The notes beneath the pieces were generated by a model. That model worked only from the letters and a program-made list of their open reading frames with translations. It made no database searches and was not told the DNA's origin. DNA of 64,000 bases from Diphasiastrum complanatum (Eukaryota > Streptophyta > Lycopodiopsida > Lycopodiales > Lycopodiaceae): assembly GCA_029204225.1 (NCBI GenBank), contig CM055099.1, forward strand, positions 60,609,919 through 60,673,918, given 5' to 3'. The stretch's first letter is position 1, and every line of letters starts with the position of its first letter. The position numbers and the translations under genes were made by a program. Below, in pieces: positions 1 to 64,000 of the stretch.

Positions 1-480
1 CTGAAATTTGATTTCACAAATTGAAGAATATGATAGTGTGAAAAGTATCAAAGTGATATCGATTTGATATCATAAAAGATATCAAGTATTAGAACCCTGG
101 TATAACAGATCACTCTGATATCATGAAGGTACACTCTGATATTATATATTAGAGCTCTGATACCATGTTAGAAAGAGGTGATAGCATAACGACAAGTCAA
201 AGCTTGTGAACGACTTATCGAACACAGTAGAATGGAGCATGTTTTCTTAATGCATGACTACGCCTATCAATATTGAACAAAACATAATGACAAAGCGTCA
301 TGTTCAATCTTATAACTGAAATTGTTAGTACTACATTGATTACATAGCCAAACAATAAAGTATTGAGTTATCAGACAAAACAATATGAGATTTATCAGCT
401 ACAAATCAATCACAGAGATGCATACATTTTGACATAATACTAATGTTCAGCTATTTATACTAAGCAAAATTCGGTTGGTC
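1..480 (-). mobile_element. Copia-type LTR/primer-site junction (relic)
   Basis: GCTCTGATACCA at 154-165 is the reverse complement of the primer-binding site TGGTATCAGAGC, which pairs with initiator tRNA-Met. It is followed directly by TGTTAG at 166, which read on the minus strand is an LTR ending in CTAACA. Bases 1-153 would then be the internal leader of a minus-strand element that lies mostly outside the window. The LTR runs rightward from 166; its far end was not found, and 480 is only a guess. A TATA-like tract on the minus strand near 460 fits an LTR promoter. No coding part of this element is visible. Confidence 0.45.
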
Positions 481-1070
481 CAGTAGGATAGCTAATTAGG
501 TCGTAGATCTTAATGGCCAATTGGCCATGAATGAGCTGGCATCCATCCAGTTAGTACTTCTTGAAAATTGAGCGGTTCCCAAGTATTTCTGCAGACTGTG
601 TAGAAACATGCATAAAACTGCAGAACTGGATAATGTAGTGGATGAAGATTAAAACCAAATAGTTGATAATCAAGAGAATAATCCAACATTAAGCTTGTCC
701 ACGATGGAACTAATCTTGCTTTGGGAATCCATGTGGAAGTTAGTCTAGGTGATAGTGAAAACTATCAGTGACTTAAGAAAGCCTGGTGGTAAGGGACACC
801 AATTATCATTGGAGGCTTGACTGGACATGATGGTGTCAATAACTCCAATGCATGGAGGGGTGTAGTGACCCTATGGATGGGCAATTATGGCGTGTCGTCA
901 CTTATATGGGGTGTGTGTCAACCTTCAAAGCTGTCGAAGATCTCTGGGAGTTGTAATACTGAGTGCATGTCTTCACGTATGGATTTGACAAGTGGTTATC
1001 ACTAGCATAGAGTGGTTCTCAAGGACATACACAAGACCAACTTTCTCATAACTTCAAGCTTGTATGAATT
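481..1070. other. Spacer, no gene seen
   Basis: AT-rich sequence with only short open frames. It may include the rest of the LTR on its left and degraded Gypsy sequence on its right, but nothing here can be assigned. Confidence 0.5.
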
Positions 1071-1690
1071 TCTTGTTGTGCCTTTGGACTCATGAATGCC
1101 CTGGCCATGAAGGAAATGATGTTTTGCCCTTATAGGCAATTTGTTGGCATTTTTAATGATATCTTGGTATTCAGCGAAAAATTGAACAACAACACAAAGA
1201 ATACCTAGACATAGTCTTCAAGACCTTGACAAGAAACTCCTTTTGTATAGGGAAGAATTTCATTTATTGGAACACATTGTCTCCAAGAAAGGCATCCAAA
1301 TGGACCCCACAAAGGCAAGTGGCCAATTCCCAAAGATGCACATGAACTTGAGTCTTTTGCTTGGGTTAAGCTCTTACTATAGAAGGTTCATTAAGCACTT
1401 TGCTTATATCTCATTAGCCCTTCATGGCCCAACTAAAAAGGGTCAAATACCATCGAGGTGAAAAGGAACAAAATGCTTTTTGATACGAATTAACATGTAT
1501 TGATTACATGTCATGCTTGAAGGCCTTTCTAAGTTGATGTAGATGTGAGTCAATAATGTATAGGGGCAGTTTTGAATAGGAAGGAAGCAATTGCTTTTGT
1601 AAGTAGGAGAGTACAAGCGACAAGAAATTCACTATAAGCTCTTAGCATTACTTTCATGCACTTAAGTTATGAAAGCATTGGAATTGTTTT
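1071..1690 (+). pseudogene. Ty3/Gypsy reverse transcriptase-RNase H fragment
   Basis: Translated in shifting frames, the stretch shows the ordered landmarks of Gypsy RT: an FGLMNA-like PFGLTNA block near 1085, a catalytic-loop relic (FNDILVFS, normally FLDDILVYS) near 1150, and GLSSYYRRFIKHFA with the following KKG at 1360-1445. A degraded RNase H start follows (DVSQ..IGAVLNRK..IAFVSRRVQ) to about 1690. The VxxDD pair is mutated to ND and several stops and frameshifts are present, so it cannot make active enzyme. No LTRs can be tied to it. Confidence 0.8.
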
Positions 1691-1950
1691 TTCGTTAAAC
1701 CCAACCATAAAAACTTAGCATAAACTTAGCACAAATTCTCACATTTAGTGATAACTAGATTTAAGATCACAATTGCATGTCTACTCACAAACTTGGAGCA
1801 TTTCTAATACTAAAGGATTGAAGTAATTCATATTTCCTTTCTTTTGTGATGCTCTTCTACTATTCTCCATGGCTGATAGACATCTCCCACCTTAGCATCT
1901 GGGGGTTACATTATCATGATCTAATATGTGCTGCAAAACCCAAAAAGAAA

Positions 1951-2235
1951 TGGATTATTCAACACTCTCATCTTGCGTACTATGGAATGGGCCGGGCACA
2001 GGCCATTCTGCCGAGCCTAAAAACTTTTGGAAAGCTGAACTGGGCAGAATGGCCTATGCCCGGCCCATTCCATTGCGTAATGGATTGTTCAACCTTTTTT
2101 ACACCAATTCTGACGCTGCCACGTGGTAGGCGCAGGCAGAATCAGCACAAATTAAAAAAAAAAAAAACAGGTGACTATTCTACTTTTTAATGAGTCAGAA
2201 AACTGGGCAGAATACTCACCAACAATCCATTAAGT
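1951..2235. repeat. Foldback MITE-like repeat
   Basis: Two near-perfect inverted arms of about 36 bp (1983-2016 and 2043-2078; core GAATGGGCCGGGCAYAGGCC followed by ATTCTGCC) flank a short spacer. The word AATGGATTRTTC recurs at 1951, 2081 and, inverted, at about 2222-2232 beside another ATTCTGCCC. This arrangement suits a small non-autonomous DNA transposon with sub-terminal repeats. No coding capacity; the superfamily is not determined. Confidence 0.5.
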
Positions 2236-3660
2236 GGATGTCAACTCTCTTTGTGGATCTCAATTCTCTCTCCAGATGACTCTGCTAAAAAAACTTCAAA
2301 GTGGCTCATAGTACCTACATCTACTTTGTGATAAATTATGAACTCTCAAGGTAGGACATCAATCTAGCATGGTCTTTTTGCCTCTTTCATCACAGTATGT
2401 ACCGGTACTCCATTCATGGAATTGGAGTGAGAGATGAGACTGAATTTTCAGGGCTGAGGCTGACGGTAACTTGAGGAAGGAGGCTCCAATTGGTCTTCCA
2501 TCCCTCCAGCTCTTGATGCAACATACTTTTCAGAATCTGAACTTAGTGCATGAAGTCAAAGTTCCAACTAGATGCACAGTCCCTAACCAGAATTCCTCCT
2601 CATGATATAGTTCAGAAACGTCATAGGCTGGAATTTAAGATTTCAAAATTAGAATTTGGAACAAATTAGAATGATATGAGAGTTGAGATGGCATTCAGCA
2701 GTAAAAATCAAATCCGAGGGTTTGCTAGAAGGCTCTCATTGTACGGTCATTGCTATTCTCTACTAGCTTCTAGCTTATGCACATAGCAACATATATTTGA
2801 TATATAGTTGCTGTCTAGAAGTGCTGGGACTGCAAATGCTCTAATATGTGTCATGAGTGATTGTAAACAGCTACAACTCTTAATCAATCTACACAATAAT
2901 TTTGAAGAAATGGCAAGAACGCACGTTGAGTTTGTTTTCTAATCTGTCGTTGAAACTTCTTGATGTTGATTCTAACAAGGTTGAAAATCAATAAAGTATG
3001 CTTCAGCTGGCTTGTAATGTTGTGGAGCATCAGCCTAGTTAACATACACTAACCAAATTTACAGCTACAGGGGGTAACTTATCTCCGCTACCATTTAACT
3101 AACGTGTTATCTTGACATCCAAAGTTTCTTTGGTCTCAAGTTCGAGCCTCCCCTTGGAAACCAAGAAGCATTTAACTAACGTGACGGTACACAGTATATA
3201 GTAAGGTCGGCAAGGCGGGCTCTCTGCTTTATTTTTCTACTCCATATTCTCTTGGAGATCCTTAAGAGAGTTAAGACAGGTGGAACAACCAAGACCATTG
3301 ACCATATTCTAATGCATTATTACACTATGCTAGAAACTCAAGACTACATCTTGAGAAGCAATTCGCGCATATTGGAATTTTTTTTGCCATCTTACTCATT
3401 TTGCTATGTGCATAATTAGTCCTTTATCTGCTTGTTGACTTCCAGGTGGATTATCACCGTGGATAGTCAAGTCAGTCTCTTACATTTTAGAAAGCTCCAT
3501 GGCAACGAAGTAATGAAGTAAGAATCTATGCTGCAAATATATGTGGATTTATTTGACTATGCTGTAGCGGATGACAACTTATTGGCATGGTCTGCAGTCA
3601 ATGACAGATTCCTTGCCGAGTTCATTTTCTGATTAATTGACTGAGCTGTTTTCCACATGC
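2236..3660. other. Spacer, no gene seen
   Basis: Ordinary AT-rich spacer. There is no long open frame, no retroelement landmark and no obvious repeat. Confidence 0.5.
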
Positions 3661-3668
3661 GAGCATCT

Positions 3669-4860
3669 TCACAGGCTACAGCTTTCTGCAAACACTTGCC
3701 GTTTCAAGCTATCCAGCTGTGCTTCGGCTTGCGAGCGGCAAAATTCCTTAATAACTGGAGAAAAAGGCATTGTAGGAAGGGATGAAGTGCCATTATTTCG
3801 GGTTGTCTCTTTACAAACAATTTTGCTTTTGGATCCATCATAGAGGTCTGAACCTGATGAGCTGCCTACTACAGCTGAAGTTTGTGGTATATGTGTTGTG
3901 GGAAGACCCCTATTCAGATTGGCTGCTTGGATTGTTGTGTCTGTGCCTAGAGGAGAAACTTGACTGCCAGAAGAAAATATTTCTTTACAAGTGGCACCTT
4001 GTGGTGTCTTTGGCAATCTTTCATCTGTCTTTTGCCATCCTCCTGCAGGGAATTTAAGAAGTACTTGATAGAGCTTCCTGTGAGAGAGATGCGCCGGTCT
4101 TACGCATTCTACAGGTGCTAGGATGTGGCCGTCCTGCCTTATTTCAATAGAAGATAATGACGAACCTGAACATGGAGATGGTGGCAGCGAAGATTTTGTC
4201 AGTTTTTTCAAGTGTGAAGCCAGCAGGACAAGAGGAATGTTCACTAATGTTTGAACTGAACCTATCCACACTCTCACTCCAGTGGCACATGCGCGTCGCA
4301 TCTGTCCTACAAGCCACTTACTTTGATTACATCTCACCAGGACAAACTCGCCCACTTGATAACGAAATGCTCTGCCTTCGGTAGAGTTTGTGCTCACATT
4401 ATCCCCATCAAGATTTATATATAAAGGACTCACTGGAGCAGGCTGTGTACTACGTACAGGAGCTTGAGCTAGAGGGCATTTCTTCGGCAGAATTACAGGA
4501 GAACCATCAGAGCATTGTGGGGATGGGGGAAATCCATGTGTGCTTTGAGGTGACAATCCATCCTCAAAGGATTTTGTGCCCGACTCCGGTATTTCCAGCT
4601 GAAGCCTCGTCAAGTGCTTGTTTTGATGCATACGTGAATAGGTTTCCATGAGCCTCTGGAGACAAAAATAAAGATCAATAACACTGCTCAGAAAGGTAGC
4701 CAAGAACTTATTCTGACCTTTTTTCATCTCCATCTTCACATGGACCGTTCTTTTCACTTACAGAAGCGCGTGCAATGAGCTTGAAAGCCTCAATTAAACC
4801 ACCAAATTCAGAAGTAGCAGGCAATGAACACGATAGGAGAATACAGTTGTACACAACGAA
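3669..4860 (-). CDS. Candidate multi-exon gene, product not recognised (3' part)
   Basis: A long minus-strand open frame ends with a stop at 3669-3671. Its upstream part contains a plausible 62-bp intron: donor AAG|GTCAGA with the exon edge at 4718, and a T-rich acceptor ending CTCCAG before 4655. That intron is short for a plant, and the reading phase across it does not match cleanly. The main exon (about 329 codons) has a Ser/Pro-rich, low-complexity C-terminal half and a more structured middle (VGEFVLVRCNQSKWLVGQM). The upstream exon reads EFGGLIEAFKLIARASVSEK. I do not recognise the family. It could be a real host gene exon or old transposon sequence. The 5' exons were not found. Confidence 0.35.
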
Positions 4861-7800
4861 CGTGTGCCACTTGAACTCCTTACAAGCTACTTATATGTAA
4901 TTGGTTCAATATGATGTATTTTCATGTACATTAATGCAACAAGTTGAAAAAAAAAAAGATTTTCAGGCTTAAGCGTCATCAAATCAGTTAAATTCCAGTT
5001 ATCATGGTGCTTTTATTAGGGCAACGTTGATATATATTACATGCTCACATCATTTGCCAGCATTCAGCTGTAGATATTAGCTTTCTGGAATGGTTGAGTT
5101 TTGAAATTCGAGAGCACCTTCCCATTAGGCATAGCCGTCTAGTTAGAAAGGTAATTAAAACCCAGGATCCAGAGACTATCTGGTGGCAATGACAGTTTTT
5201 AATCTCTTGAAAATTAAAGCAGCTAAATTGCCACTCAACAGCCGAGTGAACATATTCTGACTTTTAATATACTTCGGCTCAATTCTTACAAATTGACAAC
5301 TACAATTCACAACTAAGTCTCACCAAGATTTTAAAACATGCCATGAAAGCCACGCAATCTGAGAAGACCTCTCATTGACTCAATTGCCACTGTAAAAAAT
5401 GTGAAGCATCGGAAATAAACGATGAGTAATGGGACATATCACTCGATTCTGTGACCCATAAAGTGCTATCAACATACTGAAATCTTTGTTTTGAACTTTG
5501 TATTCCGAAGTGAATCATACAATACAAAAACCCCCAGTCATGAGCCCACAAAATTGTATGCCCAATTCACAATAAACAAGTAGAAATGAGAAGACTACAA
5601 TAGCAAGAGAGGGCCTGTGCAGGGTTTTTAGGACAAAATGCAAGAATGATCAGCATTCCTCAATCATCTTACCAGATATGTGGCAGCCTTGAGATAGTTA
5701 GAATATGTCAGCAGAATAGTCCTCTGATTCCTTTGTGCAAGCTTCCTCATTAAAAACTAACCGCACCATAAGGCATACATTCTGTATTTGATGATAAGCA
5801 AGCTTGTTTTGCTCCCAGATCATACATACTTTTCCAATTGCCCCCCCCCCCCCAAACACATAGCAACAGACAGGCAGTTGCATTCCCCAAATCAGAGAAG
5901 TGAATCAAGAGCAAATAGTTGGAAAAGTAGGAAAATGTGGAAGAAATTGGATGATGATTTTGGAATGTGGCAGTGGAAGAAAGGACAAACTGGTAAAGAT
6001 GGCGACCGTTATTATTACTTAAAAACGAATGCCATTTGGCACAGCAAAACATTCCTGCCACATATTCGTCATGCTACTTTTTGGTCCCAAGGGAGAGTGT
6101 GGGTGGACCCCCACGAGTTTTATGTCCTACTTGCTTTTACTAAGAGGGTGAAGTTAAGTCATAGACCCACGCATTCGATGATTCAAAAGCATCCATCCAA
6201 AATCATAATTCACGATGAAATATTTTAAACTCTTTTGGAGTGTCGGTGGATGAGGATGAGGGTGCAATTTCTTTTAGTGATGATGCGTCTTAAGCACTAA
6301 TATGTGCTTTCTTAATTTTGTCGCGATGTAAGCTATCGTGATAATTCTCTCAAAGGTGCCATGTTTTTTTTTTAGGTGAGTTTGAGTTGAATGATGCATT
6401 TTTTGTTTCCCAATTTTTATAAATTACAAAAAATCATCGCCGTGCCCACCACCCCCCCTTTTCGGCTTGCCATTTTTTTTTCTCTTTTCCAATTTTGAAC
6501 ATGTATAACTTTGTTTAAAAGGAATTCTGATTTGTAGTCATTTTTATTCCCAATAGTTTAAACGCTACTTCAAGTTTGAGCATACACATGTACAATTCCA
6601 CTTTCCGAAATATTTCAAAATGGCTTATTATTTTATAAATAAGCTTACGTGCAATTGAACACCTTTGCATTTTGTATCCATAAAACTACAATGTTAGGCC
6701 GGTCCCCCTCAAAACTGGCAAATCTAGCATGATCAAAATCATGTAGGGTGGGTCCCCCTCAAAACTGTGTTTAGATCTCAAATAGATGAGATTGGCAAGC
6801 TTTAAACCGAGTTTTTGGATCAAACAAGCAAAATATGGATCAAACCAAAAGTGTTTAACCAGGCTAGGTACCCTATCTACCTTCATTAAAAGGCTATAGC
6901 TTTTTATTGGCTCATCCAAATGGCATGAAACAAATTGCATAAAAAACTAGACTTTTTTTAGCTTTCCATCAAGCTATCAAGCATAGATTTTGGATCTAAC
7001 TTGAAGAAGAACTCATCAACCAAAGTTGGCTGACCCTAACACGTCTCTGAGCACTGGAATCTGTACAATACCAGATCATGTCCAATCAATGTCCTATTGA
7101 CCCTTCTTGATCCAAAAATTTTTAAGATGGCTAGGAAAATGCAACTAGGTGTGAGAGATTTCAACTAGTTTAGTCAAAATTTGCTACATTTGTCTATATG
7201 GCATTTGAGCCCAATTTCATATTAGACTTAGAGTTTGACTTTTTAAAGTTGTATTAGTCTAAAAGAATTTGAATAAATACTTTTGAAAAGTGTGGGAAAG
7301 TGTAGAAAACGAGTTTTGGAGGGATTCAATTTGATTAGTAGAAACATTGAATCTAGTCATAATAATAGTAAGGTTTTCATTATAAAGGGAAAACCAAAGT
7401 TTGAATTTAGGTTTGAACCTGCTATAAAAGGTTGTAACTCATGGAAAAAGAGATCACACACTCTCTTTCTTATCTCATTCATGCTTATACATGGTTCTCT
7501 TGGGTTCTACTATCCATTGGTGCACTATACTTGTAATATCTTGCAATTCTATGGGTAGAATGCTTATTAAATGCTATTTTCAGATCCACACATGTGAAAT
7601 ACAGTAGCTTACTGTTATTGTATGAACAACAACATTATTTTATGTTTTGGTTCATGTTTGATCAAGATCTATTAGAGTTTGCTTCTCATTCTTAGAGTAG
7701 ATGTTGATTTTTCTACATTGGCAAGATTGGTGAGTTGTTGTCTTTCTAACCCAAGATCATTATAAGGTCAGTTAGTACTCATTTTAAAGTTATTTGAAAG

Positions 7801-9480
7801 AAGAAAATTACACGTCATCATTTATAGAAATAATACAAAAAATCCACATCATCATTTTTTAAATGATGACATGGCATTTTTCATATCTCTCTAGCCACTT
7901 AAGTATGCTCATTTGCCCATTCGGGTGTCTTCTTTGCCACGTGACCCTTTGCCATATATCGTGCCTATCTCTTTCTCTCTCTATCACGCATTATTTGTCT
8001 CCCTCCATATCTATGTGTCTCCCTCTGGATCGATCGATTGCGCTGGTTCTTTCTGTGTAATAAAAAAGATTATGTCTCAACGACTTCTCTGGAAAGCTTC
8101 AGCGGACGTCTAGACTTGTGTCTCACATGACCTCAAAATGTTTACTGCAATGCTCCCTAAATTTTCTTGCGAGCTATGAGTGTCGATCGTGTGGGAAGCG
8201 CGAGAATAGTTAAAGCGATGTAAAAATTTAAATAGCTGATTTTGTATAGGAATGGTGAATACTGAGCAACGAGTGAAGATCATAGGGGACGCAAGAGAAA
8301 AGGATCGTCAGTCTCTCACTCTTCTGCTGCAACCAAAGCTTGCAAGGGAAAGGCATTATGGCAAGCCTCTGTCTATGACTTCGATTCTGTGGTGCAATCT
8401 CAGTCGGCTTCCTATGCCTACCAACTGGGTTGAAGTTTCCTAATGGTGACGAATTGGCTTCGACTTTTGCTACGCTTGAGGGCACCGAAGCAAATGATAT
8501 AGCTTTATCTTGCATTATAATCTTGCATTCTATACTGCATCTTAACCAGCAGTTGCATCAATCCTTGTGAGCTAAGTTAGATTGAACTAGAGCTATTACT
8601 TTATGCGATCATGTGCAGTGATAGTATGCCTAATCTCTGCAGTAATTTGTTAGGGCGTTCAATTCTTGCTGAGACCAAGCTTGTCACTCAACCACATTGC
8701 AATGATCAAGCGCCAGTTTGTGAAGCTAAAAGATTCGACCGTTATGTTGAAATGCTTACGAAGTTAATTACATGTAATTTGTACCTTCTGTAGCTGATCC
8801 AACTGAGATGTTATTGAAGCGCACGATTGGCAGAGCCAATGAATCGCGGCTCCACAACAACAAATTTTCTTTTGGAGTATAAGCAATACTTCGCTGCACA
8901 CTTGATGCCCACCACTTTAATGAGGGAGGTTTATACTGGCTGTACTGCTGAGGGGATGAGAAGGTACTTCGTGGAATTGTATGACATGCCTTCACTCACG
9001 CCCTGCAGGTCCAGCTGCACTGGGATATTAAGTGACTTTAGATGTGCTGCAGGACCGATTCCGCTGAGAATCAGTAGCTATGGGGTTCCTAGTGCACCTG
9101 TTGATAATATTACCTAGCTCCCTTCCATGCTTTTGAGAGTTGTAGTGTGCTCAACTCCTTGTGAGCCTTTGTAAATGCTCCGTAGGCACAAGGCCTATTC
9201 CTTGGAAGTGAGAAACAGAAAATGTTTTAGAGTAAAAAAACTAATGAAGTAAAAATAAGATAATAGCTTCTCATTAGAGACAATTACAACTAACACTAGA
9301 AAACTGGCAAGATACACATGGAGACAATTACATATCGGGAAGAAATCTAAAGTGAGAATAATGATGAAAGGAGATATTGTTAAGATGATGAAATCTTAAA
9401 GACTGAATGCTCAAAGTCTCAAAAGTTATATCTACATACTAAAGAGAAAGTTTCGCGGGAAGTAGAATTTTGAATCTAGT
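4861..9480. other. Long spacer, nothing recognised
   Basis: Frames of up to about 146 codons exist but show no known domain, no convincing splice context and no retroelement motif. A C10 run sits near 5840-5851. The parts around 8170-9130 are less AT-rich and could be an old pseudogene, but I cannot name it. Confidence 0.4.
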
Positions 9481-9833
9481 AATAAGTAGATAGACAAAAC
9501 ATTAATATTTCGGATTGGCCCACCTGTCATGGTGGGCCGCGTGCTCTGGGTCCCAGTGCCCAAAGTCCTGGGCACTCTCACACATGGGAGGTGAAGGGCT
9601 AGTTTGATATTATATGGTTGAGTGAAAAAATCCCAGCACTCGTTATGGGATATATTTCACTCAGCCATGTGGCACTCCTGGAGCAGAGAATTGGGAAGCG
9701 AATCTCGGGAGCTGCGCTCGGGGAACCAATGCCCGAGAGCGGGCCGTTGAGAGCAGGTGGCGGGCTCAAGGCCTTAATCAGGGAGGGTCACCAGCAGGTT
9801 ACCGAAAGCAAGGAGGCGCGGCAGGGGGTGGGT
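9481..9833. other. GC-rich segment, possible old LTR
   Basis: An abrupt rise in GC content compared with both sides, with several self-complementary words (for example CTCGGGAGC with GCCCGAGAGC near 9700-9740). The composition, and a faint similarity to the GC-rich part of the young LTR family (a GGGAG/CCCGAG-type hairpin followed by CTTAATCAG), suggest an old LTR. This is inference only. Confidence 0.3.
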
Positions 9834-10444
9834 GTTGGAAGTATTTCTAGTGAGTGTGGTGGCTAGATCTACTTACGGGTGTAGTATAGGGATGTAGAGA
9901 TTCATTCACATTTTAAGTTTCTACAATAAGCTTCAAAACAAATATGGACAGGAATCAAAGCACTAAGGCTTACCCAACATCGTCGTTGAAGAGAGCTTCG
10001 GGAAAACTATCTTTTGAGAGTTCGGGGTTTACGGTGGGTTGAAGACGGAAAGAGAAGCATTGGTGCACGGTTTCTAGTTTATAGAGGTTGCCAAGCTCAG
10101 CAGAGGGATTATTAGCCTGTGCATAGCATCAGACAGGAAAAAATTTGGTGAAAAATTGACAATTTTGAAGCCAGTTGAAAATTGCAACCGAGTTTGGAGT
10201 TACGATTTTTTATACATAACTGGTGATTTCTTCGCTGTATGTGCACCGTTTTGGATGTCGTAAGGACGGGAAGGAAACTAATTACATTGTCAGCCAACCA
10301 TGGAGAGATTTTGAGGTTTATGTCAGAGATTTGTCTCCAGACAGTTAACCTAGCAGATTTGCGTAAAAGGTGAAAAAAGCTACTTTGTCAAGTTGAGCTA
10401 AAATCACCGTTCTCCACGGAATTTCATGATTAAACACTCTACAG
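9834..10444 (+). repeat. Possible 5' LTR of the interrupted Copia element
   Basis: The segment opens with TGTTGGAAGT and ends in CTCTACA. Four bases later comes TGGTATCAG (10449-10457), the first nine bases of the tRNA-Met primer site. That is the expected order LTR-PBS-leader for the Copia gag that starts at 11238, but the leader would be long (about 780 bp). The matching 3' LTR is missing because the element is truncated, so the boundaries cannot be checked internally. Confidence 0.3.
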
Positions 10445-10457
10445 ACTTGGTATCAGT

Positions 10458-11237
10458 AGGGCTACTCTGCTCCAGGCCTCAGATTGTGCTCAAATTGATC
10501 CAAAAACAAAATTGATCAAGCAAAAACCAGTTTGGGGAGGCGCGGCCGTAGACAAAGAGGAGCGTGGAGCTCACGCGCAATGAACAGGACAACAACTTAG
10601 TGTTTTGAAGTGTCCAGCGGCTTCAAAAGTGTAGTTCGACGCACCGATGCAAGGAAGTCCACAACATCATCTTCACAATGATTGACGGACAGGATTAATT
10701 GCATCTGGACCACAGAATTGAAACTTATAATTGGATTTAACTAAAGTCGGCCCTGAAGAATTGAAGTGTATTTTGGCCTTCAACTTCATTAAAAATTTTC
10801 ATACTGAAACTGGAGTTGGGTCCCTTCACAAGTGAAGAGTGAAGTTTCTTGAAGGTGAAGAAACAGTTCAAAAACAAAGAAAATCCCTATTTTTGGTTCC
10901 TTTGCCCGTTTTGACCCAAACGAAAGGCTATAACCTCCAAACGAAGGGCACCCGGACTGTACCTGCAAGTACAATATAGAAAACAGAGTGATTGTAGTGG
11001 AAAAAGTGTTCGGAGTGCGTCAAAAGTGATTTCACCATTCCACTGGGCACATAGTTGGGAGTTGACGATTGAGTGCATTTCGGAAAGCGACGCCGATTTG
11101 GCTTTCAAATTGGTGGGAAAGCGACGAGTGACATGGTAAGGGAAAAAAGTGCAGGTCATTATTTTCAACTTCTAACATCATAGTTGTCCTCGACATACTG
11201 CTTTTAGCCTACGGCAGAAGTTTCAAGCAGTTTTGCG
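10458..11237 (+). other. Probable untranslated leader of the Copia element
   Basis: Non-coding stretch between the primer-site-like word and the gag start. No repeated structure or longer frame is seen. Confidence 0.3.
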
Positions 11238-12110
11238 ATGGCAAACATGGGAGAGTCCATTTTGAGTGAAAGTAGCAAATTGGACGGGATTTCCAACTAT
11301 GCAGTGTGGAAATTCAAAATGAAAAACGTATTGATGGAGAAAGACGTGTGGGAAGTTGTTGCAGGTGATGAGAGAAGGTCGTCAAATGAAGCGGATATCA
11401 AAGTGTTCGACAAAAAGATGAGGAAAGCTTTGACCTTCATTAACTTGTCAGTGAAGGATCCCATCATTACCCACATTTGTGATGCTGTTACACCCAGACA
11501 GACATGGGATGTGCTAAAGGAGCAGTTCGAGATGTCAAATCTGTCTAGAATCATGTTTCTGAAGTCAAAGCTGAATAGTTCCCGAATGGAACAAGGAGAG
11601 CACATTCAGACGTACATGACCAGAATCAAGACAATGAGGTATGAACTACATTCTATTGGTGAGCGCATACGTGATGTGGAGTTGGTGCACAATGCATTAT
11701 GCGGCATTGCAGAACCCTATCAAATGTTTGTGAGCGGAATAGCATCAAGAGAACGATTGCCAACCTTTGACGAGCTCACAAGAATCTTGATGCAAGAAGA
11801 GCAACGACGAGAAATGGTGAAAGCTAGACGTCAAAATACTGACGATCAAGCACTTGCGACATGCCAAAAACAAGGCAAGGGCAAGGGCAAGAAGAAGTCT
11901 AAACAACAATTTTCCAAGACTCAAGAGGATGAGGGATCTTCCAGTAAGACCAAGAAGAAAGGCAAGTGCTTCCATTGTGGTAAAAAGGGCCATTGGAAGA
12001 TTGAATGTCGCAAATTCCTGGCGGAACAAGGCAAGGGGAAACCAAAGCAAGCAGGTAACTTTGTCGATGAGGGTGAGATTGAAGACTCTAGCATTTTTAT
12101 TTCTGCATAG
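11238..12110 (+). CDS. Copia gag protein (capsid-nucleocapsid)
   Basis: A 290-codon frame encodes a Copia-type Gag, the structural protein that packages element RNA in cytoplasmic particles. The N-terminal half matches the UBN2/gag-polypeptide pattern: LDGISNYAVWKFKMKNVL near residues 14-31, W near 94 in RQTWDVL, and LKSKLNSSRM. A lysine-rich linker then leads to a CCHC zinc knuckle (CFHCGKKGHWKIEC). The start at 11238 is the first ATG of the conserved region. The frame ends in TAG (12108-12110), and the protease-integrase part continues in the same frame right after it. The TAG is therefore either a readthrough codon or a lesion; a Copia gag-pol is normally one frame. The style is TNT1/Tork-like, but the lineage is not certain. 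Confidence 0.85.
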   Translation: MANMGESILSESSKLDGISNYAVWKFKMKNVLMEKDVWEVVAGDERRSSNEADIKVFDKKMRKALTFINLSVKDPIITHICDAVTPRQTWDVLKEQFEMSNLSRIMFLKSKLNSSRMEQGEHIQTYMTRIKTMRYELHSIGERIRDVELVHNALCGIAEPYQMFVSGIASRERLPTFDELTRILMQEEQRREMVKARRQNTDDQALATCQKQGKGKGKKKSKQQFSKTQEDEGSSSKTKKKGKCFHCGKKGHWKIECRKFLAEQGKGKPKQAGNFVDEGEIEDSSIFISA

Positions 12111-14125
12111 TCATCTAATCAAGATGATCAAGCGTGGTATAGTGACTCGGGAGCCACAAGACACATGACATGTAACAAGAATTGGTTCAATAGCTTGAAA
12201 GTGTTGGATAATAGAACGTCCGTTTCACAAGCAAATGGCGATGTGTGCAAGATGAAGGGGATAGGCATTGTTTCAATCCAACTACCTGATGGAAAAAGCA
12301 GGATGATCAGGGACGTACTTTACGTACCAGGTTCAAAGAAAAATCTACTTTTTGTTGGAGTCATTACTGATCAAAAGTTGAAAGTAGAATTCGCCCATGA
12401 TCGTTGCTTTGTGAAAGATGTGAACCAGAAGTTCAAAGTTATTACGGATGGAGTAAGAGAGCCCAATACAAAATTGTAGAGGTTGAATGCTACAATAAAG
12501 GGGCAACATGGACTTGTATCATCCATTCTATCGCAAACTGAGCTGTGGCATAAGAGGCTTGGTCACTTGAACCTGGGAAGCCTCAGTTTGATGAGAAAAT
12601 TAGAGATGGTAACAGGATTGCCTACCATAGAAGATCACTTGAAATCAATGTGCGAATCTTTTGTATAAAGAAGTTCAATAAAGGGGGTGTTGCAAGAGCA
12701 AAGAACATCCTGGATTTAATCTACACAGATTTATGCGGGCCTATGAGGAACATGTCCTTAGGTAAAGCCTTCTATTTCATGACCTTTATTGATGATATGT
12801 CATGTAAGACGTGGATCTACTTCTTGAAGAAGAAATCAGATGCATTTGACAACTTCAAGAGCTTCAAAGATCAAACAAGTAGGAAGATCAAAGACCTAAG
12901 ATCAGATTGTGGAGGTGAGTACAAGTATAATGACTTCAATGATTTTTGTGATCAATGTGGGATTAAAAGACAATTTAAGCAAGCTCATAATCCTGCTCTC
13001 AATGGTCTAGTTGAGCACAAGAATCGTACGATTGTGAAAAGTGTCAGATCGATGCTAGCTGAGATGAAACTACCAAAAGATTTTTGGTCAGAAGCATGCA
13101 GTATGGCAGTCTATCTTCAAAATAGAAGTCCTACCATTTTCATACCAAAGATAACACCTGAGGAAGCATTCATGAAGAAGAAGGAAAAGGTGAACCACTT
13201 GCAAATCTTTGGATGTAAGGCCTTTGTACACGTTCCTAAGGAAGAGAGACGTAAACTTGATATAAAAGCTATCAAGTGCATATTCCTAGGATATGATGAT
13301 CGTGTGAAAGGCTATAGATGTTTATCCAGTGTAAAACAAAATCCATGTAAGTCATGATGTTATCTTTGATGAATCCAATATGTATGAAGACGAGGATGCT
13401 AAGAAGATAGATACATCCAGTGAGAAAGATGGTATAGTGAGGATACCATTTGATGCTGATCCATTCATTGACCTTCCAAGTGATAAAAAAGATGATACAT
13501 CTCAAGATACTACTACTCAACCTCAAGAGACAGGTTGGAGAGGTAGGGACAAACCTTTTGGTGCAAGAAGGATTGAAGTTGCAGGTGACAAACGCAAAGA
13601 GAAGGATGTACCGTGGGATACATTTTCACCAAGAAGCCGATCACCTAACATGAAGCTCCCTAAGTGGTTTGAGAGATTGTTGGAGAGCCACGACATGGAT
13701 GACTTTCCAGGATCATCTAGCCAGGGAGAGCTACGAAGATCAACAAGAGAGAAGACAACCTGAAAGGTATGAAGCAAATTATACTCTCATATCTAGCATT
13801 ATTGAAAGCAAAGAACCTTCGACTTATGGTGAAGTGAAGGATGATGACATTTGGGTCAAGGCCATGGGAGAGGAGATGGAGTCAATTGCTAAGCATAACA
13901 CATGGGACTTAGCAGAACTACCAGTTGGCAAGAAACCCATTGGTTGCAAATGGGTATATAGAACTAAGTACCATGTAGATGGAAGTATAGCAAAGCATAA
14001 GGCAAGATTGGTGATCAAAGGGTATGCACAAAGTAAAGGCATTGACTATGAGGAGACCTTTGCGCTAGTATGTAAGTGGAATACTCCACGTCTACTTGTT
14101 GCTTTAGCTTCACATTTTGGTTGGC
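12111..14125 (+). pseudogene. Copia pol, 5' part: protease, integrase, start of RT
   Basis: Continues directly from gag. The protease motif DSGATRHMT is near 12147-12173. The GAG-pre-integrase block (LWHKRLGHLNLGSL) is near 12540. The integrase core carries D in YTDLCGP (about 12725), D in LRSDCGGEY (about 12900) and E in GLVEHKNRT (about 13010), where NGVAERKNR is usual. An RT start (GCKWVYRTKYHVDGSIAKHK, DYEETFALV) follows near 13945-14070. Lesions are a TAG at 12477-12479, a frameshift near 12655, another between about 13340 and 13380, and one near 13670-13760. The element is dead. The RT stops at 14125 because another LTR element is inserted there; the reading frame resumes at 19385. Confidence 0.9.
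14121..14125. repeat. Target-site duplication, left copy (TTGGC)
   Basis: TTGGC immediately precedes the LTR start and is repeated immediately after the 3' LTR at 19380-19384. A 5-bp duplication is the normal footprint of LTR-element integration. Removing the element and one copy restores an uninterrupted Copia RT reading frame across the site. Confidence 0.95.
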
Positions 14126-15045
14126 TGTTGTAAAGCTGACTTGGGTGCACCCAGCGTGCCCTGTAAGACTCAAAGGGGTGACACTCCCTAAGGTCCCAGA
14201 GCAAGTTAGAATGTCAAGGACTGAGCCTCCGACCTGTGGTGAGCCAGTCAAGTAGTCACAAAGTCATGAGCTAGCTCTGGAGCTCGAGTCATGGCCTAGT
14301 CAGGAAAGCAGGTTGATTCGGCCGCCGGGACGGCTCCCGGGACCCATGTCCGGGAGCCAGACTGATTCTGCCAGGCTTGCCAGGCTTAATCAGCAAAATA
14401 AAAACTAAGTCCTAAAAAGCGTGCTTTACCAGAAAGCACTATGTTTCAAACCAGAGGGGGTGCGCCGAATCACAGCAGAACTATAGGGGGAGTCCGGCAG
14501 ACAGAAACTTGGGCGGCTCAACCAGCGCCAGGAATCCAGTCGCCAGGTCTCAGCTCCCTCTACCAGCACGAGCCAGGCACAATGCCCAGCACGTGTTGGT
14601 GGCCCCGAGACCGGTCAGTCTATGTATGAATGTAACCTCTTCCAAATCTAATAAAGTTGATCCTTGGGGATGATTACCATTTCGGTTTCGCCTCCGGGAC
14701 TGGTCCAAGTGGAAGGACCCTTACTACAACCTTTTTGCGTCGCTGGCGCCTAAGGGTCCCTGTCATCGACATGGGGCTTGCCGCTATGCCAATTGGTCAG
14801 TTTGGCGACCACTATGCCTTGGGTTTCATGTGTGGCTTGTCTTTGCCTTTGGTTACCTTTTGGGGACGGATTCTGAGTTGGCTTTCGGGTTGGTTGGGAT
14901 TCCAGTTTTCTTAAGTCTGAATGGTTAAGCTTGTTACGATTCTGAGTTGGCTTTTACGTAAGTGCGAGATGGATGAATGTTAGACTTAAGCGCGTGTTGG
15001 GGAAACCGCTCAAGTCCCAGCGCCCTTTGAGGCGCCGGCGCAACA
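14126..15045 (+). repeat. 5' LTR, copy 1
   Basis: 920 bp, TGTTG...CAACA. Contains a perfect 9-bp hairpin (GGCTCCCGG at 14332-14340 with CCGGGAGCC at 14350-14358) and an AATAAA-like word near 14649 that could act in polyadenylation. Short frames inside the LTR recur in every LTR copy only because the DNA is the same. Confidence 0.95.
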
Positions 15046-15047
15046 TG

Positions 15048-15059
15048 TGGTATCAGAGC
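15048..15059 (+). other. Primer-binding site (initiator tRNA-Met), copy 1
   Basis: TGGTATCAGAGC, two bases after the 5' LTR. It is complementary to the 3' end of plant initiator tRNA-Met and is the expected start of minus-strand DNA synthesis. Confidence 0.95.
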
Positions 15060-15130
15060 CGACTAGCCGGTCAGCTACGCAAGTCTCACAGGGATGGCCA
15101 CGTTTTTGGGATTTGTCAGGACAACCGTTG

Positions 15131-15530
15131 CGCAAGGTGCTGCCCACAGTGTAAGCACGGGTGCGTCCACGGTCGGGGTGGTCGGCAGAACGGGGGACTT
15201 GATGAGTCAAAGTGCTGCCCTCGAGGTGTAAGCACGGTCAGTTCTCGCGGTTCGGGCCTGGCGCTGTCTGCACGTAGGACGGATGAGGCAAAGTGCTGCC
15301 TAGGTAGGTGAAAGCACGGTCTGTACCTTGTGGGGTGCGGGGCGACATATTCGAACTGTACGGGTTAACCATTGATACAGAGATGCTGCTCGAATTCGGG
15401 TGTAAAGCACGGGTGGTTAGCTGCCGGTGCGGGATAGCTGCCGATCGTTTAGCTATAAGGGCTATCGACCAAAAAGTGGTGGGGCGTGACTGAGGCAATG
15501 TGCTGCTTAATGGTGAAAGCACGGATGGTT
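15131..15530 (+). repeat. Array of five leader stem-loops, copy 1
   Basis: Five repeats of a module RTGCTGCY...GTGWAAGCACGG lie between the primer site and gag, at about 15136-15160, 15211-15237, 15291-15319, 15383-15411 and 15499-15524. In each one GTGCT (ATGCT in the fourth) can pair with AGCAC across a loop of 12-18 nt. The outer GAKGAGKCAA...CACGG context is also partly conserved. In a retroelement RNA this position is where packaging, dimerisation or translation-control structures sit. The function is inferred. Confidence 0.75.
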
Positions 15531-15878
15531 GGATGGATGTTTCCCCGTGGGCTAATTCTGTGATAGATTTGTGTGGGCGCGGCTAGGCAAAGGTCCTACG
15601 TCCGGTCTCAGGGGGGGTTTGTGGCTTGAGAGGGATCCTCTATGTTTGCTTTGGTTGGTATGTTCCGTTTGTCGTGTGCTTGCTTGGACACAAATGACCT
15701 GGTTCCTACTTGGCTCTCAGGTGATGTGGGCGTGCTAAGTTTGAGGAAGGGATATTTTCATTGAAGCTGATTTAATAAAGAAGAAAAGAGAGCTGTGGGG
15801 CCCGGCTGACAGAAGGGAGAGCTTCAAATATAAAAAGGATTGAGGCGATAATCTGTTGGAAGTACACCTCTGACTATA

Positions 15879-18092
15879 ATGGAGGACCATCTTGAAGAGT
15901 TACGAGCACTGACGGACGGAGAAGAGCTGACTCGAGAATACAGCTCTCGCATGCATCGAGATGGCACCAGGTCCAAGTCGAGAAAGAAAGAGCGTATGCA
16001 CTCCACAGTGGCGCCCCTCCATGAAGAGATGGGTGGCCCTTCTGAACCTACACCAAGAGATGAACCCTTGCCAGAGGCACAACAGGACCTCTTTGAAGTG
16101 AAGATGCGGCAATACTTATCAAGCGCAATGACGGCTATGCTTAGCGAGGTGAAGAAGGATAGAGAAACCGAAAGGAAAGAATGGCAAACATCCTTGCGAG
16201 CCATGAATCTTACCCAAATTAACCTTGCTAGAGAAATGAGAGACGGGCTAACACAGCTCGAAGCCAGGTTTGAAGAGTTGGAAGCAACTAGGGAGAATGC
16301 AGTGGCGCCTCCTCCACAGATACCAAGAGAACCACGAGCGCGAACCACGGAGGGCCCAAGAAAGACTGCCAAAGTGAAAGCACCACCTACTTTCAAAGGA
16401 GAGCGTGATATTCGAGTTGTGGAAGATTGGTTGTTTCACATGGACCATTACTTCCGTCTAATGAACACTCCTGAGGAAGAAAGAACTGACTTGGCATTAG
16501 CATATTTTGAGGGCTACACTACAAATTGGTACCGGATGGCAGGAATGCATTTTCAAACATGGGACGCATTCAAAGCCGCGTTACGAGAGGAGTTCATACC
16601 GAAGGATTCACACATGAGATTGAGGACAGAATTATCGGGGCTCAAACAGAAAGGGTCATTGCGAGAGTACCTCAATAGATTCAGACAGAGTGTATGGGTT
16701 ATTGAAGATATGTCCGAGGCGGACAAAACTCATTACCTATTGTCTGGAATGCAATCCTGGACCCGACGTGCGATAGACAGCTACATGCCCCATGATTTCA
16801 ATTCAACTATTCGAGCGGCTGAAATGGTTTGTGATTATGAGAGCACATTGGCACCAGCTGCTCCCGCAACCTCAACAAGAGTATTTAGTGGATCCAGACC
16901 GAGTCCGAGCTTCTTTTCAAGAGGGGACTCAGCTCCAAATGGCAACCAAGCCTCGAGTAGCGTGAATAAATTCCCAACAAAAACAGGGTTTGGCAACCAA
17001 GGCAACAATGGAGGGAACATGTTCCAGAGAAGAAACAATGTTGGATCTTCGACTAGTCACAGCAACAGCTCACCAACAGTGGGCAGTTCCATGCGTTGCT
17101 TCAACTGTCATCAGCAAGGTCACTCTTGGAGATCATGCCCCAAACCATTGAATAAGCAAATCATGGCTGCCATTGAAGGATTTGATAGGATGGAGAGAGA
17201 GGCATTTGATCAAGAAGATGGTGAACAAGATGATGAAGAGGACCCAGAAACGGATTTGACGGAGTCTGACCTGAATGCCTTGCAACAGATAGGGGCACTT
17301 GCGGCTTATCGTGAACATCTTATGGCGACTCCTGCGAGAGGATCCAAGTTATTGTACCTGAAAGGCTGTATTCAAGGCAGGATCATTTACTTCATGGTAG
17401 ACCTGGGGGCGTCTCATAACTACTTGTCAGAAAAACTGACAGGAGAATTGGACATCCAATGTGAAGAAAATGTGACTCCTATTTGTGTGGAGACCGCGAA
17501 AGGTACAATGACCACTTGTAGATTGGCAACCAACTTACCAATCTCTCTGGGAGCCTGGAAGAATCGACTAACGTTCACAATCTTGAAGATGGATGCCTTC
17601 GACGCTATTTTGGGATTAAGTTGGTTTAACGAACATGTGGTGGCCTTCTTGGCAAAAGGGGTTAACCTTGTGTTATTATATAATGGCAGGAGACCTTGTG
17701 TCGTCAGAGCTGTGCCAGGGGACCAACTAGAAAAGAACGACACAAATGAACCTGAGCCAACCATTCCTCCCAATCTCATTCACCTATTTAACGAAGGACA
17801 ACCAACAGTGACAGACCAGCTGGCACGGGAACAAATGGAGCCAAAATTGCCTATAGTCTCTACACCAAAGGTGAATTCAAGTGCCGATGCAGAGCTCAAG
17901 GAGCTCACCTTGTGTGACCAAGCGAAAACTCATCTTCTTAATGAAAGACATCCAACAGTGACAAACCAGTTGACGCGAGGTCAAATGGAGCCAACATTGC
18001 CTGCAGTTTCTACGTCAAAGGTGAATCTAAGTGCCGATGCAGAGCTCAAGGAGCTCAACCTGGACGACCAAACGAAATATCTAAAGTCCTAG
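15879..18092 (+). CDS. Gypsy-type Gag-protease polyprotein, copy 1
   Basis: 737 codons, intact. Residues 1-150 are charged, with a likely helical/coiled stretch (about 70-145). Residues about 165-325 form the Retrotrans_gag-like capsid domain (WLFHMDHYFRLMNT, YFEGYTTNWYRM, LREYLNRFRQ). After a Ser/Asn-rich linker comes one CCHC knuckle (C407, C410, H415, C420). A retropepsin-like domain follows, with VDLGASHNYLS at 507-517 and ILGLSWF at 577-583. The usual D-S/T-G is D-L-G (508-510), so cleavage activity is doubtful. The C-terminus is two tandem 50-residue repeats (635-684, 685-734), after which the frame ends where RT would be expected. A TATAAAAAG-like word lies about 50 bp upstream of the ATG. 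Confidence 0.93.
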   Translation: MEDHLEELRALTDGEELTREYSSRMHRDGTRSKSRKKERMHSTVAPLHEEMGGPSEPTPRDEPLPEAQQDLFEVKMRQYLSSAMTAMLSEVKKDRETERKEWQTSLRAMNLTQINLAREMRDGLTQLEARFEELEATRENAVAPPPQIPREPRARTTEGPRKTAKVKAPPTFKGERDIRVVEDWLFHMDHYFRLMNTPEEERTDLALAYFEGYTTNWYRMAGMHFQTWDAFKAALREEFIPKDSHMRLRTELSGLKQKGSLREYLNRFRQSVWVIEDMSEADKTHYLLSGMQSWTRRAIDSYMPHDFNSTIRAAEMVCDYESTLAPAAPATSTRVFSGSRPSPSFFSRGDSAPNGNQASSSVNKFPTKTGFGNQGNNGGNMFQRRNNVGSSTSHSNSSPTVGSSMRCFNCHQQGHSWRSCPKPLNKQIMAAIEGFDRMEREAFDQEDGEQDDEEDPETDLTESDLNALQQIGALAAYREHLMATPARGSKLLYLKGCIQGRIIYFMVDLGASHNYLSEKLTGELDIQCEENVTPICVETAKGTMTTCRLATNLPISLGAWKNRLTFTILKMDAFDAILGLSWFNEHVVAFLAKGVNLVLLYNGRRPCVVRAVPGDQLEKNDTNEPEPTIPPNLIHLFNEGQPTVTDQLAREQMEPKLPIVSTPKVNSSADAELKELTLCDQAKTHLLNERHPTVTNQLTRGQMEPTLPAVSTSKVNLSADAELKELNLDDQTKYLKS

Positions 18093-18459
18093 GGGACTCA
18101 TCCAGATGTGCGACCACAACGACATATCTGAGGCTTAAGGGAGCCGTGAGTACCTTTTTCTTTCATGCTAATAAAGTAAGCCGCATTTCTCATTGAGGAG
18201 TGAGCTTCAGTTTGATGTCTAAGTGCAGCAGCTTCACACAGGTTTTACGTAAGTGAACTAGATCCACACTTTTCCTGTGCTGGGTGTAAAACACAATATC
18301 ATTACTCTGCTTTACAGTTGGTTTTCTTTGGCCGGTGAATCAAGCCCGTGCCCTTGTATATGTGACTAAAGTCTGGCCGGTGAATTAAGCCCGTGCCATG
18401 AGTCTTAGGTTCTAGTTTGGCCCTGATGAGGACATCAGCTTTCTCAAACGAGGGGAGGA
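18093..18459 (+). other. 3' untranslated part of element copy 1, with polypurine tract
   Basis: Non-coding. It holds a direct repeat (GGCCGGTGAATYAAGCCCGT, at about 18330 and 18375) and ends in the purine tract AGGGGAGGA (18451-18459) abutting the 3' LTR, the plus-strand primer of reverse transcription. Confidence 0.85.
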
Positions 18460-19379
18460 TGTTGTAAAGCTGACTTGGGTGCACCCAGCGTGCCCTGTAA
18501 GACTCAAAGGGGTGACACTCCCTAAGGTCCCAGAGCAAGTTAGAATGTCAAGGACTGAGCCTCCGACCTGTGGTGAGCCAGTCAAGTAGTCACAAAGTCA
18601 TGAGCTAGCTCTGGAGCTCGAGTCATGGCCTAGTCAGGAAAGCAGGTTGATTCGGCCGCCGGGACGGCTCCCGGGACCCATGTCCGGGAGCCAGACTGAT
18701 TCTGCCAGGCTTGCCAGGCTTAATCAGCAAAATAAAAACTAAGTCCTAAAAAGCGTGCTTTACCAGAAAGCACTATGTTTCAAACCAGAGGGGGTGCGCC
18801 GAATCACAGCAGAACTATAGGGGGAGTCCGGCAGACAGAAACTTGGGCGGCTCAACCAGCGCCAGGAATCCAGTCGCCAGGTCTCAGCTCCCTCTACCAG
18901 CACGAGCCAGGCACAATGCCCAGCACGTGTTGGTGGCCCCGAGACCGGTCAGTCTATGTATGAATGTAACCTCTTCCAAATCTAATAAAGTTGATCCTTG
19001 GGGATGATTACCATTTCGGTTTCGCCTCCGGGACTGGTCCAAGTGGAAGGACCCTTACTACAACCTTTTTGCGTCGCTGGCGCCTAAGGGTCCCTGTCAT
19101 CGACATGGGGCTTGCCGCTATGCCAATTGGTCAGTTTGGCGACCACTATGCCTTGGGTTTCATGTGTGGCTTGTCTTTGCCTTTGGTTACCTTTTGGGGA
19201 CGGATTCTGAGTTGGCTTTCGGGTTGGTTGGGATTCCAGTTTTCTTAAGTCTGAATGGTTAAGCTTGTTACGATTCTGAGTTGGCTTTTACGTAAGTGCG
19301 AGATGGATGAATGTTAGACTTAAGCGCGTGTTGGGGAAACCGCTCAAGTCCCAGCGCCCTTTGAGGCGCCGGCGCAACA
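18460..19379 (+). repeat. 3' LTR, copy 1
   Basis: 920 bp, no difference noticed from the 5' LTR. It ends in CAACA directly before the right TSD copy TTGGC (19380-19384). Confidence 0.95.
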
Positions 19380-19384
19380 TTGGC
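19380..19384. repeat. Target-site duplication, right copy (TTGGC)
   Basis: Second copy of the 5-bp duplication described at 14121-14125. Confidence 0.95.
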
Positions 19385-19640
19385 CTTTGCATCAGATGGA
19401 TGTGAAATTTGCTTTTCTAAATGGTGAGTTCGAAGAAGAGGTGTTCATGGATCAACCTGAAGGCTTTGTAACGAAGGGATAGGAAAATAAAGTATGTCAC
19501 TTGAAGAAAGCGCTTTATGGTCTTAAACAGGGACCACGTGCGTGGTATAGCAAGATTGATACCTACTTTCGTTCAAAGGGGATGGTGAGAACACACTCTG
19601 ATCCAAATCTATATGTCTTATGCTTTGATGGTAATTAGTT
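19385..19640 (+). pseudogene. Copia RT continued, truncated
   Basis: Resumes the RT interrupted at 14125: [44 protein letters not shown]. An in-frame TAG lies near 19480. The homology stops at about 19635, before the YVDD catalytic motif, RNase H and 3' LTR, so the host Copia copy is 3' truncated. This happened independently of the nested insertion. Confidence 0.9.
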
Positions 19641-19930
19641 GATAAGGATCAGTTGGCCTCGCCACGAGGCAAGTCGACGGGACACGCGTCCCGCCAAAAG
19701 CAACCTGGGTCATGCACGGGTTGCCTGAGTAAACAACTATATGTACATTATAATTTCATTTTGAGAAATACAGTTGCTATGTGAGCTTGTTGTGGAGAGT
19801 GTTTTTCTGTCTATGTTACTGTGTAGCATGATCTGTCTTCCTGTGCAAAGCAAATTCTAAGTCTAATATGGTCCTCTATATCTAGGGGACAATTAATAAT
19901 GCTTGTCGGTACACATTACACTCGAATCCA
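19641..19930. other. Unassigned segment, possibly an LTR
   Basis: Contains two short GC-rich hairpins (GCCTCGCCACGAGGC and GGGACACGCGTCCC near 19658-19693) and then AT-rich sequence. It may be the LTR or 3' end of the Gypsy relic to its right. No frame or firm boundary. Confidence 0.3.
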
Positions 19931-20250
19931 TCAGGATTCACAAAAAGACCCAATCCCCCATTTGGAAGTCTCTCGGTGACCTTTTCAGACTTGCATAAAG
20001 TCGGTCCCCATCCCGAGTACTCAAGACATTCTCATGTGCAATTTGTAGCATTTCCTGCATATTATGTAGGAAATCCGCTACTTTCTGAAACTTGATCTGA
20101 CCAAGTCTCAACCGCAATGGGTGATCTAGGCTCAAATTTGTACATAAGCATAAACGAGCTATAACTGGTAGCCAAATGCTTACTATACCCCAATCTCCAT
20201 CAAGGATAACTTCCTCTCTGAGGAGATTGCTAAGAAAATATGAATACATA
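19931..20250 (-). pseudogene. Ty3/Gypsy integrase C-terminal fragment
   Basis: A minus-strand frame of about 103 codons matches the tail of Gypsy integrases: a hydrophilic helix with VADFLHNMQEMLQIAHENV, a basic segment, then FQMGDWVFL, the start of the GDxVxL barrel domain. The catalytic core is absent. The element to which it belonged is not visible. Confidence 0.65.
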
Positions 20251-23866
<3,616 letters not shown>

Positions 23867-24750
23867 ATGGCAGACAATAATGCAAATGCAGCTCTTGATG
23901 GTCAGGTGCCAATGCCTACCTATCTGCAAATTTGTCAGTCATTAAGTCAAGCGCTTAATGAAATAAACAACAGGAACACTTTACATGATCAACAAATGGA
24001 AGTACTGTTAAATCAAGTGAGAGCTTAGTCTGTTCCAAATTTGGGCTTTCAGCCTTAACCATTTTCGGGGGAGAAGAAAGAGAAGAAGCTTGAAATTGTG
24101 GATGACTGGTTAACCAAGTGGACCGGTTATTTTAATCTACACAAAATTCTTGAGGAGAAAAAGATAGAGAGTGTTACTTTGTTCTTCTGTGGTAAAGCTT
24201 CATCATGGTGGCATGATTTACAACCTAAACCTACCACATGGGACGAGTTTGTGGAGGTGTTCAGAAAGTTGTTTGTGGTTGTGGACGACTCGGATTTTTA
24301 CCAAAGATTTGTGAATTGCAAAATGGGTACTCGGAGTTTGGACTCGTACCTACAAGATGGGATCATCCAGACCCAGCCAGAAAAAAAGGAAAGAAAAGAG
24401 TTCATGGAAATAAGAATAAAAAATATTGCGACGAACTGGATCAAGCTGCATCTAAATTTAGACAAAAGAAAGAGCTGTCCCAAAAAAAGGCTAGAAGGAC
24501 CAATAATTGTTTCCATTGTGGTCAGCCTGGACACGTTATGAAATTTTGGCCAGAATGAAAGAAAGCTGTAGCTCAAGTGATTGAGATGCCAGAGACTCAG
24601 ACTCAAAACTGAAGCCAGTAACCATAGATATCGTGTATATCTAGCTTCAGGAGCGGAGTTGGAGACGTGGGATGTGAAAGTTCCAAGACTCCCTCTTTGG
24701 ATCCAGGACTATAGAGAGTTAATTGAAGAGGTGCATGGATCAATGGTCCA
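23867..24750 (+). pseudogene. Ty3/Gypsy gag and start of pol, degenerate
   Basis: Begins at an ATG (MADNNANAALDG). Capsid-like sequence follows (DDWLTKWTGYFNLHKIL, SSWWHDLQPKPTTWDEFVEVF), then a zinc knuckle CFHCGQPGHVMKFWPE in which the last Cys has become Trp. Early stops near 24028 and 24055 and a frameshift within 24240-24400 inactivate it. The segment 24640-24745 (SGAELETWDVKVPRL) resembles one at about 55517-55600 in the TBL intron, so the two Gypsy relics are related. It breaks off by 24750. Confidence 0.8.
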
Positions 24751-25195
24751 ATAGGATTAAGAGATGACAAAGTGTGATCCAATCATAATAAGCATAGTGG
24801 TAGCTTGTGGATCTACTAGTATCATTGTATTCCTCATTTTGGATCTAATTGATTTGGTGATTATATGGATTTTGAGTGTTATTGGATTTCTAGCTTTCTC
24901 TCTCTACTTGAGAGCTCATGATGGTTTTTCTCTCTCTACTCGAGGAGAGTAGCTTGTTTTTACTTAAAATAATTTTTTAATACTTCTCACACGTGTGAGT
25001 GAGAGTTAGAAGTGATTGAATGCATGTAGTAGTGTGTTTTTGCCATAAGATCTAAGATTGATCTTGAATCTCAATCTAATCTTAACCTTGGTGCATATAC
25101 ACAAATTAGGAGATCACAAGTACATGTGGTGGACAATCCACACGTGTGAAATCAACACTCGTGTGAAATCAACACTGCATACGTGGCAAAAGCCT
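24751..25195. other. Spacer, no gene seen
   Basis: AT-rich. Several ACACGTGTGA-type words occur near 24990 and 25140-25165. Confidence 0.4.
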
Positions 25196-26090
25196 ACCAA
25201 TGAACTCTGTGACTCGTTCTTCCAGCGTTCATCTCCCTCTCCCTTCATCTCCCTCTCCCTGCAAATTTACTTGTCTACCCTTCCTGGCCACGCCCTCTCT
25301 ACTTCCCTGCCTGGTCCATGACTTGCTGACCATCCCTGCCTACTGCCAGACCCTCGCTGCCTGGCCACGCCCTCTCTCCATTTGTGCTCAGCCTCTGCCT
25401 CATCTCCTATCTGCCCCGCGACCTGTCCATTCACCTGAAACGCTGCCTTGCCCTACTGCCCATTCTTTGTTAGCAGCCACTTCATTTACTCCCTGTCTGC
25501 AGGATTGACCTGATCGTAACCCTGTCTGTGGCCCTCTGCTGGTTGCTTGTTGTGGCCCGCTCCCTACCTTCCTTATTTACGCCCTCATCCGCTGTCCATC
25601 GTTGCCCTGGTATCCAAACCCGCAGCGACCCTGTGGGTGATGGATCTGCCTGTGGCAGCCCTTCACGAGTTGCCTTCTTGCCTGTGTCTAACCACCTGTA
25701 CCTCTGAATCCGCTCCCTCCACCTGTGGATCCGTGCTACAAAAACCTAATTTGCAGCCGCAGTCCCGCCCTCTACCCTCGCTTGCTTGCTCGCGATTCGC
25801 TGCCCTACTCATGGTCTCTGAACACGACCTCCTTTCTTGCTGCCAGCGGTCCTTACTTCACCTGCCAATTTACTGCCTTCGTATAGTGTAGATTTGTGTT
25901 ATTCCACCTGCGGACCCCGGGCCCCTTTATCACAAACCCTGCCCTACGGGAAAAGAAGACCGGGCCATCTGAAGCCCGATCTCTACCTATTTGTGGCCAC
26001 CTCATTCGCCATCTGTAGTTTTACTTTGCCTATAGATTTACTTAAATCCTTACTTGGGAAGACCTCTTACCTGTGGCACATCTCATAACT
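25196..26090 (+). other. Pyrimidine-rich island
   Basis: About 900 bp strongly enriched in C and T on the plus strand (CCCTCTCC, CTGCCT and CCTGGCCACG recur), unlike both sides. The word CTGGCCACGCCCTCTCT is repeated at about 25283 and 25361. Frames here encode Ser/Pro/Leu-rich peptides because of composition, not selection. It may be an LTR or decayed repeat; no boundary was found. Confidence 0.45.
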
Positions 26091-26500
26091 CTAGCCTTGC
26101 CTACATTTGGTTGGTTTGAAAGGGATTTAATAACCCATGTATATTTGTTGCAAGGGACTTTCTTTGCCAATTGTTGAAATGCAAGGCATTTGTTTGACGA
26201 GTTAAAAATTCCCAATATTTATAAAGGCAATGTTGTTGCTCTAGCTCATACATGAGTCAGGCTTGTACATCTCATCGGTATCTCAAAAGCCAGAGCTTAC
26301 ATGCGTGATCTATTGTACATTTCAAAGTTCCTTGGGCTATCTGAAAATTGTCGATAGACCATTAGAAAATTTCCTAATCGATTGCCATTAAAAGTGCCTG
26401 TGGTCATGAACGCCCTTATTTTTTACTCCATACCCAATGGAGCTTGAGCTGTAATTGTGGTATAGACCGACTTCTGTTAGCATTTCCCTATATTGGCAGT
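26091..26500. other. Spacer, no gene seen
   Basis: AT-rich, no recognised feature. It lies downstream (minus-strand sense) of the unknown frame at 26501-27145. Confidence 0.4.
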
Positions 26501-27145
26501 CTATTTGGGGGTCGTTTTATAATCCCTCAATAAACCAAGCACTAGTCCATCTTCAAGATCTACTTGACACAAGAAAATGGCCATGAATTCACCAAAAATT
26601 GACAATCTCCAAACCTTGGCACCAAGTAGCTCAACACTTGAGAACTTGATCATGGATGAGTGATATAATGAACCTCCAATAGCTTCATTTCCATCAACAA
26701 AACCAACCAAGAATTCTAGTACAAACCCAACATCAAAACAATGCTCACCAATGTAGCTAGTTTTACCATATCTTGACAATTTGCACACATCCACATGAAA
26801 ATGCTCAAACATGAGATAGAACAAGTAAAGTAAACTTGAACAACACTTCCTTGCTGCTCCTTTGACCTTACTTGAGTCTTCAATATTCTGTAAAAACAAA
26901 TCCATAATACTTTTGCCAATTACCTCTCCTGTGATGCTCTTGACTAGCTCCAAATTGCCAACTTCCCTTTTGACCACTTGAAGCGCTTTGAGATCAACCT
27001 CTTGATCTTCAAATTGACCATCAAAGTTATTGAACAAACTTTGTTTTCCAGATCCAATACTTGATTTTACAGCAAGAAAACATCTGTCCATTTGCATAGC
27101 TTCATGTACACAAGAAGATCCTCCAAAAGATGTTCCACTCTTCAA
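26501..27145 (-). CDS. Unknown 214-codon frame fused downstream of Copia integrase
   Basis: An uninterrupted minus-strand frame follows at the point where the Copia pol (WIQAMDLEYQAL) should enter RT. Its product has no RT motif: no GCKWV, no FLNG and no YVDD. It contains a polar first half (about 1-90), then hydrophobic, Cys-containing segments (SSLLYLFYLMFEHFH; VGFVLEFLVGFVDG). I do not recognise it. It could be foreign sequence joined at a deletion breakpoint, or cargo of a non-autonomous Copia derivative. Being open over 640 bp beside a broken gene is mildly notable. Confidence 0.35.
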   Translation of the reverse strand: MKSGTSFGGSSCVHEAMQMDRCFLAVKSSIGSGKQSLFNNFDGQFEDQEVDLKALQVVKREVGNLELVKSITGEVIGKSIMDLFLQNIEDSSKVKGAARKCCSSLLYLFYLMFEHFHVDVCKLSRYGKTSYIGEHCFDVGFVLEFLVGFVDGNEAIGGSLYHSSMIKFSSVELLGAKVWRLSIFGEFMAIFLCQVDLEDGLVLGLLRDYKTTPK

Positions 27146-29035
27146 AGAGCTTGATACTCAAGATCCATTGCTTGGATCCACTCATCTTCCTCCCTTGCTT
27201 GATCTACACTTGTAGGCTCATCCAAAGAGGTAAGGAAAGCAACATAATTTCCAAAAACTACTTGCTTACCCTTTTGATCATATGTGAGCCTTGAAGGTAC
27301 TTGTCTTTCTCTTGATGTTCTCCTTGGCTTTTGACTTGATGAAGGTCCATCATCATCACCATCAAAAGTAAGATCCTTTTCATGAACATCAAGAATGTTA
27401 GATCCATCCACACTTTCATTAATCATGCTTGAAGACACTTTTGGAATGTTGCCCTCATAAAAAATGACATCTCTACCAATAATCACCTTGTTAGTAAAAG
27501 GAATGTAAACCTTGTAGGCTTTACTCACCTCACTATATCCAACAAAAATGAAGATGGATCCTCCTTGGTCCTATCATCAAGAGTGATGTTGACATAGCAT
27601 GTGCATCCAAAGGTTCTTAGAAAGTTGACACTCGGCCTCCTCTTGAATAGCATCTCAAAAGGTGTCCTTCCATCCAAAATAGCACTCGGCCACCTATTGC
27701 CCAAGAAATTGGCACACAACAAAGCTTGATCCCAAAATGGTTTGTCAATATTAGCACTTAACTTCATAGCTTTAGCAATTTCACATAAAGTCCTATTCTT
27801 CCTTTCAGCCACTCCATTTTGTTGTGGGGTCCTTGATGTTGTATACTCCCTCTTGATCCCATGCTCATCACAAAAGGCCTTGAACTTGGTAGATATGTAC
27901 TCACCACCATTGTCACTCCTCAAGCACTTGATCTTTGTGGAAAATTGGTTCTCCCTTTCATTCTTGAACTTGATAAAGACATCATACACTTCATCCTTGC
28001 TCTTTAGTAGATAGATCCAACAAAATCTACTAAAATCATCAATGAATGCTACATACATATTAGCTCCACTATTGCTAATTGTAGTAAATCCATGAATATC
28101 TGAATGTACAAGATGAAAAGGCTTTGTAGATTTAGATATAGATCTAGTATAGGGTTGTCTATATGACTTAGACAAAGCACAAGAGTCACAAACATGTTTG
28201 ATGCCACTTAAGGAACTTGGAAGACCTATCACAATCTTCTTCCTAGCCATTACCTCCAATGACTTGAAGTTGAAGTGTCCCATCCTTTTATGCCAAACCT
28301 CTTGAATAGGTATTTGCTCCCTTGCAACACATCCAACTTGGTTAACAATAACACAAGCATCTAGTTTGAACAACTTCCCTTGCCTTTTACCTTTTCCCTT
28401 TTCCAACCAAGACATCCTTCCTTTTGATCAAACAAGCATCTCCATCAAACTCCACCTTGAGGCCTTTACTTAGCATTTGACTCACACTAAGCAAATTCTT
28501 GGTAATAGATGGAATAAACAAGACATCCTCCAAATGAACATTCCTATTTGTAAAGAGAGAAATAGATGATTGTGCCAATCCCTTTGATTGCACACTTATC
28601 ATCATTGGCCGTGTAGATCACCCTCTTGTCATCTCCATATGCCAAAAAAGAAGTGAAGTACTCTTTGTGAAAAGTCATGTGTGAACTTGCTCCACTATCA
28701 ATCTAGATCTCCATCATTAGCAAGCATACATGAAGACATCACAAAAGCATCATCATTTGCATCTTGAACATCCAAACCATCCTCATCAAGAGTAAGATTA
28801 CCTTGCTTGTTTCCTTGATCTCTCTTCTTCTTGTAGCACTCACTTGCAAAGTGTCCTTTGATGCCACAATAGAAGCACTTGAGCTTTGATCTATCCTTCT
28901 TTTTGCCACTTGAAGAAGCATTTACTTGATCTTGCCCTTTAGACCACTTACTTTTGGTTTTGCCTTTGAATTTGCCCTTTATGAACATAGCATCCTCTTG
29001 AAGTGTCGATGTAGATCCACCTCTTGCTTGAAGTC
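27142..29035 (-). pseudogene. Copia gag (C-terminal part), protease and integrase, truncated both ends
   Basis: Read from 29035 down: a Lys-rich gag tail with CCHC knuckle CFYCGIKGHFASEC (about 28860), a protease block DSGASSHMTFH near 28690, the pre-integrase motif VWHKRMGHFNFKSL, and an integrase core with D in HSDIHG, D in LRSDNGGEY and E in NGVAERKNRT (27525-28415). A C-terminal block follows (VSKAYKVYIPFTNKVIIGRDVIF, 27450-27528). The frame breaks between gag and protease, near 28400 and near 27528. The gag N-terminus is missing at 29036-29040, where another Copia LTR begins, and pol stops at about 27145 before RT. Confidence 0.9.
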
Positions 29036-29040
29036 TATAT

Positions 29041-29303
29041 TGTCAAGTATTAGATATGCAACATCAAGCATTCACCATAAGCAATCACCACAAAAAGGCG
29101 GAAGACGAACACGCACTATCACAGTATCACTCTAACTCATACAAAATGTAGAATATACAAATAAACCCTGAACTCTTGATAGAAAAAGAAAACCTACGAG
29201 TAGACTAATAGACTAGCCTACGGCTAATGACAGCTGGTCACAATTGTCAACATTAATGTACATCATAAACAGTAACAATGAAGTTTATCATTGATTTCTA
29301 ACA
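29041..29303 (-). repeat. Copia 3' LTR (263 bp)
   Basis: On the minus strand it runs TGTTAGAAATC...TACTTGACA and is preceded by a purine tract (ATTGAGGGAGAG, from 29304). RNase H coding sequence lies just upstream, so it is a 3' LTR in the proper order. It directly abuts the truncated Copia at 29035. TATAT at 29036-29040 could be one half of a TSD, but the other half was not found. Confidence 0.75.
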
Positions 29304-29835
29304 CTCTCCCTCAATGATAAAATTACATTCTTCTATTTCTAATAGAGTACAAACCTCCCAAATTTACATCTACCTAATGACTTAGTAAAAATATCTGCCA
29401 TTTGATCTTCAGATTTACAAAAAAAAAGATCAATGGCTCCATCAAGAATTTTCTCTCGAAAAAAATGGTAGTGTATTTTGATGTGCTTGGTTCGAGCATG
29501 TAAAACTGGATTTTTGGCAAGGTGAATGCAAATTTGATTATCGCAAGATATAGTAGTCGCATCCACCTCTGGCTGACCTAAATCTACAAGCAATCTTCAT
29601 AACCATACCGCTTCTTGTGTAGCATTGCTAAGTGCTCGATATTCAGGTTCCGTCGATGATAAGGCTACTGTAGATTGCTTTTTGTTGTTCCATGAAATTG
29701 CATCTGTACCATAACTGAATGTATGACCACTGGTAGATCTTCTGTCATCAATATTACCTGCCCAATCGGCATCTGTATAACCTACCAACATTGGCGCTTC
29801 AGGATGATCATACTTCAAACGATTTATTTCATAAG
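29304..29835 (-). pseudogene. Copia RNase H, 3' end of pol
   Basis: Minus-strand frames give the Copia RNase H landmarks in order: YTDADWAGN and DRRSTSGHTFSYG, SWNNKKQSTVALSSTEPEYRAL, then DNQICIHLAKNPVLHARTKH and DQMADIFTKSL. A frameshift or stop lies near 29594. The upstream pol is missing: at about 29835 the homology ends and plus-strand integrase sequence of another Copia begins. Confidence 0.88.
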
Positions 29836-30237
29836 CAAGAAATCTGATGCTTTTGCCAAGTTTAGAGAGTTCAAGGCTCCAGTTGAAAAACAAACAAATT
29901 GTTATATTAAGACCCTCAGATCAGATGGTGGCGGTGAGTATTTTTCAACAGAGTTTATAAATTTTTGCAAGGATCAGGGGATCAAGAGACAAACCACTAC
30001 ACCCTATTCACCACAGCAGAACGGAGTTGCAGAACAGAAAAATAGATCCGTTGTGGAGATGGCTAGGGCAATGCTTAAGAGCAAGGGTTTGCCAAATACT
30101 TTCTGGGCAGAAGCATGCAACACAGCTACTCATTTCTTGAATCGGTGTCCTACGAAGTGCGTGGCGGGTAAGACACCTTACGAAGCTTTTATTGGAAAGA
30201 AACCTAATGTTTCTCATTTACGAGTATTTGGTTGTAA
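29836..30237 (+). pseudogene. Copia integrase core fragment
   Basis: Plus-strand frame with KKSDAFAKFREFK, the second catalytic D in LRSDGGGEYFS, QGIKRQTTTPYSPQQNGVAEQKNRS with the catalytic E, and HLRVFGC at the end of the core. It starts abruptly in the opposite orientation to the RNase H on its left and stops abruptly after FGC, where an unrelated transposase-like reading frame begins. Neither LTRs nor gag are present. Confidence 0.88.
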
Positions 30238-31725
30238 TGAGAATGTCAATAACAAGTTGATAGTTGTTCTCAAGTTAGATGAGTTTGAAATTATAAAAGG
30301 ACAAAAAATGGAAAGAGTCAGTCTCATGATCATGAATGAACCACTTTCAAATTCAGAAAACTCAGAAGGCCTCAATTTCAGTGTTCAATCAGAAAATGAT
30401 ATCTGATGGTTGGCAGCATTTCAGGTGTAGCAGTTCCTTCACATAGTAAATAGGGATAATCATTTGAATATGGATTTCATATCTAAAATCTTTTCTGTGT
30501 TAATATTATGAGGCTAATCACATTTTTGTATTCTCTTATAGGTGCTGAAAGAAGACCATGACATTCTCTCATGGATATTTAATAGAACATCATATCCTGC
30601 CACCATAAAAAATCATATGGAGGGAGTTCCACTCAATATTCCTGGAATTGGCACTTTCAACATTCAATGGCATTTAGCAAGAGATCTGAAGACATTAAAA
30701 TGTATGTTCAATGTATCTCATGGCGCTAACTCTAAACACCCTTGTTTGTATTGCATGAAAACAACAAAAGACATGCCAAGGAGTACAGGAATATCAAGAG
30801 ATCGAGAAGATTCTAACTGGAAACCTGTACTACCGATTCCTTTACGAAATGTTCATATCTGTACATTGCATGCGGAGGTGCGTATTATAGAAAAAATAAT
30901 ATAACTTCACATCTTGTTTGCATGGAATTCCGTGCCACAGGCCTCTACGAAAGAAGCTATTTCCAGATTAGAGGATGTGTTGTCCAAAGCAGGCTTACAT
31001 AAAGGCCACGTTAAAATTAAAAAAGATGACAAGCTATCAAGTAAAATAGGAAATATTCCATGCAAGTCGAGCATTGGTGGATCTAAAGCTTGAAGATTTT
31101 TATCAAATTATTTTGGCAAACAATCTAAGGTTCAATACACGGTTTGGAAAGAAATTATTGCAGCAACTCAAGATTTCAAAGAAGAAGGTTCTACTCGTAT
31201 ACACAAAGTAGAAGTTTGGAAAAAGTTAGACAACAATTTTGAAATACTTGAAAAAAGATAAATTTTAAAATACTGATGTACAAATGATACAGAAAACAAC
31301 CAATGAATTTGTGGATGTAATTCAAATGACATGGGGTGTTGATCATATAACACATTATATGGTAAGATTTTGATTTTACACTACGATAGACAAATATGTG
31401 CAATTAAATTAGATACTTTTGGTACTGATTTAGATTATGCTTTTATGACATGCAGCACATATTACGACATCATTCGACATTCTTTGCAAGAGATAGTGGA
31501 AGTCTTAGCATACGATCATCGCAAGGAATGGAAAAATCTCATTGGCAAGCAAGAGCAGCATTTCATAAAAGTACACAACATGGCGGGACTAGCACCAAAA
31601 ATAACTATATACTGCAACTTTTCCAATGGTTTTACAGAAGAATCCAAATTCGTCATAATACAAAATTGATGAATTATAAAAAATTTCAAAAAGCATGCAA
31701 ATTTATACAAGCCAGTAGGCTATAG
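30238..31725 (+). pseudogene. Transposase-like gene, N-terminally truncated, family unassigned
   Basis: Read through at least three in-frame stops (near 30410, 30902 and 31092) and two probable introns (30427-30541; 31362-31455, GTAAGA...ATGCAG). The product has NIQWHLARDLKTL, then GANSKHPCLYC (a Cys pair within the core), NVHICTLHAEVRIIEKI, a helical middle, and at the C-terminus HYMHILRHHSTFFARDSGS, GMEKSHWQAR and STQHGGT. The order Asp - CxxC - H - Glu fits an RNase H-fold (DDE) transposase with a zinc-binding insert. This is inference from pattern, not a family match. It converges on the minus gene ending at 31776, with 50 bp between stops. Confidence 0.55.
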
Positions 31726-31775
31726 ACACACAATAAAATTTTGCATATTAGATGAAAATATTTACAAATTACAAT

Positions 31776-33173
31776 TCAGCAGTATCTAATCTGCTTTCGA
31801 TATTTTTTCCAATGAAAGTTGCAACTTGAATCATGCAACAATTTTTTTCTTTCGTATGGATCCAATAGCTCATAGTTTTCATACTTACTTAGATCAACAT
31901 AAGCAGCATACACTGAGATGATCTGAGCATGGAATTCACTGGTCCATATCCTAAAATTTTAACCGCAATAGTTTTTTTTACAAAAATTATTTCATGCACC
32001 TTATTATGTCCTCCAAGAAAATGAGACAGTGCCTTAATCGCCATAATCATAGTTTCACCATGTTGATGAAACTTTGAATGGGCAACACTTATCTCATTAT
32101 TCTTGAAGGACTTCAGATAGTGCCCCAATGCATGATCTCTTGAAAATTCTCCAACAGAAGATCTCTGCCCTCCTCGACGAATTGCGAAATCATCGAGAAA
32201 AATTGTTTCCTAAAATGATAAAAAACAAAGTAAACTCCAGTATATAAACTGACGTTGGTGAATAGACAGTTGGCTGTGGAGAACCAAGTTGACTTTGGAT
32301 TCTAAGAAACTCCTCCTCAGAAGGTAGATCATCTTCTTTCTTGCGCATTTCCTCCACAGCCATTTTCAAGCAATCTTTCCCTGAATAAAACTTATCATTA
32401 TATACATCGTCAACACCAGGGAGAAGATCATTAACATCAAAATCAATTATATTCAAAAATTCATCTAGATCTTTGCCAAAATGCAAAGACTCTCAGCTTC
32501 AGTGAAGCCAAAAAGATCCGATATATCCGATATTGTCAAAAAGGTTATTATCTATATTATAAGTAGGCAAGGTGATCAAAGATTTATCAGAAGGAGAAAG
32601 AGTAGTGGGGGTTCTAGGGCCTACAAATGTAGCCGTATTTCGAGTAGGATCAAAATTAGAACAATCATCTAAACTAACACTCGTATCAATAAAAAAAGTA
32701 TCTATATCTACAATCTTTGACTTTTCAGACTTTGTACCACTAGAAGAAGCTGCTTCAAAAGTGGAGGGAACAGCCTCCGAATCGTCAGAAATATTTAGCA
32801 AAAGAAAAAAACAAAAACAGACTGAAAATCAACAAATCTACATTTCTTATTATGAATTGGGCACTCATCTACAGACTTGAAATCATTATGTAACTTGGTA
32901 AACATTCTGTCAATCTTAGCTTGATAGATATGCTTGTCGAGTGCCACCAGGTCCTGATAATGAATCATGTCCTTATTCTGAGATCTGAATAAGAGAGTAC
33001 TGAGCAGGGACTTATATCTGAGATATATCTCAGAAAATGCCTCCACACCAGGGCCCTTAGGTTTAGAAGGTAGAATAAAAAGAAAATGAGAAAAAAGAGA
33101 TTTGAAATACTCCAACCTATCAATAATACCAAATTCATGAAAAAAAGAAAGCAAACTAAATTCAAAACTAGAC
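31776..33173 (-). pseudogene. Unknown multi-exon gene, convergent with the transposase-like gene
   Basis: Starts at ATG 33173 (MSSFEFSLLSFFHEFGIID). A hydrophobic/helical N-terminal region ends in DECPIHNKKC; a frame slip in a T-rich tract (about 32815) leads to a Ser/Thr/Asp-rich segment (ISDDSEAVPSTFEAAS), two in-frame TGAs (about 32490-32500), then an acidic block (DVNDLLPGVDD, KKEDDLPSEEEFL). Likely introns lie at about 32208-32262 (acceptor TTTTAG) and 31923-31999 (donor AAG|GTGCAT, acceptor GCTCAG). The last exons encode FAIRRGGQRSSVGEFSRDHA and DPYERKKLLHDSSC, ending at TGA 31776-31778. I do not recognise the family. Clean splice signals argue for a once-real gene; the lesions argue for decay. 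Confidence 0.5.
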
Positions 33174-33194
33174 ATATTAAACAAAAACAACAGA

Positions 33195-34076
33195 ACTAAT
33201 ATTTTAAATATCGCTCTCAGGCATAAAACCCAGATCAGGCAAGCACATCAAGGCAACGTGCGCTCGAGAGAGATATTTCAAGTTGGAGTATCGGATCCGA
33301 GCGCAAGAACAAAGAGCAAAAAAAAAAAGAGATGCAAAGCACGCTTGAATGCGATATCGGATGATGCAGTATCAGATCCAGACGCAAAATAGTCAATGAA
33401 GGATAATGAGAGCAAGCGGCGCGCTTGAAATCGATATCCGGCAAAGTAGTTGTAAATTTGCGTGAAAATCCGAGCCGAAGAAGACCTATTTATAAAAAAA
33501 AAAACTCGCACGTGTGGATTAGTAGCGACGGAACACTTGTTGACTTGTGATTGGTCAAAATAATTGCGCCGTACCTAGAATGATTGATCTGACATCTGTC
33601 ACGTGCGAGAATGACACGCGTCGAGAGCGCATTCGCGCACGTGTCTCAGCCCACGTGGCCTAATAATAGGGTCATCATTGTTAGTATGGACAGTCCACAT
33701 GGGCTGATAATATATCGACACATGTCCTCGTCGTCTTTTCACACGTGCAAAAATTTCGTATACATAAGTCCTCAGAAATTTCATCTTTTTTTGCAAAATT
33801 TTCGCTTTTAGCTCCCAATATCGCTCTCAAGCACGCTCTTTCACCGTTCTAGATTTTGCCCTCTCACAGTGCGCTCGAGTCCGATACCGCTGGTATTCCA
33901 ATATCGCTTTTGAGCGCGCATCTCGTCCATAAAATAATCTCTGTAGATCTTGCGCTCAAAACTGATATTAAGTTCTGGTATCGATCTCTAGCGCCCTTTC
34001 ATTGCAAAATTTTTTGTTTTCATCCACTTTTCTTTTGTTCGATTTTTTTTTTTTTGTTTATTTTTTTCCTCTGAGT
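33195..34076. promoter_or_regulatory. Divergent promoter with five G-boxes and mirrored leader repeats
   Basis: The 903 bp between the two divergent ATGs (33173 minus, 34077 plus) hold five perfect CACGTG G-boxes (33509, 33600, 33638, 33652, 33742), a minus-sense TATAAATA (33487-33494) and a plus-sense TATACATA-like box near 33758. Each box is about 315 bp from its ATG. Outside them both leaders carry the same modules in the same transcript sense: CGATATCGMTTTCAAGCRCG at 33418-33441 and 33339-33360 (minus) and at 33813-33836 (plus), and a GTGCGCTCGAG...CCGATAC module at 33259-33304 (minus; reading order differs) and 33869-33919 (plus). G-boxes bind bZIP/bHLH factors in plants. Confidence 0.65.
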
Positions 34077-36270
34077 ATGATGGCTAGGACCAAATCCATT
34101 GCCCATGCCATAACCACTGTACAGCCATCCCATTCACGTGTTCCTCTTGGTACTAGCCGTAGGCATGGCAGGAAGCAGGTCTGGCTGAGGGAGATAAGAA
34201 AACTCCAGAGATCAACTGAATTGTTGATCCCTAGAGCTCGAGCTCCTTTCAGCCGATCTATACGGAATGTCACTCTGTCACTTGGGCTGGATGTTCGTTT
34301 TGCCGTGACAGCCATGCAGGGTGCTGCAAAAGATTTTTTATCCTAGTTTTTTGAGGATTCGTGTCTTTTGGCAGTGCATGGTAAGCGTGTCACCATCATG
34401 CCGAAGGATTTTGTCATTCTCAAAAGGCTTCGGGACAGATATTTTGGTCTGCATGTTGATAATGCCAGCACCTCCAGAGACCTGCCTCTGGATAGAACCG
34501 ATTTGCCTACTACCTCTAGGAGGAAGAGAAAGCAGCCTGTCCCCAAGAAGGCTGGATCTCGTAGGCCAGCTGCTTCCCTTCCTCCTAGAGTTATCCCGGC
34601 CAAGAGATCTCGTGTCTTCTTGAGCTCTGAGTCAGATGCTGGAGAATCTGACTCAAATCGAGAATCTTCACCCCTTCCTCCATCTGTTATTCGTCCAGCT
34701 CCTCAGCATGTTTCATCACCAAAAGTGTTGATTACCCAAGAGGAGCTAGACAAAATAAGAGAGAAATATGTAAATATTGTTTCCACTTCTGTTTCCACTC
34801 CTGTACATAATCTTTTTGTGAGAATTCCATACGATCCAGCCCAAGTTTTTTTTTATTCTGACCATTATAATCCATACGAGGCCTACCTAGCTAACAAAAT
34901 TGATTTTCTTGGCAACGTTTTTGATTTTTTTTCTTCCACATACACGTAGAAGCTTTAGATTAGGTCTCAAATTTTGTGCCAAGCTAAAAGATAAGACTTC
35001 AAAAGTTTCAGATGCAATAGTAGAGGCCGGAGTTTCTTTTTTGCAGAATAGTATTAGTTTCGATTCCCATGGTACAATTTTTATAGTTAGTCCATTTTTC
35101 ATGGAAGCGGTAAAGGCGAAAGAAGCCAATTTTGAGAAGGCTGTCTATTTTATCGAGTGTAGTCCTATGGTGAAATTCTATTTGATTCCATATGAAAATA
35201 AGTAAGGATTGCTCTTTTGTTTTTGTTGCTTTAATCTGGATTGTTGCATGCCTCATTGCTTTAATAAGAACGGAATTTTTTCATAAATATGAATTTATCG
35301 ATATTTGTATCTTGGTTGTTGTAGTCGGCATTGGAGCCTAAACATTCTTTTTGTAAAGATAAATAAGGAGGGAGTATCAAATTTTCTAGGTGTAAAATTA
35401 AACTCAACTGCAAATACACATAGAGAATTTGAATCTCTACTTCATGATGCCGTTCGAGAAATACCGACAACGGCAACTTCAATTGGAGATATAACCATTA
35501 AATCTCTCAAAGTATATTCAATTTATTTCTGATATGCATGTATTCAATTTTTAATCCAAATGTATTGTCATAGCATAAATAAAATTTCTATCATAATATT
35601 ACTAATTTTCGTTCTATATATGCAGTGTGTACAACAAAATGACGCTTTTAGTTGTGCATGGTTCGTCTTGTACAATACGAAACTATTTTTTGAATGGTAT
35701 AATTACAAACGGATGTTGATATTGAAAAGGTAATATTCTATTCATTTGTAGTTCATTTCATTCTGATTCATATTTTATTACTATCATTGTTTGTAATTTG
35801 CTGATTCTCGTGTTTTGTGATGACAGTTCATTCTTGAGACGTATACTCCTGATGATGTATATAGATTTCAGCAAGAGTTGATCAGAACCTTTGCCCAGTA
35901 CGGTGTAAGTGTTGCACCTGCAATCGAGGGCCCTCAAAGGAAGCTGCTCCTGCCTTAACAGCCTTTCAGGTTGTTCAGGATGTAGATCTTATTTTATATG
36001 ATCAAAAAGGAATAAAAGTCCTTCCTAATACAGAGGAAGGCAATTTTGTAGCAGCTATTCCTCTTGCCTTAAATGGCATTGAGGCCCTTCTCGAAACAGA
36101 GGAGGGCAAGATTATAGAAGGAGTTGTTGCCTTATCAGTTCCTAATACTGATATAGACAATATAGAAAAATTGATTGAATAGAGGATGGGACCGCCACCA
36201 ATTTTGGTGGGGAATACTGTTGGAGGGTTTGCCGATATCAAGGCAATTAGATTATTCATTTATCAGAAGG
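34077..36270 (+). pseudogene. Histone H3-like domain followed by Ulp1-like cysteine protease domain
   Basis: ATGs at 34077 and 34080; the second gives the H3 start MARTK. H3 landmarks follow: LREIRK, STELLI, DVRF, FFEDSCLLAVHGKRVTIMPKD. One in-frame TAG (34344-34346) lies inside the fold. The frame runs on past the H3 end (about 34450) through a basic/Ser-rich linker, slips +1 in a T tract near 34930, then reads VSPFFMEAV, VKFYLIPYENN. After an intron (GTAAGG at 35201; acceptor TTGTAG at 35325) comes RHWSLNILFV. After a second (GTATAT; acceptor ATGCAG at 35625) comes CVQQNDAFSCAWFVLYN. The H...Q-x6-C order is that of C48/Ulp1 proteases; the catalytic Asp position seems replaced. A last exon (35827-36270) has a frameshift and a TAG at 36180-36182, and ends at a donor. 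Confidence 0.7.
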
Positions 36271-36339
36271 TAATAAGTGAGAGGGATTTTGCACCCTATG
36301 TGTGTAATGTTCATTTCAATATGAGCAGGTCAAACCTCG
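36271..36339 (+). other. Probable intron start of the H3-protease gene
   Basis: Follows the donor AAG|GTAATA. The downstream exon, if any, was separated by the inverted-repeat element that begins near 36340. Confidence 0.3.
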
Positions 36340-36454
36340 ATCAAATTGGAATTGGATGTCCTTGCTCTTCTATCTTGCTTCATCTCTCATGCTTTATTTG
36401 GATTTTGATGTTGCTTGGTTTTGCTAATTGTTGGAATTGATCCTTGTTATACTT

Positions 36455-36459
<5 letters not shown>

Positions 36460-36549
<90 letters not shown>
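36460..36549 (+). repeat. (GA)45 microsatellite
   Basis: Pure dinucleotide run in the left arm of the inverted-repeat element. Confidence 0.97.
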
Positions 36550-36552
<3 letters not shown>

Positions 36553-37334
36553 AAGCTTGATCTTTGGTTGAGTAATATTTTGGATCGTAGTGTTAATTTT
36601 GAAATCATAATCATGTGTATGAATCTGAACTATGCTATCGCTCTCATGGGAACGAATCTCCGCGTGACACCTTAATCTTCTTCATCCTTTGATGCTTGAT
36701 TGTGCTAGGATCTAGGGTTGAAGGTGGATAGGAAATACTCGCTTCATATTCAATGGTCTATCACCCTTCAGGGTGGAAAGCCATGAGGTAACTCAAACAA
36801 AGTCTACACTATCTCTACACTTATGGCAAAGTATTTTAGTAGTAGTGTTTTCAAAATATAAGACTTCACAATGAGGCATATAGGTTAACTTTCCGTCATA
36901 ATGGGAGTTCCATGATAGTAATTGGGTGGTGATATAAAGGATGTTGACACCATTGGCATGCTTTGTGGTATCAGCATATAAGCTCTATTTTTTTTGAAAT
37001 GGTAGATGTGGTTGCTAGGGCACAAGTAAAATGTGGAGAATCAACAAGATTGTAGGCTCATAGACCACTAGGCCTCCTATGTGATAGTGACATGTGTCTC
37101 TGTTGTATCCTTGCTAGGGTGGATTAGATACTTATGTGAAACTACCTTTTCCCTTCATCCATGTGGCACTCAGAACATATAACTTGGCCTAGAATTTTCC
37201 TCTAAACATGGAGGAGTAAACACTTGTTAAAGCAACTAAAAAAATGCTGATTAGCACCAATGCATTTTCAAGATGATGAATTGCAATTGAGAATATGCTA
37301 TAGAGATGCTCAAATTGAGCATTGTCGATGAGAT

Positions 37335-37572
37335 GCATGCCACAATGTGCTTTCTAGCACGCCTCAAGCTTGGATTGACATTCAAGCACAACAACGAACT
37401 CTTGAAGGATCAAGTGGCATAGAAAGAAAACGCCTTTAAGACCAAGAGGAGCCTTGTGGGTGACATGCATGCCACAATATGCTTTCGAGCACACCTCAAG
37501 CTTGGATTGACATTCAAGCGCAACAACCAAACCAACTTGCATAAAAAGAAAATGCCTTTAAGCCCAAGAGGA
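37335..37572 (+). repeat. Two-unit tandem repeat
   Basis: GCATGCCACAATRTGCTTTC, CCTCAAGCTTGGATTGACAT and GCCTTTAAGMCCAAGAGGAG occur in the same order in both units, about 125 bp apart. The 62-codon minus-strand frame through it simply shows this duplication. Confidence 0.85.
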
Positions 37573-37813
37573 GTAATTTTTAGTGACTAGTGTAGTGGGT
37601 TTCTTTCCTTGCCTATCCTCAATCCAAGATCTAATCAATCTAGCATCAAGGAGATGAAGTTAGTTGTCACGTGTAGGTTCGTTCCCATGAGAGCGATAGT
37701 ATAGTTTAGATTTTAACATAAATGGAGGATCTAACACTAACATCCATTAACACTAAGCATTAACACTACATCCATTAACCCTAAATCCACAATAATGATA
37801 GGAACTTACTCTT

Positions 37814-37940
<127 letters not shown>

Positions 37941-38062
37941 AAGCATAAAAAATAGCAATCCCAATAATGATCAAATCCAACAATTAGTAAAATCCAAAGA
38001 AAGCATGAGAGATGGAGGAAAAGAGAGGAGGAGCAAGGACATTCATCAATCCATTTCTAAAG

Positions 38063-38956
38063 GGAACCAATCTGCTTTATTGAAATGAGGAAATGAACAT
38101 CAGAAGCAACTCGAGTTGGTCCCTTTATATAGTAGAGAGGAGGACCCTAACCTCTGAATCCTATTGGTCCAATCTTGCCTCTCTTTTTATTCAAATTTAA
38201 AAAAGTGTGGGAACCATCAAAATTGGAGGGAAACCCAACTTGACATTTAGGCTCTGCGACATTAAAAGTCCTGCAAAAAGGCCTGAAGTCCTTTTATTAA
38301 CTTCTAACTAATCAATCAAATAACTATGTGATCATTGGGTTGGACTTACACACGCAGGGTGCCAAATCCCTCTCACTTATTAACTAGGGTTAGGGTTGCC
38401 TTGGGATCCGCAAACCCTCCAACACTAGCCTCTAGGAAAGACAACAAGCATGCAGACACCCTCGCATGCTTGAATCTCGCCATGTCCAAAAGTTAGTCCA
38501 TCTTTCAAATTTGAGTTCGTTCACAATGCCACATGGAAAATTCTATAACAACTAACTAGCCTTTCCTTCTACAAGACCGGTGCTATTGTAATTAGTTGAT
38601 TGGTGACCCTTTATTACTATGAAATGGTGAGCATGTGGCCATGGTCCAATACCCACTAGAAATTACTTGTTAAGGGGATTTTGGGTAAAAGCATATGAGA
38701 TTGTTACATAGTGGATTCCTACCCTATAAGATAAGCCAATGTTTTTTTTAATTCTAAGCTAATATGCTACATCATGTGTCATTGCACACTTACATTAATA
38801 CATGTGATTTTTCTTACAATTCAACATCTTTTTCATGTAGCTTTAAATCATTGATTAACAGTTTTAAAGCCCAAACCAAGTCAAAGAATGCCAATTCATC
38901 CCATGCCCAATTCCACTTGGTTTCATTGCATTTTATGGCCTCACTTTTCACTCTTG

Positions 38957-39032
<76 letters not shown>

Positions 39033-41379
39033 AAATATGTTGATTATATTTGAAAAATTGGTTCATCCTTTTCATAAGGCAATCGATTCTCCAAATATAT
39101 TTCCACTAGCTCATCCTATCATAAATTGACCTTCTCACATAACTATTATGCATTCGAGGATTTGCGTGAGTTTAGGAAACCCGTCTACATTTGTGCTAAA
39201 TATTTTGCACTTATTTAGGCTATAAGAGAATGCATAATCCAAATAACCAATTTTTTGAGGCTATAGGTGAATGTAGTATCCAAGAGACCTTCATGCAATA
39301 GGCTAGTTTCTTTCCATATTGTGTTGTTCTTTTCATTTGCAAGGCACATTTGGAAGGGAGGCATATCTAGAAATATTCAAAGGCCCAAAGCCATAACAAG
39401 GGCCAAAGCCAACATAGATTATGTCATGCCCATGCATAGATGGAGATTCAAGCTTGGGTCATTCCTACAGGAACTATTTTTGTGTATCTCAATTATGAAG
39501 GAGAACTTTGGAAGTTTTCTCTTGTGGCAATACCACTCACAATCCTTGGATTAAAACCTTGGGATACGGAGGTGACAAGCAACATTATTATATACCATGA
39601 TAACATCATTGTTGTTAAAATTGGCCATTTTTATGGCCACTTTGATAAGTTCACCTAGATAATCCATTTCCTATACCTTGGAAAATGCAAGATATTAGAT
39701 ACATGACTCAAAGGTCACTTGGATAATCCATTCCCCTCATGCTCGAGCCTCAAAAAATGCAAGATATAAGACGTGAGAGATTATGATGGCTTGTTACAAA
39801 TATTGTACATTGTTTGGACAAGGGTGGGGCCCTAACGTTTGTTGTATTGTAATATGGGGTGTCATAACCTAGCTCAAAATAAGAATCAACTATTTTCATC
39901 TAAGGATTCATATACCTTGCCCAAATCCTTGAATGCAAATAGGGGCAGCTATTAGAGTAGGGCCCCATGGGCCGGAGGAGAGCATTGGATATTTCTGGCT
40001 TCAAGAACGATATCTCCTAAAAAAAATATGGCCCCATGAAAAATGCTTTTCAGGAGTTTTCCCAAGATCCGGGGCAGAGCATCTCCTCTCTGATTGCCAA
40101 AAGCACATAATCTACTCATCGAGAAACCTGAGAATTTTTTGAAGAGAGAGCAATAGTCACCCTTTAGGCACATCCTCGCTCCCACCCCATCCAACATTAA
40201 GTATGCTTGAAATTTGCCATGGCCTATGCAAAATCATGGACTCTTCTCCACCAGGGGATGAGGGTGGCTACCTTTGTGCAACATGGGTCAACTTTAAGCA
40301 TACGCTCCTACATCAAATAAGTTTCATGAAAGCATCAAGCGTAGGTCCCACACCCTCTTCTCATCTCCTTTCTAAGTTTGGTTAGAGAAAGCTAACAAGA
40401 AAATCTCACTTTAGTGGGTGGTGATTGGGTAACCACCTTTGCGGCCCTACCCCACCTAACTAGTAACAAAGTCTACGTGCATCGCACTGGCACTACGCTT
40501 GGGGAAAGGAGGCAGATTGCTGGAGTTGGGCGATGTGGGTGAGTGACATGTCAGATCACAATGCACATTACAGGATGTCCGACGATATAGTGCAGTTGTA
40601 CTGTTGTAGAGTCGTAGAAAATGGCACCTGTCCGCACTTTTGTGAGCTTGGGCGCTTCGCTGGATGAGCATTGAGGATTGTTGCAACTTGCGGGGCTCCA
40701 GCAACTGCAGGGACAGGGACAGGATCAGGATTTAGGAAGGTAGTTACTGCTTCCATAGCGGCCAGCGACTCTTTTTAAATGTATTAGGAGTCACAATTAA
40801 CGAATTCAATCTATAGAACGATAGAATCATGCACAGAATTTATTTGTGGGTGACGTGATCCATTCATGTATACTATCTTACCTTTGAAGATTTTGCAGTA
40901 TTTAATACGGTTAAGAAAGGGCTCCATCATCCATCATTCTACGATCCCCATCGTTCCTAATGTGACACACTTACCGATGGCATGTCGCCCATGTGGCACA
41001 GCAGGTTGCACTGTGCAGTGTGCACAACGCAGAACAAGATAAGGCCAGCAGAGAATGGGTCCAGACTCCAGCGCAAATGCTCTTCATTTCGTTTCAATCC
41101 AACCTACATCCTTAACGGAAGACGAGAGGAAAAATAATATTGTAAAATTTTTGCTAAAATAATTTGCATCAAAATAAAAAGATCAAATACAGACGGAAAG
41201 TTTTGTTGTTTGGGGGAGGGGAGTGAGGGCCTTCCTTGTCGGGAGGGTTGGGAGTACCCTTGTCCGAGGGCAGGCTCCGACCAGCAAGGAAGGCCCGAGG
41301 GCTTCGGGCCTTCTCCTACGTAATGCGATTGTGCGAAGGTTTTTTTTTTTTTTTTTTTTTTTTCCTTTCTTGGCCGTAC
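38063..41379. other. Spacer with a GA tract, no confident gene
   Basis: Mostly AT-rich spacer. (GA)34 at 38960-39028. A minus-strand frame at 40568-40756 starts MEAVTTFLNPDPVPVPAVAG and contains CAG|GTGCCA, so it could be a first exon, but no further exons were found and I do not call it. An 11-bp inverted repeat (GGCCTTCCTTG, 41228, with CAAGGAAGGCC, 41284) and a T tract (41340-41363) precede the second LTR element. Confidence 0.4.
38960..39028 (+). repeat. (GA)34 microsatellite
   Basis: Pure dinucleotide run. Confidence 0.97.
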
Positions 41380-41384
41380 GGTAC
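41380..41384. repeat. Target-site duplication, left copy (GGTAC)
   Basis: GGTAC precedes the 5' LTR of copy 2 and recurs at 46639-46643 after its 3' LTR. It differs from the TTGGC of copy 1, proving separate integration events. Confidence 0.95.
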
Positions 41385-42304
41385 TGTTGTAAAGCTGACT
41401 TGGGTGCACCCAGCGTGCCCTGTAAGACTCAAAGGGGTGACACTCCCTAAGGTCCCAGAGCAAGTTAGAATGTCAAGGACTGAGCCTCCGACCTGTGGTG
41501 AGCCAGTCAAGTAGTCACAAAGTCATGAGCTAGCTCTGGAGCTCGAGTCATGGCCTAGTCAGGAAAGCAGGTTGATTCGGCCGCCGGGACGGCTCCCGGG
41601 ACCCATGTCCGGGAGCCAGACTGATTCTGCCAGGCTTGCCAGGCTTAATCAGCAAAATAAAAACTAAGTCCTAAAAAGCGTGCTTTACCAGAAAGCACTA
41701 TGTTTCAAACCAGAGGGGGTGCGCCGAATCACAGCAGAACTATAGGGGGAGTCCGGCAGACAGAAACTTGGGCGGCTCAACCAGCGCCAGGAATCCAGTC
41801 GCCAGGTCTCAGCTCCCTCTACCAGCACGAGCCAGGCACAATGCCCAGCACGTGTTGGTGGCCCCGAGACCGGTCAGTCTATGTATGAATGTAACCTCTT
41901 CCAAATCTAATAAAGTTGATCCTTGGGGATGATTACCATTTCGGTTTCGCCTCCGGGACTGGTCCAAGTGGAAGGACCCTTACTACAACCTTTTTGCGTC
42001 GCTGGCGCCTAAGGGTCCCTGTCATCGACATGGGGCTTGCCGCTATGCCAATTGGTCAGTTTGGCGACCACTATGCCTTGGGTTTCATGTGTGGCTTGTC
42101 TTTGCCTTTGGTTACCTTTTGGGGACGGATTCTGAGTTGGCTTTCGGGTTGGTTGGGATTCCAGTTTTCTTAAGTCTGAATGGTTAAGCTTGTTACGATT
42201 CTGAGTTGGCTTTTACGTAAGTGCGAGATGGATGAATGTTAGACTTAAGCGCGTGTTGGGGAAACCGCTCAAGTCCCAGCGCCCTTTGAGGCGCCGGCGC
42301 AACA
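41385..42304 (+). repeat. 5' LTR, copy 2
   Basis: 920 bp, TGTTG...CAACA, same sequence as the three other full-length LTRs of the family in this window as far as can be seen. Confidence 0.95.
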
Positions 42305-42306
42305 TG

Positions 42307-42318
42307 TGGTATCAGAGC
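42307..42318 (+). other. Primer-binding site, copy 2
   Basis: TGGTATCAGAGC, as in copy 1. Confidence 0.95.
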
Positions 42319-42389
42319 CGACTAGCCGGTCAGCTACGCAAGTCTCACAGGGATGGCCACGTTTTTGGGATTTGTCAGGACAACCGTTG

Positions 42390-42789
42390 CGCAAGGTGCT
42401 GCCCACAGTGTAAGCACGGGTGCGTCCACGGTCGGGGTGGTCGGCAGAACGGGGGACTTGATGAGTCAAAGTGCTGCCCTCGAGGTGTAAGCACGGTCAG
42501 TTCTCGCGGTTCGGGCCTGGCGCTGTCTGCACGTAGGACGGATGAGGCAAAGTGCTGCCTAGGTAGGTGAAAGCACGGTCTGTACCTTGTGGGGTGCGGG
42601 GCGACATATTCGAACTGTACGGGTTAACCATTGATACAGAGATGCTGCTCGAATTCGGGTGTAAAGCACGGGTGGTTAGCTGCCGGTGCGGGATAGCTGC
42701 CGATCGTTTAGCTATAAGGGCTATCGACCAAAAAGTGGTGGGGCGTGACTGAGGCAATGTGCTGCTTAATGGTGAAAGCACGGATGGTT
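42390..42789 (+). repeat. Array of five leader stem-loops, copy 2
   Basis: Same five GTGCTGC...AAGCACGG modules as at 15131-15530. Because the two copies appear identical, this one adds no independent evidence of conservation. Confidence 0.75.
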
Positions 42790-43137
42790 GGATGGATGTT
42801 TCCCCGTGGGCTAATTCTGTGATAGATTTGTGTGGGCGCGGCTAGGCAAAGGTCCTACGTCCGGTCTCAGGGGGGGTTTGTGGCTTGAGAGGGATCCTCT
42901 ATGTTTGCTTTGGTTGGTATGTTCCGTTTGTCGTGTGCTTGCTTGGACACAAATGACCTGGTTCCTACTTGGCTCTCAGGTGATGTGGGCGTGCTAAGTT
43001 TGAGGAAGGGATATTTTCATTGAAGCTGATTTAATAAAGAAGAAAAGAGAGCTGTGGGGCCCGGCTGACAGAAGGGAGAGCTTCAAATATAAAAAGGATT
43101 GAGGCGATAATCTGTTGGAAGTACACCTCTGACTATA

Positions 43138-45351
43138 ATGGAGGACCATCTTGAAGAGTTACGAGCACTGACGGACGGAGAAGAGCTGACTCGAGAATAC
43201 AGCTCTCGCATGCATCGAGATGGCACCAGGTCCAAGTCGAGAAAGAAAGAGCGTATGCACTCCACAGTGGCGCCCCTCCATGAAGAGATGGGTGGCCCTT
43301 CTGAACCTACACCAAGAGATGAACCCTTGCCAGAGGCACAACAGGACCTCTTTGAAGTGAAGATGCGGCAATACTTATCAAGCGCAATGACGGCTATGCT
43401 TAGCGAGGTGAAGAAGGATAGAGAAACCGAAAGGAAAGAATGGCAAACATCCTTGCGAGCCATGAATCTTACCCAAATTAACCTTGCTAGAGAAATGAGA
43501 GACGGGCTAACACAGCTCGAAGCCAGGTTTGAAGAGTTGGAAGCAACTAGGGAGAATGCAGTGGCGCCTCCTCCACAGATACCAAGAGAACCACGAGCGC
43601 GAACCACGGAGGGCCCAAGAAAGACTGCCAAAGTGAAAGCACCACCTACTTTCAAAGGAGAGCGTGATATTCGAGTTGTGGAAGATTGGTTGTTTCACAT
43701 GGACCATTACTTCCGTCTAATGAACACTCCTGAGGAAGAAAGAACTGACTTGGCATTAGCATATTTTGAGGGCTACACTACAAATTGGTACCGGATGGCA
43801 GGAATGCATTTTCAAACATGGGACGCATTCAAAGCCGCGTTACGAGAGGAGTTCATACCGAAGGATTCACACATGAGATTGAGGACAGAATTATCGGGGC
43901 TCAAACAGAAAGGGTCATTGCGAGAGTACCTCAATAGATTCAGACAGAGTGTATGGGTTATTGAAGATATGTCCGAGGCGGACAAAACTCATTACCTATT
44001 GTCTGGAATGCAATCCTGGACCCGACGTGCGATAGACAGCTACATGCCCCATGATTTCAATTCAACTATTCGAGCGGCTGAAATGGTTTGTGATTATGAG
44101 AGCACATTGGCACCAGCTGCTCCCGCAACCTCAACAAGAGTATTTAGTGGATCCAGACCGAGTCCGAGCTTCTTTTCAAGAGGGGACTCAGCTCCAAATG
44201 GCAACCAAGCCTCGAGTAGCGTGAATAAATTCCCAACAAAAACAGGGTTTGGCAACCAAGGCAACAATGGAGGGAACATGTTCCAGAGAAGAAACAATGT
44301 TGGATCTTCGACTAGTCACAGCAACAGCTCACCAACAGTGGGCAGTTCCATGCGTTGCTTCAACTGTCATCAGCAAGGTCACTCTTGGAGATCATGCCCC
44401 AAACCATTGAATAAGCAAATCATGGCTGCCATTGAAGGATTTGATAGGATGGAGAGAGAGGCATTTGATCAAGAAGATGGTGAACAAGATGATGAAGAGG
44501 ACCCAGAAACGGATTTGACGGAGTCTGACCTGAATGCCTTGCAACAGATAGGGGCACTTGCGGCTTATCGTGAACATCTTATGGCGACTCCTGCGAGAGG
44601 ATCCAAGTTATTGTACCTGAAAGGCTGTATTCAAGGCAGGATCATTTACTTCATGGTAGACCTGGGGGCGTCTCATAACTACTTGTCAGAAAAACTGACA
44701 GGAGAATTGGACATCCAATGTGAAGAAAATGTGACTCCTATTTGTGTGGAGACCGCGAAAGGTACAATGACCACTTGTAGATTGGCAACCAACTTACCAA
44801 TCTCTCTGGGAGCCTGGAAGAATCGACTAACGTTCACAATCTTGAAGATGGATGCCTTCGACGCTATTTTGGGATTAAGTTGGTTTAACGAACATGTGGT
44901 GGCCTTCTTGGCAAAAGGGGTTAACCTTGTGTTATTATATAATGGCAGGAGACCTTGTGTCGTCAGAGCTGTGCCAGGGGACCAACTAGAAAAGAACGAC
45001 ACAAATGAACCTGAGCCAACCATTCCTCCCAATCTCATTCACCTATTTAACGAAGGACAACCAACAGTGACAGACCAGCTGGCACGGGAACAAATGGAGC
45101 CAAAATTGCCTATAGTCTCTACACCAAAGGTGAATTCAAGTGCCGATGCAGAGCTCAAGGAGCTCACCTTGTGTGACCAAGCGAAAACTCATCTTCTTAA
45201 TGAAAGACATCCAACAGTGACAAACCAGTTGACGCGAGGTCAAATGGAGCCAACATTGCCTGCAGTTTCTACGTCAAAGGTGAATCTAAGTGCCGATGCA
45301 GAGCTCAAGGAGCTCAACCTGGACGACCAAACGAAATATCTAAAGTCCTAG
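43138..45351 (+). CDS. Gypsy-type Gag-protease polyprotein, copy 2
   Basis: 737 codons with the same product as the frame at 15879-18092: capsid-like domain, CCHC knuckle (C407-C420), protease-like domain with D-L-G in place of D-S/T-G, and a C-terminal pair of 50-residue repeats. Both copies being intact means either could supply Gag, while RT and integrase must come from elsewhere. It starts at the first ATG after the leader stem-loops. Confidence 0.93.
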   Translation: MEDHLEELRALTDGEELTREYSSRMHRDGTRSKSRKKERMHSTVAPLHEEMGGPSEPTPRDEPLPEAQQDLFEVKMRQYLSSAMTAMLSEVKKDRETERKEWQTSLRAMNLTQINLAREMRDGLTQLEARFEELEATRENAVAPPPQIPREPRARTTEGPRKTAKVKAPPTFKGERDIRVVEDWLFHMDHYFRLMNTPEEERTDLALAYFEGYTTNWYRMAGMHFQTWDAFKAALREEFIPKDSHMRLRTELSGLKQKGSLREYLNRFRQSVWVIEDMSEADKTHYLLSGMQSWTRRAIDSYMPHDFNSTIRAAEMVCDYESTLAPAAPATSTRVFSGSRPSPSFFSRGDSAPNGNQASSSVNKFPTKTGFGNQGNNGGNMFQRRNNVGSSTSHSNSSPTVGSSMRCFNCHQQGHSWRSCPKPLNKQIMAAIEGFDRMEREAFDQEDGEQDDEEDPETDLTESDLNALQQIGALAAYREHLMATPARGSKLLYLKGCIQGRIIYFMVDLGASHNYLSEKLTGELDIQCEENVTPICVETAKGTMTTCRLATNLPISLGAWKNRLTFTILKMDAFDAILGLSWFNEHVVAFLAKGVNLVLLYNGRRPCVVRAVPGDQLEKNDTNEPEPTIPPNLIHLFNEGQPTVTDQLAREQMEPKLPIVSTPKVNSSADAELKELTLCDQAKTHLLNERHPTVTNQLTRGQMEPTLPAVSTSKVNLSADAELKELNLDDQTKYLKS

Positions 45352-45718
45352 GGGACTCATCCAGATGTGCGACCACAACGACATATCTGAGGCTTAAGGG
45401 AGCCGTGAGTACCTTTTTCTTTCATGCTAATAAAGTAAGCCGCATTTCTCATTGAGGAGTGAGCTTCAGTTTGATGTCTAAGTGCAGCAGCTTCACACAG
45501 GTTTTACGTAAGTGAACTAGATCCACACTTTTCCTGTGCTGGGTGTAAAACACAATATCATTACTCTGCTTTACAGTTGGTTTTCTTTGGCCGGTGAATC
45601 AAGCCCGTGCCCTTGTATATGTGACTAAAGTCTGGCCGGTGAATTAAGCCCGTGCCATGAGTCTTAGGTTCTAGTTTGGCCCTGATGAGGACATCAGCTT
45701 TCTCAAACGAGGGGAGGA
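45352..45718 (+). other. 3' untranslated part of element copy 2, with polypurine tract
   Basis: As in copy 1; purine tract AGGGGAGGA at 45710-45718. Confidence 0.85.
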
Positions 45719-46638
45719 TGTTGTAAAGCTGACTTGGGTGCACCCAGCGTGCCCTGTAAGACTCAAAGGGGTGACACTCCCTAAGGTCCCAGAGCAAGTT
45801 AGAATGTCAAGGACTGAGCCTCCGACCTGTGGTGAGCCAGTCAAGTAGTCACAAAGTCATGAGCTAGCTCTGGAGCTCGAGTCATGGCCTAGTCAGGAAA
45901 GCAGGTTGATTCGGCCGCCGGGACGGCTCCCGGGACCCATGTCCGGGAGCCAGACTGATTCTGCCAGGCTTGCCAGGCTTAATCAGCAAAATAAAAACTA
46001 AGTCCTAAAAAGCGTGCTTTACCAGAAAGCACTATGTTTCAAACCAGAGGGGGTGCGCCGAATCACAGCAGAACTATAGGGGGAGTCCGGCAGACAGAAA
46101 CTTGGGCGGCTCAACCAGCGCCAGGAATCCAGTCGCCAGGTCTCAGCTCCCTCTACCAGCACGAGCCAGGCACAATGCCCAGCACGTGTTGGTGGCCCCG
46201 AGACCGGTCAGTCTATGTATGAATGTAACCTCTTCCAAATCTAATAAAGTTGATCCTTGGGGATGATTACCATTTCGGTTTCGCCTCCGGGACTGGTCCA
46301 AGTGGAAGGACCCTTACTACAACCTTTTTGCGTCGCTGGCGCCTAAGGGTCCCTGTCATCGACATGGGGCTTGCCGCTATGCCAATTGGTCAGTTTGGCG
46401 ACCACTATGCCTTGGGTTTCATGTGTGGCTTGTCTTTGCCTTTGGTTACCTTTTGGGGACGGATTCTGAGTTGGCTTTCGGGTTGGTTGGGATTCCAGTT
46501 TTCTTAAGTCTGAATGGTTAAGCTTGTTACGATTCTGAGTTGGCTTTTACGTAAGTGCGAGATGGATGAATGTTAGACTTAAGCGCGTGTTGGGGAAACC
46601 GCTCAAGTCCCAGCGCCCTTTGAGGCGCCGGCGCAACA
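45719..46638 (+). repeat. 3' LTR, copy 2
   Basis: 920 bp, followed by TSD GGTAC (46639-46643). Confidence 0.95.
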
Positions 46639-46643
46639 GGTAC

Positions 46644-49600
46644 GGCCGTACACGTGGACCAGTTTTTTTTTTTTTTTTTCAACTTTTTGTCATTTTTTTT
46701 CTAGCAAATTTTTTTACGTTTGTGGTGGAATGTGGATGTGGACAGCCAATGACGGGCTACCACATAGCACATGCACATTCCACCGGAGAGAGGAGAGAGA
46801 ACGTGCATTTCACCGAAGAGAGAAGAAAGAAAGTGAATTCCATCGAAAAGAGGAGAAAGAATGATAGATTCCTTGGAGAGAGAAAATTGGATGGACATTA
46901 TGCTCATGGAATTGGTCCCAAAATAACAAGGACACATGAGCACAAGGCATTACGTATGGTGGAAGGCACTCTTGAGAGTCTTTTGTGCCTTGCATAAAGA
47001 CCAAATACCAAGGGAAAGTTTAGTATGGTGGAAGCCCGTCCAAGAGCCTTATGTGCATGGAGGGACCTTGCAAAAGACCTCGGGACTTTCACGACGTAAT
47101 GCCAGGTGAGAAGGTGGAAAGAGAATACACATTTTGGAGAAAGAATGCACATTTTGGAGATACACTGACAGATGTCGGGGGAGAGAGAAAGGTGGCCTCC
47201 AAAATACACACAAAACCTTAGCACTTGGCATTACTTATACGAATTCATCTGCATCTAAAAGGAAAAGTTATTTGGGCGGTTTGCCCTCCCAAACCGTTTT
47301 GCCGAAAAAGGGTGGAGTAGCCCGAGGTGCAAAACGGTCAAGGAGGACCTTCCTGGGTGGAAAAACATTTTTTAAATCCTTTTATTAGTCATAATTTTAC
47401 ATGTACCTTCCGAACGAAAATTGCACTTAAGAAAAGGTAACAGAAATTTATATGCACTTTCGCGCATATGAAAGGTGCATGTAAATTTTTTTGAGCATAA
47501 AAGGGAGTCGCATGGATTCTGCTCAGGCAGACGTCTCCCTTTTCTTCGTAGAAAAAAACTGATTTTAGGATCTAAAATTTACTTGCCCATAAAGACCTTT
47601 AAAGGTTATATGAATTTTGATTGATTCCATAGATGGTTTCATCACCTAAAATCAATTTTTAATGTTTTTTGAAGGAAACTTAGTGGCCTTCTCAAGCGGA
47701 ATTGAATGTGTGCAACATTTTTTAATATTATTTAATCACACTGAACTTTCGACAAAATTTGCCCTTACTTTCACTTTTCTTTGTAATTTTCTATTTTCAA
47801 AAGAAAAAAGAAAATTTTATCTTGGGAAAGATTAGCCTCCTTGGCCCTTTCTTTTCACATTAATGCCCTTGGCCAAAGGACCTCGAGGTGAAAGGGCCTC
47901 GAAGGGTGACCTCCCTCCTTGCCTTCATAATTTTTTTGTCTTGGCCTTTATACAAGGAATGATGTTTTTAATGAGTGTTACATGTGGCCAGAATTATTTT
48001 AAGAGTGACATGAGGCACATGTCAACTTTTGAAATAATCCTTACCACATGTAAAGGTCTCATAGAGTCCATTTCCGAATACATTATGGTCTCGAGTGGCT
48101 TTCTTGCGTTAAATGAGGATGATTACATGGCAAGAATTGCCCAAAGTTCACATGAGCTGCCCAACAAGTGCCTTCAAGCCACTTCACACTTGAAATTGCT
48201 TGCATAAGGTGCTTTTAAGCTGGTTTACAACCAGAATGGTTGTTTAAATAATCACTCTAAATCGTATGGCGATGGACCGCCAAGCAAGGGCCCATTCTAC
48301 TTGCCCTTAAATCTCAACTCGCCTTACCACCAGTGCTCACCAAAATTCATGGGCAAGATCCTCACTAAAGAGAATGGATTTTGCCTAACACATTTCATAG
48401 TACATAAAACTCTCAAATCTAAAAAAAGATTTACGGGTGAAATTAGTGCCCAAAAATTAGTTTATGTGTTTTGTAAATTCAAAATTTATGGCTCTTGTTT
48501 TTGCACATTTTGTTAATAAAAATATGCAAATGTTAAAAGTAAGGGTGACTCAAAATTAACTTTAGAATGGTGAGCTTGTCATTATTCATTGATTAAAATA
48601 ACCCAAAAGGACATGCAAGGCTTTACTATTGCACTAAGATGGCCCAATGTTTCATAGGAGGTGGGCAACGAAGGACATATCTTTGGGCATGGGAGAAGCG
48701 CATGGCATCTCAGCTTTCTCCATGGCAGCTCGATGGCCATTGTATTTTCTCTCTTTTTGAAGCTTTGTTGTGTTGGATTGTGACGAAGAGTTATAGAATG
48801 TCCTCGTGATGAAGAGAAGAGGATTTGGCAAATGTGACTGGGCCATCTCACTTTTTGGGGTTTTAGAACCCTAAAACTTATGGTGAATTTTTTTTTCTAA
48901 CATGTTATAAAGAGAGATCTCTAGAACATTGAGATAGGATGTTAGAGTGAGAGATTCACAAATTGTGACACATTCATCTTAAAAGAGTTAGGTAACACAA
49001 AATATCGTAATTTAAAGTACGATTAATTTAAGATTGAGGCATGGGGATAAATCAATAGAGGTATGGTGAAATGTCTATATATTTTTAATCATCTTGACAT
49101 ATCGGGGGGCCTCCGAGGGCGTTCCACCCACGAGACACAATTTTTTTCACTTTTTTTTAGCTTTAATTTTTTTTTAACACGCACCTTCTGGCGGAAGGTG
49201 CATGTAATAAAACGATAAATTTTTTTATGTGCACGTTTCGGCAACCAGAAGATGCATGTAAACTCATTTCTACAGATTATGTTGTGGTAGCCATCACCAT
49301 TTCTTCATTAAAAAGTTAAAAATGAGATTACAATTGATTTTAGTATATATAGATTCATTTCGCATTCTAGTTTCAACTTTGTATAAAAATATGCAATAAA
49401 GCACACAAAGCTAAAAAGAAAAAATAGTTGAGGTCTGGGAATCCTATTGATCATGGGTCAAAAACCAGTATTAATAATTTGTCCTGAATTGCAAAAAGTA
49501 TATGCAACGAGTTTATGAGGAATTGAGATCAACAATGCATAGATCATGAATTATCTTCAAATGTGCTTAGCATGCAAGGTAATTAAGTTATATGCAATGC

Positions 49601-50749
49601 GTTTAAGAGAAACAGTGCAAAGATCATGAATTATAATCCAATGTGCTTAGCATGCAAGCTAGTCTCAAACAACCCACAACCCATGATACAGTGAAATGAC
49701 ATTCCAACAAATTGCCACTAAAAATTTACCCTTTTTTGGTGACCTGACTAAGTCTCTACACTGCCCAGCAGCCTCACTGGTCTGTGGCAGAGATGCTCAG
49801 AGGCTACACAATAGTATATGTGACAGGCCCCGGCAACACACGAGTAATTGAGTTTAGCCTTCGGCATTTTATCTGTTGTTAGTACTAAAAACTGAGAAAC
49901 TACAGAGTTAGAGTTATAGTAGCTACTAGCGTGGACAGATCCAAAGCCACACAGCACAAAAGTAGCTGGGGATGAACTCTCAGATTTGCTGAAGCCAATG
50001 TTCGATCCAAGCTGCCGACGATCAGCAAGCCATGGCGCCGCGTAGCTATAACTTATAGACTTGTAGTAGTATGTATAATGCGTGATTAGTGCAGGATCTT
50101 GCAGGCATTGTTGTACGGAGATAGAAATGGCACTGTAGTTGATCTTCTGAAGAACGAAAATGGTTTGAAAGTACTACTAAATATGCTTTGTGATATGAAA
50201 AGGAAGAAGCCTAGAAGGGTAGAAGCTATGCAATTGAGGAAGATGCGAGACGGGGTTAAAGCTTAAAGCCTGTTTGATGGCTTGCGTAAGAACCTCGATT
50301 TTGCTCGCTAGTGCGTACGGGTAGACAGACGTCTATGCCGGCGAGGACGAAAATTTTCGTGAGAAAGGATAGTACCGAAGAACTCAGATGGGTCCACTTC
50401 CGATCCTGATGCAAGTTACAAAGTTACAGCGTACGTCGCTGCACTTTCGAAAGATGTATCAAGTTTCAAAATGCTGGAGGAGTATTCAAGTTAATCCCTC
50501 TGGCTGGTGATTGTAGCTTTGCAAGACGACGGGCGATAAACGGCATGGAAGTTTATGCACAGATCTGATCTTTCCACGAAGATTCAGATGCTTTGATGAA
50601 AAGGAAGTGATATGTTCATTTACATCATAGGCGAAGGTAGCTAGATACTTGAGTTGAAAATTGGTTTTGAACAACGACTCGTGTGAATTTGTATGCATTA
50701 CTTCATATTTCACGTGGATTAGCTTGAAGCTCTGCAAACCTTGAAGAAA
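46644..50749. other. Spacer with small repeats, no gene
   Basis: Contains a T tract (46664-46679), a 30-bp minisatellite (46776-46890), a 20-bp duplication (47125-47164), hairpin words of the GCACCTTC/GAAGGTGC family (47402-47490; 49180-49260) and an approximate tandem duplication (49501-49590, 49591-49665; shared words AGATCATGAATTAT and ATGTGCTTAGCATGCAAG). The last 600 bp would hold the TBL promoter; no certain TATA box was identified. Confidence 0.5.
46776..46890 (+). repeat. 30-bp minisatellite, about 4 units
   Basis: Units begin CATTCCACCGGAGAGAGGAG, CATTTCACCGAAGAGAGAAG, AATTCCATCGAAAAGAGGAG and a shorter ATTCCTTGGAGAGAG. Because 30 is divisible by three, one frame encodes a repeating ten-residue peptide ((S/T)GERRENV-like), but there is no sign of a real gene. 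Confidence 0.7.
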
Positions 50750-51084
50750 ATGAAATCACCTACAGCTTCAGAGATGTCGGGTACGATTGCGCCACTGCCA
50801 CAGAAAAACTCCTCATGCGTATACATTCCACTGTTGATGATTACACTGCTGATTGTTCAGCTATATTTCTCGAGCGATCCGCCGTTTCGCCTCTCGCAGC
50901 AAGCTGTCGATCCTTCCAACGTTGATGGACTGCATCCGGCATCATTATCTCCTGAGGCTTACAGAAAATTTCCTGAGTCTGGTGAGCTCACAACAGGTTC
51001 TGCTGCTTAGAACTGTTCTCTTGTGTACCATCTTTCGACCTCCTTGTTTGCCAGCCTTTGAGAAGTGTTTTGGTTGAAACTATG

Positions 51085-51162
<78 letters not shown>

Positions 51163-54100
51163 GCGTTTATAAGCTGCATCACGTCCACCTCTGCTGTTTT
51201 TTTTCTGAACGAAAAGCTCTGCAACATTTTCAAACGAGTATAGCTATGGATCAGCTACACATACAATGTTTCACAGGCATACAGAAACGACACTTGAGTC
51301 GTAACTCTGTTTCGATTGCTTATGAGCCTTAATAAACTTCATAGACATGCCGGATGAGACAGTCTTGGCTTGTGATTCACAGCCTTGTTTCACCCTTTTG
51401 AAGGCAAATTGTTCTATGCTCTCAAATCTGATGTGGGCATTCCAGGTCTTTACCAGAGATTTCACTAATCCCGTGAAACGTACTTTGACCTTTTGAGCAG
51501 TCTTGCCTTTGCAAAAAGGGGAAATTAAAATAAAGCCGACTCCATCGAAATGTACCACAGTGACACTGATGGATACCTCCAAAATAAAATCACCCCACCA
51601 GCCCCCAAAACCCTTGCCCAGGATCGCAGTCATATGACTGCACATTCTCAGTCATTTTCATAAAACTTGTCTCTTTTATTCTTTTATATCAAACTTACAA
51701 ATTGACAACAATAATTTACCAACTCAAAACGTGTGCCTCTGATTTGGAAACAAGAGTCTGTTGTCACTTCTAATGGCTTTTAATGGCTAAATGTAGTTTG
51801 GATGATATTCATTTTAAAATTTTGATAACATTTTGGAGCTGAGAAACCTTTTGACGAGTGTTTACACAGAATGGAACGTTATGAACCCTGCTATGTTTCA
51901 ATACATTTATCTTCCCACATGTGGTGAGTTGGTGTATAGGGCTTGAGTTGGGCTCGCCCACCCAAGTTCTATTCTCTAAGATCTCATGGCTTGATAATAC
52001 CAAAGGGCATATTTTAATACATTTATGCTGTTTGCCAGCAAACGTTACTACGTTTGAAAAACTCTCTGAAGAATTCACAGTTTAAAAGGGTTTTGACAAA
52101 AAAACTAAAATTTTGATTCTGGGACTTGTTGCATTGCAAATTATTTTGAAACCTCAGATATTTTTTTCTGGCTCCCTTGTGGTGGATTTAAAAAATCTCT
52201 TACCTTCACGCGTCCATCCAAATCAATTTGAGCAGTCTGTCTGTACTAGCTGAGGGGACTGGTGAAAAGTTTCTTCACATAATTCAATGCAATTTTTACC
52301 CTTCGTTTTGTATGATCATTGTGAGAATAACATGTGTAGCTGACAATAAAATGTTTCCACTTTTGACCTCGAAAATTACAGTGGTGCCTTTTAGATGTTG
52401 CAAACTACTTCCAAGCAAGGGCCCAGGGGGTAAAATTGCACAACATGTTGAGGAATGATCACGCTGACTCAGTTATGAGGACTTGTACCGTGAGGTGTGC
52501 TTTGTATTGTAGACTGATGTGGGCACTTTGTATCTCTATTTGTAAGGTGACAATATGGCAAAGTTGGCTTGATTTAGAGAACAATATAGACCTGCCTGCC
52601 AAAGAGCATTGCACTGAAAGCACTTGATGTCCAATACATTTGACAATGGATAACGTTAATATGGATCAATGAGGTATGCCATAATGAGGATGTGCCAGCT
52701 AGACGAGTCCTCTGATCCTATATGAGGGATAAATTCTTTGTATCTTGGCTTCCCAATTTCTCATTTGCAAGGATTTTGTGGATCCTCTTATCTTCTCCTT
52801 TGTGTATGTTTTTGCTCCCTTTCCATGCTTTTCACCGTAAATGTTCTTGAAGCTCTGCCCTAACTCACAATACTTGTGATATGAACCTTGCTTGATAGGT
52901 GGAGGAGAAGCTTATGAGCAGTGTTAGCTAAGGTTGTGTGGTTGAGCTTTTGGAGTTTATAGTATCTTTTGCTTTTTGGCTGGAGTATGAAGAAGAGCAA
53001 AAAGAAGTAACAGAAGAAAAAGGAAAGAGATGAAGAAGAAATAACTAGGAAAAGATAACTCTCTTTTCATTTTTGTAGTGGATAAGCATTTTGTAGCTTG
53101 ATTTCTAATGCATAAACTCCTCATAATAGCTCCATATTGGATCCGTACATGCTAGAGATATAAGTAGAGGTTGTCCTCCATTGATGCAGTGGAGACAGTA
53201 AAAAGAGCAAGAACATTATCCTGATGCAATGGAGGCAGTAAAAAGTGCAAGAACATTTACCTGAGAACTTAATGCTTTGATCAATTCATTATAGAGGCAT
53301 TGATCCCTGTGGCAAAATATTGCAAAACCTAAACCTTTAGCTACTTATTGAGTCTGACAATTTTTGAAAGTTCCTAGACAGAAAATTGGTGGGTAGTGTC
53401 ATCAGTGCTCCCAGTGAAATAAAGTAATTCTGTTAGTTTCAACCTGATGATGGTTATTTCGTGTTTAATCTCTTTTGAGATACCAAAGAATGAACATGCT
53501 TCTTACTAAAGGTACGTGTGCCACTCACTGAAAACTGGAAAAATTACATGACAAAATATTGGAGACATTGCAATGCCAAAGACACTTCTTGTAAATTTGG
53601 ACTTCGACAATCCACAAAGTTTCCTTGTACGTCTATCATACTATTTTGAGTATTACTATGCTTCCTGCCATAAATTGACCAAGTTCTTTGATTTGTTATC
53701 CTTCATGAAAAACAACAAATCATTGGTGCATATTACATAAACTGCACATAAATTAGGGAATCTGAATACGAAGATTGGCCTGAACAGTTTTGCATAGTTC
53801 TGCCATAGAAGCATATAATAGAGAAAGGTCACCTTCACCATTGTAAACATACTGTCCTCACCTTCAAATTTTTATGCATTGAGAGTGACTATTTTCACCC
53901 TGATTCTTTGCTGGCAATACATGCATAACATTTAAAGTCCACTGACAATACGTGCATGACATCTAAAAGTCCAATTTTTTCAGGAACGTGTAATATTTCC
54001 AAAGGCGAATGGGTAATTGATCTGAAGGGTCCTCTTTACACAAATGCATCTTGTGCATTTATCCAGGAACATCAAAACTGTCTTAAAAATGGAAGGCCTG

Positions 54101-57100
54101 ATCTTGGCTACATGAATTGGAGATGGAAACCAGTAGAGTGCGATCTTCCCCCTTTCGATGGTCGTTTGTTTCTGAATATGATGACCCACAAGACGATGGC
54201 TTTTGCTGGTGATAGCATTGCTCGCAATCACATGCAGTCACTTATTTGTGCTCTTTCACAGGTATTTACTTGATTTTGAATTCCCTATCAAGGTCTGTTT
54301 GAAGTATTGTGAAACAGAATGTCTAAATATATAGATGGAGCATTGCTAATAGCTAGATTTTCCAAATGAGCATGTGCACATGTTGGCACTGCGTGTCCAA
54401 CAACGCCTCTGCTACTTTGTGTTATTGATATGCCATTACAGGCTTTTGCTTCAGCATCAAACCTACACGTATAAGCAAATGAGATTTTTTTGACATTTGC
54501 CTTTTGTTTAAAAGCTTTTAAGATTGAAATGAAGAAGCTTCTAACATAGATCTCTCTCTCTCTCTCTCTCTCATGCATTCAATGAAGCTTGTTAATGATG
54601 GTTTTACAAGCAAAATGTTTAGTTTTTGGTGAGTGTCTATCTTCATTTCTTTGCATGCTTGGTAACCTTTGGCTCTTCCTCTCTTTCTTTTCACTCTTCA
54701 CTCTTCATTCTCTTTGTCGTCCTCTGCTTCACACCTTTATTACCACAAGCATTGTTTTGTAGTTATAATCCAATTACAAATGTGAGGCTTTTTATTTTCT
54801 TTACCCCACGTTTTAGTTCAAATTCTTGTTTCAAAAGTAGTACTAATATATAAAGTTAAAGTGAAACAAAAAAGTGAATTTGTAAAGAAACAAGATCGAA
54901 GAATTCTCCTTGGCCAATAAAGTATAGTTGGGTTTGGAAGGTGGATGGTGGGAAAAATCTCCTATTCGTCAATTTTCACTAAGTAGTACAAAAATATAAA
55001 GTTAAAATGAAGCAAAAAATTGAATTTGTAAAGAAACAAGATCGAAGAATTCTCCTTGGCCAATGAAGTACAATTGGGTTTGGAAGGTGGATGGTTGGAA
55101 AAATCTCCTTAGTGTTTAATTTTCTTTCTGACTTGGGCACGTAGATCTTGGAATGGTTTTTGGTTCTGTGGCAGATTGTCCTTATCTCGAAAGAAAGAAA
55201 CATCTTCATATTCAATTACTACCAATTTTGGCCCCCCACCCCTCTCTTTCCATGCATGACACCTTTGTTTAAGTGTGCATACAAAACACTGGTTTTCCTT
55301 CTACCACCACACAACAATGAACATCTACCTCGAATGTTCAATGACTTTGTTTCATCTTACCACCTCTCATCTACCTTTCTTCTTAGGCTTTGCAATTTTC
55401 TGTTGATGCTAGTAGGCTGGGATAACTTCATGATGTATCTCCATTTTTCAACTTTGTATTACTCTCATTGTAGACTTTCTTTTTGTCCCGTTAACTCTCT
55501 CGACTTGTGTAAAAGCTTCAGGTGCTGACACAGAGATATGGGATGTTAAGGTCCCCGATTTGGAGCTTCGGATGTAGGACTATGCTAAGTGGCTCACAGT
55601 CCATGTCATGCACCTAATCGCACTGTCCATGTCATGCACCTGATCGCACAATTATCATTCTAGGATATGAGTGGTTTTTTGATAAATTTGATACGTTAGG
55701 TAAGCTTGATGTAATTGTGTTTTATGATTGTAACACTGGAAATTTCCATCAAGAGCAATAGATAATGCAAGCTTTAAAATAGGAATTTATTGACGTTTTT
55801 CCTAAGTAGTTGCCGTATGGTTTACCACTTGCTTGGTGTGTGGACCATCAAATAGAATTTGTGCTCGATAGCCACCCCATTTTTCGACAACCGTATAGGT
55901 TTAATCATAAGGAACAGGGGGAAGTGGCTAGGCAAGTTGACGATCATCTTAGGATGGGGCATAGTAGGCAAAGTAAATCACCATGGGGAGTGCCCGTCCT
56001 TCTCAAGAATAAGAAAGATGGGTGGTTTCGGTTGTGCATGGATTAGAAAGGCCTAAATAAAGTTATCGTTAAAAATAAATACCCGCTCCCTAGAATGGAT
56101 GATCTCATAGATCGATTAAGTGGAGCAAAATTCTTCACGAAAATTGACCTTTGAACAAGATATCATCAAATACGGATACATCTGGAGACCAATTTCAGAG
56201 CATGGTTTGACCATTACGAGTTCTTAGTTTTACCTTTTGGTTTGACAATGCTCTAACTACTTCCCAACAGATGATGAACGATTTCTTTTGTCCTTTTTTG
56301 GGAAGATTTGTTGTGGTGTTTCTAGATGACATTTTGGTCTATATTAGACCACTAAAGAGCATGTAAAGCTTCTCGTCTCAAGGATTATAAGACAAGAGAA
56401 GCTTTTTGCAAAAAGAATCTAAGTGTAAACTCTTAAAGAAAGAACTTCTTTGCCTTGGTCATAAGATTACCATGGATGGGATCAAAATTGACGATGAAAA
56501 GGTAAGATGGTAGTTGGATGGCCCATTGTTGAAACCGTATGTGAACTCAAGTCATTTTGAAAATTTGTTGTGTTCCTCCAAAAGTTTATTGAGGAATATT
56601 CGAAGATTGATGCCCCTCTTTATAATGTTTTAAAGGGAGTGAAAAGTCGAAAAGGTAGGCCTAGCCCTCCAATCAAGACTGAAAGAACTAATCAGACGGA
56701 AAGAACTAATTAGACAACATGCATGAGTCAGATTAGTGTGAGTCAGCAAGATGCATGCATACCATGCAGTAGGTATGAGGGCCAATAATGCCCACCCATG
56801 TAGTAGGTATGAGGGCCAATAATGCCCGCCCATGCAGAGACATGCATGACAGTGAGGAGCCATGCAGTCCTTTAGCAGTGGACTGGGACTCCTCATGCAT
56901 TAGTAACCCCATGCATGCAGCATGATCAGTGAGTGTCTACCAACTGCCACTTACTGCATGCAAACCCACACTGGGCTAGGAGGGACATTCTATCAGGGAG
57001 TGCATTGGCTGGGTAGATTAGACTAACTTTGCCTTCCTTGTGGTTATGTTGTTCCTAACACTGGTATCCGAGCAAGCGGTTTTGCAGTCAGAAGGGAGGA

Positions 57101-60100
57101 CCAACGCACCATTTCAGGGCAGGCAATTTTGTAGTCAAAAGGGAGGAGGACCAGCGCATTGCTTCCATCTGATCAGATGTTCAGCATTCTTCCCCTTGGG
57201 CATCACCTGTCCTCTTAGTTAAAAAGAGAGAACGGTCAATGCATTTATGTGTAGACTACAGAGCATTAAATAAGGTCACAATTAAGAATAAAGACGAGCT
57301 GTTTGATCAGCTCGACGGGGCCAGATATTTTAGTAAAATAGATCTATGTTCGGGGTATCATCAAGTCTGTATTAAGGCAGAAGATGTTCCAAAAACAGCT
57401 TTCAAAACTTGTCACGGTTAATATGAGTTTAAGGCAATGCCGTTTGGGCTCACCGACGCTCTGACAACTTTTATGATTTTGATGAACAATGTTCTTCGGC
57501 CATATTTAGGGAAATTTGTGGTTGTTTTTCTAGATGATATTTTAGTTTACAAAAGAACGAAAAAAGAGCATTTGGCTCACCTCAGAAAGGTGCTCTGTTT
57601 GCTCAAAAAGCATAAGCTATTAGCAAAGAAACCTAAATGTGAGTGTTTTACTGAAGAAGTGGTATATTTGGGCCATATTATCTCGAAAGATGAAATGGAT
57701 CCAAATAAGGTCAAAGCCATTTTCAGCTGGCCTAGACCAAGCAGTATTTCAGAAGTTCAGGTTTTTCTTGGCCTTTCGGGATACTATAGACGATTATGCT
57801 CAGATAGCGGTTCCCATGACAAATCTTCTTAAGGGGAAGGGATAGGAGTTCGCCTTGGGGCCAGACAACAGGAGAGTTTTGATGTTCTCAAAACAACATT
57901 GGTTACAACACCAATACTAAAAGTTGTAGACCCAAATCAACCTTTTGTGGTCGAAACATATGCTAGTGGCTTTGCAGTAGGTGCGGTGTTGAACCAAAAT
58001 GGACGACCAATAACGTTCAAAAGTAAGAAGCTCGAACTTGCTTAGACTAGATACATCACTTACGAGAAGGAGCTCTGTTCAATAATTCATGTCCTTAAGA
58101 CTTGGCGGCACTATTTGTATGGTGCTAGTTTCGAGATCCTGATCAGGGAAAATTCAATATAGTGGCAGATGCTCTTAGCAAAATGCCAATGGTAGACGAG
58201 TTTAGTTTTACTCAGATTTGTAATGAGTTACTTAAGTCCTTGAGGGGGAAATGCATGAGTGATTGGTATTTCTCCATAGTCTGGAAAACGGTCCAGAACA
58301 GAGATGTATAGACTTCTGAACCAGTTCCTAGGCTTGGGGTTCATCGAAATATACGACAGGTTTCATTGAGGATAAGGGTCCAAGCATATGCCAGATTGCA
58401 TTGAGGATTCTGAGTCTGTAGACCCCAATCATACCATTACGGTTGGGGGATCTAGTTCTCGAGGATTCAAATGGAAACAATATTTCATTCAAGATGAGTA
58501 TCTACGTACAGAAACAAAATTTGTGTTCCCGACTTAGAGGATTTTGGGCGCCAAGTATTATATGAATGTCATGAAAAGCCCTAGTGCGGGACACCCAGGA
58601 ATACAAAAGACCTATGAGCTTCTTCGTAGGATTTCCAGCAATATGTATGTATATATGTGTGTGTGTGTGTGTGTATACATATATATTTGAAATGAAATCA
58701 TACGAAACCATGTTGAACCACAACAAACCAACAAATGTGGCTGGCCAAAGTTGGTACTCATTGGGCCTATTGTTCAGCTGTATGTGTGAGCTTTACACCT
58801 CCAGGATTTTTCATCTAATGCACTCATATCTTGTTGAGCTACTTAATGTTCTTGTAGCAACCTCCGAGAATTGTTAAGCTCAAGCTCCACGGCGATGGGG
58901 GACTTGTGGCTCAAAGTTCTTGAAGCTCTGACTCGCAAGGTTATTGTGATATGCATACTTAATAAAAGTTGGATGGTGTTCTATATGGCTTTTTTGAGCA
59001 ACAAGGAATTGATGAAGTAGATGTAGCGTGCTTTATCTTTTCATACGGTTTTCTTCAAAAATTTTGAATCAGAATACAAATTTTTTTTCATGGAAAAGTC
59101 TTCTTAAGTAAATTTATCTGCTTCTTAAACTGTCCATGTGGGAAATCATAAATTTTTAATCCCTTTCATAAACAAAAAGATTTTCTTATTACGTGTACAA
59201 AAATTGCTTAGTTGAGTACATAATCTTACCACTACTTTTTTAAATTTTCCTTACAACTAATTGTACAATAAAATTTTGCTTGAACTTTCACTTTAGCAAA
59301 TAGCTTTCCGACACCTTGATTGGTGGTTTTATTCATTATTTTTAGTTAATTTTTGCTCTAACTGGTTTGTGTAACTTCTGAAATGATCTTGACCATTGGC
59401 CCAGAGCCTCTCTGAGAGAGATGTTGACCTCAAGACAACAATTGCTGAATTTTGTATATTGACCGAACCAAGAATGTGAGGCGCCTGTGAACACATTCTT
59501 CTTTGATTCATATGGACTGTAATTTCTGTTTTATTCTCCACCTCTGCAAGAACACAGAAAATGCTGAGCAAATCCTTTCATATATTGCTGGCGAAATCTT
59601 CCATTTGATAGCAGTTTTGTAGCATTTTACTGTCAACAATGAAAGGCCTTAACTTTTCCTTTGTCAGTACTTTGAACACACTTCTCGTGGAAATTTTCTA
59701 AAGGATTCTGACCCAAGTAGCAAACTTTTGCTGTTATAAAACTTTATTTTTCTGTGACGTGGTGCTTGAAATCCTGAGTTGCTAGTTTATAGTTTTCAAC
59801 CCAGATGATGAGATATAGCAGAGATTCAAGTCTGCTACGTAACCTGTTTCTCTGATTGCAGATTGAATCTCCTCAAAATCTGTACCGCGATGCTGAGGAC
59901 AAATTCTTGACATGGAATTTTCCTTCTTACAACTTCACTTTGGCAATACTATGGTCACCTTATCTTGTTAAGAAAACAGAAGACGCATACAAGAATGTAC
60001 CTGAAGGTGTCACAAAGCTGTTCCTGGATGTTGTTGATGATGCGTGGGTGAGTTCTTTACCTCAATATGACTATGTGGTCTTATCTTCAGGGCAATGGTA

Positions 60101-60623
60101 CTTCAAGCCAGGAGTTTATATCATAGGTGGTGAAATTGTAGGTTGCCATTACTGTCCTGGTATGAACATCAGTCAAGTCGGGTTTTTCTTTGCCTATGAG
60201 GCTGCATTACATTCAGTCTACAAGAATATTATCTCAACACCCCAATATAAGGGCACGACCATCCTGCGGACTATATCACCAGATCATTTTGAGAATGGTA
60301 CATGGTCTACTGGGGGAACTTGCTTGCGGACTGTACCTTTCATGAATCATAGTATGGATGGAATTAACGCCCTAATGCGAGACAGTCAGCTAAAAGTTCT
60401 CAACAATGTCTCTGCAAACGAACCTGCTCACGCACCAAAATTGAAACTGCTAGACATAACTTACAGTGCATTGATGCGGCCTGATGGTCATCCAGGGCCT
60501 TATCGGTATCCATTTCCCTTCTCCAATGGCAAATCTGGCCATGTGCAAAATGATTGTTTGCACTGGTGTCTTCCAGGACCAATAGATACTTGGAATGAAA
60601 TGCTTTTATGGATACTCAAATAG
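50750..60623 (+). CDS. Trichome birefringence-like (TBL/DUF231) polysaccharide O-acetyltransferase
   Basis: Three exons: 50750-50981 (donor TCTG|GTGAGC), 53984-54261 (acceptor TTTTTCAG, donor CACAG|GTATTT) and 59862-60623 (acceptor GATTGCAG). Phases agree and give 423 residues, normal for the family. Residues 24-40 form a single membrane anchor, as expected for a type II Golgi protein. The GDS esterase motif is at 153-155 ([13 protein letters not shown]) and the partner motif D401-C-L-H404 lies near the C-terminus ([14 protein letters not shown]). Cys-rich TBL blocks ([31 protein letters not shown]) are present. Members acetylate wall polymers (xylan, xyloglucan, mannan or pectin). The TBL19-27 group is my best guess; the substrate cannot be told. 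Introns are 3.0 and 5.6 kb. No lesion seen. Confidence 0.92.
50982..53983 (+). other. TBL intron 1
   Basis: 3,002 bp, GT...AG. Holds (GA)36 at 51088-51159 and a near-tandem duplication at about 53182-53262 (GATGCARTGGAGRCAGTAAA then AAGWGCAAGAACATT). Minus-strand frames at 51271-51645 and 51809-52078 show no known domain. Confidence 0.8.
51088..51159 (+). repeat. (GA)36 microsatellite
   Basis: Pure dinucleotide run in TBL intron 1, about 100 bp downstream of exon 1. Confidence 0.97.
54836..55130 (+). repeat. 146-bp tandem duplication
   Basis: Two units share GAATTTGTAAAGAAACAAGA, TCGAAGAATTCTCCTTGGCC and GGGTTTGGAAGGTGGATGGT in the same order and spacing (repeat distance 146 bp), with scattered substitutions. 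Confidence 0.88.
55517..56655 (+). pseudogene. Ty3/Gypsy protease-linker and RT relic in TBL intron 2
   Basis: Starts with [16 protein letters not shown], similar to the segment at 24640-24745. RT landmarks follow in order: [77 protein letters not shown] near 56310-56340 (catalytic DD kept), [10 protein letters not shown] and the start of the connection ([18 protein letters not shown]). It has many stops and frameshifts. It stops near 56655 at LTR-like sequence. It has the same orientation as the host gene. Confidence 0.85.
56656..57075 (+). repeat. LTR-like segment ending at a primer-site-like word
   Basis: Sits between two Gypsy RT relics. It ends CCTAACA (57060), followed by CTGGTATCCGAGC, one mismatch from the tRNA-Met primer site. 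Inside is a two-unit repeat of about 38 bp (GTAGGTATGAGGGCCAATAA at about 56768 and 56806). The left boundary is uncertain and does not start with TG. Confidence 0.4.
57200..58630 (+). pseudogene. Ty3/Gypsy RT-RNase H-integrase N-terminus relic in TBL intron 2
   Basis: A second [58 protein letters not shown] (57520-57550), [25 protein letters not shown]. RNase H follows ([41 protein letters not shown]), then the linker [11 protein letters not shown]. The integrase zinc-binding start ([23 protein letters not shown] across a frameshift) ends near 58630. Stops and shifts make it inactive. The integrase core and 3' LTR are missing. Confidence 0.87.
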
Positions 60624-63600
60624 TGGGTGGAGTAGAGAACACTTTCCATGGCTTTCTCGTCTACATTCACCAGGATTGAAAGGCATCAGTTCTCAGTAAG
60701 CTTTACCTGAATGAATATGCAATTTTTTATCCTGCCCACCCAGGTGTTGTTTGGATACTTAATGCTCTATTCAAAGCATGATCTATATTGTAATAGCTTT
60801 TGCATGTACAAGACATATTTTTTCTGCTGTGGTGGCAGTGCCCACAGCCCAAAACCTAAAATTGCAAATTTTACTGGTCAGTCCAAAGCAGGCCTTGATT
60901 GAGCTGCTATTATTGTTCTCAGCATGCAGCAATGCAATTGGAGTTATATCATCCGGAGCTTGACATGTTTAGCTTGAGAGAATAACAGACATGACTTGCT
61001 GTAGCAAAGTTTTGTCTTCAGCAATCCATATGGACATTGACTGGAAACTATTCTGGATCCAACATCAGAAAGAGAACATATCTCCCGACGATTTGTAAGA
61101 CTACTTGGATTTGGTGACTATTCTGAATTTAGGAGAGGCAAGAAAATTCTCTCATCAGCTATGCATACCCTTCAGCCTACTTTCTCAACTTCCATCATTG
61201 GGTCACTAGTTCTACTCTTGCCTCCACTTCACCACTTCCTTCAATCTCTTAATCAATATGCTAGGCTCAACTTACGACTGTGATTTCATTCAACTTTTTG
61301 CAAGTAGCGAGGGAGGAAAACTTGACACTTGTCATTCTAGGAACTTATGCATAAGAACTCCGAAATATTTCGTTTAAAGCACATGCACTCTATTTAACAC
61401 AAGGTTGTGGTCTATGCCTTGCCATAACGGTGAAATTGTGGGATTGAAAAAAAAAAACATCTAGTAAATTTTTCTCTTTTCTTTGAGATTCAGTCAAATG
61501 CACTAGGTTTTTTCATGATTGTGATATCATGAGATTCATTCGTTTTTTTAACATTTTAAGCTGCAAGAGGCTATGCTATTGAAATCACTACCACAAAACT
61601 AGTTAAATTTTTTTACAATTGTAAAACTAAGATTGCATATTGGGATTTAAAAAGACTAAGAATTGTGTATGAAATGATTTTGCCAATAAATAGGTGATCT
61701 TCATTTGATGAGAATTTTTTACAATAGATTTCATATTTTGATCATGAAATATGTCATTTTGGATTTGGCAAGGATTCAAGAATATCTGCGATCAATATTC
61801 ACAATAATTACGATTAGTATTCAGAATGTTTTAGTATTCACGATCATATTCACAATAATCATGATCAATTCTCAAGATATTTATTTTTCAATATTTACAA
61901 TTTTAAATAATCGTCACCATTCATCAATTGGGTAACTTTATCTCTGAAGAGTTGATTAACTTTTCATCCAATATATGGAAGACATTTTGTATACATCTTG
62001 CAAAAGAAGATATTATTAGAAACATTAAAAATATATGGTCAAAGAAATTATCAAAATATATTGTCGTTTGTCATCTTTTTTCATTCAAGCATGCGGGAGT
62101 ACAATAAGAAGAATAAACTAGAACATCGTGGAATAAAACATGCATAAGCTTTCAAGTCTTTTTTTTATAAATGTGATTATGTTCACAATTGAGCATGCAA
62201 TAGCCAAATAAATTTGTTTGCTTTTGTTCATGCATGCAAGCTAAGTTTTGTTTTACATGTATGCACACTCACTTTCATGTTGGGTAATTGCACCCGCCCA
62301 TCAAAATCCAAATCTTAAAAGAGGAGTCTCGGTCACCACCATTTATCTTAAAAGAAGAGTTTCGGCCGCTATCATTTATCTTTTAACATTGATTTTTTTC
62401 AAATTTCATTGATCAACCTCAACACATGGTATTGCCTTTGCAAAGGCAAGGCCAAAAAAGTAAATCATGTCATTTTTATTTGCATCTTTAAAGGGTATGT
62501 GCTTAGCCATATAACTGTTTATATATTATAAAGGTAAAAGATCCTTCCAATCATGATGCATGCTATTATTGAAGGAAAGAATCTAAAAAAGAAACATGAT
62601 AAAACGAAAAACTATGGTGCAATGCATTGTTCTATGACCATGCTTTTAGTTGTCATGAATGGCAAATGCATGTGGTAGATCTTAAAACTATAAATTGGAA
62701 CCAAAGGTATTATAGTCGACTATAAATCTCCTCATTCACCATACTTGGTGCAAAAAGACCAACAGTTGCGTTTACACTACCCACGTAAAATCAGTTTTGA
62801 CATGTTTGTGAAGGAATTGGAAGAGCCTCACAGAATGGAATCTATGGGGCAAAATCTTTTTATGTGAAATTTTTTGATGTGCACCTTCCAAGTGCCAAAA
62901 GATGCATGTAAAAAAATTGAAGGCAAAAAAAGAGAAAAAAAGAACAAGGTAGACACAGAATTTATGGGAAGGAAGAAGCGCCCCCTCTGGTAGTGCCAGG
63001 ACGCCCTTCTTGGGCGGACCCCCCCTTTCTAAAAATAGTCAAAGCAAGGACATTGAAGATCACCACCCAAAACCAAAAGCCAATCATCAAATGACCTCAT
63101 CATAGACTTGTCACTTGTCATATTTTTTCATTTAAGTATGCGAGATCACAATAAGAAGAACAAGAAACTAGTACATTGTGGAATCAAGCCCACATCAAAG
63201 TCCTATTTCCATATGTGATTATTATAATATGCACCTTCAAGATCAAGCATGCAATAGCCAAATTAATTTGTTCGCTTTTTTTTTTTTATTGCATGCATGC
63301 TATGTTCTTTTTTTCATGTGTGAAGGCTCACTTTCATGTTGGGTAATTCAGCTTTCCACCAAAGTTCAAACTTCAAAAATGGAGACGACCACCACCATAT
63401 ATCCCTTAACATTAACTTTTTTTCAAACTCCATTGACCAACCTCAACACACAGTATAATAGCCTTTGCAAGGCAATGCCAAAAATAAAATTCTATATTGG
63501 GTTGACTTAATGTAAACTCATTTCCCATCTACTATATGAAGGGACATGACTACATATGGATTGTGTTCAGCCATAGATCTGTAGCTCGATCAATAATGAA

Positions 63601-63790
63601 TGCATATGATCATAGTGGTTCTTAGCTTGTTTTTCTATTACACACTACTTTCAAACAAGTAGCAAAAACAAAACATGAATGAAAGAAATATTAAGGAGAA
63701 CAACATTGAAAGTATTATTAAATTTCAATTGAAGATAAAAATAGGTGGAGGAAAGTATTTTTATTTGTGAGTGTCTTGTTTTTAAAATTA
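60624..63790. other. TBL 3' flank and AT-rich spacer
   Basis: The first few hundred bases are probably TBL 3' UTR. A diverged direct duplication links 62065-62470 and 63105-63490 (shared words include ATGCAATAGCCAAAT, CTCACTTTCATGTTGGGTAA and GACCAACCTCAACACA-like). A GCACCTTC-type hairpin word is at 62880-62915. AT-rich ACAATAATTACGATT-like low-complexity sequence lies at 61790-61920. No gene. Confidence 0.5.
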
Positions 63791-64000
63791 TATTGTAAAG
63801 TTGACTCAAGTGCAACAAGCATGCCCTCAAAGACTCAAATGAGTGACTCTCCCAAAGTCCCAAAGCTAGTATAGAAAGTCCAAGGTTGAGCTGTAGGAGC
63901 TAAGTTGATTCTGCCAACCTAGATAGCTTCCAAGATCCATGTTCAGGAGCTCGGTTAGTTTTGCAAGGTTTGCCAAGCTTAATCAACAAAATAAAAACTA
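63791..64000 (+). repeat. Diverged LTR of the young Gypsy-type family (runs off the window)
   Basis: Aligns from its first base to the 920-bp LTR: TATTGTAAAGTTGACTCAAG here against TGTTGTAAAGCTGACTTGGG there, continuing to TTAATCAACAAAATAAAAAC against TTAATCAGCAAAATAAAAAC. It has many substitutions, mostly of C-to-T or G-to-A type, as expected from methylation-driven decay. An old family member, so the family has been active more than once. Confidence 0.85.

Follow-up and report, generated by a model that had tools for sequence, protein, structure and literature searches.

Two families of a multi-copy transposon group in the genome of Diphasiastrum complanatum (1.74 Gb) carry a histone H3 and an Ulp1/C48-type protease joined in one gene. 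A copy of this H3-protease gene lies at 34077-36182 of the window, that is, the whole 64,000-nucleotide stretch of contig C8 analyzed here; it is a dead member of one of the two families (family C), and its left side is cut off. By analogy with the VANC and KIU genes of plant transposons, we give an even chance to the reading that the fusion is a transposon-made H3 without lysine 9 (K9) combined with a deSUMOylase, and that it would serve as an anti-silencing factor. If this is true, a self-made histone lacking the silencing lysine (three of four families), fused in two families to a protease of the SUMO type, would represent a new anti-silencing route.

Gene layout and damage of the window copy

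The window copy and its companion genes are arranged as follows (positions in the window):

30237-31709, + strand: decayed transposase-like gene (t) at the copy's left end, with Copia sequence adjoining; 67-68% DNA identity to loci L023/L028
31892-33247, - strand: divergent gene m, of several exons; tblastn pieces at 26-58% (amino acids) to L023-L025/L028 and 77-93% to L026
33209-33994, no strand: intergenic cluster of motif TATCGCTCTCAAGCGC in both orientations, with 8 of the 10 window matches
34077-34184, + strand: H3-like N-terminal tail, MMARTKSIAHAI, with K4 retained and A in place of K9
34185-34460, + strand: histone H3-like fold (PF00125 3.1e-18; PDB H3/CENP-A 3-4e-19), in-frame TAG at 34344-34346
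34461-34929, + strand: basic/acidic linker with a frame change in a T-run at about 34921-34935; uninterrupted in L046 and L047
34930-35201, + strand: N-terminal part of the C48-like domain, GT donor at its end; matches L015, L023, L024, L026 (second element) and L027
35325-35511, + strand: exon 2, catalytic-His region RHWSL and KLNS
35626-35728, + strand: exon 3, QQNDAFSCA (Gln/Cys region), with an internal frame change; 72-73% DNA identity to L015/L025/L027/L028
35827-36182, + strand: exon 4 and acidic C-terminal extension up to the probable stop, with a frame change near 35930

The gene opens at 34077 with MMARTKSIAHAITT, and LREIRK, STELLI and KRVTIMPKD follow in sequence; these signatures, the MARTK start and the residues H-A-I at tail positions 8-10 all read as an earlier note on this DNA had described them. 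The H3 frame continues through the basic linker as far as 34949, and the T-run frame change leads into the segment at 34930-35201. Downstream lie three more exons, bounded by GT-AG splice sites, which encode RHWSL and QQNDAFSCAWFV, so that the catalytic-His and Gln/Cys regions pointed out earlier are indeed present, in exons 2 and 3. Joining the donor at 35201/35202 to the acceptor at 35324/35325 yields ..ENN-RHWSL, and removal of the intron at 35512-35625 yields ..LKC-VQQNDAFSCAWFV. The earlier description of the copy as dead was correct as well, given the TAG at 34344-34346 (the only one in the fold, entered as X in profile searches) and the frame changes. Those in exon 3 and near 35930 were read by eye; the latter is also present in L047 and may be an unrecognised intron. 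The gene end, previously placed at 36270, is probably at 36182, since L047 has an identical ..LIE stop matching that position; the former end is about 90 bases too far, in a stretch where a fold-back repeat begins (36215).

Recurrence of the fusion across the genome

A genome search with the Histone profile, in which 150 of 6,325 first-look candidates were scored, reported 153 matches. The best 13 reached 163.7-165 bits, and the eight of these that were fetched (L001-L008) are canonical H3. The remaining matches listed ran from 110 down to 83 bits and were mostly divergent; three partial ones at 83-84 bits adjoin canonical ARTKQTARK tails and are probably intron-split host genes. Twenty further loci were fetched, chosen only by an H3 match and a long open frame. 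With window pieces as tblastn queries, 16 of the 20 contained pieces of m or t, while L015 and L027 gave the protease piece only, and for L010 and L021 the alignment to family A extends over at least 2.4 kb around the H3 gene. We divided the loci into family A (L009-L014, L016-L022), family B (L015, L023-L025, L027, L028) and family C (L026, L045-L047 and the window copy), which have in common the transposase-like gene, gene m and the H3-like gene. In family A a long segment rich in proline and acidic residues separates the H3 tail from the histone fold at the C terminus, and the frames read showed no fused protease. The H3 of families B and C is joined to the linker and, where readable, to the protease.

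The recurrence of this arrangement was scored with two protein queries. The family-B query was the 331-residue exon of L025 (tail, fold, linker and protease N-part), with stops read through. All 121 scored loci (9,698 candidates) read from the fold through the linker into the protease N-part in a single frame, with 81-100% match and each covering at least residues 12-314; by our own count 23 are stop-free over the query and 98 contain stops. The family-C query comprised 275 residues (tail, fold and linker), and all 140 scored loci (8,377 candidates) have fold and linker in one frame at 73-100% match, the window copy among them at 81%; 23 are stop-free over the query and 117 have stops, again by our own count. 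Two family-C loci, L046 and L047, reach the protease N-part uninterrupted, with tail, fold, linker and N-part sharing one open frame; in L045 the frame breaks off after the linker, and L047 has downstream exons as in the window copy. The H3 and the Ulp1/C48-type protease are one gene in families B and C, as the earlier note had proposed from the window alone. Because the fusion recurs across loci of this genome, chance juxtaposition is excluded, and with it, within this genome, the case of a retrocopied H3 pseudogene lying beside a protease. A locus 155 kb away on the same contig (G000:C8:60798728-60799549) equals the window copy in score and stop count and is probably a duplicated or unmerged haplotype block.

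Histone fold and tails

Profile searches support the H3 domain read by eye in the earlier note. The window fold matches PF00125 with an E-value of 3.1e-18 (66.6 bits, cut-off 26.4; TAG read as X), and its relatives do so at 4e-27 (L025) and 4.1e-28 (L019). In phmmer searches of the PDB the window fold matched CENP-A/H3.3 chains at 3-4e-19, and the best 60 matches listed are H3/CENP-A. Identity to host H3 is 46-54% for the transposon H3-like folds and 52-53% for that of family A. In a midpoint-rooted tree the transposon H3s are separate from H3/CENH3 with weak support (73/73); the tree included two plant CENH3 rows and a CENP-A row copied from the PDB match. In families A to C, LIP precedes APF and KDF/KDL is present, features also of the plant CENH3 rows apart from an ASF in one row and a KDM in one.

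Across families A-C, K9 is replaced in all 24 tails (23 loci and the window), and K4 is retained in 23, the exception being an E in L026. At position 9, the 13 family-A loci have D (11) or G (2), the six family-B loci D (five) or G (one), and all five family-C copies, window included, A. The family-C tails follow the pattern ART[KE]STA[RH]A, and the family-B tail is MDRRKQTRRD. The sequence MARTKQTARD is encoded at 102 places in the genome, five of which are fetched family-A loci, and MARTKQTARK at 26 places (control 0 for each). Loss of K9 is not universal, because a decayed family D keeps ARTKQTARK: at locus L048 (C1:40570870; G000:C1:40570600-40573400) this tail is followed by a decayed, divergent histone fold, and a relative of gene m was recognised by eye beside the H3-like gene. 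The DNA of the tail at C17:25721131 is the same as that of L048. Since position 9 is D or G in families A and B and A in family C, with K4 nearly always kept, and since family D keeps both lysines, the four families would amount to a natural test of the importance of individual H3 tail residues.

It could be hypothesized that the tail acts by itself, as a mimic recruiting H3K4 readers or writers or as a decoy for H3-tail enzymes, so that the element is activated and the loss of K9 is incidental. The number of exact MARTKQTARD tails in the genome, although the family-A fold has diverged so far from host H3, would favor this hypothesis, as would the near-constant K4 and the K9 of family D. However, the fold has been retained too, which mimicry of the tail alone would not need, and the family-B tail has no free ARTK end. 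We consider this explanation rather unlikely, and return below to the reading in which fold, tail and protease act together against silencing.

The protease part

The earlier note had assigned the second domain to the C48/Ulp1 proteases. A search with PF02902 bears this out for the spliced L025 gene (2.4e-10, 41.1 bits against a cut-off of 20.7), but the window copy alone stays below that cut-off (0.0075, 16.6 bits). In the PDB, spliced L025 matched 6dg4, named as an Ulp1-like SUMO protease (7.5e-4), and Ulp1 itself (1euv, 1.1e-3), and the alignments match at the catalytic His, Gln and Cys; the corresponding segments of L025 read DHWSL (His) and QQNNSFSCGW (Gln/Cys). The catalytic Asp is replaced by Asn (KMNS/KLNS) in the window, L046, L047 and all five family-B loci having exon 2. 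With this Asn, the domain is classed as C48-like and its protease activity is putative.

Only L025, among the six family-B loci read, has a full undamaged set of protease exons. In L015 the Cys has become Tyr, in L027 and L028 the first Gln codon is a stop, L023 lacks part of exon 3, and L024 lacks the later protease exons. No undamaged family-C protease was found among the copies read, L047 having a stop in exon 3.

Element ends and mobility

Two lines of evidence show that family B is a mobile DNA element. First, the elements have exact ends. Four family-B copies stop at an identical base, ..CTCTAATG, and their flanks are unrelated. The sole family-B element read end to end, which includes L030 and L025, is 9,305 bp long and has terminal inverted repeats (TIRs) of about 30 bp (CATTAGAGGAATTCTCAATATCAAAAAG); no left TIR could be located for the L028 copy. 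At up to two mismatches the 28-base element end occurs 1,055 + 1,088 times in the genome (control 0), and these 2,143 ends are not a count of independent insertions, because some of them sit in duplicated blocks.

Secondly, empty sites exist. The joined flanks of the L025 element are found uninterrupted at 190 + 238 = 428 places (up to three mismatches, control 0), and the element interrupts a Copia-like ORF without any gain or loss of bases; consequently, it was inserted precisely and without a target-site duplication (TSD). No TSD was found in any of six two-ended cases, namely L030+L025 and five pairs of ends regarded as single elements because strand and end type fit and they lie 5-11 kb apart; the pair L039/L040 was left out of this count, both ends being of the right-end type. 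One case has TCA on both sides. Its empty site occurs five times at 2-3 mismatches, with TCATCA in two and TCGTCA in three, and as the empty sites hold both triplets the flanking TCA is native. A third empty site, for the pair L035/L036, was not found.

The earlier suggestion of a mobile element thus holds for family B, whereas no ends were located for families A and C, and a 16-base TIR probe had no match within the window at up to three mismatches. The window's own family C is probably mobile as well, judging from its shared genes and its copy number.

On C1, element ends are clustered at 64.9-66.7 Mb (28 of 100 listed ends) and at 95-98.5 Mb (19 of 100). Insertion bias was considered as the cause and rejected: the tested sites share one flank (10/10 and 4/4), and the clusters are amplified blocks that go back to one old insertion each.

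Insertion bias would be of interest if the H3 fold were a tether to nucleosomes or centromeric chromatin for integration, with the protease maturing or releasing the complex. The occurrence of an H3-like fold in families A-C and in decayed family D, together with the residues that families A-C share with the plant CENH3 rows, is what such a tether would lead one to look for. The insertion bias itself is without support, however, since the C1 clusters are duplicated blocks, and the tree does not join the transposon H3s to CENH3, albeit weakly. We find the tether unlikely compared with an anti-silencing role of the fusion.

A viral origin was hinted at in the earlier note, which mentioned Polinton-like viruses. 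Histones are encoded by giant viruses, and an H4 by bracoviruses, and related proteases occur in polinton-like viruses; an endogenous giant virus or polinton-like virus could therefore have supplied a viral histone and an adenain-like protease. As in those viruses, a parasite genome carries a histone. Unlike viral histones, the one described here is fused to a C48 domain, and its gene is spliced and belongs to a DNA element bounded by TIRs. The spliced genes, the short TIRs and the exact 9.3 kb insertion argue against a virus, and the hint found no support in our searches: none of the ORFs scanned matched a virus family at the cut-off, no polymerase B, packaging ATPase or capsid gene was present among 20 ORFs scanned, which took in part of those of the complete copy, and scans of viral_contigs gave no relatives of the ORF covering the fold end and linker or of the transposase-like alignment. 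A viral source is, in our judgement, very improbable.

Companion genes and promoter motif

Alignments show that the t gene (L012:1029-2111 and others) is common to families A, B and C. In the window copy, positions 30542-30901 match L023, L024, L025 and L028 at 70-76% (amino acids, tblastn). Matches to the H3-protease gene and to t lie on the same strand 3.5-4.1 kb apart in at least 14 pairs among the matches listed (121 and 150). The t gene is a predicted transposase, to judge from this co-occurrence and from conserved residues. The residues D18, D113 and E183 of L012, together with C133/C136 and C178xxH181, all picked out by eye from t-gene alignments and the upstream ORF of L028, only suggest an RNase-H-like DDE core. 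The t ORFs scanned had no Pfam match, and the structure predicted for the t ORF was unusable (pLDDT 38.9). Neither the window m gene nor the gene at the right end of L025 had a match over the cut-off, in Pfam in the case of m. The right-end ORF of L025 (7700-8092, - strand) shows a weak TnsA-like match (0.003, below cut-off) and looks BAH-like by eye.

Motif TATCGCTCTCAAGCGC has 10 matches in the 64-kb window at up to three mismatches, against 0.20 expected from shuffles. The motif cluster was found in families B and C, the family-B motif differing in its middle (TATCGCACTTGTGCGC). A degenerate form, TATCGNNNTNNNGCGC, allowed one mismatch, occurs nine times in window 31500-38500, six in L025, five in L028, three in L023 and six in L026, and 0 times in the family-A loci L012 and L019; these are plain tallies, given without expected values from shuffles. 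Behind the gene, the fold-back repeat (36215-38427) has arms that are 70-72% alike, with long GA/CT runs and one copy of a motif, TATCGCTCTCA, in each arm.

Selection on the histone fold

Between two clades of family B, dN/dS of the histone fold is 0.09-0.17 at dS 0.47-0.60 (8 pairs among 6 loci, representing one contrast). The linker and protease N-part are less constrained over the same contrast (0.31-0.62). Within the clades, where dS is low, dN/dS is 0.21-1.52 for the fold and 0.67-2.03 for the linker part. The family-B H3 fold has been under purifying selection, and the difference between the between-clade and within-clade values indicates that it has been kept for a long time in this family while recent copies decay. 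For L026 against the window dN/dS is 0.37 for the fold alone and rises to 0.47 when the tail is included, and seven family-A loci gave 0.18-1.00 at low dS.

These values bear on whether the histone is merely a passenger, a host H3 gene that was picked up accidentally and then multiplied without having a function. The capture of host exons is known from plant transposons (PMC13317346), and most of the scored copies contain stops, with recent copies near neutral. Against this stand the purifying selection on the fold between clades, the retention of the fold in families B and C (the dS between them not being measurable) and the K4 region kept in the tails. Of the explanations considered here, a functionless passenger has the slightest chance of being right.

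Proposed function

H3K9 methylation is a main silencing mark of plant transposons, and chromatin can tolerate an H3 with a C-terminal tag (H3-GFP). If the fusion is an anti-silencing factor, its H3 fold would pair with host H4 and enter the chromatin of the element or, alternatively, would titrate H3-specific silencing enzymes. The tail would retain the K4 region while making K9 methylation impossible, and the attached C48 domain would strip SUMO or a related modifier off nearby silencing proteins. An element protein with putative binding to the promoter motif cluster would direct the fusion to its own family, like VANC. We infer each of these activities: motif binding, deposition on the element and the cleavage of SUMO. 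Tentatively, we propose as a further possibility that the transposon superfamily deposits a K9-less, K4-competent H3-deSUMOylase by way of the family promoter motifs, so that its own chromatin could not take the H3K9 mark.

Relation to known systems

Among the cargo known from transposons are enzymes and DNA-binding proteins that reverse silencing. A transposon-encoded histone H3 is of another kind; no report of one was found in the open-access literature searched. Cellular H3 and CENH3/CENP-A share with it the fold, the loop residues and, in families A and C, the ARTK start of the tail, but differ in that the transposon versions have K9 replaced (families A-C), are fused to a protease or a long proline-rich segment, and are mobile.

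The element type may be a new transposon group, having no TSD and a predicted transposase that has not been assigned to a family. MULEs have a MULE transposase and a 9-bp TSD. Since family B is without a TSD, the t ORFs gave no match to a MULE transposase in Pfam, and a histone H3 is present, we do not file the element as a MULE. CACTA elements have TIRs that begin with CACTA and a 3-bp TSD, unlike family B with its CATTAGAGG TIR and no TSD. An 8-bp TSD, as given for Zisupton in PMC12730594, is also absent from family B, which sets it apart from Zisupton/KDZ. Spy transposons of the PHIS superfamily are closer in that they have TIRs and no TSDs (PMC4482050), which is what family B shows at its empty sites; the AAATTT target, however, was not seen at the junction flanks, Pfam gave no match to a PHIS transposase, and the cargo here is a histone.

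The nearest functional parallel is found in VANDAL transposons (MULE superfamily, Arabidopsis and other angiosperms). VANC binds short motifs that are concentrated in non-coding sequence of the transposon family it belongs to, and reduces the methylation of those regions (PMC5735166); KIU (Kaonashi Ulp1) genes are VANC genes carrying an Ulp1 domain (PMC13317346). The likeness is that of a plant DNA transposon whose second gene has an Ulp1 domain and whose own family repeats a short motif in its non-coding parts. In contrast, the present gene joins its Ulp1 part to a histone H3, and the motifs stand in both orientations in a divergent promoter. Fungal DNA transposons encode TET/JBP dioxygenases, a chromatin-modifying cargo thought to defeat silencing (PMC12730594). 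Both kinds of cargo would counter silencing, but ours is a histone and not an enzyme acting on DNA, in another host and with no match to a known transposase.

Elsewhere in the window, a retrotransposon-like unit is present twice, at 14125-19379 and 41384-46638, 27 kb apart and 100% identical over 5,255 bases, each copy having direct terminal repeats of about 0.92 kb; the pair is a very recent insertion or duplication. At 53929-60620, open frames separated by large introns resemble, by eye, a trichome-birefringence-like host gene.
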